This document shows positions 1-64,000 of a stretch of 64,000 bases of DNA, in pieces. The DNA lies in assembly GCA_036924285.1 (NCBI GenBank), contig JAYKYS010000024.1:1-64000 (forward strand). Reading direction: 5' to 3'. This stretch comes from Asterella californica. Taxonomy: Eukaryota > Streptophyta > Marchantiopsida > Marchantiales > Aytoniaceae. The notes under the pieces were generated by a model. The model was not told where the DNA came from, ran no database searches, and saw only the letters and a program-made list of their open reading frames with translations. A program made the position numbers and the translations under genes. Each line of letters starts with the position of its first letter. Position 1 is the stretch's first letter.

Positions 1-1719
1 CATGAAATAATGTTGAGTGCATCTCAGACGATCCATGTCTAGACTCCAACATACCCTCGAGGCCAGAGCGTAATCGAACTGGGAAGTGACCCTTGCAAGT
101 ATGTACAGCAGAATCAGACATAAGGTTTAGGGTTTAGGGACCTAAACCCTAAGCCGTACATAGTTTTCTCATTTAGAGACTTCTACATTCATCGCATGGA
201 TGTTTTATGTAACACAGTGAAAATAATTCTCGCCATTACAATTTGCATGTTGACGGCCTATTTTCCCTTCTTGTACTAGATTTCACGTCCTTGAAAGGAC
301 TTCTTTTTAGTTATCAGGTCGCATTTAAAAGGATATTTACTCATACGATTGTCCCAAGATAACTTTAATGGAGATGCAAGTCCGTTGATTAATATTTCAT
401 GCTATTATATTTACAAGTTCAAATTTCAAAGATTCTCGTTGAAGTCTTAAAATTAACATAGAGTGAATGATTGGTGGTAAGTAACTTAAAAGTTCATTTC
501 ATTGACGGAATCAGTTTGAAATTTAGGGTTTGTAAGTAAAGGTATTCTAGAGTTTTGCTATCAGTTTCCTAACTCCACTGGTATTTTTCACAAAGGAGTT
601 ACAATTTTCACGTGAATAACTTTTTTACGTGGTTTTGTGATATTTTTTTTCAGATTTCTTGGAAAGACATCTTTTTGATGTATTGTCAAATCACATTACA
701 TCCAGATTATATTTAAAGTATCGTAAGAGGATTAGTCATGGTCCAAAGAGAGTAAATGACTAGTCTTGAGAGATGTTTTAACCAAAGTTGCGTTATAACC
801 CTAGCAGGATAAAGTCACGCAGAAGATAGCATCAATCTAGAGTTCGTAGTTACATACAAATCGCATAGGCTTTGTAACATAACATGACTTGGAATTTTTT
901 TCTCTCCATTTTCAGAAGAAGGCTAGCTCTCCACTATAACTTTCTCTTTTTCTTCTTAGGAAGTGCAAAGATGAACGTAATCTGCAAACTGCTTCACCTT
1001 ATGACCATCCCAATATATATCTTCCACCACTCTAGTGATCTTACGACTTCCGTCCATCTTTCTTAGATGTCAACAATTTTCTTTTCTTCAAAACTGATTA
1101 TTAGATGTTTTATGTTAAAAATATCGCAGAAATATAATACATATGAATTTGGACTATGATTTCATTATGACTTGTGATCTGTTTATAATTTGATGTTACG
1201 ACAAGAAATTCTTTCCCTCAGTACATGGACTTGTGTTTAGTCACAAAGTAGTCACGAATCATGTCACTTTTGCAGTTGACTTGGTTGTTACAGACTCAAC
1301 TTACTACTCTTATGCTTGATGCAGCTCCGCTTCCACAAAGATAAATTGCATCTCTCATTTTCGATCCTAAGACCTGGCACTACATGGATGAAAATGCTAT
1401 CTTGATTCACTTATTTATCAACAGAGATGTTCAAGATGACTTCATCTCACATGATTGATATTGGATTCATTTTCTCTTTCATTGATTTGTCTTAACACTA
1501 GCTACTCCATTGTCGAGATATAAATGTAAAGATCCATAGCCCTATAGTTCTGTATAGACGGGAATTGAGATGATTAGTTCTTATAAAATAAAACATCAGT
1601 ACACATAAGTCATTACCGGCTGAAATAACGCTATCAACCGGATTAGCTTTGTTAGCCAGTTGTGTGTTCCAGATCTTGCCATATATTCCACCGTCTCTTG
1701 CTCACACTCCCGAGCTTTA
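1..1719. other. AT-rich intergenic DNA
   Basis: No convincing gene. The only open frame of note is 60 codons (884-1066), with hydrophobic composition and no recognisable domain. Apart from the telomere-like palindrome at 127-152, I see no structured element here. Confidence 0.5.
127..152. repeat. Interstitial telomere-like palindrome (TTTAGGG type)
   Basis: Two plant telomere-type units are followed at once by their inverse. TTAGGGTTTAGG at 127-138 and CCTAAACCCTAA at 141-152 are perfect inverted copies with a 2-nt spacer (GA). This could be a relic of end joining or a chance palindrome; it is too short to decide. Confidence 0.6.
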
Positions 1720-1729
1720 CATCCGATTC

Positions 1730-2289
1730 CAGCTATATACTTGACTGGCCCCATGCGCGCAAATACTCTCTTGACAGGCCCCGCGCGCGATATACGTTTC
1801 TTGACAAGACCTCTTACCGGGTACAGACAGTCTGTGACTGCCAGCGTGGCATTCTAGTCTGACGTGGTAGCCAGCCGATCATATAGGGTGACGTATCTCG
1901 AGTTTACATTGCATTGCGTGACATACGTGGGTGTTAGTGAATTTTTGTATGATGACATGGACGCCATGGTTTATGTACAAGGTGACAGGGATCTCACCAT
2001 GAGTGCGTGGCAAGAAGGCGCGGCTGTGTCTACTCAGCAGGAATTCAGGACCACGCACCCGCCTACATGTCATCTCAACATGCCTTTTTGCCACGCACTC
2101 ACTTACATCTCCTGTCAGTATGTCTTTCTAGTCACGTAAGCATACTAGTTACCACGTCAGACTCGAATGCCAAGCTGACGGTCACACACTGTCTGTACCC
2201 GGTAAGAGGACCTGTCAAGTAGTGTTTATCGCGCACGGGCCCTGTCAAGAGAGTATTTGCGCGCATGGGGCCAGTCAAGTATATAGCTG
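1730..2289. mobile_element. Foldback Mutator-like element A (non-autonomous, 10-bp TSD)
   Basis: A 560-bp element bounded by perfect 10-bp direct repeats, CATCCGATTC at 1720-1729 and 2290-2299. The termini are exact inverted repeats starting CAGCTATATACTTGACTGG. The inverted arms stay similar for about 140 bp and carry spaced subterminal copies of a CTTGACNGG-CCC-GCGCGC-like motif. The interior is also palindromic: the 20-mer at 2000-2019 and that at 2082-2101 are inverted copies with one mismatch, so nearly the whole element can fold back. Long inverted repeats with 9-11-bp target duplications are typical of Mutator-like elements (family knowledge). No transposase is encoded. The small ORFs inside overlap one another on both strands and are not credible genes. 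Confidence 0.85.
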
Positions 2290-2299
2290 CATCCGATTC

Positions 2300-3617
2300 A
2301 CTATATGTAAAACTAAACTACAGTGGCCCTCGGCTAACTGCACCTTCATAGTGGTAGCTAATCAAGTCCAGATAAAGACAGTCCTTAACTTATCAATAAA
2401 TGCATTCTGGCACTTTTTCATATGTACATGGAAGCACAATTGTGCAGTTCAGCAAACTGTAGGTCCGGATGAGCTCTAAGAGTAGGGACTCGTAGCCAAA
2501 AGCAGAACTCAAAGGTGACCTTCAACATCCCCATCCGACAATGCAAGAATCTGTAGGGGCAGAGTTCTCACTCTTTTGGAAAAAGTAGATTTCGTCCAGT
2601 ACGAGAAGTCATCTTGTTACCAACTCAAATCAATCGATTCTACCAAGCCGAATCAAGTCTACACGCAAAAGCGAAAATCAGTCTGCGAAAACGTGGTGCG
2701 ATCATAACCTTGATGACTGCTTCCTTGATCAGGCTTTAGACAGACTACCATTGGTCACACGTTGACGTGGAGCAGGGAGTGAAGCGTTCATGTTATTTAG
2801 TTCAAAATAGACTTGATGTGAGAGATAAAGGCCCGCTGGTCAGAAAGGAAAATTACGGGTCCACTTGTAGAGAGAAAGAACTTGCTATATCACAAGAGGT
2901 CTGACTAAGACCATAACCGCACCAGTTTTTCCTAACGCGCATGTGAACTTTTTGGCTGGAGATAAGTCTCTTCACCGCACCGTAACCTGCTTGGATACTA
3001 GCAGCGGGTTGAAGTCGTGCTGTACCGATAATAATATACTTGTTACGAGACGAGCCTCGACAGGGTGTGTTCTGGCAGACGGGTGGTATTTTCGTGACTT
3101 TGCAGTAGTGCACTCCCACGATCTCACACTGTAAGGTTTAGCACGCAAAACGATGCACCTCAACTCTGGAATGGCAGTCTAGTTGCGGGGTCATACTTTA
3201 TTGGTAGGGGGTAAGTAGCTACCTGGAGGATGTGATGGATATCCTTCCTCACTGTCTTGTACCGTGAATTCTGTTTTCTCTTATCAAAAGATGTTAAAAT
3301 TATATTATAATAAGTTTCATAAGTAATATATATTAACTAGGCTTGGAATAGCCCACTCATCCGGATATAAAGCATAAATGGAGTCCAAGTTTATGCATTG
3401 TTGGGAGGATAAGTCCAGTACCCTAATTCTCAAATCGAGCATTTTATGAGAACATTAATTTATGTTCTAACCCTTCCCGCTGGGAGGGTTGAACATAAAT
3501 TACGCCTCATGTAAACTTCAAAGTGTACATGAGGTGAATATCCTACATCTTTGAATATTATTTCTAATATGAACTATACATGCGACATGAACATCTGGGC
3601 AAGTTTTTGCCGTTTAA
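2300..3617. other. Intergenic DNA without a credible gene
   Basis: Short overlapping frames occur on both strands (for example 2853-3119 minus and 2943-3134 plus) but none has a domain or a consistent coding signature. A hairpin at 3457-3501 is listed separately. Confidence 0.45.
3457..3501. repeat. Hairpin h1 with TAACCCTTCC core
   Basis: Inverted arms AATTTATGTTC (3457-3467) and GAACATAAATT (3491-3501) enclose an inner TAACCCTTCCC / TGGGAGGGTT stem. Hairpins with the same inner core but different outer arms occur at 5334-5381 and 55858-55899, so this is a dispersed structured motif. Confidence 0.6.
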
Positions 3618-3731
3618 CAACATATACATGTACAATAATCTGATGTGGCATGGTGTGAAGCTTGATGAACACCTCTTATCCGCATTCAATGATTAGCCTA
3701 GTTTAGACCTAAACTTTGTGTGAACTAAAAC

Positions 3732-4945
3732 CAGTTATTTACTTGGTCGTGCCCATGTGCCAAACTTGTTACTTGACCGGGACCTTGCACGCAAGTCGTT
3801 ACTTGATCGGGCCTATGACTGGTAGTAGGAAGTGTTAGACCGACATAGTAGCAGTGTCGTTGACATGGACAGGAAGGGATGTCCTTACGCCACCATGCTC
3901 ATGTAACATCCGTAGATTTCATAAGCGAACTCGTCACAGAGCCGTGAATATAAACGAGAGCAGCTCGCTCAAGCTCCTCGTCAGTCAGAAGCGTTGAAGG
4001 TTGTCGGTCTTTTCCAGCCTTCAGATCCCATTCTTCCGTTGTGGTTTCTTGCAGGAAGGAGTTCCAGTTTCTGTAGGTGGATATGACTTCTGCAGACATA
4101 AATTATTGAAGCGGTTGCTTCTGGCTTTACTTACCAGGCCTTATCCTTCCCCGTTTTCAGTAAATTTGCAGTAGAAGGATATTCTCCTTTCGTGTTGGAA
4201 TTTCATGTTGCTCCCTTGGTCTGTTCGGCGACGTAACTCAAGCTAGCAGCAACATCACCAATTCCGCCACGTCCACTTTTGCCGAACTAGTACGACCATG
4301 GCACTATCCTTACCAAGTAGAGGTCTCACTGAAGGAACCCTGGGGCGGTTCTCAACATGTACGAGAAAGCTACGGACAGGAAATTGTGAGCAGCAGCTGC
4401 TAATACCAGGAAGCTGGAAATTCCCCAGCATCAAGATACATTGCTCGGAAAATGAAGTCAAGCAGCCTGGTACATTACACTTGTTCCCTACCTGGAAATG
4501 TATCAAAGAGACAGAGAGACCTTACGGTCATGATGATGAGGATTACAGTACGGAGTAGGTTCATTCTTGTTTTGAAGTAGCAGCCAAACGCTAAACGGTA
4601 AAAAATGTCCTGTAAATTACGGCAAGGTGCAAGGGCCCATATGTCCGATGCCTTCTCATCACTAATCGCTAAAGGTGTAAAAACACAACAGTGAACGAAA
4701 ACGAGGTCGCTCTGTTCTTTGCATTTCTCGCTTACTGTTCCCGCCTACTTCTATCTGGTTCCCGCCAACTTCAATCGCGTCATATTGACATGGTGCTGTC
4801 GTGTTATGGTCAGAAATCCACGTTGAGACACTATGCTTACGTGTATGTCATCAACTTCTTACTACCAGTCAAGGGCTCGAGACCTGCGCGCATGGGCCCG
4901 ATCAAGTAACGAGTTTGACGCATGGGCCGACCAAGTAAATTACTG
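3732..4945. mobile_element. Mutator-like element B (non-autonomous, 10-bp TSD)
   Basis: 1214 bp, flanked by the 10-bp repeat GAACTAAAAC at 3722-3731 and 4946-4955. The R copy near 55.39 kb has a single uninterrupted GAACTAAAAC, an empty site that proves insertion. Termini are CAGTTATTTACTTGG and the inverse of CAGTAATTTACTTGG. The arms stay similar for about 110 bp and hold repeated TTACTTGAYCGGGCC-type subterminal motifs like those of elements A and C. No transposase is seen. The interior has short ORFs on both strands (3899-4099 minus, 66 codons; 4255-4506 minus; 4298-4558 plus) and a donor-like AAGGCCTGGTAAGTAAAG on the minus strand near 4140. It may therefore hold captured gene sequence (Pack-MULE style), but I cannot name a source gene. 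Confidence 0.88.
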
Positions 4946-5167
4946 GAACTAAAACCGTTCATTTGTAAACTCGTCATGTTCTACCACATGGTAGTTTAAA
5001 GTAGGTCGACACTTGTGTAAAGGTACACATATTTTTAGATAAACACTATAAAATGCGTCTCCAAATCAAGAAATCAAGGCGTTGACTGCAAAACAGACGA
5101 AATGTTAAGAAATATATCTTCAAAACAGTTATTGCATTTCTCGGATGAAAAATACGAGTGTTGCACA

Positions 5168-5266
5168 GAAAATATATATAGAAGATGAAAGTTTCAGCTA
5201 ATTATTACAGCTGTTAATTATGAAAATATATATAGAAGATGACAGTTTCAGCTAATTATTACAGCT
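5168..5266. repeat. 54-bp tandem duplication
   Basis: A unit starting GAAAATATATATAGAAGATG at 5168 is repeated from 5222 with near identity. The R copy (about 55.63 kb) has one unit, so the duplication arose in L after the two blocks separated. Confidence 0.75.
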
Positions 5267-5770
5267 TATTGTCTGACTTCCATGTATTATCACCACTTTC
5301 AACTTCGGAAGAGGAGGATAATACATGTACATTTAATATAATACCTAACCCTTCCGGCAAGAAGGATTAAAAATTATATTAAACGCGTCAGTAAAATATT
5401 ATATTAACGAGTACAGTAGCCCGGACTTATACCTCTTGAAGCACGATGATGCATTCAACGCTTATGGGTTATTTTTTTGCACTCCACGTGTTTCCAAGTT
5501 GAGCTAACAAATAATATTCTTGAAATAATTTAATTATTTATATATACTTAATATATATATTAAATTCAATATTTATATAATTTTTTAATAACAAAAACAG
5601 AACAAAAGGAACTCGTGTACAGCGTCCCCTCCTTGAAATACATCCGTCGTCCACTTTTGCCATTCGAAAACCCTCTTAACACGCGGCCCACCAACCGAAA
5701 ACCAGCGGCGCTCGCCGAATGGCGTCTTCCTCGCCCCCGCCGACGGCTCGCTTTGGTTGCATACTGATTT
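5267..5770. other. L-specific insertion carrying hairpin h2
   Basis: Relative to R, where the flanks are joined near 55679, L has about 0.5 kb of extra AT-rich sequence. It contains hairpin h2 (5334-5381) and a stretch similar to R 55905-56040, which lies in a separate R-specific insertion with hairpin h3. Ends and target duplication could not be fixed by eye. The 72-97-codon minus-strand frames here are not supported as genes. Confidence 0.45.
5334..5381. repeat. Hairpin h2 with CTAACCCTTCC core
   Basis: Outer arms TAATATAAT (5334-5342) and ATTATATTA (5373-5381) surround a CCTAACCCTTCC / AGAAGGATTA inner stem. Same core as the hairpins at 3457 and 55858. Confidence 0.55.
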
Positions 5771-6626
5771 GTAACTGTGAACGAGTTGTAAGTTGGAAGC
5801 CAAAGGCCAGGACAGTAATGTTATTCGAGTGTAGAAGTTTGTGAAGTCTACGTTTTGTCCTAACTTTACTTATCTTTAAGGACTGCTGGAAAATAACGAC
5901 CTCCATATATGTCACAGCTCTCCGTTGTGTACCAATGGACATAAACAGTTCTTGGTTCTCTAGGCTCATTTTCGGAGTGACTTCAGATTTCTAGAACCTT
6001 CGTGATTCAAAAACAGTCTTTCTTGATCATCATCCTCTGCAGCGACAGCCAACAAAGAATTTATCTCAAGTTCGTTTATGTCACCAGGATGATACCGCTT
6101 GTCACGTACGTCTATCTTTGGCTCTGGTCGGGAAGCACCCGAATAGAACTATTTTTCTTTGAGCAAATGTCCTCTCATCCCAAAGATTAGTCTCAACCAA
6201 GGGTTCTATCTCCGCTTCTCGTGCCTCAAGACTTGAGCATCCTCCAGTTCTAACGCACCTCAGAACTTGGACTCAACACTTAAAGGCATGCGAAGACTGG
6301 ATTTGATTAAAAATGAAATATGTTTCTGCTCGTGGAAAAATCTGAAGCTGACCGAAGCTGCGATGTACTTGCATGTAAGGTAATATTCTTCTCTATATCC
6401 TCCATTGCCTTAATATGATCAACATCTCTTCCTTCACTAGCTTTGATTGGATATTACTCCGAACTCAACATGATCCTGTTCAACTCAGGACGAGCTATCA
6501 CATGCTCTATGCCCTCTCGTGGTAACCAAAACTCATCTGTAGAATATTGTTTGCTCCAAAGGCGTGTTTTCTTCTCAACCTTGGCTATCCTGAACTGCTA
6601 GTTAAACGTGATCGAGTTGATCTATC
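5771..6626. other. Non-coding part of duplicated block L
   Basis: Matches R at about 55680-56860, with an R-only insertion near 55827-56150. It lies downstream of the decayed minus-strand gene at 6627-7955 and could hold its 3' portion. No domain is recognisable. Confidence 0.4.
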
Positions 6627-7955
6627 TTAGAAGAGGCGTAGTTTTATGGAACATTTGGTGAAGTCCCAAGTCTCCTTCAAAATTGTCACTTGAGGTTTGG
6701 ATCGGTAGGATGATTCAATGGTTACCACCAAAGAAGATAAATTCAAGCATTTCTTTCTTTTCAAGCGAACTGAGACGCGGCTAAACATTTGATCAGTCTG
6801 ATTGTGGGTGTGGCCCATCAATAAAAGACCATTCTGACCTTCTTGAATATACCTAGTTCAACAAGCAAACCTAGGTAACTGAATGGCATAATTTTTGTTC
6901 TCACGTGTCGAGTATCCAACTGCAGATAAAGAACAAGAGGAAGAGGTCCTTCCCAACTAGTTATAATGTTGGGGAGAACAGTAACCGTGAGATTAGTGTC
7001 ACTCTTTAGATTACCAAACATCATGGAAACCTTCGCTTGAACAGTTTGGTAAAAACCAAGACTCCGACAACATGCACACGCATCTGATAATCTCTGTTAT
7101 GTTTTATGGAGGAGAAGGCCGATGAGGTATCACGGTCTTTCTTTATCCATTCCATCGATAACAACACCCATGTACTTTAAAAACATTTTCGTTGATGTTT
7201 ACTTAACTTCGCCTTCTCATCTATTAGTTGTTCCCGGTGAAACATTAAACCTTGACTGATGATATCTGCAAGAAACATAATGCAATAGCATTACAAATAA
7301 AGTTATACTTGAGATGTTTGATTAATGATGACTAGCACACATACATCATAAGGGTCCAAATCTGTTCTTTAAATATACTTTCACTTTATGAGGGCAAACA
7401 GTCGAGAGGAATTTACTAAAAAGCAGGAGGTGATAGGAAAATACAGCAGCAATCGTTAACATAAAACACTTCTAATTATGTCATATAAATAATTACTATG
7501 ACATTCCCAGCCAAACCTGAACACGCAGTGCTTTCAGTTCTGAAAAGATTTCACAAATAACAAATTTATTTTTCTTAGGAATCTTGACATCCCAGAAGCT
7601 TACCTCCAATGCGTTGTGAAACAAGAGAAATTTAGAGTATTTGAAGGATCTTTTGCCGCCAAAGCAGTTTTGTAATAGTCATAGACCCAAGACTTTGCGA
7701 AGTTGCCTGGAAGATGATAAGTGACTGGTTCCGTAACCACTCACCATGATTCTTGAAAATAGAATCTAACCACTCAATCAGAAAGAACCCCTCTTCCTCC
7801 ACGACCCTTACATCTTTCCCTCGCAAACCTTTCAACCTTTGAAGTCTTTCATTCCCAACACGAAAGATCTTCCGGAAACCAGTGGTACAAACTAATCTCC
7901 CCCCTGGTAATGAAAATTTGGCCCCTTGTACCGGCAAACCCCAAGAAAGAATCAA
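6627..7955 (-). pseudogene. Decayed GHTH-motif (DUF7869-like) transposon-associated protein, copy L
   Basis: Read on the minus strand from about 7955 down, translated pieces follow the order of a widespread, mostly transposon-associated eukaryotic protein family. First comes a segment with LPGGRLVCTTGFRKIFRVGN, then an F-E-W-L region. Next is LVLYLQLD with the expected N-T-T-R-E-N-K-N reached only after a frame change, then LLVELGIFKKVRM. Last comes MMGHTHNQTDQMFSRVSVRL, matching the family's GHTHxxIDQxFS signature, with LKETWDFT near the C-terminus. The reading frame is broken in several places, including a one-base shift in a T-run just before GHTH that is also present in R. The R copy keeps the N-terminal half better. 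Family assignment rests on remembered motifs; the molecular role is unknown to me. Confidence 0.6.
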
Positions 7956-8210
7956 GTTTCTCGATTTTATGTTCTGTCCCTGTCTGAGTCGATGTAAAAC
8001 AGCAATGAAGAGCGCGCTAAGAGGTCACCTCGAGCAGTTAGATGGAAATGCAGCTCACAGCGTCTGCAAAATGTACATTGCGGGTGCTTCTACATTGATA
8101 TCCGATCAATGAAAAAACGGGCTCATCTGTTGCAAGACTCCATGAGTCCCATACAGTCACAGCTTCGAAGATTTCTTGAGGTGTGAAGAAAGAAGGAAGT
8201 TATAGTTATT

Positions 8211-8579
8211 AGGGGGTGTCACAGTTAAAGAATCTCTGAAATATTCGGGAGCCGCGGGCATGAGTTACGGATTCGGCAGGTCTGCGGCCAGTGTTTCCTG
8301 CGGGTACCTCAGGAGGTACCCGCAGGAAAACGCCGCGGGCGTTTTCTTAACGGCTATTCACTAGTCTTTTCTGTTTTTTTTTGCAATGGATTCTCTGCTA
8401 CTCTGATTACTTATCTTGAGTGTAGAAACGGAAAAATAATCAATGATAAAATCTTGATGTTGAATCTCGGACGCGATCTAGAATGAGTCGCGATTTTATA
8501 CAAACTTACCCGTGACAATTTTACGTCCAGTTACCTCTCAACAGTTGAAGAATCTTTTTTCTAAACTCTGACACCCCCT
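8211..8579. mobile_element. Small TIR element (MITE) D
   Basis: 369 bp absent from R, where the flanking sequence is continuous (about 58555). Terminal inverted repeats AGGGGGTGTCA / TGACACCCCCT; the flanking duplication is ATT (8208-8210 and 8580-8582), or TAT if the ends are shifted by one. A 3-bp target duplication fits PIF/Harbinger-type MITEs, though ATT/TAT is not their usual TWA. The interior carries a strong palindrome at 8294-8329. No coding capacity. Confidence 0.75.
8294..8329. repeat. Perfect 17-bp palindrome inside MITE D
   Basis: TTTCCTGCGGGTACCTC (8294-8310) and GAGGTACCCGCAGGAAA (8313-8329) are perfect inverted copies with a 2-nt loop. A second small GC-rich inverted repeat (AACGCC/GGGCGTT) follows directly. 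This is the centre of the MITE and would fold strongly as single-stranded DNA or RNA. Confidence 0.85.
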
Positions 8580-8582
8580 ATT

Positions 8583-8705
8583 ACAGCATCGGCCGAAAGT
8601 CAAAGCAATACCTACCGATGCATATGGATGAAAGTGAAGGTAGGTGAGTTTTCTGATAAGGACTGCCGGCCTTTTCTGCAGGTGATGGTAAGTTGGAATC
8701 TGAAG
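8583..8705 (+). repeat. Dispersed repeat arm
   Basis: This segment recurs at about 49500-49630 and 58560-58678 in the same orientation, and inverted at 9765-9870 and 60135-60220. It marks the edge of the mosaic repeat described at 9192-9870. Confidence 0.65.
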
Positions 8706-9191
8706 AAGAAAGAGAGGAACGATGGCAATAACTGGAGAACTGTCAAGGCGTTGCCGCTGCCCGTCAGAAGTGTCCCGAAGTTGACCAAGCGGAGTGATAA
8801 GCAATGCACGCACCCGCCGAGTAGAGCCAAGGCGAAGATGAGATGGAGCGAAGACGACACCCAGGGCGTTCTCTCGATTGTCTACAGCCGTGCCAATCAG
8901 TCGACGGAAAATTTAAGGATTGGGGACAAGACCTCGGGGCGCGTGAGAGACAATGGGGCCGAGATGACCATGATGAAGGAGGGGACCACGAGCAGGAGGC
9001 GGTCGAGCGTGAGTAATCCTCTGAGTGAGAGGGGCGAGGGGAATGGGGGTTTCGTGGCAAGTCTAGGGAGAGCGCGGCCGATGGCTGCCCACGCGCCATG
9101 TATAAGTTGGCTCTTAGACCTGGGCAATAAACTTTCGATCTTTCTGGTCCTTCATTTAAAATAAAAATAAATAAATAAAACAAAACAAAAA
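8706..9191 (+). mobile_element. A-tailed retroposon (SINE-like or 5'-truncated LINE)
   Basis: A GC-rich body of about 440 bp ends in an A-rich tail (ATTTAAAATAAAAATAAATA and more, to 9191). It interrupts repeat sequence that is joined differently at 49.6 kb. The R copy (58679-59559) has the same body and tail. A 178-codon plus-strand frame spans it (8628-9164), but frames on the other strand are open too and R does not keep the same frame, so I do not call a protein. The A-tail implies target-primed reverse transcription (inference). Confidence 0.5.
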
Positions 9192-9870
9192 GTTAATCGA
9201 CTGGTGAAGATTGACAGCGGAAAGTGGCCCGACTTTCCGGACTTTGACCACAATACACGTGGCCCACCCGTCCACACAGTAATGCTCTTTGATCATGCTC
9301 AAACAGCGAACATCCTATGTTGCTCTTGACACTTGCACTTGCTAAGCTCAGCCGTGAAAACCCAAGTAAGATATACCCACAAGTCCCCCGATCCTACGTT
9401 GAGATCTAGTGCATCAAAGTAGATTGAATAAATAACATATTTCAAACCAACCTCGGTCTAATTCACTTTATAAAATATGAGCTTTCCTATTGGACTCGAA
9501 ATTCTAGCAGCACCCACAATCTCTTGCGAGTAAATGTCCTCTTTTCGCTTCGCCTTTACTTTAAGCTATGATCCACAAGCTGCGACTTTGTGACCCAGAG
9601 GAAGGTTCAAAGTTGCTCTCTGCACCACGTGGACTTGTATTCTACGATTTTGTGACATGTCCCAGAGCGCTAGGCAGTGCATTGCTGCAGTAGAAGCATG
9701 TTATAGTGCAATGTGAGTGGATACGAATATGTAGATTTCCTACCCAGTAGACCTGGCGTCAGCTTCAGATGCGAACTTATCACCACCTGCATGAAAGGCC
9801 GGCAGTCCTTACAAGAAAACCCATCTACCTTCACTTCCGTCCATATGCATCGATTGCTACTGTATGTCTT
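9192..9870 (+). repeat. Dispersed repeat module X, copy 1
   Basis: Starts near TTAATCGACTGGTGAAGATTGACAG-type sequence. Related copies: 16085-16985 (plus), 49640-50560 (minus), 59560-60220 (plus), 60605-61490 (plus). The right end carries an inverted copy of the 8583-8705 arm, so arms of opposite orientation bracket the module. Probably transposon-derived; no protein. Confidence 0.6.
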
Positions 9871-10019
9871 GCTTTGTGTTGGTGTCGCTCTCACCCTAAA
9901 ACGTCAGTTCCGGAGTTGAACCTTTGGTACCTACGAGGTTGTATTGTGGTGGTTCTACAGTCTGTTTGGTGGTGTCATCTCATCACGATGGCCACGAAAA
10001 CAACTTTACACAACAGAAC
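9871..10019 (+). repeat. Repeat segment interrupted by the LTR element
   Basis: Continues at 15869 after the LTR retrotransposon. An uninterrupted copy lies at about 60220-60600 (plus) and an inverted one at about 23400-23790. It supplies the target site CAGAACAAAA. Confidence 0.75.
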
Positions 10020-10819
10020 TGTCACGTCACAAGTATCCCATTATTTGTGTGCATGTTTATATAAGTTTCATTAGGTATGACTATCTTATAGGTTACTCTA
10101 GTTCGAAGATCTAAATCTAGAGTGATCAAAACTAGCCATAACTAGCGGAGATAGTTATAACTAAGTTGGAGAAACTATTAGAGGTTCCACTATGACACTA
10201 TGTGACAAGTGCGGAGCTCTAAATATGCTTCTCAAAAGTATGTAACTTTGTTGACCATCGTTGATTGGATGCATGATGGAAAGTCATGCACAAAGATCTA
10301 AAGATGCTCCTCAAAAGACGTATTAGTTTGTTGTCGCCTTCCGATTGGATAGGGTGGAAAGTTAACACTTTACAAAAGCTAAAGTAGGAGAATCTCTTAC
10401 TTTTGTAAAGTAGAACAAGTAATGTGTGTGCTATTCTTAAAGGCTTAGTAGCCTTTAGAAGTTTTACTATTTTGGATTGTGCACTTACCATGAGGTAACG
10501 TAACTTAGTGAAAGTTACCACGGTAAGAAGTTGTAGAGTATATAAGGAGGAGTTGAGAAGGTGGAAGACACTCTCATTTTCCTGACTGTAAGTAAAGTGA
10601 GCATTGGAGACCTTGGGAGTCCTTGAGTATTTTGCGATGTAATGTTGAGAGCGGGATTAGAACTTGTGTGCAGGAACGCTATTAGAGGTACCGATGTGAC
10701 CATACGGGTCAGAGAGTTGAGTGAAGTGAGCATGGGTGTACTTAAATCTTTGTAATTAGGGTGCACTAGTAATCCTAGTCATCTGAGGTACCCCTGGGTG
10801 AGAGACAGGCCGGCTTACA
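10020..10819 (+). repeat. 5' LTR
   Basis: 800 bp, starts TGTCACGTCAC and ends GGCTTACA. Includes a TATA-like TATATAAGG at 10539-10547 that may set the transcription start. Antisense frames of 83 and 100 codons recur in both LTRs simply because the LTRs are identical; they are not treated as genes. Confidence 0.95.
10539..10547 (+). promoter_or_regulatory. TATA-like box in 5' LTR
   Basis: TATATAAGG about 270 bp from the LTR 3' end, repeated at 15588-15596 in the 3' LTR. The position suits a retrotransposon promoter; the start site itself is not visible. Confidence 0.45.
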
Positions 10820-10822
10820 TTT

Positions 10823-10840
10823 TGGTTCCGTTGCCGGGAC
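10823..10840 (+). other. Primer-binding site (tRNA-Asp-like)
   Basis: TGGTTCCGTTGCCGGGAC begins 3 nt after the 5' LTR. It is close to the TGGCGCCGTTGCCGGGGA primer site, complementary to the tRNA-Asp 3' end, used by many plant Tat/Athila gypsy elements (from memory). The mismatches fall within and after TGG. Confidence 0.7.
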
Positions 10841-11410
10841 CTCGATACAAAGATTCGTATGTAGTCGTTAGTACAGTTCATGTCTGTTTTCGAGCATGAG
10901 TTCAGAACCTTTGTACATACACCATGTTATAGAGGGCAAGATAAGCTTTCCAATAAGCTTGATATCTCCGAGAGATCAATTGTGAGGAGAGAGTTATGTC
11001 TTTCGGAAGTTAAGGGGGTTTTTCGGTATCAAATAGTGAGCTCTCGGGAAGGAGTTTACAGTCATTTTCATATTTTCAGTTTTTAGAGTTAGACCTTGAA
11101 ATCTTCCATGCTGATAGCTTGCAAGATAAGCTATCTAGGCACCCAAATCATGCGTGAATTGATCGAGTAGAACTGGAGTTATGGCATTCGAAGCGAAGGG
11201 GGGTCAAATCTGTTATATCGTTTGCTGAAGTAAAAGAGTGAAAGAATTACAGAATTCTTGAGAGGGTTATGTTCGATCTCTGAGGCTCAGGGTTGACAAG
11301 TTAAGCTTCTACTTAGTAATGTGAGAGATTGTTAAGCGAGAAGATAGTCGAGTGATAAAAAAGTGTCAAACAAACTATAGAGCGAGAGAGATGTATGACA
11401 GATCATCGTC
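10841..11410 (+). other. LTR-element leader
   Basis: About 570 bp of untranslated leader between the primer site and the first ORF. One 68-codon frame (10880-11086) is open but has no recognisable feature. Confidence 0.5.
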
Positions 11411-11875
11411 ATGGAAGGACAGCAAGAGTGGAAATTGAGGTTGAGCAAGATCCCTCAAGGCTATGCGGTGATAGTTACCGCTGATCTGGCGAAAGGAGAA
11501 TTTCGACTAGAATTTGAGGAAGAAACAGAGAGTAGTCGTAAGAACCAGGAGAAGAACTCGAGGTGCTTTTTGTGTGGAGAAGAAGGACATAAAGTGAGCA
11601 AGTGTCTTACAAAGAATAGACTTTTGCGTGAGCGAAGAGGGTTGGTCGACTTAAGCTTACACATAGGTCCTTCTTCCCCTAGACAAGCTGTCATTGACCC
11701 TACAACCTTTTGTCCTAGATGTGGAGTGGACGGGATTCCAGTTGAGCACGAGTGTAGCGCAGTGGTTGCTTTGCTAGAAACTGTAGCCGAAGGTCTGGAG
11801 AGAAGGTTGAGTGTAGAAACGGAACGAGTGAAGACCTCTAGCGAGGATGGAGATAGTCTATCACACGAGAGATAA
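11411..11875 (+). CDS. Accessory zinc-knuckle ORF upstream of gag
   Basis: Predicted 154 aa. It contains a CCHC zinc knuckle (C52-F-L-C55-GEEG-H60-KVSK-C65, the retroviral CX2CX4HX4C spacing). A second Cys/His cluster of different spacing follows (CPRCG...EHEC), so it may bind two metal ions. The N-terminus has an acidic stretch (FEEETESS). It sits between the leader and the main ORF, ends 135 bp before the main ATG, and is in a different frame (frame 2 versus frame 2 shifted by stops), so it would need its own translation start or splicing. A nucleic-acid-binding role, perhaps RNA packaging, is an inference from the zinc knuckle. Extra 5' ORFs are known in some plant gypsy lineages, but I do not recognise this one. 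Confidence 0.6.
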   Translation: MEGQQEWKLRLSKIPQGYAVIVTADLAKGEFRLEFEEETESSRKNQEKNSRCFLCGEEGHKVSKCLTKNRLLRERRGLVDLSLHIGPSSPRQAVIDPTTFCPRCGVDGIPVEHECSAVVALLETVAEGLERRLSVETERVKTSSEDGDSLSHER

Positions 11876-12010
11876 GATGACCATGAGGGTCAAACTTACT
11901 CCAACCTTTGGAGAGGAGAGAGCTCAATGGGGAAATTGTGGATTGCGGTGAAGTGCGATCTTCACATCTACAAGCAGTACCTCGAGTAAGAAGAAGAAAA
12001 GAAGAGAAGA

Positions 12011-15000
12011 ATGGGGAAACTTCCGGTGTTTTATGAAAAGGATGGAGAAGACGTGGAAGGATTTGTGAGAGACTTCAAAAGAGCATGCATTGGCAATGGA
12101 GATCGAAAGAAGAGCGAGTGGGTAGGGTTGATACCTGAATTTCTTGAGAGTTCTGCATTGACATGGTATGAGGATAGGAAGAAGAGAAGAGTAGTGGGGA
12201 CTCCAGATGATACTTGGGAAGTATTGACGGAGGCCTTAATTGAAACTTTTCTTCCTGATGAAAGTTACGAGAAGTTAATGGTGGAGGTAACTTACCTCAA
12301 ACAAGGAGAGAAAGAGAAAGTAAGGACTTATGCCGAGAGGGTGGAGAAATTAGAACAGAAGTTTCGGGTGGTTTTACGAAAGAGTGGAGATGTAGTAGAA
12401 CCAACGATGGTGGGCATTGGAGCAATGCTCACAAAGAATTTTATTGGGGGATTGAGGCCGGAGATTCGAACACAAGTGCGGTATGAGAGACCAACTTCGA
12501 AGGCTGATGCAGTGAAGATCGCAACTAGGATGGAAGAGAGTCTGGATGGAGACGACTTGCAACCAATGACTGTTGGGGCAGCATGTGGAGATGTGCAAGG
12601 GCCGAGCATGCCAACTCTGAAACCTGCGAGTGTTCCGACTGTTCGATTTCAAAATCTGACTCCGATAGCTCCTACTAGTGCGGTTACAGTCACTGTACCA
12701 TCTAGATCTGTTACTCACGACTTTCGTGATGAGTTGAAAAGTTTGACAGATTCTCTGGCAGATTTGAAGATCAATATGGTGAATTTGTTGCAACACCGGA
12801 GTCCAAATGTTGGAGGGGGCTCACGAGGTTATGGAAACTATCAGTCCAGAGGTAGACCACCGCAAGGATCACCCAGTAACTACACGAGCCAAGGATGTTT
12901 TACGTGCGGAGGATCACACTTCCAACGTAATTGTCCGAGTCGTAATGGTGGAACGGCGGATGGAGCTTCAACTTCACAAAGTAAGGACAAGGGTGTAGCA
13001 TGCATTGACATCTTGGAGCCGCGAGATGTACGAGAAGGTTTTCAGTCTGTAGAGCTGTTAGCTCAAGAGAGGAAGAGGATGAGGACGCATTTCGAGGAGG
13101 GAGAACCGGTCGTGATGGAAGATTCTCCAAGTCAAAATACTCGGAGTAGCAAATCTTCTTCAAAAACCAAAGAGCGACGGAAGAAATTGGGAAATACTGA
13201 TTTCACAATTTCAATGGAGCAATCAAAATACAATGTGGTGGAAGACGTGGGAAAACAACGAGCAAACATTACTGTGGGACAGTTGATTGCTCTGAATCCT
13301 TCGGTGAGGAAAGAACTTCGTAGCGGTCTAAGCTCCCGACGAGGTCGGAAGAAGAAGGTAAATCCTTCTACTGTCGGTGTGAGTGCTTTAGACGCTAGTG
13401 AAGGAGAGGTATGCAACAAGGCATCAAAAGTAGAGGCTCGTATCAATGGGAGAGATGTCTCTGATGTTCTTGTCGATGGAGGATCGGCAGTAAATGCCAT
13501 CTCGGAACGACTCATGAGGAAGTTGGATCTAGTACCAACGCGTCCTTCTAGTATCACGGTTGGCATGGCTAACAGACAGCGAGTTAGGCCATTGGGAGTG
13601 CTGGAGAGAGTTTGCGTGTCAGTAATGGGAGTGCAAGTAAACATGACATTTCAAATCTTGAAGGATTCAAGTTATGAAATGTTACTCGGAAGACCTTGGC
13701 TTCGAGCAGTACATGCAACGGATAACTGGCACAAAGGTTATTTACGCATCGGACCGAATCACCACCGGATCAAAGTTCCATTGCTCGGAGATCAAGTTGG
13801 GACGTCGGAATCGGATCGACCCACATCGGACTACTGGGAGTCAGAAGTTGTCGATACTACTTCTGATGTAGGTACCAATTCTTCAGATTCAGAATCTGAA
13901 AATACATCGTCAGAGGAGGAGTCTCTACGACTCATGGAAGAATTCCATGACGGTCCAGTATGTGGAGGACATTTCGCAGGCAAGTTGACGGCTCATAAGA
14001 TACTCAATGCGGGATATCACTGGAGGGGGATGTTTAGAGATTGCTTGACGTATTGTAAAACCTGTGATGTTTGTCAAGCTTTCTCTATCAAATCTAGTGT
14101 TTCCACTCCTCTTAGATCTATTCCGGTTCTTGGACCTTTCGAGGAATGGGGAATAGATTTTGTTGGGCCTTTGAATCGCACCCCTCGCAACAATAAGTAT
14201 ATTGTTGTAGCCACAGATTATCTTACGAAGTGGGTAGAAGCTAGACCTCTTGTAACTATTGGAGAAGTTGAGGTGGGTAGATTTCTGTACGAACGGATCA
14301 TAACTAGGTTTGGATGTCCTTTGGAGTTAGTTTCTGATAGGGGTCGAGAATTTGTGAGTGGCATGACTACTGCTATGTGCACCCACTTCTCCATTTCTCA
14401 GAGGGTTACTACTTCATATAAACCTAGTTCAAACGGTTTGGTAGAGAGGACAAACTTTACCTTGTGTCAGATGTTAGCAAAGGATGCTGACATGGAAGGG
14501 GCCAAACACAACTGGGACAAGCGTCTTCATGCGGTTCTATGGGAGTATCGAACAACAGTGAAGACATCTACGGGATATTCACCTTTCAAGATGGTGTATG
14601 GGTTGGAATCCAGATTACCGATCCAGTTCGACCTAACCACCTTTCAGACCTTACAAGCTGGATTAAAGAGAAAGGGTGGTCAAATAGCTGAGAAAGAGAG
14701 GAGAGAAACTTTGTTGGAGCTGGAGGAGAATAGAGACGATGCAGCTCAACGAATTGAGATGGCCCAACTACAACAGAAGAAGAGCTACGACAAGCGCTTG
14801 GCGAAGAACAAAACGAAGTTACAGCCATTTCAAAAGGGTGAGTGGGTGATGCTATGGGATGCTATTAGGCACAAGCGAGTTCAAAAGAAGTTCTTACGTC
14901 GATATTTTGGGCCTTTCATCATCTCCAAAGTGTGGAGTAATAACACCTATGATCTTCAAGAGAGAAGTGGTACGTTCTTCGACCGAGTGAACCACGACAA

Positions 15001-15055
15001 GTTGAAGAAGTTTCATCAACGTGATACTTCACTCCGAGGACGGAGTGAAAATTAA
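12011..15055 (+). CDS. Gag-protease-integrase polyprotein without RT/RNase H
   Basis: One uninterrupted 1014-codon ORF. Residues about 40-200 match a plant retrotransposon gag (TWYEDRKK, then FLPDESYEKL). A zinc knuckle is at C296-C299-H303-C308 (CX2CX3HX4C). The aspartic protease has active site V-D489-G-G-S and a LLGRPWL motif near 558-563. Integrase begins with an HHCC-type zinc-binding segment (H654 ... CKTCDVC). It has the complete catalytic triad D716 (WGIDFVGP), D776 (VSDRGREF), E812 (GLVERTN), spaced 59 and 35 residues, then a GPF-type C-terminal motif (RRYFGPFIISKV). About 90 residues, acidic and serine-rich, lie between protease and integrase where some 500-600 residues of RT and RNase H would be expected. 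The junction is in frame. The protein could assemble particles and integrate DNA, but not copy RNA. Confidence 0.92.
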   Translation: MGKLPVFYEKDGEDVEGFVRDFKRACIGNGDRKKSEWVGLIPEFLESSALTWYEDRKKRRVVGTPDDTWEVLTEALIETFLPDESYEKLMVEVTYLKQGEKEKVRTYAERVEKLEQKFRVVLRKSGDVVEPTMVGIGAMLTKNFIGGLRPEIRTQVRYERPTSKADAVKIATRMEESLDGDDLQPMTVGAACGDVQGPSMPTLKPASVPTVRFQNLTPIAPTSAVTVTVPSRSVTHDFRDELKSLTDSLADLKINMVNLLQHRSPNVGGGSRGYGNYQSRGRPPQGSPSNYTSQGCFTCGGSHFQRNCPSRNGGTADGASTSQSKDKGVACIDILEPRDVREGFQSVELLAQERKRMRTHFEEGEPVVMEDSPSQNTRSSKSSSKTKERRKKLGNTDFTISMEQSKYNVVEDVGKQRANITVGQLIALNPSVRKELRSGLSSRRGRKKKVNPSTVGVSALDASEGEVCNKASKVEARINGRDVSDVLVDGGSAVNAISERLMRKLDLVPTRPSSITVGMANRQRVRPLGVLERVCVSVMGVQVNMTFQILKDSSYEMLLGRPWLRAVHATDNWHKGYLRIGPNHHRIKVPLLGDQVGTSESDRPTSDYWESEVVDTTSDVGTNSSDSESENTSSEEESLRLMEEFHDGPVCGGHFAGKLTAHKILNAGYHWRGMFRDCLTYCKTCDVCQAFSIKSSVSTPLRSIPVLGPFEEWGIDFVGPLNRTPRNNKYIVVATDYLTKWVEARPLVTIGEVEVGRFLYERIITRFGCPLELVSDRGREFVSGMTTAMCTHFSISQRVTTSYKPSSNGLVERTNFTLCQMLAKDADMEGAKHNWDKRLHAVLWEYRTTVKTSTGYSPFKMVYGLESRLPIQFDLTTFQTLQAGLKRKGGQIAEKERRETLLELEENRDDAAQRIEMAQLQQKKSYDKRLAKNKTKLQPFQKGEWVMLWDAIRHKRVQKKFLRRYFGPFIISKVWSNNTYDLQERSGTFFDRVNHDKLKKFHQRDTSLRGRSEN

Positions 15056-15068
15056 GTCTGGGGGTAAA
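15056..15068 (+). other. Polypurine tract region
   Basis: GTCTGGGGGTAAA lies immediately before the 3' LTR, a G-rich tract in the position used to prime plus-strand synthesis; plant gypsy elements often have AAGTCTGGGGG here. Confidence 0.65.
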
Positions 15069-15868
15069 TGTCACGTCACAAGTATCCCATTATTTGTGTG
15101 CATGTTTATATAAGTTTCATTAGGTATGACTATCTTATAGGTTACTCTAGTTCGAAGATCTAAATCTAGAGTGATCAAAACTAGCCATAACTAGCGGAGA
15201 TAGTTATAACTAAGTTGGAGAAACTATTAGAGGTTCCACTATGACACTATGTGACAAGTGCGGAGCTCTAAATATGCTTCTCAAAAGTATGTAACTTTGT
15301 TGACCATCGTTGATTGGATGCATGATGGAAAGTCATGCACAAAGATCTAAAGATGCTCCTCAAAAGACGTATTAGTTTGTTGTCGCCTTCCGATTGGATA
15401 GGGTGGAAAGTTAACACTTTACAAAAGCTAAAGTAGGAGAATCTCTTACTTTTGTAAAGTAGAACAAGTAATGTGTGTGCTATTCTTAAAGGCTTAGTAG
15501 CCTTTAGAAGTTTTACTATTTTGGATTGCGCACTTACCATGAGGTAACGTAACTTAGTGAAAGTTACCACGGTAAGAAGTTGTAGAGTATATAAGGAGGA
15601 GTTGAGAAGGTGGAAGACACTCTCATTTTCCTGACTGTAAGTAAAGTGAGCATTGGAGACCTTGGGAGTCCTTGAGTATTTTGCGATGTAATGTTGAGAG
15701 CGGGATTAGAACTTGTGTGCAGGAACGCTATTAGAGGTACCGATGTGACCATACGGGTCAGAGAGTTGAGTGAAGTGAGCATGGGTGTACTTAAATCTTT
15801 GTAATTAGGGTGCACTAGTAATCCTAGTCATCTGAGGTACCCCTGGGTGAGAGACAGGCCGGCTTACA
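15069..15868 (+). repeat. 3' LTR
   Basis: 800 bp, same ends and length as the 5' LTR, with one base difference found (C at 15529). Followed directly by the target duplication and the resumed repeat. Confidence 0.95.
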
Positions 15869-16084
15869 GAACAAAACCAAGAAGGATCATATTAACTTTC
15901 GAAAGCTTTGCTTTCTAGCTTCTGTAACTCTTCCAGGCTTGCATCTACATGTACGTATATAACACTCTAGCATCAAGAGAGAATCATCCACAAAGAATCT
16001 CATCAATTGACTCCTCTCAACTCCTAAAGTACAAGCTTAGGGAACTTTTCATCAAGTACTGCACTCCACTTGTCCCTCGTGAAT
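15869..16084 (+). repeat. Right half of the interrupted repeat
   Basis: Continuation of 9871-10019. Matches R 60380-60600 and, inverted, 23400-23640. Confidence 0.75.
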
Positions 16085-16985
16085 CGGCGTAATAATCGAG
16101 TGGTGGAGATTGACAGCGGAAAGTGGCTCGACTTTCCGGACTCTAACCACAGTGCGCATGGTCTACTCGTCCACACAGACTCACGGAATGCTCTTTGATC
16201 ATGCCCGAACAGCGAATATTGCTCGTGATACTTGCACCTGCTAACCCAAATAAAGTATACCCACAGGTCCTCCAATCCTAGGTTGAGATCTAGAGCAACA
16301 AAGTAGACTGAATAAAGAACACATTTCAAACCAACCCGGGTCTAATCACTTTATAAAAGACGAGCCTTTCTTGTTGGACTCAAAGTTCCGGCAACACCCA
16401 CAATCTCTTGCGTTAATGTCCTCTGGGAGCGAGAGATCTTTGGTTATATTTTCTTTCGCTTCGCCTTTATGTTAAGTCACTGGAAGACTCTTACATATAG
16501 GAGCTAATCGCATCCGATGCGCTGTTACCGGCTATCGTATAGTAGATCTCAAAGTAAACTATTGGACAGGTCTGACCAAGTCCACATGATACTAAAGCAC
16601 ATTTTAAGATCCATAGACGCGAACCTAGGAGTGAACACGAGCCTCGATATCGTTTCCTGTTTATCGAATGAGACAGTTGAATAGCTGCTGGTGAGGTCAT
16701 TCCTATTTACTTTATCGTGCCCGCGGAGAAATCGTAACGATAAGATAAAAGCTGTGGTCCACACGCTGTGACTTTGTGGCCCAAAGGAAGGTTCAAAGTT
16801 GCTCCCTGCATCACGTGGACTCTAATTCTATGATTTTCTGAGAATCTAGGCCACTAGCCATGCTACGCATGTCCCAGAGCGCTAGACAATGCATTGCTGC
16901 AGTATAAGCATGTTATAGTGCGATGTGAAGTGGGTACGAATATGTAGATTTTCTACCCAGTAGACTTCGAATGTTCAGAGTTTCA
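16085..16985 (+). repeat. Dispersed repeat module X, copy 2
   Basis: Longer relative of 9192-9870, matching R 60605-61490 nearly throughout. Frames of about 70-100 codons on the minus strand recur in R only because the DNA is duplicated. Confidence 0.65.
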
Positions 16986-17339
16986 AGCATGTTAATCATA
17001 CCCACTTAGTTCTTCGGTTCTGTTCTGTTCTTGTCTGTCTCTGGCTCGCTCCTGCCATATCTTCTATATCGATCTTAGAGTGCTCATCGCGTTGGCCCAA
17101 ACCTCCTTTCTTTTTTGACTAGAATCTTCTTTTAGGGTCGCACACAACGACTTCACAACCTCCGCAATGATCCTGGCTGTTGGACGATCAGAGTGCGTGT
17201 TCCAGAAGATTCTATCCGTCCTCTCCCCCCATGCAACTTGAGTGTGCTCTGTGAGTAAATGAAGAAGGGAGGGGTCTTTATCTCTAGTCGTCAATGCCTT
17301 GTCTATCGTCGTTAAGAGACTACTGCCTTCAGTGTAGTT

Positions 17340-17520
17340 CAGACCTCCCGTTAGTACATGGAGATTGAACCTTCCCTATCTTGTCTTTGTCGCCGGGTAG
17401 TCCCAGAAAACATGTTCTATCGTCTCCTCCGCCTCACAGCCTTTCGTGCATTTCCCTTCTCTTATTTTCATCTGTAGAGCCCTCTGATTCGTGAAGAAAC
17501 CCCAGTTTAGGAGCCTCCAC
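17340..17520 (-). pseudogene. LINE ORF2 C-terminal zinc-knuckle-like segment
   Basis: Minus-strand translation gives a fragment like K-C-x-x-G-x-E-A-E-E-T-I-E-H-V-F-W-D, the zf-RVT region of plant L1 ORF2. The R copy (61664-61984) is better: C-A-E-G-Y-E-A-E-E-T-I-E-H-V-F-W-D-C. Both are separated from the RT part by frame breaks. Confidence 0.6.
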
Positions 17521-17782
17521 ACCCACAGATTGGTCCTCATTGTGCCCCGACTGCCAAATCTTTCTCCATCAATTCCTCCACTCCTCCACCGGGCTAGAAA
17601 TACCTCACCTTGTGTTGTATCTCAACGTTTGGGGGCCTAGTCGGTAGGAGACCTTTCCAGGTTCGAAGGTCTTGCTTCCATCCATTCTTTTCTTGAGTTC
17701 CTATCTTCCAGCCCCAGCTTCATGCTCTCTTGTAGTCCCCCAGAAATCACCTGTATTCCCCCTACCCACCTCGTGCACTTTT

Positions 17783-18478
17783 CTATAGCAGTACCCCCAC
17801 CATCTCCAGGTTAGTATAGCTCCTGTTCAGCGAAGCCCCCCTCATCGAGTCCTGGAGATCCTTCAGCTTAAGTGCATTTAGAGAGTATAGCTTGTCCCTT
17901 TTGACTCCTCTTAGGGCCTCTCTCTTATCTTGTGCTTCTATTTGCTCGCTTTTCTGCCATAGCTCCACCACAACCGTAGCGGGCAGGTTTCCTGGTAGTT
18001 GGTCCCTCTTGCTGTCGAAGACCAGTCTCCCCGCTACCTCTTGCCAGCATTTGATCATGGTGTTCAGCGTCAGAAGGTTGCGGGTTCTTAGCCCGGGGAG
18101 CATTAGCAGACACTCCTCTAGTGTCCACTCCGCCACCGTCTTCTTGTACTTTCCTTTCTGTACGTTCTCTTTAATTATTCTCCATCTAGCGATGTTCACC
18201 CAGTCTTGGCTGCCTCCATTGAGGATCTTCGTCAGGTATTTTATTTTTTGAGCTTGGGCCACCATTCGGAAAGGGGTGATCCCCAGCCCCCCTTCGCATT
18301 TGGGCTTCGTTAGTGTGTCCCAGGCCACCATAGAGGTTTTGGCCTTCCTTTCAGGGTTCCTACCCCACAAGAAAGCACGGCAGACGTCCTCCATCCTCTT
18401 GAAGCCAGCCACCGAGCACTCCGTGCTCGTTAGTTGATAAGCCGGGATGGCTCGGAGAACATGCGTCAGCAGCACCAT
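17783..18478 (-). pseudogene. LINE ORF2, post-RT segment
   Basis: 231-codon open piece with HVLRAIPAYQL, CRAFLWGRNPERKAK, VAWDTLTKPKCEGGLGITPF, the highly conserved region that follows RT in plant L1 ORF2. It is in a different frame from the RT piece at 18488-18943; ten bases separate the two, so one small indel split a single gene. Confidence 0.75.
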
Positions 18479-18487
18479 GCGGCTCGG

Positions 18488-19159
18488 TCAGGACAGCAGC
18501 CTATTAGACCAATGCTGAAGCCGCTTTTGAAGTCTCACCACTAATGCCTCCTCCATCTGCATCTCCGTCAAGTTCTTCCCTATCCAGGTGCTCATGTATT
18601 TGACCATCTGGGCCGGTCTCGCTATCAGGCACCCGGAGCAGTCCAGCCAGCTAGGGACCTCATCCATCCCCATGAGGATTACCATAGTCTTCGTCAGGTT
18701 CAGAGAGGCCTTGGACACTTCCTCGTACCTACGGATCACATCTTGAGTGGTCTTAAAGTACTCTTCCGACTCCTCGATAACGAGCCCCGTATCGTCCGCG
18801 AACAGCTGATGTAGCAGAGAGGTCCCTTCTCTTGTTCTTAGACCCTCAATCACCCCTTGTTCCTTTGCCTTCTTCAGCATGTTCATCAAAGGCTGGGTCG
18901 CAATGACGAACAGGAAAGGGACAACCGAGCATCCTTGCCACACCTCCTTCCCAGCGCAAACCCCTTAGTGAACCCTCCATTCATATGCACTTTCAACCGG
19001 CCATCCTCTGACAGCCCTTTCAGTAGCTCCACGAAATGTCCATCAAACCTCATGCTCTCCACAGTCTCCCCTAGGTATGTTTGTGACACCCTATCGTAGG
19101 CCTTTGTGAAGTCAATTTTTAGGAACAGAGAGGGCCACTTCTTCGCTTCTGCCGCCTCC
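18488..19159 (-). pseudogene. LINE ORF2, RT palm/fingers segment
   Basis: Contains the catalytic box LFADDTGLVIEE (F-A-D-D) in the piece 18488-18943, preceded in another frame (18886-19159) by the D-F-T-K-A-Y-D-R-V region. An in-frame TAG near 19159 corresponds to a CAG (Gln) in the R copy, so a nonsense mutation ends the upstream piece. Confidence 0.75.
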
Positions 19160-20649
19160 TATCCTAACTTGAAGCTTAGAATGTTATCGTAGATGTCTCT
19201 ATCTTGAATAAAGCCCGTCTGTTGCTCATCCACGATGTTTCCTATTACCGTTTTCAGCCTCTCCGCCAATAGCTTGCTCAGAACCTTGTATGTAGCAGTG
19301 AGCAAGGATATCGATCTCCAATTCTCCAAGTCATGCTTAACTCCCCCTTTCAAAATTAGCTTGATGACTCCTTGCAGGGTCTTGTCGTCTATTTTGTTCG
19401 TCTTCCAGAACTCATGGACCATCGTCGAGCACTCCTCTCTTATAAAGGGCCAGCACACCTGTAACATTTTGTACGTAACCCCGTCCAAACCTAGGGATTT
19501 CTCCTGGGGGAAGCCCAGGACAACCCCCTCTATTTCTTCTATCGTGGGAGGGGCCGTTAGCCTAGCATTCTCTTCTGCCGTCACCCATTTGGAAGTAAGT
19601 TCCAGAATACCCTTCCTCTTAGTCTGGTTCATAGTTACCTCCTCATATTCCTTGTATAAGTCAGTGTAGTACTGATTAATCCTCTGCAAAATTTTGGCGT
19701 GGTCTTCCGATATTCTCCCATCCTCCATGGTCACCCCCTTCAGGGCCTCTCTCCCATGTTTAGCCTTGAGTTGTCCGAAAAAATAACGAGAGGGCGCTTC
19801 TCCTTCCTTCAACCACTTTATCCGGCTCCTCTTCTGCCACAACACCACGTCTTGGTGCTCCCTCCTCCTTAGTTTCTCCTCTGCTCCCCGCAACCTGACT
19901 TCCGAGCTGTCTTCCCTAGCCTGGATTCTCAATATTCCACCTCCATAGCAGCTCGAGGTGGTTCCCTCAGCCCCGCCGTCCTTTTCTCTTCCACCAAGAT
20001 TCTCCTGATTTGAGCCCACTCCACTATCCACTTCGTTCATAGGGTCCCTTCCCTTCCTTTGCTGTTCTCTCCAGGCAGTCTGCACTCTTGCTTTGATTCT
20101 CGGTTTCTTCATCATGGTAGCTTCCATTTTAAAGTACGTGGATTTTTTAATCCTCGGTCTTCCATCTTTCTCCTTTAGCTTAATGGTTACTGTCACCGAG
20201 ATGTGGTCTGAGAGCGTCTGCCTCCCATCATGCACGATTTTTGTAACTCTGGCACACCATTCCGCGTTGTCATTAAGGTAACACCGGTCCAGCCTTGCCT
20301 GATCGAGCCTTTCTCCCGTCTTAACTTGTCGAGTAAAAATCGGGCCCTCCCTGCTGAGAGCGCAGAAAAGCGCGTCCACCAGGTCAGAATGTAGAAGGTT
20401 ATTCCTCCAAAATCTAAGCTCGCTGCCATGTACAAGAGGAGATGAGCCGAGGCTGTCGTCAAGTAACTTGACCATATTCCACTCCCCCAGCACCCATCTC
20501 CCCTCTGTCCTTGTGCCTAGCCATTCCCACAAACCCCTCCTCCCTTCTCTCCTATTCGGGGTATATATAGAGACGACTTCGATTGACCCTATATCCAAGT
20601 CGAAAATCCCCCAAGCCGCCGAGCCTTTTCCGTGGACCCCTTGACCCAT
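19159..20649 (-). pseudogene. LINE ORF2, endonuclease plus N-terminal RT
   Basis: 496-codon open piece. The N-terminal part is the C-terminal half of an APE-like endonuclease: LGEWNM replaces the usual GDFN, then RLDQARLDRCYLN and SDHISVTV (the catalytic SDH). The C-terminal part is RT: GLDGVTYKMLQ, NWRSISLLTATYKVLSKLLAERL, QTGFIQDRDIYDNIL. It is cut off by the stop at 19159. The endonuclease N-terminus lies upstream (about 20650-20950) in broken frames. Confidence 0.8.
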
Positions 20650-21140
20650 AATGGGTAGGTGTTCTCTAATGAGTAGGGCCGCTCCTCCCTCCCTCCCCCC
20701 CCCTCCCCCTCCATATAATCGACTATTCTAGTCCCCCTGGTAGCAGGGACTTCAGATTTGTCTCAAGTCTTTGCTCTTCCGTTTTAAGCTCCTATAAGGC
20801 AATGATGTCAGCTTGATGTTTCTCTCTCTCTAGCCACCTGCGCAGGATGGTAACGCGATGCGGGTCGCCAAGTCCGCTAACATTCCAGGTTGTTATTTTA
20901 AGTGTGCACTGCATCTTGTAACTAATTTGTATCGGTCTCCCCTTGTTTGTCCATTACGCGTCTCCTCTACTTGGTATCATTCATAGAAGCCAATAGGCTC
21001 CATGCCCTCGACTGATTCTCTTTTTTTTGTCGACTTCTCTTTGTTTACCGTTGGCTTCCTGATGCTCCCCCCCAGTGACTTCGCCTGTGCCGCTGTCGCC
21101 TTCGATGTCATCTCCTTTCTCGTCCCCCTCCTGCTGCCAA

Positions 21141-22265
21141 TCAAGTTGGGGTCAAGATCCAAGAGAGCTTCCCGTTCCATGTTCTAGAGAGGCGAGACAG
21201 GCATCTGTTATTTTCCGTCGGTCTGTCCCACAGCCCCGGCTTGTCCAGCCAAAGCCCACCCCTGCAATCCCCCTCCGTTCCGAGCTCTTCATTCGCTTCG
21301 TCTCCTTCTCCTCCTCTTCGAGAAGCGGGTCCTCCAGGCCCGACGTTTGTCTCTTCTCCTTCGGCTATGTCGGTCCAAAACTTACTGCTGTCGGTTTTCC
21401 CGTTCTCCCTCTGTTGAACCTCCGCTCCTTCTGGTTCTTCGCCTCTTACCGATCTTCCTTTCCTACCGTCTTCCCTCCCTTCTGTCTCTTCCCGATCAGC
21501 TTTCTCGCTGACATTGCCCCCAGTGATTTCCTCCTTGTCCTCCCTTTCTCCTCCCTTCTCTCCTTCTTTGCTTATGTTGTTTGGGACTTCGTCACCTTTC
21601 TGTGTTGCGTTGTTATTATCCTCTCCGCAGATCTCCGTGTGCATTGCGGTAACTTCCTCTCTCTTTTCACCTTCTTTGCCTTCTTCCCTTTTGTCTTCTG
21701 GTAGTGGCTTGCACCCAGCACTCACGTTTAGATCCGGAATAACTTCTTTCATCTCGTCCGGCTTTTTCAGTCCATCTGCACTAGTACCCGCATCGCTCGC
21801 CTGGGGGGTCAGAGAGTCTCGTATGAGCTCTTCGTCTTGTAAGGGGATCGTGTCAAGTTCCCCTTCTCCGATCTCGTCATCCGTTCCCCCACTTGGCTCT
21901 CCTTGTTCCCCTCTCCCGTTATTCTCCTTGGTTGATTCTTTCAACATCGCTCCTTCTTTGCTCAGCACATCGGAGCGGTTGGAGGGCTTTTTGACCTCGA
22001 CCCACTTGTTAACTTGTGTGGAACACTTCTTCCTAGTAACTTGGTTATAGCTATCTCCCTTATCTCCCATCAAGGCCTTGCCCGAGCCAAGATCAGCAGC
22101 GGCGTTGGGCGCTGGGGCCGAACCACCAGTTCTCCCGGTCTGAGCCTCTTCTACTCTCTTGGCGTTTTCTGGACAATTCCTCGCTTGATGGCCTTTTTTC
22201 TTGCAAACGAAGCAGGCATCCGGAAGAGACTGGTAAATTATTGGCTGTATTATCGTCTCTCCCAC
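21141..22265 (-). pseudogene. LINE ORF1 (gag-like, CCHC)
   Basis: 374-codon frame beginning with ACFVCKKKGHQARNCP, a CX2CX4HX4C zinc knuckle typical of plant L1 ORF1, followed by a long charged, low-complexity tail rich in E, G, K and S. The reading frame continues upstream of the first ATG (R-D-H-L-Q-I-K-L-G-V-G-E), so the true N-terminus lies further 5'. The 198-codon frame at 22560-23156 may be part of it. The plus-strand frames over this region are shadows of its compositional bias. Confidence 0.65.
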
Positions 22266-22559
22266 CCCCAGCTTAATTTGCAGGTGATCTCTCAGTTCTC
22301 AGTCTGGTTCGATCAGCACGTTGTCTCGGGCTGCAGTCAACCGTCGATAGCACCACTGCCGACACTTTAAGTAGAGCCAGGCGGCTCGCTACGAGATTTC
22401 AGTCCAGGTTGACACACACCCCGTTCTTGTATTCTCCGATTTGTTGATTTTTCTGTATGTTTTTGATCGCCTCCACCAGTTTTGGATCAGGCATACCGGC
22501 CCCCGCCAGCCGATTCAATCCCTCTAGGTACGGGTTCAGTCCCGCCTTCTCTATTATTT

Positions 22560-23156
22560 TTAACGATCTCTCCCAGCTGTTCTTTGCGTCTTCTCTTCCC
22601 TTGTTTGTACCTCCTTGTTTATTCTTCTCCTGATCTTCCCCTCCTTTGTTTGTCTTTGTGAATGTAGGGGCTCCAGGACCCCATGCCGCAGTGGAGGTCT
22701 TCGTCTACAGCAGAGGTTCGTTTCCCTCCTTTCGAGGTGAAGAACCCTCCACCGAGCCCGACCACTCGTCCTGACCTCACCGGACTTCCTTGTGATGTCA
22801 GCGGAGGCGTTTCGACCGAGGCCCACCAATGTTGCCTCCCCCACCGAAGCCGGATGCAACTGCTTCCCTATTCCCCCTTCCTTCAGCTGAGGAGCGACCG
22901 TCTCTTCATCTTGACCTCCGCCAGTGTCGGGTCCATCCTTGCTCGTCGTGTTACGTTTCTTCTGCGAGTGCAGGAGCCCCTCGACGGTTATCTTGCTTCT
23001 CGCTGGGTTCTCTGCCCTCCTCGAGTCGACCAGATTGAGTGATTCTCGTCGACCACATTTTTTCTCCAGCTCATTTTCATGGTCCGGCTCGTCGTTCCTG
23101 GTGGCCCCAAACCCCACAAACTCAGTTCCTTGCATCGTCTTCGATCCTAACCTCAC
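22560..23156 (-). pseudogene. Possible N-terminal part of LINE ORF1
   Basis: 198-codon minus-strand frame rich in R, E, G and T, in the right place and strand for an ORF1 N-terminus. No domain is recognisable, and plus-strand frames overlap it, so it may be an effect of GC-rich composition. Confidence 0.3.
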
Positions 23157-23399
23157 CCCCTCTTCTCTCTCTCATCCGACATTTCTCTTGATTGGCGAAG
23201 ACGCCCGCCCTAATTTTGCAACCCTAGCCGCCGCCCCGCCCGCTAATTACCCTTCCTTTCATAATTCTGCCACGCCCTCGCCCTAAGCAGCTGCCACTAG
23301 TTTACTTAGTGCCCATCACTCCTCTAACCCCCCTCCCCACCGCCTCTGCGCCTCGTCCCCATCGCTCCCCCCCCCTTTCAGCGTCCCAATTGTGGAGAG

Positions 23400-23790
23400 A
23401 CAATCTCCACCAGTCGGTTACTAAGTCGGTTCACGAGAGACAACTGCAGTGCAGTACTTGATGAAAAGTTCCATAGGCTTGTACTTTAAGAGCTGAGAGA
23501 ACTCAATTGATGAGATTCTTTGCGGATGATTCCTCCTCGATCCTCGAGTGTTATATACGTATATGTAGGTGCAAGCTCGGAAGAGCTACACAAGCCAGAA
23601 AGCAAGACTTTGGAAAGTTAATATGATCCTTCTTGGTTTTGTTCTGTTGTGTAAAGTTGTTTTCTCTGCGATCGTGATGAGATGAACCACCAAAAATACT
23701 GTAAAACCACCACAATACAACCTCATAGGTAACCTAGCTTGAACATCCGAACTGATGTTTTTGGGTGAGAGCGACGGCAGCACGCTTGTC
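23400..23790 (-). repeat. Inverted copy of the repeat at the LTR target site
   Basis: Reverse complement of 9871-10019 joined directly to 15869-16110, without the LTR element. The uninterrupted target is at 23634-23657. With 15869-16990 it forms opposed flanks around the LINE. Confidence 0.75.
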
Positions 23791-23831
23791 AGACTTGCAG
23801 AATTATGACATTCACATGTACGCATTAGACA

Positions 23832-24100
23832 AGTAATAAAAAACTGTCATTCTAACATTGTAACATTATATTTGATGAATACGAAGTAGGCTTAATGTAG
23901 TTTGCTTAACTGGTCTTAGAGAACAGTGGAGAAACTGAACAGGACTGGAGTTAACCACCTGAAGCGAAACATCCTGCTGAGCTTCTTCTTCATGATCAGA
24001 CTCCTCGTGAAATAGTGAACTCAGATCTAAACGTCCCAGAAGCTTAAAGGTTAATACAGGAAATACACTCAGTCTGAATAATTATTTGTATCTTTAAACT
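23832..24100 (+). repeat. Dispersed repeat Z, copy 1
   Basis: Closely matches 50569-50830 (GTAATAAAAAACT, then GAAGTAGGCTTAAT and onward). In both places it abuts a module-X-type repeat at the same base, so module X was joined to this sequence before it spread, or targets it. Confidence 0.65.
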
Positions 24101-24744
24101 TTTCGATAATGCGATACATGTACAGTTAATATATATATATATGACATGTTTTTCATTATAGAGGTAGCTAGGAGGGTCGATAGGAGAGAAATCTGTTCCA
24201 TGTCACAGGGTGGAAGTTGACACCGATCGACCTTCTGTCTCATTCCACGTGAAAGTGATATTGACAACTCTAGGATCCACACATGTGCATTCTAGATCTG
24301 TCGTATAATATGTAACATAATTTATGTCTGAATCCAGAATAATATCCGACAGAATTGACACTTGCATCCAGCAAAGAGAGAATATTTTAGGGTAATCACC
24401 ACTAGAGAAACGTTCTTCTTGCTTGAAGTAGAGAAGAAGCTTGGCAGGCACTGATGATATTGTACGTATATGCGCATAAAGGTGCTTTGCTTGCTTCTTT
24501 CTGATCAGATCAAGAAGCATGGAAATCACATGTCATTGAGTGCATCCAAGTCTCTCAGTCAAGTCAGCAATATTCAAGACGTCAGCAATATTGAATACTC
24601 AACTATAGGATGCAAACAAGCTGTGGGTTGGTGTTGGTGAATGAAGCACAAGCTGCTGAATCAGTTGGAAGGATTATCTATTAGGACTGCTGGGAAAGAC
24701 TGGACCTACCGGTTCTCCATCATCACTTTGTACTTTGGTACTTC
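24101..24744. other. Intergenic; weak 108-codon minus frame
   Basis: The minus-strand frame 24203-24529 is open for 108 codons but has no recognised domain and no second copy to test it. A short (AT)n run lies at about 24130-24143. Confidence 0.35.
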
Positions 24745-25335
24745 TTGTGGTTAATGCTTACGAGAAAGAGTTACTATGCTTAAGAGAAAGAGTTCGGTGG
24801 GGATACACTCATAGCCCGCAATCTGAACTACAGTCATTGGAAGGGAAGACATTCTTGTGGTTAATGCTTAAGAGAAAGAGCTACTATGCTTAAGAGAAAG
24901 AGTCCGGTGGGGATACTCTCATAGCCAGCTATCTGAACTACAGTCATTGAAAGAGAAGACACAGTTCTGCTCAAAAGGATATAGTAAGTTACCTTCTTAC
25001 ATGTTTCGGATGGAACCCAGGTGCAAAATTTGCATCTAAACTGCACTTCAGAAAAGGAGGAAAAAAACAAACAAAAGCGAAACTCACACAATAAAAGGTG
25101 CAAGTAACATGTAGCTAATCTCAACATACGCATTGCAGAAATGATAACTCTCTCCTCCGGGTCACGAATATTTGAAAAAGTTAAGGGTTCTGACTTTAAC
25201 ACCCCTATATTATTCACTTTTGTGGTTTAATTACTATGCTTAGAGAAAGAGTCCGATGGAGATACTCTCATAGCTAGCGATCTGAACTAGTCACTCAAAG
25301 AGAAGACATAGTTCTACTGAAAAAGATATAGTAGA
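24745..25335 (+). repeat. Tandem and interspersed repeat of about 110 bp
   Basis: Two adjacent units (from about 24745 and 24855) share TTCTTGTGGTTAATGCTTA, AGAGAAAGAG and CTCATAGCC. A third, more diverged unit is at about 25220-25335. Non-coding. Confidence 0.65.
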
Positions 25336-25860
25336 TGTATGCATGACCGGATACAACCAACAGCAACTTCAATGTTAGTCTGGGCCAATGAGTCCCCTTC
25401 CGTCTATCAACTTTTTGTTCACTACAATATTAGTTTCCGCTTGTCATTAGACTGCCACTTCTTTTGACATAGTCAAAAGTTTCTATTATTTCACTGCAGT
25501 GATAGATACAAGAATATGTGATCCAACATCACATTCGGTCATAAATTTGCTTTTGTATCACAATCTAATAGGTTATCATGTCTGATCTCATTTCTCTTGG
25601 TGATGTAATGTTGATAACATCTTTAGTCAATTATCAATAATAATAAAATCAGTTACTTTTTCATCTTTCGCTTATCATTCTATTACCTTCGATCGCGATA
25701 TGTACTATCTAATGTATCACTGACATAGTCAGTGATTTTTTTATAATCTATAGTCAATCAGAGATAAAATCAAACATTAATAACTAACAAAGGTGTGATC
25801 GTTATCGGTCACAATAAACCTATTAGAAATGTAATGAAATATATTTCCGGACTTCTGTCT
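25336..25860. other. AT-rich intergenic DNA
   Basis: No gene, hairpin or repeat that I can support, apart from a small ACTGACATAGTCAGT palindrome near 25720. Confidence 0.45.
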
Positions 25861-25870
25861 ATCCATTGTG

Positions 25871-26253
25871 CATCTTTACTTGATCAGACCCCCACAATGA
25901 AAATAAGACTTGATCAGACCCCTCTTAGAATATCTTATTTAATCAGACCCACGACCTGGAGTTTCCAGTCATACAAGTCATGTTATTTATTCATACAAAA
26001 AATTGAATCTTGTCTCGTTTTCTGGCAAGAGCAGTGCGTGAAAATAGACCTGAGAAAATAATTTAAAATCAGTGATTGACCTCTTTCTATGTATATATAG
26101 TATTTTTTGCTATCACGTATTGCTGACTAGGCAAAGAGACCTGCACGACTAGCACCTCCAAGTGAGGGGTCTTATCAAATAAGGAGGGGTATTATAAGAG
26201 GGGTATTATCAAATCCTACATTCTTCCTAGGGGCCTGATAAAGTAAATTTCTG
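25871..26253. mobile_element. Older Mutator-like element C
   Basis: 383 bp. Flanks ATCCATTGTG (25861-25870) and ATCTGTTGTG (26254-26263) look like a 10-bp target duplication with two mismatches. Terminal sequences CATCTTTACTTGATCAGACC and the inverse of CAGAAATTTACTTTATCAGG resemble elements A and B. The subterminal motif CTTGATCAGACCCC is repeated on both arms, again as in A and B. More decayed than the other two. A 72-codon frame overlapping the left arm is not a gene. Confidence 0.6.
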
Positions 26254-26263
26254 ATCTGTTGTG

Positions 26264-28483
26264 GCATGTATGATATTAGCCATGAAAGCGTATTGTACTC
26301 GTGCTTGGATACTCTACTGACTAGTTGTGCTGCACATTCTCATAGTCACTTTTTCCGTCGACTGTGGCGGTGTTGTGTCGTGGATCGGCTCCTATTTCGC
26401 TTCAAAGACACTCATGAGAAGACAAGCTAGGCCTCTGCTTATGAGCTTTTGGCACCATTTCGGATCTTCGCTTTCATCGCATCAATGGATAGAGCTCCTT
26501 GTCAGCTTTCCATGGACATCTTGTTTACTTTGTTTGGACATCTAGTGATGAAGTTATGCGACTCGAAAGAAGATAAAATCAAGCTAGGCCTTAGTTACTT
26601 GCTGACTGGGTATTTGAGGCTTCAGGTGTTATATCAAAGACGCAAGGAGCCTGCTTCATATTTTTATTGAGAGAAGTTCGTACGTACAGAGACTGTTACA
26701 AGGGGGCAGCTTAAGGGCTAGCTTGCACCTGCGACTTGTTAACGGACGGTTCGAGAGATTTAGGAGTCCAATGCAAGCGCGCAAGACGTCGTTGGGTTTA
26801 CATCTGTGTAGGATATGCACTGGTTCAGATGGTTTGTGAAGAGACAGATCGGGGGTTGTGTTCTGAGAGAAATTGAGACGCTTGAAGCAGATTTGGGATT
26901 TTCAGTTACTTGTGAAGGAGAGTTGGACCGTTCGGGCCGTTTCGGAGTCCAAAATTGCTGTCCTTGGATCCATCGAGATCAGAACACCGGGTTCTACATG
27001 AAATTGAAGACGATACAAGTTTTCATCGGGCGGTTTGGAAGTTCTGAGTGAAATTGACTCGCAAGGAAGCGCTTACATCAGATTTTTGTTCGCCTACGAC
27101 CTGAGGTTGGTTTGTTCTTCGCGATCGGTGAGCCAAGCTCTTCGTTCTTGGTGCCTACGCGATCAAGGAGTCTTCATCTACGCATAGGAGAAGACAATAC
27201 GTGGATTGGATTGTTGATTTGGGTGAGGTGAGCGAGTTTGAGCCGCATGGAGTCCATTTACGTCAATTTTTTTGCAACTTGCGACCAAATTTCTTGCGTG
27301 GTTTTGCAAGGGGAACTCCAAACGACTTGTTTGGAGTCTCGTTGGGTTTTTGTGATAGCTAGATCTATCTGCCAAGGAAGGCGGATTTTCAGTTTAGACG
27401 ATCTGTTTGTTTGGTCACCTGCGCCTGAAAATCGATGATATCTCGGCTGTTGGGAGTCGGATCTGAAGGTTTCTTGGGTTAACGGAGTCAGCGGAGGAGA
27501 CCCTATCGACATCTGAAGTCCGTTCGACGAAAGGAGGAAGTTCACAGATAGGCCTTTGTCGGTTTCTTCGCTACAGGTTTTGCTCTTTTGAGTTCATTAG
27601 AGTTCTAGTTGGCTATATACAGCTTGCGGTAGCTAGCTTTAGCTAAGAACTTGTACATGGATGTGGTTTGGACTTGGGTTTGGATCGCGTGATACTGCTG
27701 TGGCTTTGTTTGTTAGCAAAGAGAAGTTTCTCTTGCTTTGAGCTACACTTCGGTGGTTTTGGGTCAGGTTTGTGGTTCATGGGTTGTTTTTAAGGTCTTT
27801 GAAGCAGGTTACAGACCGCTCTGGTCTGTTTTTCAGTTCTGTGCTCTTAGGAGAAAGAACCAACAGTGTACATACATTTGGAGTGGTATATATCGCAGCA
27901 TTCGTTTTCGTGGTTGTTTTTCTCTGTCTTGTCTTTGTTTCAGCACGCAGCATCTCCACAGCCAGGAACCTCGCGTTTTCCTGGACATCCTTCACACAAT
28001 ATCTGACACGAGAGCGGTGTATTTACTTACGATTTTTCCTCTGATTGGACTCTGCAGTCTAGAACCATAACAGTTATTTGTAATTCAGGCTTTACTGGAG
28101 AGGATAAATTCATTTCATACTTTTTATGATTGCATGTCCACAACATTCCACTCTGAAAAGTATTTTTTGACTGTCCCCCAAATGAACATTCATGTGGAGT
28201 AAGTGCTGGAGGAAATTCCAAATGATCTGGTTTGAATGTGGGTCCTTTGGGTTATATTTGCTTCACTCATTTAATATATATTATAGTTTTATTGTTTCTT
28301 TATTTAATATTCACTAATGCAGGTCCCAACACCACCTTTGGAATAGTTGCTTGAAATAGTTCTTCCAATTATGAAGAGTACAGTACCGTCCCACATCTTT
28401 TATTAGCAGATCGGCCCGAACTGTGTACTTTCAAGCTCGTGTACGCATTATACCTTAGTATACACCCAGACAACATAACGAGG
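26264..28483 (+). other. Unidentified GC/GT-rich segment, no gene recognised
   Basis: About 26.7-28.06 kb is richer in G and T on the plus strand than its surroundings and breaks into 60-110-codon frames on both strands. None has a domain. The composition looks like a transcribed leader, LTR or non-coding RNA, but I found no terminal repeats or clear splice pattern. 28.06-28.48 kb is AT-rich. Confidence 0.3.
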
Positions 28484-28489
28484 TTACTT

Positions 28490-28545
28490 TCTTTACTCTC
28501 GATTATTCTTGGGAGATGAATATCATCCCCCACGGCCTTGTACAG
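28490..28545 (+). repeat. Left copy of direct repeat DR1
   Basis: CTTTACTCTCGATTATTC... through CCTTGTACA; matches 32283-32340 with a 34-bp identical core, then a short divergent stretch and a second shared block. Confidence 0.8.
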
Positions 28546-28565
28546 CCAGCGAGTGGGGCTGTACA
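28539..28565. repeat. 9-bp hairpin at the left side of the Rep element
   Basis: TGTACAGCC (28539-28547) and GGCTGTACA (28557-28565), perfect stem with a 9-nt loop, overlapping the end of DR1. Possible Rep recognition structure (inference). Confidence 0.6.
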
Positions 28566-28599
28566 TGCTTCTGGAGAAGGGCGCCGTTTAAAGACTGGC

Positions 28600-28720
28600 C
28601 GCCGTTCATTTAGGAATAATGGACGATCAAGTAGACCATCAAGAAGAGACGACTGTAACGGTAGCTTGGTGCTATATTTAATTCTTCTTTCACGACCGGT
28701 TTGCTTCTGCGGACGCATTA
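28600..28720 (+). repeat. Left copy of diverged direct repeat DR2
   Basis: Alignable by eye with 32129-32250 (GCCGTTCA, GTAGACCATC, GAGACG, CTGTAAC/CTGTTAC, CGGTTT). Confidence 0.5.
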
Positions 28721-29558
28721 CTTCTGCCTTATACGCATTACTTGGCCGAATTAGTTCGCAGCTTGAGTTAAAACGGCGGGGTCGGTCCAACGATATTTAT
28801 TAAAGGTCCGAACGATGGGGCCTTCGCTTGCCACGTTGGATGGGACTGCCCGCCCAGCGGCGTTCAAACGTGCCTTCCTCTAACCGGACGCCCTAACCTT
28901 GTAAACCTTACAGTTGTCGCCTTGCCAACGGGAACGTTCTCTTCCACTTCTCGTGATGCAAATGTGCCTGCCCGCGACCTTTTTGCTCTTCGACCTCCTT
29001 GTCTCCTTCGAATGGTGCCTCATTCGTTTTGCTGCTCGAGACCACCTTCCCGAGACCACAACTTCCGATAGCGATACTAGGCGATGATGCTTCCATGCAT
29101 TTTTTTTGTTTCCACCGTCCGTGTCGTTCTTGCAGACCGGGCTGCTGCTCACAGCGGATTCTTGCTGAGAGACAAGACGTCAGAGACTGCAACCGTGCGA
29201 GGACCTCGCTCGGTTGCTTGTTTCCATATCGGTGATCTGTGCCAAGCTCTGCAAGCCCGTGAACATCTCGCTCGCTCGGTCTTTTCTGTACCATTGTCAA
29301 CCACATTCGGCCTTACAGTCTTTCCGTTGCTTACAGTCATCGCTGCAGTCCTCATGGGTACACCTGCTGTCATACGGCGACATGCTGCTGATTGTGCAAG
29401 GCACATACGATGCCGATGTTCTATCGCCATCTGCCGACACACCTCAACGTCTGTTCGGACGACTGTATGCATTTGGGCCCACCGCGCCTTCAAATTGAGA
29501 ACCATGCAGAAGATAAGTTCTCATCGCTGTTTTTCTTACTTTCTGTATCCTTTGCGGT
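28721..29558 (+). other. 5' part of the Rep element; possible upstream exon
   Basis: GC-richer than the flanks. A plus-strand frame at 29214-29498 ends in the same frame as the 253-aa ORF starting at 29559, so an upstream coding exon joined by a small intron is possible, but I see no strong donor/acceptor pair. The opposite-strand frames are probably shadows. Confidence 0.35.
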
Positions 29559-30320
29559 ATGTCGGACCTGGTGCTTGATGCCTGCGACCCCTCCAGTGTT
29601 GTTGATGTCCAAGCCGATGATGATCTTGCCGATGGGGAGTTGTTCTGTATTCCTTCCACTCCTCCTGCGCTAGTTGCTTCCGCTGTTCAGCTTCTGTCTA
29701 CTCCTTTAGCTGTTCCATGCGATGCTCGAGAGGAAGTCAGCTTTGATAATTTCGAGGCCGTCTGTTCTCACTCCTCTCCTCCATGTGTTGTGGATCGTTT
29801 TCGAAGACCTCTCAGTTTACCCCCATATCCTGTTTATTGCAGAACTATTTTGTCCTTCTCGGATGTAGAGCTGTACAAGTATAGGTCCTATGTTTATCTT
29901 GATTTTCATTACGCTTCTGTCCCACCCGAATTTCTCCTTCCTGGACTGGATTATGTTCTCATTTGTAAATCTTTCTCGATCCCTCAAACTTGTCTTCAAG
30001 CGGTTGTAGGACCTTTCCATTATATCGAAACTGAAGGAGCTTGGATTGTGTTGCGGGATTGTAAGTCCAAGTTGTTTTCCTATCCTAAATTCCTTCAGTT
30101 TGCCAGCGATTCTGCCCTTCTGAAACCTACAGTTGTTGCTGTCTATCGTTTAGACTGTATCCATTGCATCTGTCAGGACGTAGATCCTCAGGTTTTTAGG
30201 TTTGCTTGTAAACACTTCCCTTTTCGACATGATGCTCAGACGAGCAGCAAGAGCGCGTCGTCAGACGCTACCACCTCTAATGACGGGAACACGTCGGGTT
30301 CCCATCCCCAAACGACTTGA
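29559..30320 (+). CDS. ORF1 of the Rep element, function unknown
   Basis: 253 codons. The N-terminal third is acidic (DVQADDDLADGE). The middle is rich in aromatic and hydrophobic residues (SFSDVELYKYRSYVYLDFHY; GPFHYIETEGAWIVLRDC). There is a Cys/His-containing segment (LDCIHCICQDVDP), and the C-terminal 30 residues are Ser/Thr-rich, linker-like. I do not recognise a domain. Its last 119 bp overlap the start of the Rep ORF in another frame. The two could be translated separately, by reinitiation, or as a fusion through frameshift or splicing; the linker-like tail fits either. The start chosen is the first ATG; an upstream exon is possible. Partnership with Rep is inferred from position only. 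Confidence 0.55.
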   Translation: MSDLVLDACDPSSVVDVQADDDLADGELFCIPSTPPALVASAVQLLSTPLAVPCDAREEVSFDNFEAVCSHSSPPCVVDRFRRPLSLPPYPVYCRTILSFSDVELYKYRSYVYLDFHYASVPPEFLLPGLDYVLICKSFSIPQTCLQAVVGPFHYIETEGAWIVLRDCKSKLFSYPKFLQFASDSALLKPTVVAVYRLDCIHCICQDVDPQVFRFACKHFPFRHDAQTSSKSASSDATTSNDGNTSGSHPQTT

Positions 30321-31355
30321 GCTCTCTGTTACTGTCAATTGTACCGGAGCGGACCTTGATGTGGATAAGTGTTGGCCCCTTCTCTGTCGCTTCCTTCAGG
30401 AAGAATGCAACAGCGGTTTGCTTTCCATCGAAAGAGGAGGAACTCTTTTGCATCTGCATGTGCAAGGTGTTATTTGTCTTGAGGCTAGCAGTGCTTTACA
30501 GGTGAAGCAACGTTTGGTCGCAGTTCTTGGCTGGAGAGGAATAGATAGACCTGTAGGAGGAGAAGTTTGTGTCAAAGGTTTGACTAACAGGGGCCTACAT
30601 ACCTTTGTAGGTATGGTGGGCTACTGCATGAAGGACAAGGCTGAGGCTCACCATCAATCGTGTATGAAAAATATTACTGATTGCATGCTTCAGGATGGAG
30701 AAGAGCTCTTTACCCTTTTCGGTGCTGCAGATACGAAAAACCGTGTGGAATTGAACCACAACAATATCTTGCAGCGCGCCCTCCAGTTTAACAAATACAG
30801 GAGCAGGCATCCGCTAGGTACAACTTTGAGAACCTGTCTGAGATCTATGATTAGATCCGGTAAGTATACCCCTTCCTGTAGGTGGCTCATGGCATGTGGA
30901 ATCCAGAAAACAAGGAGTGACTCTCTGTGGAAGGCTATTGTTCGTCCAGAAAGTATTACAATAGCAGACATCGACAACGTTTTTTTTGCACAAACGCGCG
31001 CTCGTTACTTTACAGTAGAACAACCTGACGCCGATCTTGTGAACGAGGAGGAGGAGTATATTCTGGCGGCGTCTCCTTGTCTGCAAAGAAGCAGGACAGT
31101 GCCCAGCTTTGAGGATGTGCACGCCTTGCCTGAATACATGCCCGTGTGTAGTGCATTGGAGCGTAACCTTGGGGCAAACAGAGCCTTTGAAGGTAATTTC
31201 TGTATTCTATATTGCGTCAATGTTATCATCGTTGCTTCTGTTTTGCCTAAATGCCAGTGCTGTTTTCTGTCGCAGGCACCTTTTCTGTCGCAGGGATCTC
31301 GTCCCAGCATCCGAGACAGCAGGCTAGCGGAGGCAACGAACAGACTAGCCACTGA
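30202..31355 (+). CDS. Rep-like HUH endonuclease (single tyrosine)
   Basis: Predicted 356 aa after removing an intron at 31193-31275 (AAG|GTAATTTC ... CTGTCGCAG|GC); a second acceptor at 31293 keeps frame. Without splicing the frame runs 420 codons to 31464. Rep motifs are in order: motif I LELSVTVN (39-46); motif II H84-L-H86-V-Q-G (the HUH metal site); motif III Y141-C-M-K144-D (catalytic tyrosine, YxxK). These are the signatures of rolling-circle initiators, which nick one DNA strand and stay bound through the tyrosine. The C-terminal 200 residues show no helicase P-loop, unlike CRESS-virus Reps and Helitrons. The start may be the ATG at 30202 or one of two about 30 bp later. I infer a transposase of the Replitron type; an endogenised CRESS-virus Rep is a less likely alternative because of the missing helicase and the intron. 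Confidence 0.72.
31193..31275 (+). other. Predicted intron in the Rep gene
   Basis: 83 bp, GT-AG, with a pyrimidine-rich 3' end (GCTGTTTTCTGTCGCAG). A near-duplicate acceptor (TTTTCTGTCGCAG) lies 18 bp on, allowing an in-frame alternative that removes six residues. After splicing, the C-terminus ends in a Q/S/G-rich tail. Confidence 0.55.
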
Positions 31356-31389
31356 CCGCTGTTTGTCTGAAGGCGGCTGCTATCAGACT

Positions 31390-31685
31390 GCTGTTCTCTT
31401 CAAAGTTCGTGACAATTGCCATTGGAGACCGGAGCCTAGCAGAGAAAGGCAACAACGCTACTAGTTTACTCTTCTGTCTCGCTGTGCCTTATAGATACAC
31501 ACTGATAGTCTTCAAACCGGTTTCGTTATTTACTGTATGGAAGTTGTCTTCAAACTGCGTGACGATTGGCATAGGAGACCGGAGGGTAGCACAGAAAGGC
31601 AACAACGGTACTAGTTGTTGCCTTGCTCTTAAGACTCTCTCGCTGTGCCGTGTACATAGAGACTGATGGCGTTCATACCGCAGTG
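31390..31685 (+). repeat. Two tandem units of about 145 bp after the Rep gene
   Basis: Unit 1 (about 31396-31540) and unit 2 (about 31541-31685) share TTCAAA-GTGACNATTG, GGAGACCGGAG, AGAAAGGCAACAACG and CTCGCTGTGCC. They could act as iteron-like binding sites or be relics of tandem duplication. Confidence 0.65.
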
Positions 31686-31794
31686 GTTTTCTGTTACTGT
31701 TCCAAACTGTGCAGAGTTTGGAACTGAGCAAAGTACAAATGTACAAAGTATACAATTAGCCGTAATATTATCTGCTTTGTCTGAAATACAGCTG

Positions 31795-31985
31795 GGACTG
31801 AGCTTCTTTTCGACAGAATGAACATGCTGTCGATGTTTCCACTGTAGACTTCAACTGTTGTAATAAACATCACAGTTTTTTCAACTTGCACTACTTGTAC
31901 TTACCAAGACACAGTGCAGAATGAACTGAGCTACTTATCGACAGAATGAACCTCCTGTCGCTGTTTATAGTTATAAACATGTACG
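31795..31985 (+). repeat. Paired repeat with matching hairpins
   Basis: Two related units (about 31795-31875 and 31922-31985) share ACTGAGCT-CTT-TCGACAGAATGAAC and ATAAACAT. Each has a hairpin: TCGACAG/CTGTCGA at 31810-31816 and 31827-31833, and CGACAG/CTGTCG at 31939-31944 and 31955-31960, both with 10-nt loops starting AATGAAC. Duplicated hairpins beside a Rep gene are what a nicking-origin or terminal structure would look like (inference). Confidence 0.65.
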
Positions 31986-32128
31986 TGGGATATAGTGGAT
32001 TATTACCACTGGATTATTATTGTCCGAGGCCGGAAGGAAACCTCACGTCGATAAAACGGCGCTTGTAATAACCGTGAAAACAAACTGTTGAAAAGCCAGT
32101 GGAGAAAGATGCACTGCCTCCGAAAGAG

Positions 32129-32340
32129 AGCCGTTCACATCCGAAACGTAATATTCTTGTTTTTTGAAATGAGAATAGGCCTGGTAGACCATCCGAGGAG
32201 ACGTCTGTTACATTATTTTGCTGAAATATAACAACGGTTTCTGGAGGCCTCGCATCGAACATGTACATCGGTGAATATGCAGGGGCTTTACTCTCGATTA
32301 TTCTTGGGAGATGAATATCTTACCTCACGCCTTGTACATC
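32129..32340 (+). repeat. Right copies of DR2 and DR1
   Basis: DR2-like sequence at 32129-32250 is followed by DR1 at 32283-32340. Partner copies are at 28600-28720 and 28490-28545. Confidence 0.65.
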
Positions 32341-32497
32341 TGACTGGTGAGCATTTCCGTTAGCGGAAAAGAACGTAAGTATCATGTTGGAATTTTGTAC
32401 TATATTGTCATGAAAATTTGAATCTCTCTAATTATTATAAATGATAACATTGCTAGAAACTGAGAGCAGAGCCTGACATAACCCATAAGCGATCCGT

Positions 32498-32542
32498 CTG
32501 TTATACTTTCTGCATACTCGCGTACTGCAGAAAGTATAACAG
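32498..32542. repeat. Perfect 17-bp inverted repeat
   Basis: CTGTTATACTTTCTGCA (32498-32514) and TGCAGAAAGTATAACAG (32526-32542) around an 11-nt loop, about 150 bp beyond the right DR1. Could be a terminal hairpin of the Rep element or an unrelated foldback. Confidence 0.8.
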
Positions 32543-32763
32543 AGCTTGCTATCAAGAATATTCATCTACATCTATCAGGAATATTTCATCTTCATCTAAT
32601 TTCTTCTCTAACAATTCTTGCCAAGAAAAGATCAGAGAATAAATTAATGGAAAGCCCTCGAGCACTCTAAGTGCACATGGATGAGTAGTGAACAGCACAA
32701 GGTCGTCTAACAGAAGGTCGGAGGGTCTATGATGACCAAAAATCTCAGAAAGTAGTATTAGAA

Positions 32764-32785
32764 TTTATTTATTTATTTATTTATT
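32764..32785. repeat. (TTTA)n microsatellite
   Basis: About five TTTA units. Confidence 0.8.
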
Positions 32786-32872
32786 CATCCGCACTCAGAT
32801 GGCGGAGTGAGTGAACTGAGTTCCCTCTCTATTATACAAGAAGAAGGACCCATGGATATAAGATCTGACGAC

Positions 32873-33072
32873 AAGATAGAATGATAGATGATAAACTCGA
32901 GGATATGAATCAGCTTCTCGGGCGCACATAGAACCCTGAAGACATGGGTAAGCTTAAAATTCCAACCTTGACTATAAGATAGAATGAGTTAAGATGAACT
33001 CGATGATATGAATCAACTTCTCGAACGCACATAGAATTCTGAAGACATGGGTAAGCTTAAAAGTCCAACCCT
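32873..33072. repeat. Tandem duplication of about 103 bp
   Basis: Units start AAGATAGAATGA at 32873 and 32976 and share GATATGAATCA-CTTCTCG, CGCACATAGAA and GAAGACATGGGTAAGCTTAAAA. Confidence 0.75.
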
Positions 33073-36000
33073 TTTTTTAGATAAGATAACATAGAATCTA
33101 CTACTATGAGGCGAGAGAAGCACACATCATGACACCCCTCATGTTCATCATGACACCCCTCAGTTTTGAGATGGGATAACTTCATTCTTAATCTTTGACT
33201 TTTCTTGGTGTACACAACTTAGAGAAGAAAAGAAACACATTTGCATATTTCGGTCGATTAGAGTCCTCTATTCTTAATTAGAATGTCCAAGTGTAGTTTC
33301 TGATGAGGATGTTTCCTTAAGGTGGTTTTTGTGCATTCAAAGTAAGATTTTGGAATACCAAAACTTGGACTGACTTAATAGCCTAATGGACAGCATTTGC
33401 TAAGGATTCTTTTATGTGGAGTTGGTCGACCCACTGTCATCTCGGGAGAAGTATTCTCTAGTGTAATCAAACTTTTGTCTGACGAGGCTTGGGTTAGTTC
33501 ACTTTATAAGGGTTTCAAAGCCAAAGAGATTGCTGTCAGTCCATCTTACATGTTTTTATTCAGATCATACGTATTTGCTGATGCGGATGGAACAAAAGTC
33601 ATTCCATAGAAATCTTTCTTGGACCGATACAACAAAATGACGTAAAACATCAATCAAACAGTGACGTGAAATATGGAACCAACCAGAGAACGAGAACGAG
33701 ATCGTTCATAGATAACATGCAACTGACGACATATGATTTCATTTTATTAATGAAAAACATGCATATTGCAGAGCTTTATTCATTACCAAACTCTTCCTTG
33801 TGGAAGGATTTGGTAAAACTGAAACCGAAAGAATTAATAAATTTTTATTCCTTTCTGTATCTTTTTTATTAGGAGTCGGGATGCTTCAGTTCGTTTGATG
33901 TATAGTTTTCTCAGGTCTCTATTCTAATGTTAATACCTAGTGCAAAATTCATTCTAGCTAAACGACAAGATAACAATAAGATAAAAGATATTATTTACAC
34001 ACCTACATATTTAGTATAGCAGGAGTGCCTGCCAAGAGTGGATTATGGACGGTAAGGGTTTCCTTGAGGAGAGAGCAGAGAGAGTCTCGAACAGTCCGTA
34101 ACTCATCTATGTTCTTTTCCATCTTTGTATTTAGATGTTATTTTTTAAGATATAAATTAATTTATAACAAAACGATTCATATGTTATTTTAGCTTGGTCT
34201 GATGAGAAATGAATAATAAATACACCAATCAACTTCTTCAAAAATTAAATCTAATTTTAAACTTTTTTCAATGTGCATGTAATTTAATTTCAACGTGCAT
34301 GCATGTGATCCAGTTCTTGGGAAACTTTTTGCCGGTGAATCTTATAGTAAAGATGAGGGATTCTAGCTCATGCCCTCTTATGTCTAAACTGAAGTTCTTG
34401 TTAATGTTCCAGCCAGTGTGTATAAATAAACTCTGAGAACTGGCTATAATTCCAGTGATGTTTTGTCTTATACTCTGCAGCGTATAACATGGGTTATGGT
34501 TGACGTCTTGGTTTTTATACTTGACTGGTCTTTTGTAAATTTTTACCAGTATAATATAACTCAGCTAAGTCACAGGAGAATAGATAGTATAATATAACTC
34601 AGCTAAGTCACAGGAGAATAGATAGCTGAGTCATTTTTTATCTCAACCGAGACAGAAGACTTAAACAATCACAACAATATATCTTGACCACAGACTATGC
34701 TTGTCCTCTTCCAACAGAAATTCTCCAAAGCCGGTTGGAGATGCTTATTCACGATTAGGCGGGTGCTACTCCAGCATAAAATATAATTAGAAAAGTTTAT
34801 TTTACTTGATAGTTATTTCTCATAACCAGGCCCATGAAGCATAAATGCACACTGGTGGGGTATAAGCAAGGTACGTAAGCACACACAAAGAAAGCACATC
34901 TGAGTATTGTGGCACTTGAAGATCCAAAAATACACGAGGAGAATGAGATGTTTTTCTCCAAGATGCTTTACGGAAGTATATAAATTAAATATTTTTCACA
35001 TCCTCCTCGGTATAGGTGAAACACGTGATAAGGTCTGCCAAAAAGTTCCTTTTCCTTGAAGGTTTCCTCCAAAAAGTTCCTTTTCCTTTTCTTCCACTCG
35101 AACGAACGAAAGCTCTTCAGCTTCGCAGTCTTCCTCTTTGTCTTGGCCAAATTCTAACTGCTTTTGCTCGTTGTCATTCAGCTAACCCATTCCGAAGTAG
35201 AAGACTAATACAAAACCGCCCAAGTTTGATTTGGAAATCATTAGGTATCTTTTGGATTTATTTTATCATCTTTTGTGATTTAAAAGACTTTAAATTCAAG
35301 ATTAAATCTAAGAAATGTAATATCAAGGTTTGACCGTCAAAATATAGATGATATCATAGAGAAAACATGTATTCGATTTGATTTAGATCCAAGGATTAGT
35401 ATTTGTTTAATCATCATTCAGCAAAAATTTCAAAATATTGCTATCTTTTCACAACACTCTCCACACTAATTCCACACACAAATTTGTACTAATCTTACAA
35501 TAATGAGCAATTAAATCTCCAACTATCCTTAATTATTTCTGTAGTGATGGCTGCCTTCCAGATCGACTGGAAAAAGAATTAGAGGGGATGGGGAGTACCT
35601 GCTGCATGTCTGAAACCGTCTCCGAAAATGGGTAAAAAAGAATACCATACAAACCAAAACAAGATGAACTCAGAAAAACATGAAACTTTATAGGAGGCAT
35701 CTGAAGCTGGCTAGGCCTTCAACCATGGTTATGATTATGCAAATAACTACTCCACACCTTCTTTTTGAGGACATAGACGGTTTGTCACATGGATAAAAGT
35801 ATTCAAAGCTGTAGTTTATAGACATGGAGATTGGCCTTGCCTTTCTGAGAATTTTTTCTTGAAGAATTTTGTGAAACCAGGTGGTTTTCTATTTTGTAGC
35901 ATTCAAAAGTCAATATGTATACTTTTAACTTAGTGTTAATAATATTTTGAATAAATCAAAATGTATATTTGAAAATTTCACTTCTTTCCAGATTGCAAGA

Positions 36001-37371
36001 AAAACACATCTTCAGTTCAGTCTTACCAGAATAGGTTAAGCTCACTTAAGTGTGTGATATTCTTCAATTCAAGAATGGGATGCCACATCATACTCCAAAA
36101 ATCAATACACATCTTCTTGAAAATCCTTTTGTTCGAGCACGTGGTTCCCATTCAGCACAAGCTTCCAAACTTTTTCTACACTTTTCACATGGTATGTCCT
36201 AATTAATGATGTACAGAAGATGTTATTTTGACTTAATATCATTTCATATTGATTATTTTCTTTAATTCATATATATTTACTGAATAGAAATTAAATAACT
36301 AAATATCAATGATTGATTTCTATGATTATTCTTCCCAAGGCGTATGACGATCACGAATGACATACTTGGTGAGTTCCATTGACATATGACTGTCAAAAGA
36401 AATTGTTACGAAGTTGCTTCTAGAAAAGTCTTTGCATTCAAACAAAGGAGCATACTGGGTGCCTAATATGCCTACTAAGTGTATTACTGGAGATAACCCC
36501 TTGAGAGTTTTATTGAAAGTAAATCTTATTTTTTCTTTATCAAAAAATATATATAAACATATGAAGGAAATAAGTATTGAATTATGAGCTATCTTTATGT
36601 TAGAGTCATGAATTGTTGCATATTATTTGTCATGATTGTTCTTCTAATCACTTAAAAAACAAGTGTTCTGACTAGTTTTTGCTTTCAACTCTTGACTCAT
36701 TTTCATTCACTATGTAATACTTGGTCTTCAAAGGATTTTTTTTATGTCTGTTGCGAATCACTATTCATAAAGTCAATAAATGTAATGTTTTGAGTGATAA
36801 AAGTTCAAGCAAAAAGACTTGTGGATCAAGATCTTAGTAGGTTCAAGATCTTACTTGAGTCTTTACTGATTGTGCATAAAGTTTAAGGTAAGAGATAAGA
36901 AAAAATTCACACCGCAAAACTTTTAATGTAGTGTATAGGTGTTATATTACATTAAGTTTTCATTTCAATAAAATCAAAAGTTTTTTTTTCTAAAACTGAT
37001 AAATATTTTTATTAAAACCCCCTAAGAGTTGTGTTCGAGGGACGACTGTAATAATGCTACTATCATTGTATCATGTTCGAAAGGGTATCCTTGACAAATC
37101 ATTTTATACTTCAAGTTCTTTGGGCTCACAGTAGTCCAAAGAGAGCTTTCTCTTGGTCCCAAAAAGTTGTTCATATATTAATGATAGAGGATATTTAATA
37201 CAAGAGGTATGCATCAATCAACTAGGTTCTATAATCAATAATAGATCGAGATTTCTTATGGCAATGTATTATCATATACTAGGTTGAGGTTTCATATGAC
37301 GATGTAGTTGTCAAATATTAGGTTGAGGTTTCTTTTAATGAGGTAGTTGTCAATCCTAGGAGAGGAAAGAT
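33073..37371. other. AT-rich intergenic DNA
   Basis: About 4.3 kb with no supported gene. The 70-codon plus frame 33397-33609 and the 105-codon plus frame 35016-35333 have no recognised domains. Small tandem features include TGACACCCCTCA-type repeats near 33130-33170 and AAAAAGTTCCTTTTCCTT repeats near 35040-35095. Confidence 0.4.
34548..34623. repeat. Perfect 38-bp tandem duplication
   Basis: 34548-34585 and 34586-34623 appear identical (AGTATAATATAACTCAGC and onward). Confidence 0.85.
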
Positions 37372-37830
37372 CTAAGCTGGAGAGCAAACAAAGGAAGTGA
37401 GTTTGCTCTGAGCTAGAGAACAAATGACAACAGAGAAGGTGGAGTGAACAAGGGAAGAAGTTTTGCTCTAAAGCTGGAAAACGAACACAAGAAGAAGATT
37501 TACTCTGGAGTTGGAGAGAGGACAAGGGATGATGATTTGCTCTGAAGGTTGAGAGCAAACAAAGAAGAAGGTTTGCTTTGAAGCTGGAGAGCGAACAAGG
37601 AAAGAGGACTTGGTTTGAAGTTGGAAAGCAAACAAAGGAAGAAAGTTTGCTTTGAAGCTGGAGAGCGAACAAGGGAAGAGGGTTTTTTTTAAGTTGGTGA
37701 GCAAACAAAGGAAGCGGGTTTGCTTTGAAGCTGAAGAGCGAACAAGGGAATAGGATTTGTTTTGAAGTTGGAGAGCAAACAAAAAAAGAGGGTTTGTTTT
37801 GAAGATGGAGAGCAAACAAGAGAAGATGTT
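37372..37830. repeat. Minisatellite of about 42 bp, about 11-13 units
   Basis: Degenerate units of the form GAAGYTGGAGAGCRAACAA-GGAAG-GGTTTGCTTT, alternating GCTGG/GAGCGAAC and GTTGG/GAGCAAAC. The period is near a multiple of three, which keeps long antisense frames open (37292-37819, 37468-37815). Their repetitive Ser/Phe/Leu proteins are an effect of the repeat and are not called genes. Confidence 0.85.
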
Positions 37831-39179
37831 TTTCTTCGAAATTCCTCTATTTACTATCTATGTTTCAGGTTGTTGTTTAAATACCTTCATAAACTTCTTC
37901 TTTTTCTTCACAACAGTTAACATTTGTACCTTGTAAGCGAACTGGAAACGCTAAGATCTAGAGAAAAATTTACACTCACTCGACTTCAAACTTTGACCTG
38001 CTGCCGGTAGTTTCTCGTCTCTATTTTTATGACCTACACAAATCGACTTACAATATTGTAAGTTTTATTTGTAACCTCAACGGACGTACAAGGGATTTCC
38101 ATTTGCAGAGGAAGTTTCATCAAGATATCATGTTTCCGATCTATGTTATTAGGGGCATTATGTATTACACCCGTGCGGTGCGTAGGACTAGGATCTAAAA
38201 TTAAATTTAATGTTCATGTAATATTTTATTTTAATTAATCTTATTTAGTTTGATTGAGCCCTTATATTACCTACTATTAACTTACTTTAAATTTTATGTT
38301 GTTCAAGATACGTTTGCAAGGTACGGCTTAGAATACCCTAGGGCATGGATCAATGGTGATTATTCATTCATCACAGTGAGATCACCTTTGACTATCAAAG
38401 AGGATTAAAATTAAAAGGTTTTATTTCTAGGTTGTTTGATATGTGAAATATTCTAATATACTTTCTAAATATAGATAGATCACTGTAAATGTCAACAAAC
38501 GGAATTATAAACGAACCCCAAGAGTGAGTTTTGCAACGAGTCATTGTCACTGGAAGGGGTAATATTCCGGGTGACCAGGAGTCAAGTTCAGTAAAGACAG
38601 TTGAGAATGACAAACTATTCTGACTAGCTCAAAACTTAGGCTCTTTGTGAAGTTGTATGAAGTTGAAATTCATTTTCACACAATACTTTCACTTCAGTTC
38701 AGACTCTTTGTTTTCACAAGACGAAAATATTTGACTTTTGTTGATGATATTTCCGACCTCGGTAAAGTTATTTGAAAAGAAAACGATATTTATCATTTCA
38801 ATGTCAAATCAATTGCATCATAGTCGTGCTTTAAGGTTGAATTTTCTTCCGTGAACACACAAAGTAAACAAATGGATGTGATAGAACAGCAAACTGAATG
38901 AAAATAGTTTTGATTGGTGAAAGCAAAAATATATCTTTGTCATCCTTTTAGAAACGAAAGGAGATGTGATATTTACGTTCGATAGATAATTTAGTTTTAA
39001 TTGGGTCATAAATAGATGTGAGATCATGTTTAGACATACTTAGGGAGTCTAAGTTCCGCAGTGTTGAAACTTGCCTTCCCTTGACTTAAAAAGGCATCTA
39101 GGTTCAAGGTATTCACTTTTCATAGTTCTGTAATTGGAAAGTGTTAAACTTTACAACTGGGCGGTGAAGTATCAATTTC
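37831..39179. other. AT-rich intergenic DNA
   Basis: Nothing recognisable on either strand. Confidence 0.45.
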
Positions 39180-40070
39180 TTCTCGCACCCTTTAGATTCA
39201 AAGGGAGTGGCAAATGCTCCGTACTTCTTCTGCGGAACTTTGTCGTAAGTCCAGGAGCAGAATCTCCGAGAAGGCAGTGTAGCAGAAACTTTCTTGCTAA
39301 ACAGGGTCGCTCTCGGTTTCGTGCAAGTAGTTTGGTGCAGTTTTTTCTTGCTCATCCTTTCATTTTCAAAATTCGAGTATGGTTTGGGTCTTGGGTCTCT
39401 GGATGACATGCTATACATTATGTTTCTTTCGATGGAATTTAACCTGACTATTCGTGGGCGTCAATAAGACCTCGGATTCATATGTTACCGGCAGTCAATG
39501 CTCCGGCATCTTTGTTGGCTTGACCAGCTGTAACGAAGTGAAGATTTAAGGTTCGAATTACTTTTAGGAGATCGTAAGATTCTCTGCAGAGGAACCCACG
39601 AGCAGTCCATGGGCATGTCACATCACATGTATAAAACTTGAAGTCGCAGTTTTGGGTTTTGATCCCAATTGTTTACTGGACCACCTCGGTAAGGATAATC
39701 ATAGTTTGCTAAAGGAAATGAAAGCAATAATAACAACAAGATGCTTGCAAGTGGACAGGAGTCAAGAGGTCCGCATTTGAACCGAACTGTAGAAGAATGT
39801 TCAATTGGTACTAAACCGTACGTCACCCGGTACCGAAGATTGAGTTGCTTGTCTTATGCAGCTCCTGGCTTCCCGTGCTATAGATCAGACTGCGAAGGCA
39901 TCCTTCCGCACTCGGTATTTAGCCTATGTCGTTGTGGAGCTCGCACGGGTCTTAGGGTGAAGCTTTTTATACCTTTCACATGATTTTGAACGCAAACTGA
40001 TCTTGCAATTCAGGTTTTGCGGAATGTATTCAGTGCCGTTAACACACCACATACAAGGCAAAAGTCACGG
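39180..40070 (+). repeat. Dispersed repeat Y, copy 1
   Basis: About 0.9 kb matching 50855-51810 in the same orientation. Copy 2 has an extra block of about 75 bp near 50972-51050. An 80-codon frame (39741-39983; counterpart 51486-51725) is not conserved as protein: small indels shift its middle part between the copies. Confidence 0.75.
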
Positions 40071-40603
40071 TCCTCAACGTAATGTAAAGAGAAAAATTGA
40101 AATGTTGAACTGAAAATACTAGGATTTTGCAAGAGTTAACCGCCGTGTCTAGAACGTTGTAGATGTAAACATCTGTTAGCAGTTCATTGACTGAAGTATA
40201 CAGAAATCATTTCTATGACTTGGAAGTGTCTCGTCTCGGAGTTAGTCACTGTGAGTCAAAGATTTTGTAACCGAACATCTAGAATCATCACAATCTTACG
40301 TCAGCTACAAACTGCTTAACTCAGTCATTATACAAGTCGAAGTTGACCTAAGAGAGGGAGGAAGAAAGTGATTCACAAAGGTGGCGGAACTCTACCATAC
40401 TCTCTAGCATAAGAATACAAATTTAACATAACATTGCTTAAGAAAGCTGTAACATAAGTTTGACGAAGACAAAGAAAGTTCGCTTCTTGCCAAGTAGAGA
40501 TCTAAGGCTCTTCCGAGCATAAACTATATCCCTATCTTCTTTTATGTATAATGCATCCAAATTTCACTTCCTATCTTCTCCTAAAATTTACTAAAATTAA
40601 TTC
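40071..40603. other. 3' flank of the ROCO gene
   Basis: AT-rich, presumably including the 3' UTR and polyadenylation region of the minus-strand gene. No gene of its own. Confidence 0.45.
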
Positions 40604-43600
40604 CTATTTTTCTAACAAAAGATTCTTTGTTCCACTCTTCACACACTCTTCACACAACCAAGCAAATGGATCATTACTATAATTTCTATATCTTACTAAA
40701 TGCAGTTTGAACAAGCGGGCATAGTCCGCACGAGTTAGATTCTTGTCTAAATGATCTCTGAGACAAAACCAAGCTTCTTCAGTAGATCTGTCAGCTTTCA
40801 GCAATGATGGATCTTTATCCAATTCAACCTTCAGACAATCAAGAACAACATCTGTAGATGCAGATACTACAACGCAACTTCCTGTCGCAAGGTTGGAGAT
40901 ATCAGGAACCACACTACCTAAATTTGCTGTGACTTGCGCTCCGATCTTCAGAAGTACCCATATCATGTAAAGCGAAATCATAGATAGTTTCCTCATGGCT
41001 TTTGAAAACTCATCTTCTTTCTCGGAGCGCACTTCTAAACCTTCTTGGTTCTCAACAAAATGTGGTGATCGATGCCTTACCTCACACATCAAGTGGAGAC
41101 GCACTGCTTTCCCAAAGAACATCTTCGCTTTCACTTTCTGCATCAAAGTCACATCGTCCTCGGTAAAATATGGCCGACTAGGAGTTCTATGCCCATCTTT
41201 TGAACTCATATAGCCAATGATGTCGTCCACTGTTGAAGTCACATGCGACATTTGTCTCCCCATCTCATTCAAGATTGACTTGAATTTCTTCAAATCATCT
41301 CTTACTTGCTGAAAACCTGCATCTATTCTTTGTTCTAAACGTTGAAACTTCGTCGTCAACCTTTCTTCAGAGTGATGTATTTCATCACGTAAATACTTGG
41401 ATTCTGCAGACAATGGAATATCATGTCTCGTCTCCAAAGACGATGTGGACATCAATAATCTTGAAGATTCTAACTTGCTCTCTCTTTGTACAGAAGACTC
41501 TTCTGATGAGAGATGATATTGTGCTCTTACAGCTGGACAATGAATTGCAAGCTCACACTTGACAGACCCATCGTTCAATCGGTTTGAAAACTGACGTAAT
41601 TCAATAAGATTTTCCTGTAAATCCCTATGGTCTTTAAGAACTTGGACACATGTAAGAACATCATTGACATCCTTCGATGTCAAGAGAGTTGTTGCTAGTT
41701 GAAACTCTTCATCCAAGTTGAACTGAGCATCAGCAGATTCTATTTTGGGCCAAGTATGTTGATAGTTAAGGAAAGACTCCTCTGCATTTGTTGAAGTTCC
41801 TCCAAGTTGACTCTCAACATCCATCTGGAATCGTTTCTTCAGGTCTTCTATCAGCACAGCTTGATTCTTGGTTCTCAGTTTGCAAGGTGTTAATTGTCTC
41901 ACACACTCTGGTCGAAGAATCGAGACAACAAGTTGCACGCCTGGACAACCTCTTTCAGAAGCACAAAACTGAATGAGATCTTTCACCACACTCTCTTGCA
42001 CAAAGTGCATCGCAGAATCTCTAATCTTTTCTTTAGAGAACTTTACCATGATGTCGATATGACTTTGTGCATATTGGTCCATCTCCACAATGATGATGCA
42101 ACCGTTGCTCGAAATCTTCATGCGATAGCATGCAAATGTGAAGCTATCATCAGCCACTCCCTGATTCTTCATCTGTTTCCGAAGGTGTATCTGGATATTC
42201 AAGATACAAAGCACAAACAAGAAAGATTATCAATAAAATATTTATCTTTGATCTATTTTGAAACTGAAACTGGATTTTAAAAATATGAAATACAAATCAA
42301 GACATTATCAATATAATTTCACAGAATGTTGTGAGAGACATTAGAAAGCTAAGATGCAAGAAGTTTAATACCTTATCATGGTCAACATGGAAAGTTTTTT
42401 GTATATTTTAAAAAGCAATATGAAGTTATGGTTGAAATCAAAACTTACTTGATATCTGGGGTAAAATGCTGCATTCAGTGAAGTCCTATCTTGGTCACGA
42501 CATTGTACTCGAAAGCCAAAATAGACTGCAGCATTTTCTTCTCTCCATTTCGTTATGTCGATCATCTTCGAACTCTCCTTTGAAGCAACATCCACCTTGG
42601 CAGGGTTCAAGATGATCGGCATGAAGTATTTGATCACACTGCCTTGTTCAAGCTTGTGACAAAGATCCAATTCGATCAAGAGCTCTTTCACCATCTTGTG
42701 ATCCACACTGATATGTGGATTCTTTTGTTGCACATTATTTATCAGTGCAAACAAGTCTTGAGAACTGATAAAACCTGATCCATCTATATCTGCACACTTT
42801 AGTGATTGTCGTACCCAATCTTGACCTGTGATGATGAGTTCTCCCAACAGGTTTTGTGATAACCAATTAAGTTGAACCACTATCAGTTTTTCAAGACCCT
42901 TTTCTCTAGTAGCTTCCTCATGTGGCAGAATTACGCTTGGCATCATGCATATTGCACCTATGTCGTGCATGTATGAAGCAACTGCATGTAACACACTTCT
43001 CCCTGCATTATCTGTACATTTGAACTGGTTGAGATCTATATGGTTCGAAGAGCAAAAGCTGTAGAACTGTTCGGTCAACCAGAGCGGTGAAGATTTGACT
43101 TCTTTTGGTAATTTCATCACCTTAGAAGCTAAGTCAGCACAAGCTTTTGGAACTCTAGGGCTCTTCTCTCTCAATAGGTTCTTCATACAATGAAGAACAA
43201 CATCAGTGATGGGTTGCACCTCCTTCTCAACCGTGCCATCAATGTGATATAAGAGATCACCCTTGTCTATAGTAACATCTATTTTGGGACAGAGTTCCAA
43301 AACATCTTGGAATCTTGCCTGCAAAGTTTTGACAGTATCCTCGAATATGATTGTATCCAGCTTCTCTTGACTCTTGTCACAATCTTTGTGAGTAATGACA
43401 ACTAGTACTTGTGGAAGAATGCGTCCAGTAAGAATGTTGGATGCAATAAAACGAAGCCAAGACATCAATTCGTCATGGAAGGATTCGTCTACCTTATGCT
43501 TCAACGTTCCTTTCTTTCCATGGCCTTGAAATGGATTGAATGCGAAGATGAAGATGCACGCTTGACTCATCCTCGGGAACAAGATATTTTGAAGAGCTCG

Positions 43601-46600
43601 AAAGACTTCTTGGCCGGCCAAGTCCCAAATTGAAATGGTATCAAATTCTTCTTCACATAACAACTCCACTTCAATCCCCTTGGTCCTCCTCAGACGAGAT
43701 ATGAGTTCACGACCTTTTTTTCGAATGATAGACTCTGAGTTACTCTTCTTGGACATGGTGCTCATCATTGTCCTTTTCAAAGTTGTCTTTCCTGCAACAA
43801 GAATAGGAAATTAATAATCGAAATCATGAATAACTACAAAGTAATTTAATTATAAAGGTTTTCATACTTTAAATACATTAAACTAGATCGCAGTTTCTTT
43901 CTAAGCTTCATAAATTAAAGAGAATATTTGATCTTCCACTAGAACTTTTAATTGTAAGTTATCAATCTAAATGATGCATGAACTCAAAAATTCTTATAGT
44001 ACAAAAAAGAATGTGTTTCATATTTTCACCAGATAAACAAGCTTGGCAGGCTTACTTATTCCAGTCCAATTTTACAATATGTTTCATTACTCTATTAGCA
44101 CAATATAGGTATCAATCTTATGAAAATAATTTAGTTTGGAACTGAAAATAAAAATTTTGCTAAATCAAATTACATTACATTGAGTGTATATTGTACAACA
44201 CTGTAATGTGTTTTTGCTATTTTCAGGAGAACGACTAATACATATAGACACAAGCTTAAACCTTACCTATACAGTGATCATCTACTTTCATTCTAGATAT
44301 CTCACAGTGTCTACAAACTGGTGAAAAGCTTGATGGCAAAACCTTAACACTCAAACTCACCCCAAAGGCAAATATGCTTATGGTGTAAAAGTGAACAAAC
44401 ACCCACCGGCAAATTTCAACAACATTGGGAAATTAAAAGGAGTTTATATTACAGCGGGAGACTACTAGGCTCATGGACGGTCCTATAAACGATTACCTCT
44501 CGAGGTACCCTCGTCCAAAGGAGAGTACCTCGAAAGGACGCAAACTCAGAAAGAGCGAGGGCTTCAAAAAGAAAAATATGATTGTAAAAATTGTAAAAGT
44601 TATACTAGATTAGAACTCTATAACAAAACTCCAACTAAAATATTATATTTTGTTGGAGTCAAACTCATGATGACAAATAGTATACTATAGTCCTCTTTCC
44701 TCTCTTTTACAGCAGACACCACATAATCATTTATTGCTTCTCCTTGTTACTAGTGCAGAAGTGAGAATGCATGATGAAACAAACAGATATACAAAAAAGA
44801 GTTAAAAAAACAGATCCAAGACTTTAAGAACTAGAAAGTGAGCAACATCAAAAAGCCTTCAATTGTATGAAACTAACTATTCCTCTAACTCATGCATTCA
44901 ATCTGGTTCGATCTATTCCGTTATGCTATTTTTACTCTTTTAATGTTTTTGAATTTTTTTATCTTCTAACTCTCTTGAGTATATCCTAAGAAAAGTGAAT
45001 AGCAAGTTGAATGACATTACAACCCTGAACTCTCACAAGTTGAGAGTGATGAAGATTACCTGCAAATGGCTCTCCGCACAAGAACACCCGACCTGCCTTC
45101 GCTCCGTCGAATGTCAATTTTGCGCCTGCAAGGACCGAAAAGTAGCCCGCCTGCTTCTTGTTTCTTCTCAGTGCTTCCTCGATGAGGGCACTCTTTCCAT
45201 CTATCTTCCACTCTGTATCCCTTACATCTATCTTCTCTAGAATGAAGTTCACTTGAAGTAGATCCATCATATCTCGGAAGTTCTCATCATTCAGACCATT
45301 CGCACTTTCAAGGTCTAAATTTCTAATGGATGTGTTTCTACGCAGATGAGAAAAAAGGTTCCCCCATCCGTCCTTGGAAATGTTGTAACTGCTGGAAGTA
45401 CAACACCGAATCATCTTCAAACTTTCCAGTGAGGAGTTAGAAGTCAACTTGTCTACAATAGATGTAAAGTCCGGATAGCCTACATCAACTTCGTAGATGC
45501 TTACTTCTTTTAACCAGGTAGTTTCTAGGAATAAAGATATCTTACAACCGTCCCTATACTTGAATAAAGTATGATAAGTAAGAAGGGATAAATGTAACAA
45601 AGAGCTTCTTTGACTAGCGTTCCACATTTCTGTATAACCATTTCTCATCTCCTCCAACATCTGTTCTGAATAACTATCGATGTAGAAATGAATTTTGAAT
45701 TGACGTAATGTGGGTGGATGGAGAAGACTTCTTCCTATGCTTTTCCATTCATCTAAGCTAAAGCGAGTGAAAGTCCTAGGGCTTTTCAATTCATCATAGG
45801 AAAGATCAATGAAAATAGAGGTGATGTTGCCACCTATAAGACTAACCAATGCTTGTGATGTTATTCCTTCCCGATTTTCCCGGAGCTCTAGACGTTCTAG
45901 AAGGGGATGTGAGCATGTTGCACTGTATACCTCCACAAGAACATCCGTCAGTTCCTCATACACGGAAAGGTACTTCAAACGAGCAGAACCTTTTAATGCA
46001 CGTGACAGAGCTTCTTTAGCATCTCCGTTTAGTCGAAGTACCTTATCGAGGTAAAGCTTTTCAAGGTAGGGTGCACAAGATATGATTTCCGCCACAGACA
46101 ACATAACGCTTCCTTCAAGCTCTCCATAGAAGCTCACAACCTTCAACTCATGATGCTGCTTTGATCGGAGAGCGGAGGCGACTTCCGTGACCAACTTTGC
46201 TCTTAATTTCATTGCAAGTGTATCTCCAAGAGATAACTTTTGTAGGTTAAGAGATCCGCTGATAAGTTTTTGGAACAGAGGGCCAATCAATGCTTCTTCC
46301 TCTGCAGACTTGAACGGCGTTATCCAAATCTCTTCCAACTGAGCGGTATTTTGGAAGTGTATCAGAAGAACTTCCCACTCCTTCACCGACAAATGCCATC
46401 TTCTCACTTCGTCACTACGGAAGCTCTTCAGAGAGTTGCACATACCCAGTGCTTCGAACACCATTAGTCGCACCTCCGTGCGCCTACGACATTGTCGCCC
46501 TTGCGGTATAAAGAAATCACCATAGTCTTTGTCCCCTAACGCTGGCAAAAACCGAACCGGTTTTTCATCGGAACCCAAACTCCCTGCCAGACAATGCAAC

Positions 46601-46737
46601 AAATTCTGGAGCGCTTGAGGAAGCAGAAGCTGTGAGTCGGCTGCCTCTGTTTCTGTCTCCTGACTGACCTTCTCACGAAGGCTCTCCGCAGCTCCACTTT
46701 CCACCTGAAGCACCTCCACCCCATCTCTGTGCTCCAT
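40604..46737 (-). CDS. LRR-Roc-COR (ROCO) GTPase with EF-hand-like loop
   Basis: Three exons: 46737-45060, 43791-42449, 42190-40604, joined by GT-AG introns (CAG|GTAATC...TTGCAG|GA; CAA|GTAAGT...TCCAG|AT), giving 1535 aa with no frame break. Residues about 100-520 are leucine-rich repeats. Intron 1 splits the Walker A loop, which reads GEPFAGKTTL (555-564) only after splicing. The Roc domain also has WDLAGQE (615-621; switch II) and a G4-like THKD (693-696). COR follows (LHAVASYMHDIGA; LIVVQLNWLSQNLLGELI), with a calcium-loop-like DIDGSGFISSQD at 894-905. FYPRYQ|IHLRKQM spans intron 2. A coiled coil (about 1270-1330) and a C-terminal region with no kinase end the protein. Plant relatives include TORNADO1, a developmental scaffold GTPase; function here is inferred only as a GTP-switch. 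Looks intact. Confidence 0.9.
42191..42448 (-). other. ROCO gene intron 2 (258 bp)
   Basis: Phase-0 intron with donor GTAAGT and acceptor ATATCCAG; it restores COR homology across the junction. Confidence 0.85.
43792..45059 (-). other. ROCO gene intron 1 (1268 bp)
   Basis: Phase-1 GT-AG intron that interrupts the P-loop. It is AT-rich and contains an imperfect 16-bp hairpin at 44497-44536 that may mark a small insertion. Confidence 0.85.
44497..44536. repeat. Hairpin in ROCO intron 1
   Basis: CTCTCGAGGTACCCTC and GAGAGTACCTCGAAAG pair at 14 of 16 positions around an 8-nt loop. It shares a GAGGTACC core with the MITE palindrome at 8294-8329. Confidence 0.6.
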
Positions 46738-49260
46738 ACTCTTGACTCCAAGCTTCTAGATCTGCCACTTGGGAGCTGCCGCTATGGAGCATGATGACGA
46801 TGACAATGAATCAGAATTCAAGTATGAACTGCGTATTTTCAGGGATCTAATTAGAGAGTGTCCTCATGATCATATGAGAGGATTCATGATGTCTCTCCAG
46901 TTGACTTCAAGAAATCGAGATAATATTTATCGTAAACTTACTCGTTGTTTGGTGAGCTTCAAGAGAAGAAATTTCTAGCTCTTGGACCCATGATGAGCTT
47001 CAGGAGATTGCAGTCGCAAGAAAGTTGTTGAGTTTGACGTTGAGATGGTCAAACTAAAACTTCAGAACGTCTCTATAGTTGTATTCGCTCTTTCCACCTT
47101 GGAAAACTCGCATGAGAGCTGGATTGTAATGATCATGAAACGAATATACACACATCAATTTGATACACACCAACAGATAGAGTATAGTTTTTAGTTATTG
47201 CAAGAAAGAATTCGGTATTCACGACAATTATAGAGCATTCAGAATGTTCAGCTCCGTGTTCTTTTACACCACAACTCCCGAATCCATCTATAGAAACTTG
47301 CTGTTAACAAACTGCTTTGCCCTTGGGAGGAGGAACTGGTGAACGTCCATACGAGCTGGAAAGCATCTCTCTGATAATTGACGGTTATAATCTCCATAAA
47401 AGTTCTTCACAAATTCGAAACTATAACTAATCAAATGGAATTAAGAATGTCTCTGTTAGTGATGGATTGAAATCAACAGAAACAGATGAACATGCTTCTG
47501 TGAAGCATAGAGATTCAACATCATGTTGTTTGTACTTGAAATGATGAGAAAAGAATTCCAGTTTGATGATGAGTAGACTTACCCGTTATGTTGATGAAGT
47601 TCAAGTAAGAACTTTGTAGCGTCTAGATTCCCGATGAACTTGATAAGATCTGAGGTGAAGGGCAGAAACGACGGTATTAGTACCCTTGCAGAATGTTGTT
47701 GGAAGTTGTCAAGTCAAGTAATTAAAGCTTTTGTTCATCAACAGGAGATATTTCCTCTTCTAGAGAATTTCGAATTTCAGCAACACTCTTTGTCTTGCAT
47801 GACCGACTAGCATGAATGTGAAAACATGACACATGCACGGACTGCAATGACATACATGAGACTGAAGCATAATCAAATACAGGATAAAGATGTAACAGTT
47901 GATACATGCACATTGTGAACTAAAAGAACTGAAGTGATCAGATGATTAAAGATCCGAACTCTTTCATGAGTAAACTTGGTAAGAAGTTGACACTCACAAT
48001 AAACTTAGCCAAAATCCTTGCAGCTTCAAGTTTTGTGAGACTGAAGAGATGATTTGGGCAACGCTGCCTATCCTACATGGTAGTCTGGCATGACTGTGAT
48101 AACATAACAAGTACTGCAATGAACGATTTATACAACCATATCATATTACTGAGTCAGATACACTGTATGGACCGATTCATGGAATCACAACTAAAGGAGT
48201 TGAAGACGCTTAGATGAACGACCTTACTCAAGGGAAAACCTGGTAGAAACTTGACACTCAGAGTATTCAGCACGGAGCTCTAATACACGACAGCCTTGGC
48301 TTTCCCAGGTCTTCAAACTTGATCAATCATACTCGTTCTGACCTGCAAAACACAGATGCACCACCTTGCAAGCTTAGTGCAATATCTGGAACGCGGATTA
48401 GTTGGTATATATAGATGTCGCGCAAGTGGATAAATCTAGATTAAATGTAAATAGTGCTTCGACAAAGAGTTCCGGTTCTCAAAATCCATGGACGGAGATG
48501 CCATTAGTAAGAGATATGAGTCCGGGTGATCTATGTGTAGGAAGAGGAAACTGAATTTATACCTTTATTTCGTTTCCTAAATACGGTTCCAAGTAGTGGT
48601 AGAAGCAGCAGCAAAAGAGCAAAAGCAGATTTTGAGGAAAAGAAAATATAAAGTTTGGAAACATCAGTACGAAAAGGAAAATGGAAGCTTTGAACAAATT
48701 TTTCTGTCAGTGTGGACAATCCTTTCAACTTATCTCGGGCCCCAATCTAGAAGTTTACAAACCTTCTAACTAAACCACATCACAATAACGCTTACGGATC
48801 ACATACTTCTCATCACAACGTTGTGCCCTCTCCAGATATACTTGCAGCGTGGTAGCCTTTTTGTTCCGAATCAGCGAACGGTAGACTTGATATGCACCTC
48901 CATCATCTGGTCTCTGCTTCACAGGTATCACATGGTAAGTGATTGTCATCTCCGGTTAATTTATAATAGAAAGTCACATTTCATCCATGGCCGAATGCAT
49001 GTCGCACGTTCAGTTACTTTAATTCCGCTGGTTCTCGAGGTCAGACAGGCCAGAGCATGGAAGTCTTGAATCAACCATAAGTCGTGGACTGAAAACTTAC
49101 AGCTGACACGATCGAAATTGAGGTGAAAGAGTGATCACGAAGGTGCACTTCTGCAATCAAAGTTACTTCAGGAACAGCAATGGGCCTACTGTACATAGAA
49201 GCTGCACAATACTAGTATGACTTAGTAAGTACCTCAACTCCTGGCTCAATTAAACGAGGC
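46738..49260. other. Intergenic DNA upstream of the ROCO gene
   Basis: Presumably holds the ROCO promoter on its left side; no clear TATA element identified. The 69-codon plus frame at 46769-46978 starts only 31 bp from the ROCO ATG and has no domain, so it is not called. The remainder shows no gene I recognise. Confidence 0.4.
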
Positions 49261-49261
49261 G

Positions 49262-50566
49262 ATGTATGTTCTCTCCCAGTCTGAGTCGATGCAAAACAGC
49301 AATGAAGCGCGCGCAAAGAGGTCACCCCGAGCAGTTAGATGGCAATGCAGCTCACAGCGTCTGCAACATGTACATTGCGGGTGCTTCTACATCGATATCC
49401 GATCAATAAAAAAACGGGTTCATCGGTTGCAAGACTCCCTGAGTCCCATACAGTCGCAGCTTCGAAGATTTCTTGAGGTGTGAAGTAAGAAGGAAGTTAC
49501 AGCATTGGCCGGAAGTCAAAGCAAGACCTACAGTAGCAATCGATGCATATGGACGAAAGCGAAGATAGGTGAGTTTTCTGATAAGGACCGCCGGCCTTCC
49601 CTGCATGTGATGATAAGTTGGAATCTGAAGCCGACCCCAGGTCTACTAGGTAGGAAATCACACCGCACTATAACATGCTTCTATTGCAGCAATGCATTAT
49701 CAAGCGCTCTGGGACATGTGTAGCATGGCCAGTGGCCTAGATTGTCAGAAAATTGTAGAATTATAGTCCACGTGGTGCAGGGAGCAACTTCGAACCTTCC
49801 TCTGGGCCACAAAGTCGCAGGGTCTGGATCATAGCTTTTATCTTATCGTTCGGGTTTCTTCCCAACCACGATAAAGTAAATAGGAATGACCTCACCAGCA
49901 GCTGGTCAGCTGGGCAGCTGTTGCATACGACAAACAGGAAACGATATCGAGGACTCTTTGGTCCGCGTCTACGGATCTTAAAACGTGTTTTATTTAGTAA
50001 TCATGTGGACTTGGTCAGACCTGTCCAATACTTTACTTTGAGATCTATTACACGATAGTCGGTAACAGCGCGTCAGATGCGATTAGCTCCTATAGGGAGG
50101 GTCTTCCAGTAACTTAATGTAAAGGCGAAGCGAAAGAAAAGTATAACCAAAGATCTCCCAGAGAACATTTACTCGCAAGAGATTTTGGGTGTAGCCGGAA
50201 CTTCGAGTCCAACAGGAAAGGCTCAGTTTTTAGACAGTGCATCAGACCGAGGTTGGTTGGGAATATGTTCTTTATTCAATCTACTTTGTTGCAGTAGATC
50301 TCGACGTAGGAAGGGAGGACCTGTGGATATACCTTCCTTGGGTTTTCACTGCTGAGGTTAGCAAGTGCAAGTGCCAAGAGCAAGAGAGGATAGTGGCTGT
50401 TCGGGCATGATCAAAGAACATTGCTCCATGTTTGTGTGGACGAGTGAGCCACGAGTATTGTGGTTAGAGTCCGAAAAATCGAGCCACTTTCAATCTTCAC
50501 CAGTCGATTACTACGACGGTTTTCACGGGAAACAACTGCAGTGCCGTACTCAATGAAAAAAGTAAT
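49262..50566. repeat. Mosaic repeat M (arm plus inverted module X)
   Basis: 49262-49630 matches L 7985-8190 plus 8583-8705 and R 58320-58678 in direct orientation. 49640-50560 is module X in inverted orientation relative to 9192, 16085, 59560 and 60605. This copy lacks MITE D and the A-tailed retroposon, so it shows the arm-X junction without them. Confidence 0.7.
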
Positions 50567-50568
50567 AA

Positions 50569-50830
50569 AAAACTTTCAGAATGTTTAGATAGGAGTAACA
50601 TTCTGTTTGATGAATATGAAGTAGGCTTAATTTAGTTAGCTTAACTGGTCTTAGAGAACAGTGGAAAAACTGAACAGGGCTTGAGTTAACCACTTGAAGC
50701 CAAACATTTTGCTGAGTTTTTTCTTCAGACTCCTCTTTAAATAATGAACTCAGATCTGAACGGCCCACAAGCTTAAGGTTGATACAGTAAATATACTCAG
50801 TCTGAGTTATTATTAGTATCTTCAAACTCG
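50569..50830 (+). repeat. Dispersed repeat Z, copy 2
   Basis: Matches 23832-24100; see that entry. Confidence 0.65.
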
Positions 50831-50854
50831 AGAAGAAGATTGGTCTTGGTGTGG

Positions 50855-51810
50855 ATCCAAAGGGAGTGGCAAATGCTCCGTACTTCTTGTGCGGAACTTA
50901 GTCGTAAATCCAGGAGCAGAATCTCGCAGAAGACAGTGTAGCGGAAACTTCCCTGCTAAACAGGGTCGCTCTCGGGCTCAGAGTCTAACGAGAAGGAATG
51001 CCTGCCTGCTTTGCATCCCCGCTGCAACTCGTGGTCAGCCGCTTTCAGTTTCGTGTAAGTAGTTTGGTGCAGTTTTTACTTGCTCATCCTTTCGTTTTCC
51101 ACAATTCGAGTATAGTTTTGGGTCTCGGGTAGGTGGATGAGATGCCACGCATTAAGTTTCTTTCGATGGAATTGAACCTGACTATTCGTGCGCGTGAATA
51201 AGACCTTGGCTTCATCTGTTACTAGCAGTCAACGCTCCGGCATCTTTGTTGGCTTGGCCAGCTGTAATGTAAGCAAAGATTTAAGGTTCGAATTACTTTT
51301 AGGAGATTGTAAGATTCTCTGCAGAGGAACCCACACGAGCAGGCCATGGGCATGTCTCATAACAAGTATAAAACTTGAAGTCGCAGTTTGGGTTTTGATC
51401 CTAGTTGGTTACTGGACCACCTCGGTAAGGATAATCATAGTTCGGGACGACTGCAAAAGAAAATGGGAACAATAATAACAGCAAGATGCTTGCAAGTGGA
51501 CAGGAGTCAAGAGGTCCGCATTTTAACCGAACTGTAGAAGAATGTCAGTTGGTACTAAACCCTATGTCACCCGCTCCGAAGGTTGAGTTGCTTGTCTATG
51601 CAGCTCCTGGCTTCCCGTGCTATAGATCAGACTGTGAAGGCATCCTTCCGCACTCGGTATTTAGCCTATGCCGTTGTGGAGCTTGCACGGGTCTTAGGGT
51701 GAAGCTTTTCATACCTTTCGCATGATTTTGAACCCAAACTGGCCTTGAAATTCAGGTTTTGTGGAACGTATTCGGTGCCGTTAACACACCACATACAACG
51801 CAAAAGTCTT
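50855..51810 (+). repeat. Dispersed repeat Y, copy 2
   Basis: Matches 39180-40070 with about 75 bp extra near 50972-51050. No protein conserved between the copies. Confidence 0.75.
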
Positions 51811-54800
51811 CACGGTCCTCAACGTTTTAGTGTGTATTACTGGCGTCATACCTTGGTATTATTAGCGTACTAACACTTGGTATTTAGGGCACTGAGTTGA
51901 AAGATCCCTGTCTCTTTTTGATTCTGTTGTTACAAAACTGAAAATTGTATTCCAAGTTTCTCATAATATAGAACTTTATCTCCCACCACAAGAGAATACC
52001 ACCAGCTTGTTAGAGGAAGATGATGCGATTGGATGATGTGAAAACAGTTTTTGACGCAAAAGATCTGGAAGATACTTTGAAAGCCAAGACAATTCATTAT
52101 CGTCAGAATCTATCGCCGCGTCTCCTTCAACGCCTTTCTCTCAGAAGATGTAAATTGTGTACTTGACTAAGTTTTAGATGATTTAGAACTTCCCAACAAT
52201 AGAAAGTTGGATGGATTTTTCCGGAAAAACTAAAACTTTGAGGACTTGAGTTCATGTCACCTCCCTCTTATCTCAAACTATGAACTTTTGAGTGTACTTC
52301 TAAATTTTACTTAGTTTACGCTATCACTATGATTAGAAAAAGAAATGTTTCGGATGATTTTTCTAGAGACGATGTGTCGTGTATGGGAGTGGAAAGTGCT
52401 TTGTCCAAAAAGGAAAATGTTTGTGTGAGTTCTTGAATGTGTAACATTTTTGAAAGTCACAAACAACTCATTCTAATCATTAACTCTTGTAGAGTTCTTG
52501 TGGCTAGAACAATAGGTACTTGGTTAGTGCCGCGAGAGAGAAAACCTCTTTAATTGAGAGGTTAAATATCATCTCTAACCATTTCTAATTAATGTCAAGG
52601 GGATATTTCATTCTGAATAAAAACAATAAACTAAGTGGGATGTGTTTTCTTATGGAAATTACGCTCTAAGAAAAAGATACTTTTACAAGATTTGATTTTA
52701 GTGCTTCTTAAGTGTGTTAAATATGTTTTAGATGAATTTATCTTTATAACAACAATATACACTATTAAGTCATTTAAATATTTAAGATCTATACCACATT
52801 AAATGCTAAGCAATGGACAAATGAGGATGAGAAACTTGGAGAACATAAAACGTTTGAACTATTTCATTTCTGACCTCATTTGATAAAACTTTCTTATCAT
52901 TCTTGAGAATGTATTTTTTACCTTTTTGACTTTTTATCTTGTTTTGCATGCATATCCTGTACGTACCATTCTTCTTCATTTTTGTTGCAAAGAACATTTC
53001 TTGGAGGGTGTGGGATATGTAACATGTAACAGCAAGCTGATGTCAATAAATCCATTGATATCAGTGAGAAATAACTGATCGTAGAGGAATGTTGACTTTT
53101 ATCAATAATAAATATATTGATACTTATTTAATTTTAGAAGTATTTCTGTACATAATAGGTTACTCGTTCCTCATATCATAACAAATTTTTTGAGATGTAT
53201 ACTATGGAAGAACTTGTGATAAGCTTTTGAGTTCGCTAGCTTGTGTCATATAACTAATGGTTATGGCTACGCTGGTCTCGACTTAATCTGAGAATCATCA
53301 TATGAACTTTTGAAAAGCAATTAGACGTGCTGTAAATAAGTTGGAGAGCGAGAGAGATTTTACAATGATGAGCAAGCAAGGAAAATGAAGAGAGATATAT
53401 TCAAATAGAGGGGTCAGATTGAGTGTAGTAACTATTTGCATGCAAATGGTTCTAATGGAATATCTCTCCGTATGATTTGAACACACATCGATACCTCTAT
53501 GTGCAATATTTTCACATTAGTTTTCTGTAGACTACGAGTAGCGTGATGCTTCTGTTGTGTCATCGTCAATAAACACATCTTCCCATCGACTCTTCATCAG
53601 TTTATGCTCGAGACTTTCCTATTTGCTGATTACTACATTAAGAAGACCACATCAAGAACTATATCTGCACCAATCAAAAATAAGTCTTGAAAAGATATAG
53701 AAAGAAATAAAAGATTGCATAAGTATCTCAAAAGTTGGAGGTATGTACTTTATTTGTGTATAAGAGAGGTTACGCCATTGACATTCTAAATGGCTTTCGT
53801 AGGTGTGGTATACAAAACTGGCTTTTGCATGCATCTTATGAAATGTGTATGAAACAAATGTTCGTCTATTTGTTTTTAAAATTCAAGATTGGATTTCGAG
53901 TACATTTTTTAAGATAAACAGTTAATATGGTAAGTATATATAAAAGTTTGGAAGCTATATGTATAGCTAAGAGATATCTTAACTGCATGACATGCATATG
54001 TTGCTTATAAGTTGCATATTTTGCTAATATGAGTTATCTGTTATCATGACAGAAAAGATAATTATCGACTTATTCAAGTTTTTTACCGCAGAACAATTAT
54101 TTTCACATGCGTTATCTGGAAAGCTGAACTTAGTAGTTACAATCTACTCTCTAATCGCATAGGTAAGTGGGATCAAAAATATATGCATTTAAGGGATCAA
54201 AAATATATGCATTTAACGTGATATGCAAATAAAGAATTTGACTAAAAATAATATTTTGATTTCGGTTCAAGTAAATATGGTGTGAAAAGCTTAGTAGTTG
54301 TAGCCTGGTTACCTTGATCTAATATTTTTTCTTAAGTTTCTGATATAGTATTTGTATTTATAAGAAATATAAATACAAATATACAAGATAATACAATATA
54401 AAAGATACATAAAGTAGGAGCTTGTGCTCATATGAGCAAAATCAACGGTGGAGATCGTTTCACGATTTCCTTTAACTACATAATTAACCTTCATGCAACA
54501 TGTAATTAAAGGTTCTATAGTTATCCTCCTTGAATCTTGATTGTTCTTGTCTATTTTTATATAATTAGATAAATATACAAATATAAAACATATATTTAAA
54601 GAGATGGATTGTATCATACTTGTAACTTCTTAAATTGAACTAATTTGTGCTTCATTCAGTATGAAAATGCTAACCTGTACTGTAGTCACGTTAATGCCCA
54701 ATCCAAACTTCCAAAAGATGTCACGAGACTACTACTAAATCCACATGGATCCAACCGTCTTGCTAGTTGAACTAGAGTCTGATATCAATTGTGCCATAGA

Positions 54801-55293
54801 TATATAATCTTTTTGCTTGTCTCTATGTGTATTGGAGGGATTCTAGATGAACCTTGTTCATTCTAGAGCATCTTCTATAAACATTAAAAAACAGTGAACG
54901 AATCTTATTCTATATATTCTTTTGACTGTCAGTTTCTATTGGAAGAGAATTTTAACTATGATTTCTTATGCGAGCTTATAACTGATTGATATACTTGCTG
55001 GAAATATTTGAGTTCTTGAAGAAACGACCATCAAATTAGTATAGAAATAGGGAGAGAGGGAAGGGCGTAGTCATATCTTCTTTTTTTTGCATGACAACAT
55101 TGTAGAGAGAAATTCGGTAAAAGTGAATCATTACTGATGATGGTATTATCATAGTTGATGAAGCTTGAAATGCAGACGACAGTGTTTATCAACATGCACG
55201 AAGAAATAATGCAAACTCCTCCAACGGAGAAACAATTACACTTGGACATTCTCCTTCTCTTCTTGCAACTTGGAACATTGAAACATTGGTCAT
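51811..55293. other. AT-rich intergenic DNA
   Basis: About 3.5 kb with only short frames, none with a domain. A 24-bp tandem duplication lies at 54169-54216. Confidence 0.5.
54169..54216. repeat. 24-bp tandem duplication
   Basis: GGGATCAAAAATATATGCAT... repeated exactly at 54169 and 54193. Confidence 0.85.
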
Positions 55294-55857
55294 ATATAAC
55301 ATATACATGTACAGTAATCTGATGTGACATGGTGTGAAGCTTGATGAACACCTCCTATCCTAATTCAATGATTAGCCTAGTTTAGACCTAAACTTTGTGT
55401 GAACTAAAACCGTTCCTTTGTAAACTCGTCATGTTCTAGCACATGTTAGTTTAAACTAGGTCGACGCTTGTGTAAACGTACACTCATATTGTTAGGTAAA
55501 AAATGTTGAAAAATGCATCTCCAAATCATGAAATCAAGGTGTTGACTGTAAAACTGACTAAATGTTAAGAAATATACCTTCAAAACAGTTATTGCATTTC
55601 TCGGATGAAAAATACGAGTGTCGCACGGAGAAGATATATTAGAATATGACAGTTTCAGCTAATTAGTACAGCTGTTAATGATTTGTAACTGTGAACGAGT
55701 TGTAAGTTGGAAGCCAAAGACCAGTACAGTAATGTCACTCGAGTGTAGAAGTTTGTGAAGTCTACGTTTTGTCCTAGCTTTATTTATCTTTAAGGACTTC
55801 TGGAAAAAAACGACCTCCATATATGTGAAGATGGAAGAGGTGAGCAAGCATCATTCA

Positions 55858-55899
55858 TTTATTACCTAACCTTTCCGACGGGAAGGGTTAAGTAATAAA
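55858..55899. repeat. Hairpin h3 with CTAACCTTTCC core
   Basis: TTTATTAC (55858-55865) and GTAATAAA (55892-55899) enclose CTAACCTTTCC / GGGAAGGGTTA. Lies in an R-specific insertion of about 320 bp. Confidence 0.6.
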
Positions 55900-56859
55900 G
55901 GGAAGTATTTTATTATGTATCGTTATGGTGAACTAGTCTCCCGCACTTGTACTTCCTGAAGCGCAAACTTCTGTACTCCACTTATGGGTTTTCTAATCAC
56001 GTTTCCAGAAACAACTAACATATAATATTTAATGCTATTTAATACTTTTATTAAACTTAATTTAGAATATTCATATAATATTTACATCATTTCCGGTATC
56101 TTAAAGAGAGCAAAAGTACAGAAGTGGATAGAGCATGCTTATTCACAGCTCTCATTTGTGTACCAATGGACATAAACAGTTCTTGGTTCTCTAGGCTCAC
56201 TTTCGGAGTGACTTCAGATTTCTAGAACCTTCGTGATTCAAAAACAGTCTTTCTTGATCATCATCCTCTGCAGCGACAGCCAACGAAGTTTGCATAAGTC
56301 ACCAGGATGATACCGCTTGTCATATACGTGTCTCTGGCTCTGGTCGAGAAGCACCCGAATGGATTTTTTTCTTTGCGTAAATGTCCTCTCATCGCTAAGA
56401 TTAGTCTCAACCAAGGGTTCTATCCTCGCTTCTCGTGCCTCAAAACTTGAGCATCCTCCGGTTCTAACGCACCTCAGAACTTGGACTCAACACTTAAAGG
56501 CATGTGAAGACTGGCTTTGATTAAAATGAAATATATTTCTGTTCGTGGAAAAATCTGAAGCTCTCTGAAGCTGTGATGTACTTGCATGTAAGGTAATATT
56601 CTTCTCTATATCCTCCATTGCAAATATGATCAACATCTTGTCCTTCACTACCTGATCATTTCACCTCGGAGTAGCTTGATTGGATATTGCTCCGAACTCA
56701 ACATGATCCTGTTCAACTCAAGACGAGCTATCACATGCTGTATGCCCTCTTGTGGTAACCAAAACTCATCTGTATAGTATTGTTTGCTCCAAAGGCGTGT
56801 TTTCTCCTCAACCTTGGCCATCTTGAACTGCTAGTTAAACGTAATCGAGTTGATCTATC

Positions 56860-58299
56860 TTAGAAGAGGCGTAGGTTCCTGAAACATTTGGTGAAGTCCC
56901 AAGTCTCTTTCAAAATTCTCACTTGAGGTTTGGATCGGTAGGATGATTCAATGGTTACCACCAAAGAAGATAAAGTAAAGCATTTCTTTCTTCTCAAGCG
57001 AACTGAGAAGCGGCTAAACATTTGATCAATCTGATTGTGGGTGTGACCCATCAATAAAAAACCATTCTTACCTTCTTGAATATACCTAGTTCAACAAGCA
57101 AATCTAGGTAACTGAAAATGGCATAATTTTTGTTCTCACGTGTCGTGTTATCCAACTGCAGATAAAGGACAAGAGGAAGAGGTCCTTCCCAACTACTTAT
57201 AATGTTTTAGAGAACAGTAACCGTGAGATTAGCGTCACTCTTTAGATTACCAAACATCATGGAAACCTTCGCTTGAACAGTTTGGTAAAAACCAAGACTC
57301 CGACAACATGCACACGCATCTGATCATCTCTGTTATGTTTTTCGGAGGAGAAGGCCAATGAGGCATCTCCAATGAGACACCCATGTACATTTAAAATATT
57401 TTCGTTGATGTTTACTAACTTCACCTTCTCATTTATTAGTTGTTCCCGGTGAAACATTAAACCTTGACTGACGATATCTGCAAGAAACATAATGCAATAG
57501 CATTACAAATAAAGTTATACTTGAGATGTTTGATTAATGATGACAAGCAAACATACATTATAAGGGTTCAAATCTGTTCTTTAAATATACTTTCACCTTA
57601 TGAGGGCAAACAGTCGAGAGGAACTTACTAAAAAGCAGGAGGTGATAGGAAAATACAGCAGCAATCGTTAAGATAAAACACTTCTAATTATGTCATATAA
57701 ATAATTACTATGACATTCCCAGCCAAGTAATGAAGACCTTGCGGAACAATGTTAACACAACTTTGAGAAGTTATTTTATTTAAGAGAATACCTACCACTA
57801 AAAGGTAAAAAGTACCCTTATTTCTCTGGAGGAAAACCTGAACATGCCGTGCTTTCAGTTCTGAAAAGATCTCACAAATAACAAATTTATATTTCTTAGG
57901 AATCTTGACATCCCAGAATGCTTTCCTCCAACGCGTTGTGAAACTAGAGAAATTTAGAGTATTTGAAGGATCTTTTGTCGCCAAAGCAGTTTTGTTATAG
58001 TCACAAACCCAAGACTTAGTGAAGTTGCCTGGCAAATGATAAGTTGACTGGTTCCGTAACCACTCACCATGATTCTTGAAAAAAGAATCTAACCACTCAA
58101 TCAGAAAGAACCGCTGCAGCAGTAACATGTCTTCCTCCACGACCATCACCCTTACATCTTTTCCTCGCAAACCTTTCAACCTTTGAAGTCTTTTATTCCC
58201 AACACGAAAGATCTTCCGGAAAGCAGTGGTACAAACTAATCTCCCCCCTGGTAATGAATATTTGGCCCCTTGTACCGGCAAACCCCAAGAAAGAATCAA
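56860..58299 (-). pseudogene. Decayed GHTH-motif (DUF7869-like) transposon-associated protein, copy R
   Basis: Better preserved than L. The minus-strand piece 57688-58299 (203 codons) has LPGGRLVCTTAFRKIFRVGN, FFLIEWLDSFFKNHGEW, then FTKSWVCDYNKTALATKD and AFWDVKIPKKYKFVICEIFS. That is the order and spacing I know for the family (V-x-I-P-K-...-F-x-x-C). Further down, LYLQLDNTTRENKN and LLVELGIFKKVRMVF read in one frame, and a single missing T before the next block puts MGHTHNQIDQMFSRFSVRLR (56860-57054) in another frame. LKETWDFTKCFR ends the recognisable part. The gap between the two pieces is frame-broken. It is not translatable as it stands. Function is unknown; the context of repeats suggests a transposon origin. 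Confidence 0.65.
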
Positions 58300-58464
58300 G
58301 TTTCTCGATTTTATGTTCTGTCCCAGTCTGAGTCGATGTAAAACAGCAATGAAGCGCGCGCTAAGAGGTCACCTCGAGCAGTTAGATGGAAATGCAGCTC
58401 ACAGCGTCTGCAAAATGTACATTGCGGTTGCTTCTACATCGATATCCGATCAATGAAGAAACGG

Positions 58465-58505
58465 GCTCATCTGTTGCAAGACTCCATGTCTTGCAACAGA
58501 TGAGC
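58465..58505. repeat. Perfect 18-bp palindrome made by template switch
   Basis: GCTCATCTGTTGCAAGAC (58465-58482), loop TCCAT, and its exact inverse at 58488-58505. L (about 8125-8165) and M (about 49416-49460) have unrelated sequence in place of the right arm, so the arm is a local inverted copy gained in R. Confidence 0.85.
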
Positions 58506-58678
58506 AGCTTCGAAGATTTCTTGAGGTGTGAAGAAAGAAGGAAGTTATAATTATTACAGCATCGGCCGAAAGTCAAAGCAAGACTTACCGATGCATATGG
58601 ATGAAAGCGAAGATAAGTGAGTTTTCTGATAAGGACTGCCGGCCTTTACTGCAGGTGATGGTAAGTTGGAATCTGAAG

Positions 58679-59559
58679 AAGAAAGAGAGGAACGATGGCA
58701 ATAACTGGAGAACTGTCAGGGCGTTGCCGCTGCCTGTCAGAAGTGCCCCGAAGTTGACCAAGCGAAGCGATAAGGACCTCTTCCCACAAGTCTTTTATTT
58801 CACTAGCAGGTGTCTGAAAACTTGTCATGAGATTAATATGATTTTTCTCGATGTTTGTGCAAAAAACTTGTGTCTTCACATAGGACTATCGCGAATGCAG
58901 TTTTTAATACATCAAGAGGAATCATCTAGTCTTACGATGAGTCTCACAGAAGTGTGGTACTCCACGTGGCGTGCTATCTACGTCCTCAAGTCCCAGTAAC
59001 TTGGAGGAGTACCCCTGGGGTACCCCAACCCAAAACTGTGGAGCTGTCGATTTTACCTCGGGACTCTCTCCTTCTTGAAAAAATTACACAATGAGAAGAT
59101 AAAAGTATTTGTTCTGACACAAAATTTTTTTTTGGATAGAAAAGAAAGACTGGTGGCAAGAGACCCTAAGCAATGCACGCACCTGCCGAGTGAGCCAAGA
59201 CGAAGATGAGGTGGAGCGAATACGACACCCGGGACGCTCTCTCGATTGTCTACAACCGTGCCAATCAGTCGACGGAAAATTTAGGGAGTGGAGACAAGAC
59301 CTCGGGGCGCGCGAGAGACAGTGGGGCCGGGATGACCACGATGAAGAGGGGACCGCTCTCAGGGCCGCGAGCAGGAGGCGATCGAGCGTGAGTAATCCTC
59401 TGAGTGAGGGGGGCGAGAGGAATGGGGGGCTTCGTGGCAAGTCTAGGGAGAGCGCGGCCGATGGCTGCCCACGCGCCATGTATAAGTTGGCTCTTAGGCC
59501 CGGGCAATAAACTTTCGACGTTTCCGGTCTTTCATTTAAAATTAAAATAAAATAAAAAG
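58679..59559 (+). mobile_element. A-tailed retroposon, copy R, interrupted by MITE E
   Basis: Same GC-rich body and A-rich tail (AAAATTAAAATAAAATAAAAAG) as 8706-9191, with MITE E inserted at 58774. Confidence 0.5.
58774..59166. mobile_element. PIF/Harbinger-like MITE E (TAA TSD)
   Basis: 393 bp, flanked by TAA at 58771-58773 and 59167-59169; L at about 8797 has a single TAA. Imperfect terminal inverted repeats GGACCTCTTCCCACAAGTC / GGGTCTCTTGCCACCAGTC. A TWA trinucleotide target is the hallmark of PIF/Harbinger. No transposase. Confidence 0.8.
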
Positions 59560-60220
59560 CAATCGACTGGTGAGATTGACAGCCAAAAGTAGCTCGACTT
59601 TCCGGACTCTGACCACAGTACGCGTGGCCCACTCGTCCACACAGGAATGCTCTTTGATCATCCCAAACAGCGAACATCTTATCTTGCTCTAGGCACTTGC
59701 ACTTGCTAAGCTTAGCCGTGAAAACCCAAGTAAGGTATACCCACAAGTCCTCCGATCTTACGTTGAGATCTAGTGCATCAAAGTAGATTGAATAAAGAAT
59801 ACATTTCAAACCAACCCCGGTCTAATTCACTTTATAAAAGATGAGTTTTTCCTGTTGGACTTGAAATTCCAACAGCACCCACAATTTCTTGCGAGTAAAT
59901 GTCCTCTTTTCGCTTCACCTTTATTTTAAGCTATGATCCACAACTGCGACTTTGTGGCCCAGAGGAAGGTTCAAAGTTGCTCCCTGCACGACGTGGACTT
60001 GTATTCTACGGTTTTCTGACATGTCCCAGAGCGCTAGGCAGTGCATTGCTGCAGTAGAAGCATGTTATAGTGCGATGTGAGTGGGTACGAATATGTACAT
60101 TTCCTACCCAGTAGACCTGGCGTCGGCTTCAGGTTCAAACTTATCACCACCTGCAGGAAAGGCCGGCGGTCCTTACAAGAAAACCCACCTATCTTCGCTT
60201 CCGTCCATATGCATCGATTG
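59560..60220 (+). repeat. Dispersed repeat module X, copy in R (first)
   Basis: Counterpart of 9192-9870, ending with the inverted arm. Confidence 0.6.
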
Positions 60221-60377
60221 CTACTATAGGTCTTGTTTTGTGTTGGTGTCACTCTCACCCTAAAACGACAGTTCAGGAGTTGAACCTTTGGTACCTATGA
60301 GGTTGTATTGTGGTGGTTCTACAATCTGTTTGGTGGTGTCATCTCATCACCGTCGCAACGAAAACAGTTTTACACAA

Positions 60378-60387
60378 CAGAACAAAA
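60378..60387 (+). other. Empty target site of the LTR element
   Basis: CAGAACAAAA is uninterrupted here; in L the same site is split by the 5.85-kb element with GAAC duplicated. Confidence 0.85.
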
Positions 60388-60604
60388 CGAAGAAGGATCA
60401 TATTAACTTTCAAAAGCTTTGCTTTCTAGCTTCTGTAACTCTTCCAGGCTTGCATCTACATGTACGTATATAACACTCTAGCATCAACAGAGAATCATCC
60501 ACAAAGAATCTCATCAATTGACTCCTCTCAACTCGTAAAGTACAGGCCTAGGGAACTTTTCATCAAGTACTGCACTGCACTTGTCCCCCGTGAACCGGCG
60601 TAAT

Positions 60605-61490
60605 AATCGAGTGGTGAAGATTGACAGCGGAAAGTGGCTCGACTTTCTGGACTCTAACCATAGTGCGCATGGCCTACTCGTCCACATAGACGTCACGCAA
60701 TGCTCTTTGATCATGCCCGAACAGCGAATATTGCTCGTGATACTTGTACCTGCTAACCCAAAAAAAGTATACCCACAGGTCCTCCAATCCTAGGTTGAGA
60801 TCTAGAGCAACAAAGTAGACTGAATAAAGAACACATTTCGAACCAACCCCGGTCTAATCACTTTATAAAAGACGAGCCTTTCTTGTTGGACTCAAAGTTC
60901 CGGCAACACCCACAATCTCTTGCGTTAATGTCCTCTGGGAGCGAGAGATCTTTGGTTATATTTTCTTTCGCTTCGTCTTTATGTTAAGTCACTGGAAGAC
61001 TCTTACATATAGGAGCTAATCGCATCCGATGCGCTGTTACCGGCTATCGTGTAGTAGATCTCAAAGTAAACTATTGGACAGGTCTGATCAAGTCCACATG
61101 ATACTAAAGCACATTTTAAGATCCGTAGACGCGAACCTAGGAGTGAACACGAGCCTCGATATCGTTTCCTGTTTATCGAATGAGACAGTTGAATAGTTGC
61201 TGGTGAGGTCATTCCTATTTACTTTATCGTGCCCGCGGAGAAATTGTAACGATAAGATAAAAGCTGTGGTCCACACGCTGTGACTTTGTGGCCCAAAGGA
61301 AGGTTCAAAGTTGCTCCCTGCACCACGTGGACTCTAATTCTATGATTTTCTGAGAATCTAGGCCACTAGCCATGCTACGCATGTCCCAGAGCGCTAGACA
61401 ATGCATTGCTGTAGTAGAAGCATGTTATAGTGCGATGTGAAGTGGGTACGAATATGTAGACTTTTACCCAGTAGACTTCGGATGTTCAGA
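60605..61490 (+). repeat. Dispersed repeat module X, copy in R (second)
   Basis: Counterpart of 16085-16985, very similar throughout. Confidence 0.65.
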
Positions 61491-61998
61491 GTTTCAAGCA
61501 TGTTAATCATACCCACTTAGTTCTTCGGTTCTGTTCTGTTCTTGTCCGTCTCTGGCTCGTTCTTGTCATATTTTTTGTATCGATCCTAGAGTGCTCATCG
61601 TGTTGGTCCAAACCTCCTTCTTTTTTTGACTAGAGTCTTCTTTTAAGGTCACCCACAACGACTTCACACAACTTCCGCAATGATCCTGGCTGCCAGATGA
61701 TCAGAGCGGATGTTCCGGAAGATTCTATCCGTCCTCTCCCCCCAGGCAACTTGAGTGTGCTCTGCGAGTAAATAAAGAAGGGAGGGGTCTTTATCTCTAG
61801 TTGCCAGTGCCTTGTCTACCGTCTTTAAGAGACTACTGCCTTCAATGTAGTTCAGACCTCCCGTTAGTACATGGAGATTGAACCTTCCCCATCTTGCCTT
61901 TGTCGTCAGGCAGTCCCAGAAAACATGTTCTATCGTCTCCTCCGCCTCATAGCCTTCCGCGCATTTCCCTTCCCCTATTTTCATCTATAGAGCCCTCC

Positions 61999-62039
61999 GA
62001 GGCTCCTAAACCGTGAAGAAATCCCGGTTTAGGAGCCTC
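61999..62039. repeat. Perfect 14-bp inverted repeat made by template switch
   Basis: GAGGCTCCTAAACC (61999-62012) and GGTTTAGGAGCCTC (62026-62039). L (about 17480-17515) has only the right arm, with TCTGATTC in place of the left, so the left arm was newly copied in R. Confidence 0.8.
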
Positions 62040-62988
62040 CACACCCACAGATTGGTCCTCATTGTGCCCCCCGACTGCCAAATCTTTCTCCATCAATCAC
62101 TCCACTCCTCCACCGGGCCAGAAATACCTCACCTTGTGTTCAGTATCTCAACGTTTGGGGGCCTAGTCGGTAGGCGACCTTTCAAGGTTCGAAGGTCTTG
62201 CTTCCATCCAATCTTTTCTTGAGTTCCTATCTTCCAATCCCAGCTCAGGCTCTCTTGTAGTCCTCCAGAAATCACATGTATTCCCCCTGCCCACCTCGTG
62301 CACCTGTCTATAACAGTACCTCCACCGGCTCCAGGTTAGTGTAGCTCATGTTCAGCGAAGCCCCCCTCATCGAGTCCTGGAGATCCTTCAGCTTAAGTGC
62401 GTTTATAGAGTATAGCTTGTCCCTTTTGACTCCTCTTAGGGCCTCTCTCTTATCTTGTTCTTCTATTTGCTCGCTTTTTTGCCATAGCTCCACCACTACC
62501 GTAGCGGGTAGGTTCCCTGGTAGTTTGGGTCTCTTGCTGTCGAAGACCAGTCTCCCCGTTACGTCCCGCCAGCATTTGATCATGTTGTCCAGCGTCGGAA
62601 GGTTGCGGATTCTTAGCCCGGGGAGCATTAGCAGACACTCCTCTGGTGTCCACTCCGCCACCGTCTTCTTGTACTTTCCTTTCTATACGTTCTCTTTAAT
62701 TCCCCATCTAGCGATGTTCACCCAGTCTTGGCTGTCTCCATTGAGGATCTTCATCAGGTATTTTTATTCTTTGAACTTGTGCCACCATTCGGAAGGGGGT
62801 GATCCCTAGCCCCCCTTCGCCTTTGGGCTTCGTTAGTGTGTCCCAGGCCACCATAAAGGTTTTGGCCTTCCCTTCAGGGTTCCTACCCCACAAGAAAGCA
62901 CGGCACACGCCCTCCATCCTCTTGAAGCCGACCATCGAGCAGTCTGCGCTCATTAGTTGATAGGCCGGGATGGTCCGGAGAACATGCA

Positions 62989-63942
62989 TCAGCAGCACCA
63001 AGCGGCTCGGCCAGGACAGCAGCCTATTAGACCAATGCTGAAGCCGCTTTGAAGTCTCTCCACTAATGCCTCCTCCACCTGCGTCTCTGTCAAGTTCTTC
63101 CCTATCCAGGTGCTCAAGTATTTGACCATCTGGTCCGGTCTCGCTATCAGACACCCAGAGCCGTCCAGCCAGCTAGGGATCACATCCATCCCCATCGGGA
63201 TTACCATAGTCTTCGTCAAGTTCAGAGAGGCCCCGGACACTTCCTCATACCTACGGATCACATCTTGAGTGGCCTTAAAGCACTCTTCTGACTCCTCGAT
63301 GATGAGCCCCGTATCGTCCTCGAACAGCTGATGTAGCAGAGAGGTCCCTTCTCCTGCTCTTAGACCCTCAATCGCCCGTTGTTCCCTTGCCTTCTTCAGC
63401 ATGTTCATCAAAGGTTGGGTCGCAATGACGAACAGGAAGGGGGCAACCGAGCATCTTTGCCTCACCCCCCTTCCCAACGCAAACGCCTCATTGAACCCTC
63501 CGTTCAGATGCACTTTCGACCGGCCATCCTCTGACTGCCTTTTTAGTAGCTCCACGAAATGTCCATCAAACCTCATGCTCTCCATAGTCTCCCATAGATA
63601 CGTTTGTGACACCTTATCATAGGTCTTTGTGAAGTCAATTTTTAGGAACAGAGAGGACCACTTCTTCGCTTCCGCCACCTCCTGTCGTAACTTGAAGCTT
63701 AGAATGTTATCGTAGATGTCTCTGTCTTGAATAAAGCTCGTCTGTTGCTCATCCACGACGTTTCCTATTACCATTTTCAGCCTCTCCGCCAATAGCTTGC
63801 TCTGAACCTTGTATGTAGCAGTGAGCAAGGAGATCGATCTCCAATTCCCCAGGTCATGATTAACTCTCCCTTTCAAAATTAGCTTGATGACCCCTTGTAG
63901 GGTCTTGTCGTCTATTTTCGCCTTCCAGAACTCATGGACCAT
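62989..63942 (-). pseudogene. LINE RT segment, copy R
   Basis: 317-codon open piece with NWRSISLLTATYKVQSKLLA, FLKIDFTKTYDKV, RQRCSVAPFLFVIATQPL and LFEDDTGLIIEES. The A-to-E change in the FxDD box and the frame shift at its C-terminus argue against activity. Confidence 0.75.
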
Positions 63943-64000
63943 CGTCGAGCACTCCTCTCTTATAAAGGGCTAGCACACCTGTAACATTTCGTATGTAACC

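Follow-up and report, generated by a model that had tools for sequence, protein, structure and literature searches.

A Replitron in Asterella californica with a conserved overlapping second gene and a long target-site duplication

Our analysis of a 64,000-nucleotide stretch of the Asterella californica genome (contig JAYKYS010000024.1, positions 1 to 64,000, assembly GCA_036924285.1; the window in the following) revealed a Replitron, a member of a class of transposable elements described only recently (reportedly by Craig in 2023), with two near-identical sisters in the same genome. The element is 3,758 bp long (28520..32277) and carries two overlapping genes, Rep and ORF1; all features of the element and of its insertion site are given on the plus strand. 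Exon 1 of Rep (30229..31192) matches the two Replitron domains of Pfam (PF21859 and PF21860): Replitron_HUH scores 52.6 bits (cut-off 28.5, E 7.4e-14), and Replitron_C, at 25.8 bits, stays below its cut-off of 27 (E 1.4e-5). In the four ORFs scanned Pfam matched no further domain, specifically neither a helicase nor a capsid gene, in agreement with an earlier note on this sequence that had seen no helicase P-loop. The start codon at 30229 is present in 12 of 12 aligned copies, and the motifs LELSVT (motif I), HLHVQG and GYCMKD pointed out in the same note all fall into this one open frame, with HLHVQG at 30451 and the Tyr codon at 30622. A predicted intron of 83 nt (31193..31275, donor AAG/GTAATT; 65- or 101-nt versions are possible) is followed by a predicted exon 2 (31276..31355), and Rep would comprise 347 aa if so spliced. 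Support for this intron, which had also been proposed before, is indirect, since the similarity of most compared copies stops shortly after the GTAAT donor at 31193.

Rep is predicted to be an HUH-type endonuclease with a single tyrosine, cutting and joining single DNA strands. Its predicted fold is nearest to circovirus Rep; Foldseek alone returned nothing at E <= 0.001 and the search of the PDB by sequence a single chance match (E 1.1). Of the 12 database rows with residues at this position, 11 have H-x-Q and four have the first His; the assignment of HLH as the catalytic pair, judged from this alignment, is uncertain. Within its own genome (516.7 Mb, 773 contigs) Rep has at least 108 matches, and one Replitron was found there twice in inverted orientation with equal Rep scores (C11:15181500-15191400). 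The protein search with Rep gave three relatives, two of them from the liverwort Riccia sorocarpa, and the profile search 16, including seven from Riccia and one from the fern Adiantum; identity to the Riccia sorocarpa Replitron proteins (P0001 and others) reaches at most 51% over 64% of the Rep query. A scan of prokaryotes returned one Replitron Rep match of 39% on a 5-kb contig of a Cyanobium bin (JAIXOF010000056.1), which is probably foreign DNA of algal or plant origin.

The companion ORF that the earlier note had seen overlapping Rep proved to be real and conserved. ORF1 (29559..30320) encodes 253 aa and overlaps Rep in the +1 frame; the shared stretch runs from the start codon of Rep to the ORF1 stop and measures 89 nt. 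This frame relation occurs in all 24 fetched loci, a set that combines the top Rep matches with three loci reached via the 5′ end and is not a random sample; the overlap is 89 or 98 nt in 16 of them, while the other eight have earlier stops, other starts or no start. The median dN/dS is 0.19 for ORF1 (54 of 55 pairs, 11 copies; median dS 0.91) and 0.073 for Rep (76 of 91 pairs, 14 copies; median dS 1.44), calculated pairwise with our own Nei-Gojobori script leaving out pairs with saturated or very low dS; both values are rough because dS is high. All 11 aligned rows of ORF1 have the same residue at five positions (C200, H202, C203, C205 and H219), a pattern suggestive of a metal site. In its own genome ORF1 has at least 150 matches. 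Neither the protein search nor the PDB gave a match, Pfam gave one weak match in one of 11 members (E 0.22), and a single-sequence model was meaningless (pLDDT 37). Ahead of the Rep domain of the Riccia protein P0012 we found a weak ORF1-like stretch (pair E 0.002; score reached by 21 of 2000 shuffles; profile E 0.0078 among 16), a resemblance that may serve as a lead only; P0002 showed no likeness to ORF1 (1318 of 2000 shuffles reach the score). Several conserved GT/AG pairs would fit a splice joining ORF1 to Rep and none stands out. We prefer a Rep start at its own internal ATG, because 12 of 12 copies retain this codon while the ORF1 residues encoded there vary.

The genome search for further copies placed the ends of the element at 28520 and 32277, inside the 28484..32350 of the earlier note. 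The sisters on contigs C1 and C419 are 99.5% and 99.4% identical to the window copy over 3.76 kb and 99.7% to each other; their similarity to the window starts at 28514 and 28520 and ends at 32282. We set the 3′ end at 32277 because similarity breaks off at GTGAATA in three pairs of other subfamilies (L012/L014, L017/L021 and L016/L020), and the 3′ terminus thus reads TGTACATCGGTGAATA (32262..32277). GTGAATA is followed by TGCAG in the window and by AGCAG in both sisters, bases that may be part of the element in this subfamily. The 5′ terminus is ATATCATCCCCCACGGCCTTGTACAG (28520..28545); in the 20 aligned 5′ ends, out of 21 located, ATA and CCC are invariant, as is most of TGTACA, which occurs complete in 19. 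Most element ends were chosen by motif search, so that the terminal motif is independent evidence only at the breakpoints of the pairs. Direct terminal repeats of about 9 bp (GATGAATAT and GGTGAATAT) are present in the window, where the left copy is partly target sequence, and the C1 copy has GGTGAATA at both ends. In locus L019 the sequence past the 3′ end reads GGTGAATA, then AGCAGCC (as in the C1 copy, which belongs to another subfamily), then an inverted terminus. As to the duplicated hairpins of the earlier note, what stands is one strong 9-bp hairpin near the 5′ end (28539..28565; the segment 28480-28620 has a folding z-score of -3.4), together with direct repeats close to the 3′ end, one pair in the 3′ untranslated part (31393-31519 and 31543-31680, 77% identical) and one at 31797-31838 and 31925-31966 (88%); RNAalifold detected no common stem in the 20 aligned 5′ ends, and the hairpin has no family-wide support.

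Elsewhere in the window, a possible non-autonomous Replitron of 302 bp lies between 3239, the site of a 5′-like motif with three substitutions, and 3540, the last position of an exact 3′ motif, TGTACATGAGGTGAATA. An LTR retrotransposon (10017-15868) has 803-bp repeats that are 99.75% identical and an ORF (12011-15055) with matches to gag, protease and integrase and none to reverse transcriptase. Two 3.6-kb stretches (15866-19480 and 60377-64000) are 93% identical, with LINE-like reverse transcriptase ORFs near both, and an ORF at 42365-43780 showed weak Roc/Ras and EF-hand matches, all under Pfam cut-offs.

The repeats that bracket the element (28491-28544 and 32286-32338, 92.6% alike over 54 columns) were already described in the earlier note and are real. 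Three paralogues of the flanks (L034-L036) run from the left through the right flank with the element absent and the shared stretch present once; the first part of the repeat is therefore a 29-bp target-site duplication, with its left copy at 28491..28519 and an identical right copy at 32286..32314, the latter preceded by 8 nt (32278..32285) after the 3′ end. The remainder is host sequence resembling the 5′ end of the element (ATATCTTACCTCACGCCTTGTACAT, 32315..32339), which also occurs in the paralogues without element. The 54-bp repeat is thus a duplication plus a likeness, because the target already held ATATCTTACCTCACGCCTTGTACA, similar to the element's own 5′ end, before insertion. The flank itself (28014-28519 and 32286-33000) is repeated in the genome, with matches mainly on C145, C135 and C207. 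A search for an empty site of the C419 copy gave none: its flank repeat ends 64 nt before the insertion.

We then compared the near flanks of the 18 copies with both ends located, using 306 cross-pairings between different copies as a control (maximum score 11). Six copies scored above all controls (window 32, L021 31, L018 30, L016 25, L026 14, L028 12), L017 equalled the control maximum, and L056 (9) has a repeat flush with the 5′ end that is within chance; the other 10 copies, both young sisters included, showed no flank repeat beyond chance. Since the scores include one to three bases of the opening ATA, the duplications proper measure 29 bp in the window, 30 bp in L021, 29 bp in L018 and 22 bp in L016, i.e. 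repeats of 22-30 bp flush with the 5′ end in four of 18 copies of different subfamilies. Extra sequence at the 3′ end amounts to 8 nt in the window, 14 in L021, 11 in L018, 15 in L016, 15 in L028 and 16 in L017. When the flanks were widened (control maximum 21), the same four copies still exceeded the controls (window 36, L021 31, L018 30, L016 25), and two more repeats appeared: one of 38 bp in L026 (score 35), set 33 nt off the 5′ end by a palindromic stretch, and an imperfect one of 35 bp in L023 (score 23), 71 nt off the 5′ end of a copy whose 3′ end is doubtful because its ends give 4,722 bp. L017 (16), L025 (14) and L028 (12) did not exceed this maximum. The repeat is followed by ATA in the window, L016, L017, L028 and L056, and by the A alone in L018 and L021; short flank repeats were found partly through this triplet. 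In L025 the first 14 nt of the element itself lie directly past the 3′ end, as from a head-to-tail joint, and one cross-pair scores equally. The idea that the extra bases in general are copies of the element's own 5′ end was discarded, as this was seen only in L025 (14) and weakly in L016 (9) at a control maximum of 14.

The earlier reading of the locus as Replitron-like is borne out by the Pfam match, the predicted fold, the copies in the genome and the ends, which all concur. We consider it likely that this is a young Replitron in which Rep nicks and joins the 5′ end exactly while host repair likely closes the 3′ end. Rep would bind the TGTACA-bearing ends and nick DNA at (GRTGA)^ATA-like sites; its cut at the 5′ end would precede ATA, and the 3′ end would be cut at GGTGAATA. 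The target would itself be nicked at a similar site and receive the strand, as in rolling-circle transfer, and the flush 5′ joints fit such a passage. A second break some tens of nucleotides upstream and end joining would then give rise to the duplication and the extra bases; the varying 3′ joint, with extra bases and unequal duplications, is as expected from repair of a staggered break. ORF1, which is under selection and overlaps Rep, would be a likely partner protein in binding or joining. More tentatively, we propose a two-gene Replitron lineage in which ORF1, apparently metal-binding, works with Rep. Its members would join the 5′ end exactly and complete insertion via a wide staggered break and error-prone repair; added bases and target duplications of some 22-38 bp would result, in some cases directly at the ends of older Replitrons.

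A somewhat unlikely alternative is an ordinary Replitron with short duplications, in which the 29-bp repeat and the few others are repair accidents or insertions beside older copies and not a trait of the lineage. It would account for the 10 of 18 copies without flank repeat and for the 5′-like sequence that pre-existed in the window target and is also seen after the repeat in the right flank of L017, and it agrees with the 2-8 bp duplications given in excerpts of a review (PMC10741241), a reported range and not a definition. However, the flush 22-30 bp repeats occur in four copies of different subfamilies above all 306 controls, and no 5′-like target was detected at L016, L018 and L021. Very improbable is a reading of the direct 54-bp repeats on both sides of the Rep element as long terminal repeats, two origins releasing a circle between them, which is refuted by the C1 and C419 sisters lacking these repeats; the three element-free paralogues, which have the shared stretch, also speak against it. 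The fold nearest to circovirus Rep might indicate an integrated CRESS-type virus with an endogenous Rep, a highly improbable origin given the Pfam result for the four scanned ORFs, the ends common to many copies and subfamilies, and a viral-contig scan whose 66 pattern matches included no relative. Least probable of all is a Helitron or Helitron derivative, which would also be a eukaryotic HUH transposon, since Pfam matched Replitron and no helicase and the target is duplicated here, whereas Helitrons insert between A and T without target duplication in excerpts of the same review (PMC10741241).

The insertion chemistry can be read from sequence in this genome, which offers three copies with 99.4-99.7% identity to one another, at least 108 matches to Rep and flank paralogues lacking the element, and which supplies a candidate for work at the bench. 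Should the long duplications and the extra bases be confirmed, repair, and not Rep by itself, would make the 3′ joint, in contrast to a simple rolling-circle scheme. ORF1 would count as a new component among HUH transposons.

Among known systems, the circovirus and nanovirus Rep nuclease domains share with Rep the predicted fold, the single Tyr and the H-x-Q motif, which is a motif of circovirus Rep; these viral Reps contain a helicase domain, whereas none was matched in the four ORFs scanned here. The Riccia sorocarpa Replitron proteins have the same motifs and differ, among rows with residues there, in the first His of HLH, which is N or K in four and Q in P0012. Helitrons encode a Rep-helicase protein and are likewise eukaryotic transposons with an HUH domain, from which the window element differs by its lack of a Rep-joined helicase, its 29-bp duplication and its three paralogues without element. 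Replitrons, according to excerpts of the review (PMC10741241), are 0.9-4 kb long with direct terminal repeats of 5-11 bp and target duplications of 2-8 bp. The window element agrees with them in its lone Rep/HUH without helicase, its length, its terminal repeats and its seedless-plant relatives. It differs in its 29-bp duplication with extra bases, which lies outside the review's range, and in the conserved overlapping ORF1, which those excerpts do not mention, and footprint and ORF1 may both be new relative to them. The long target duplication and the conserved second gene point to a mode of insertion that is likely peculiar to this lineage.
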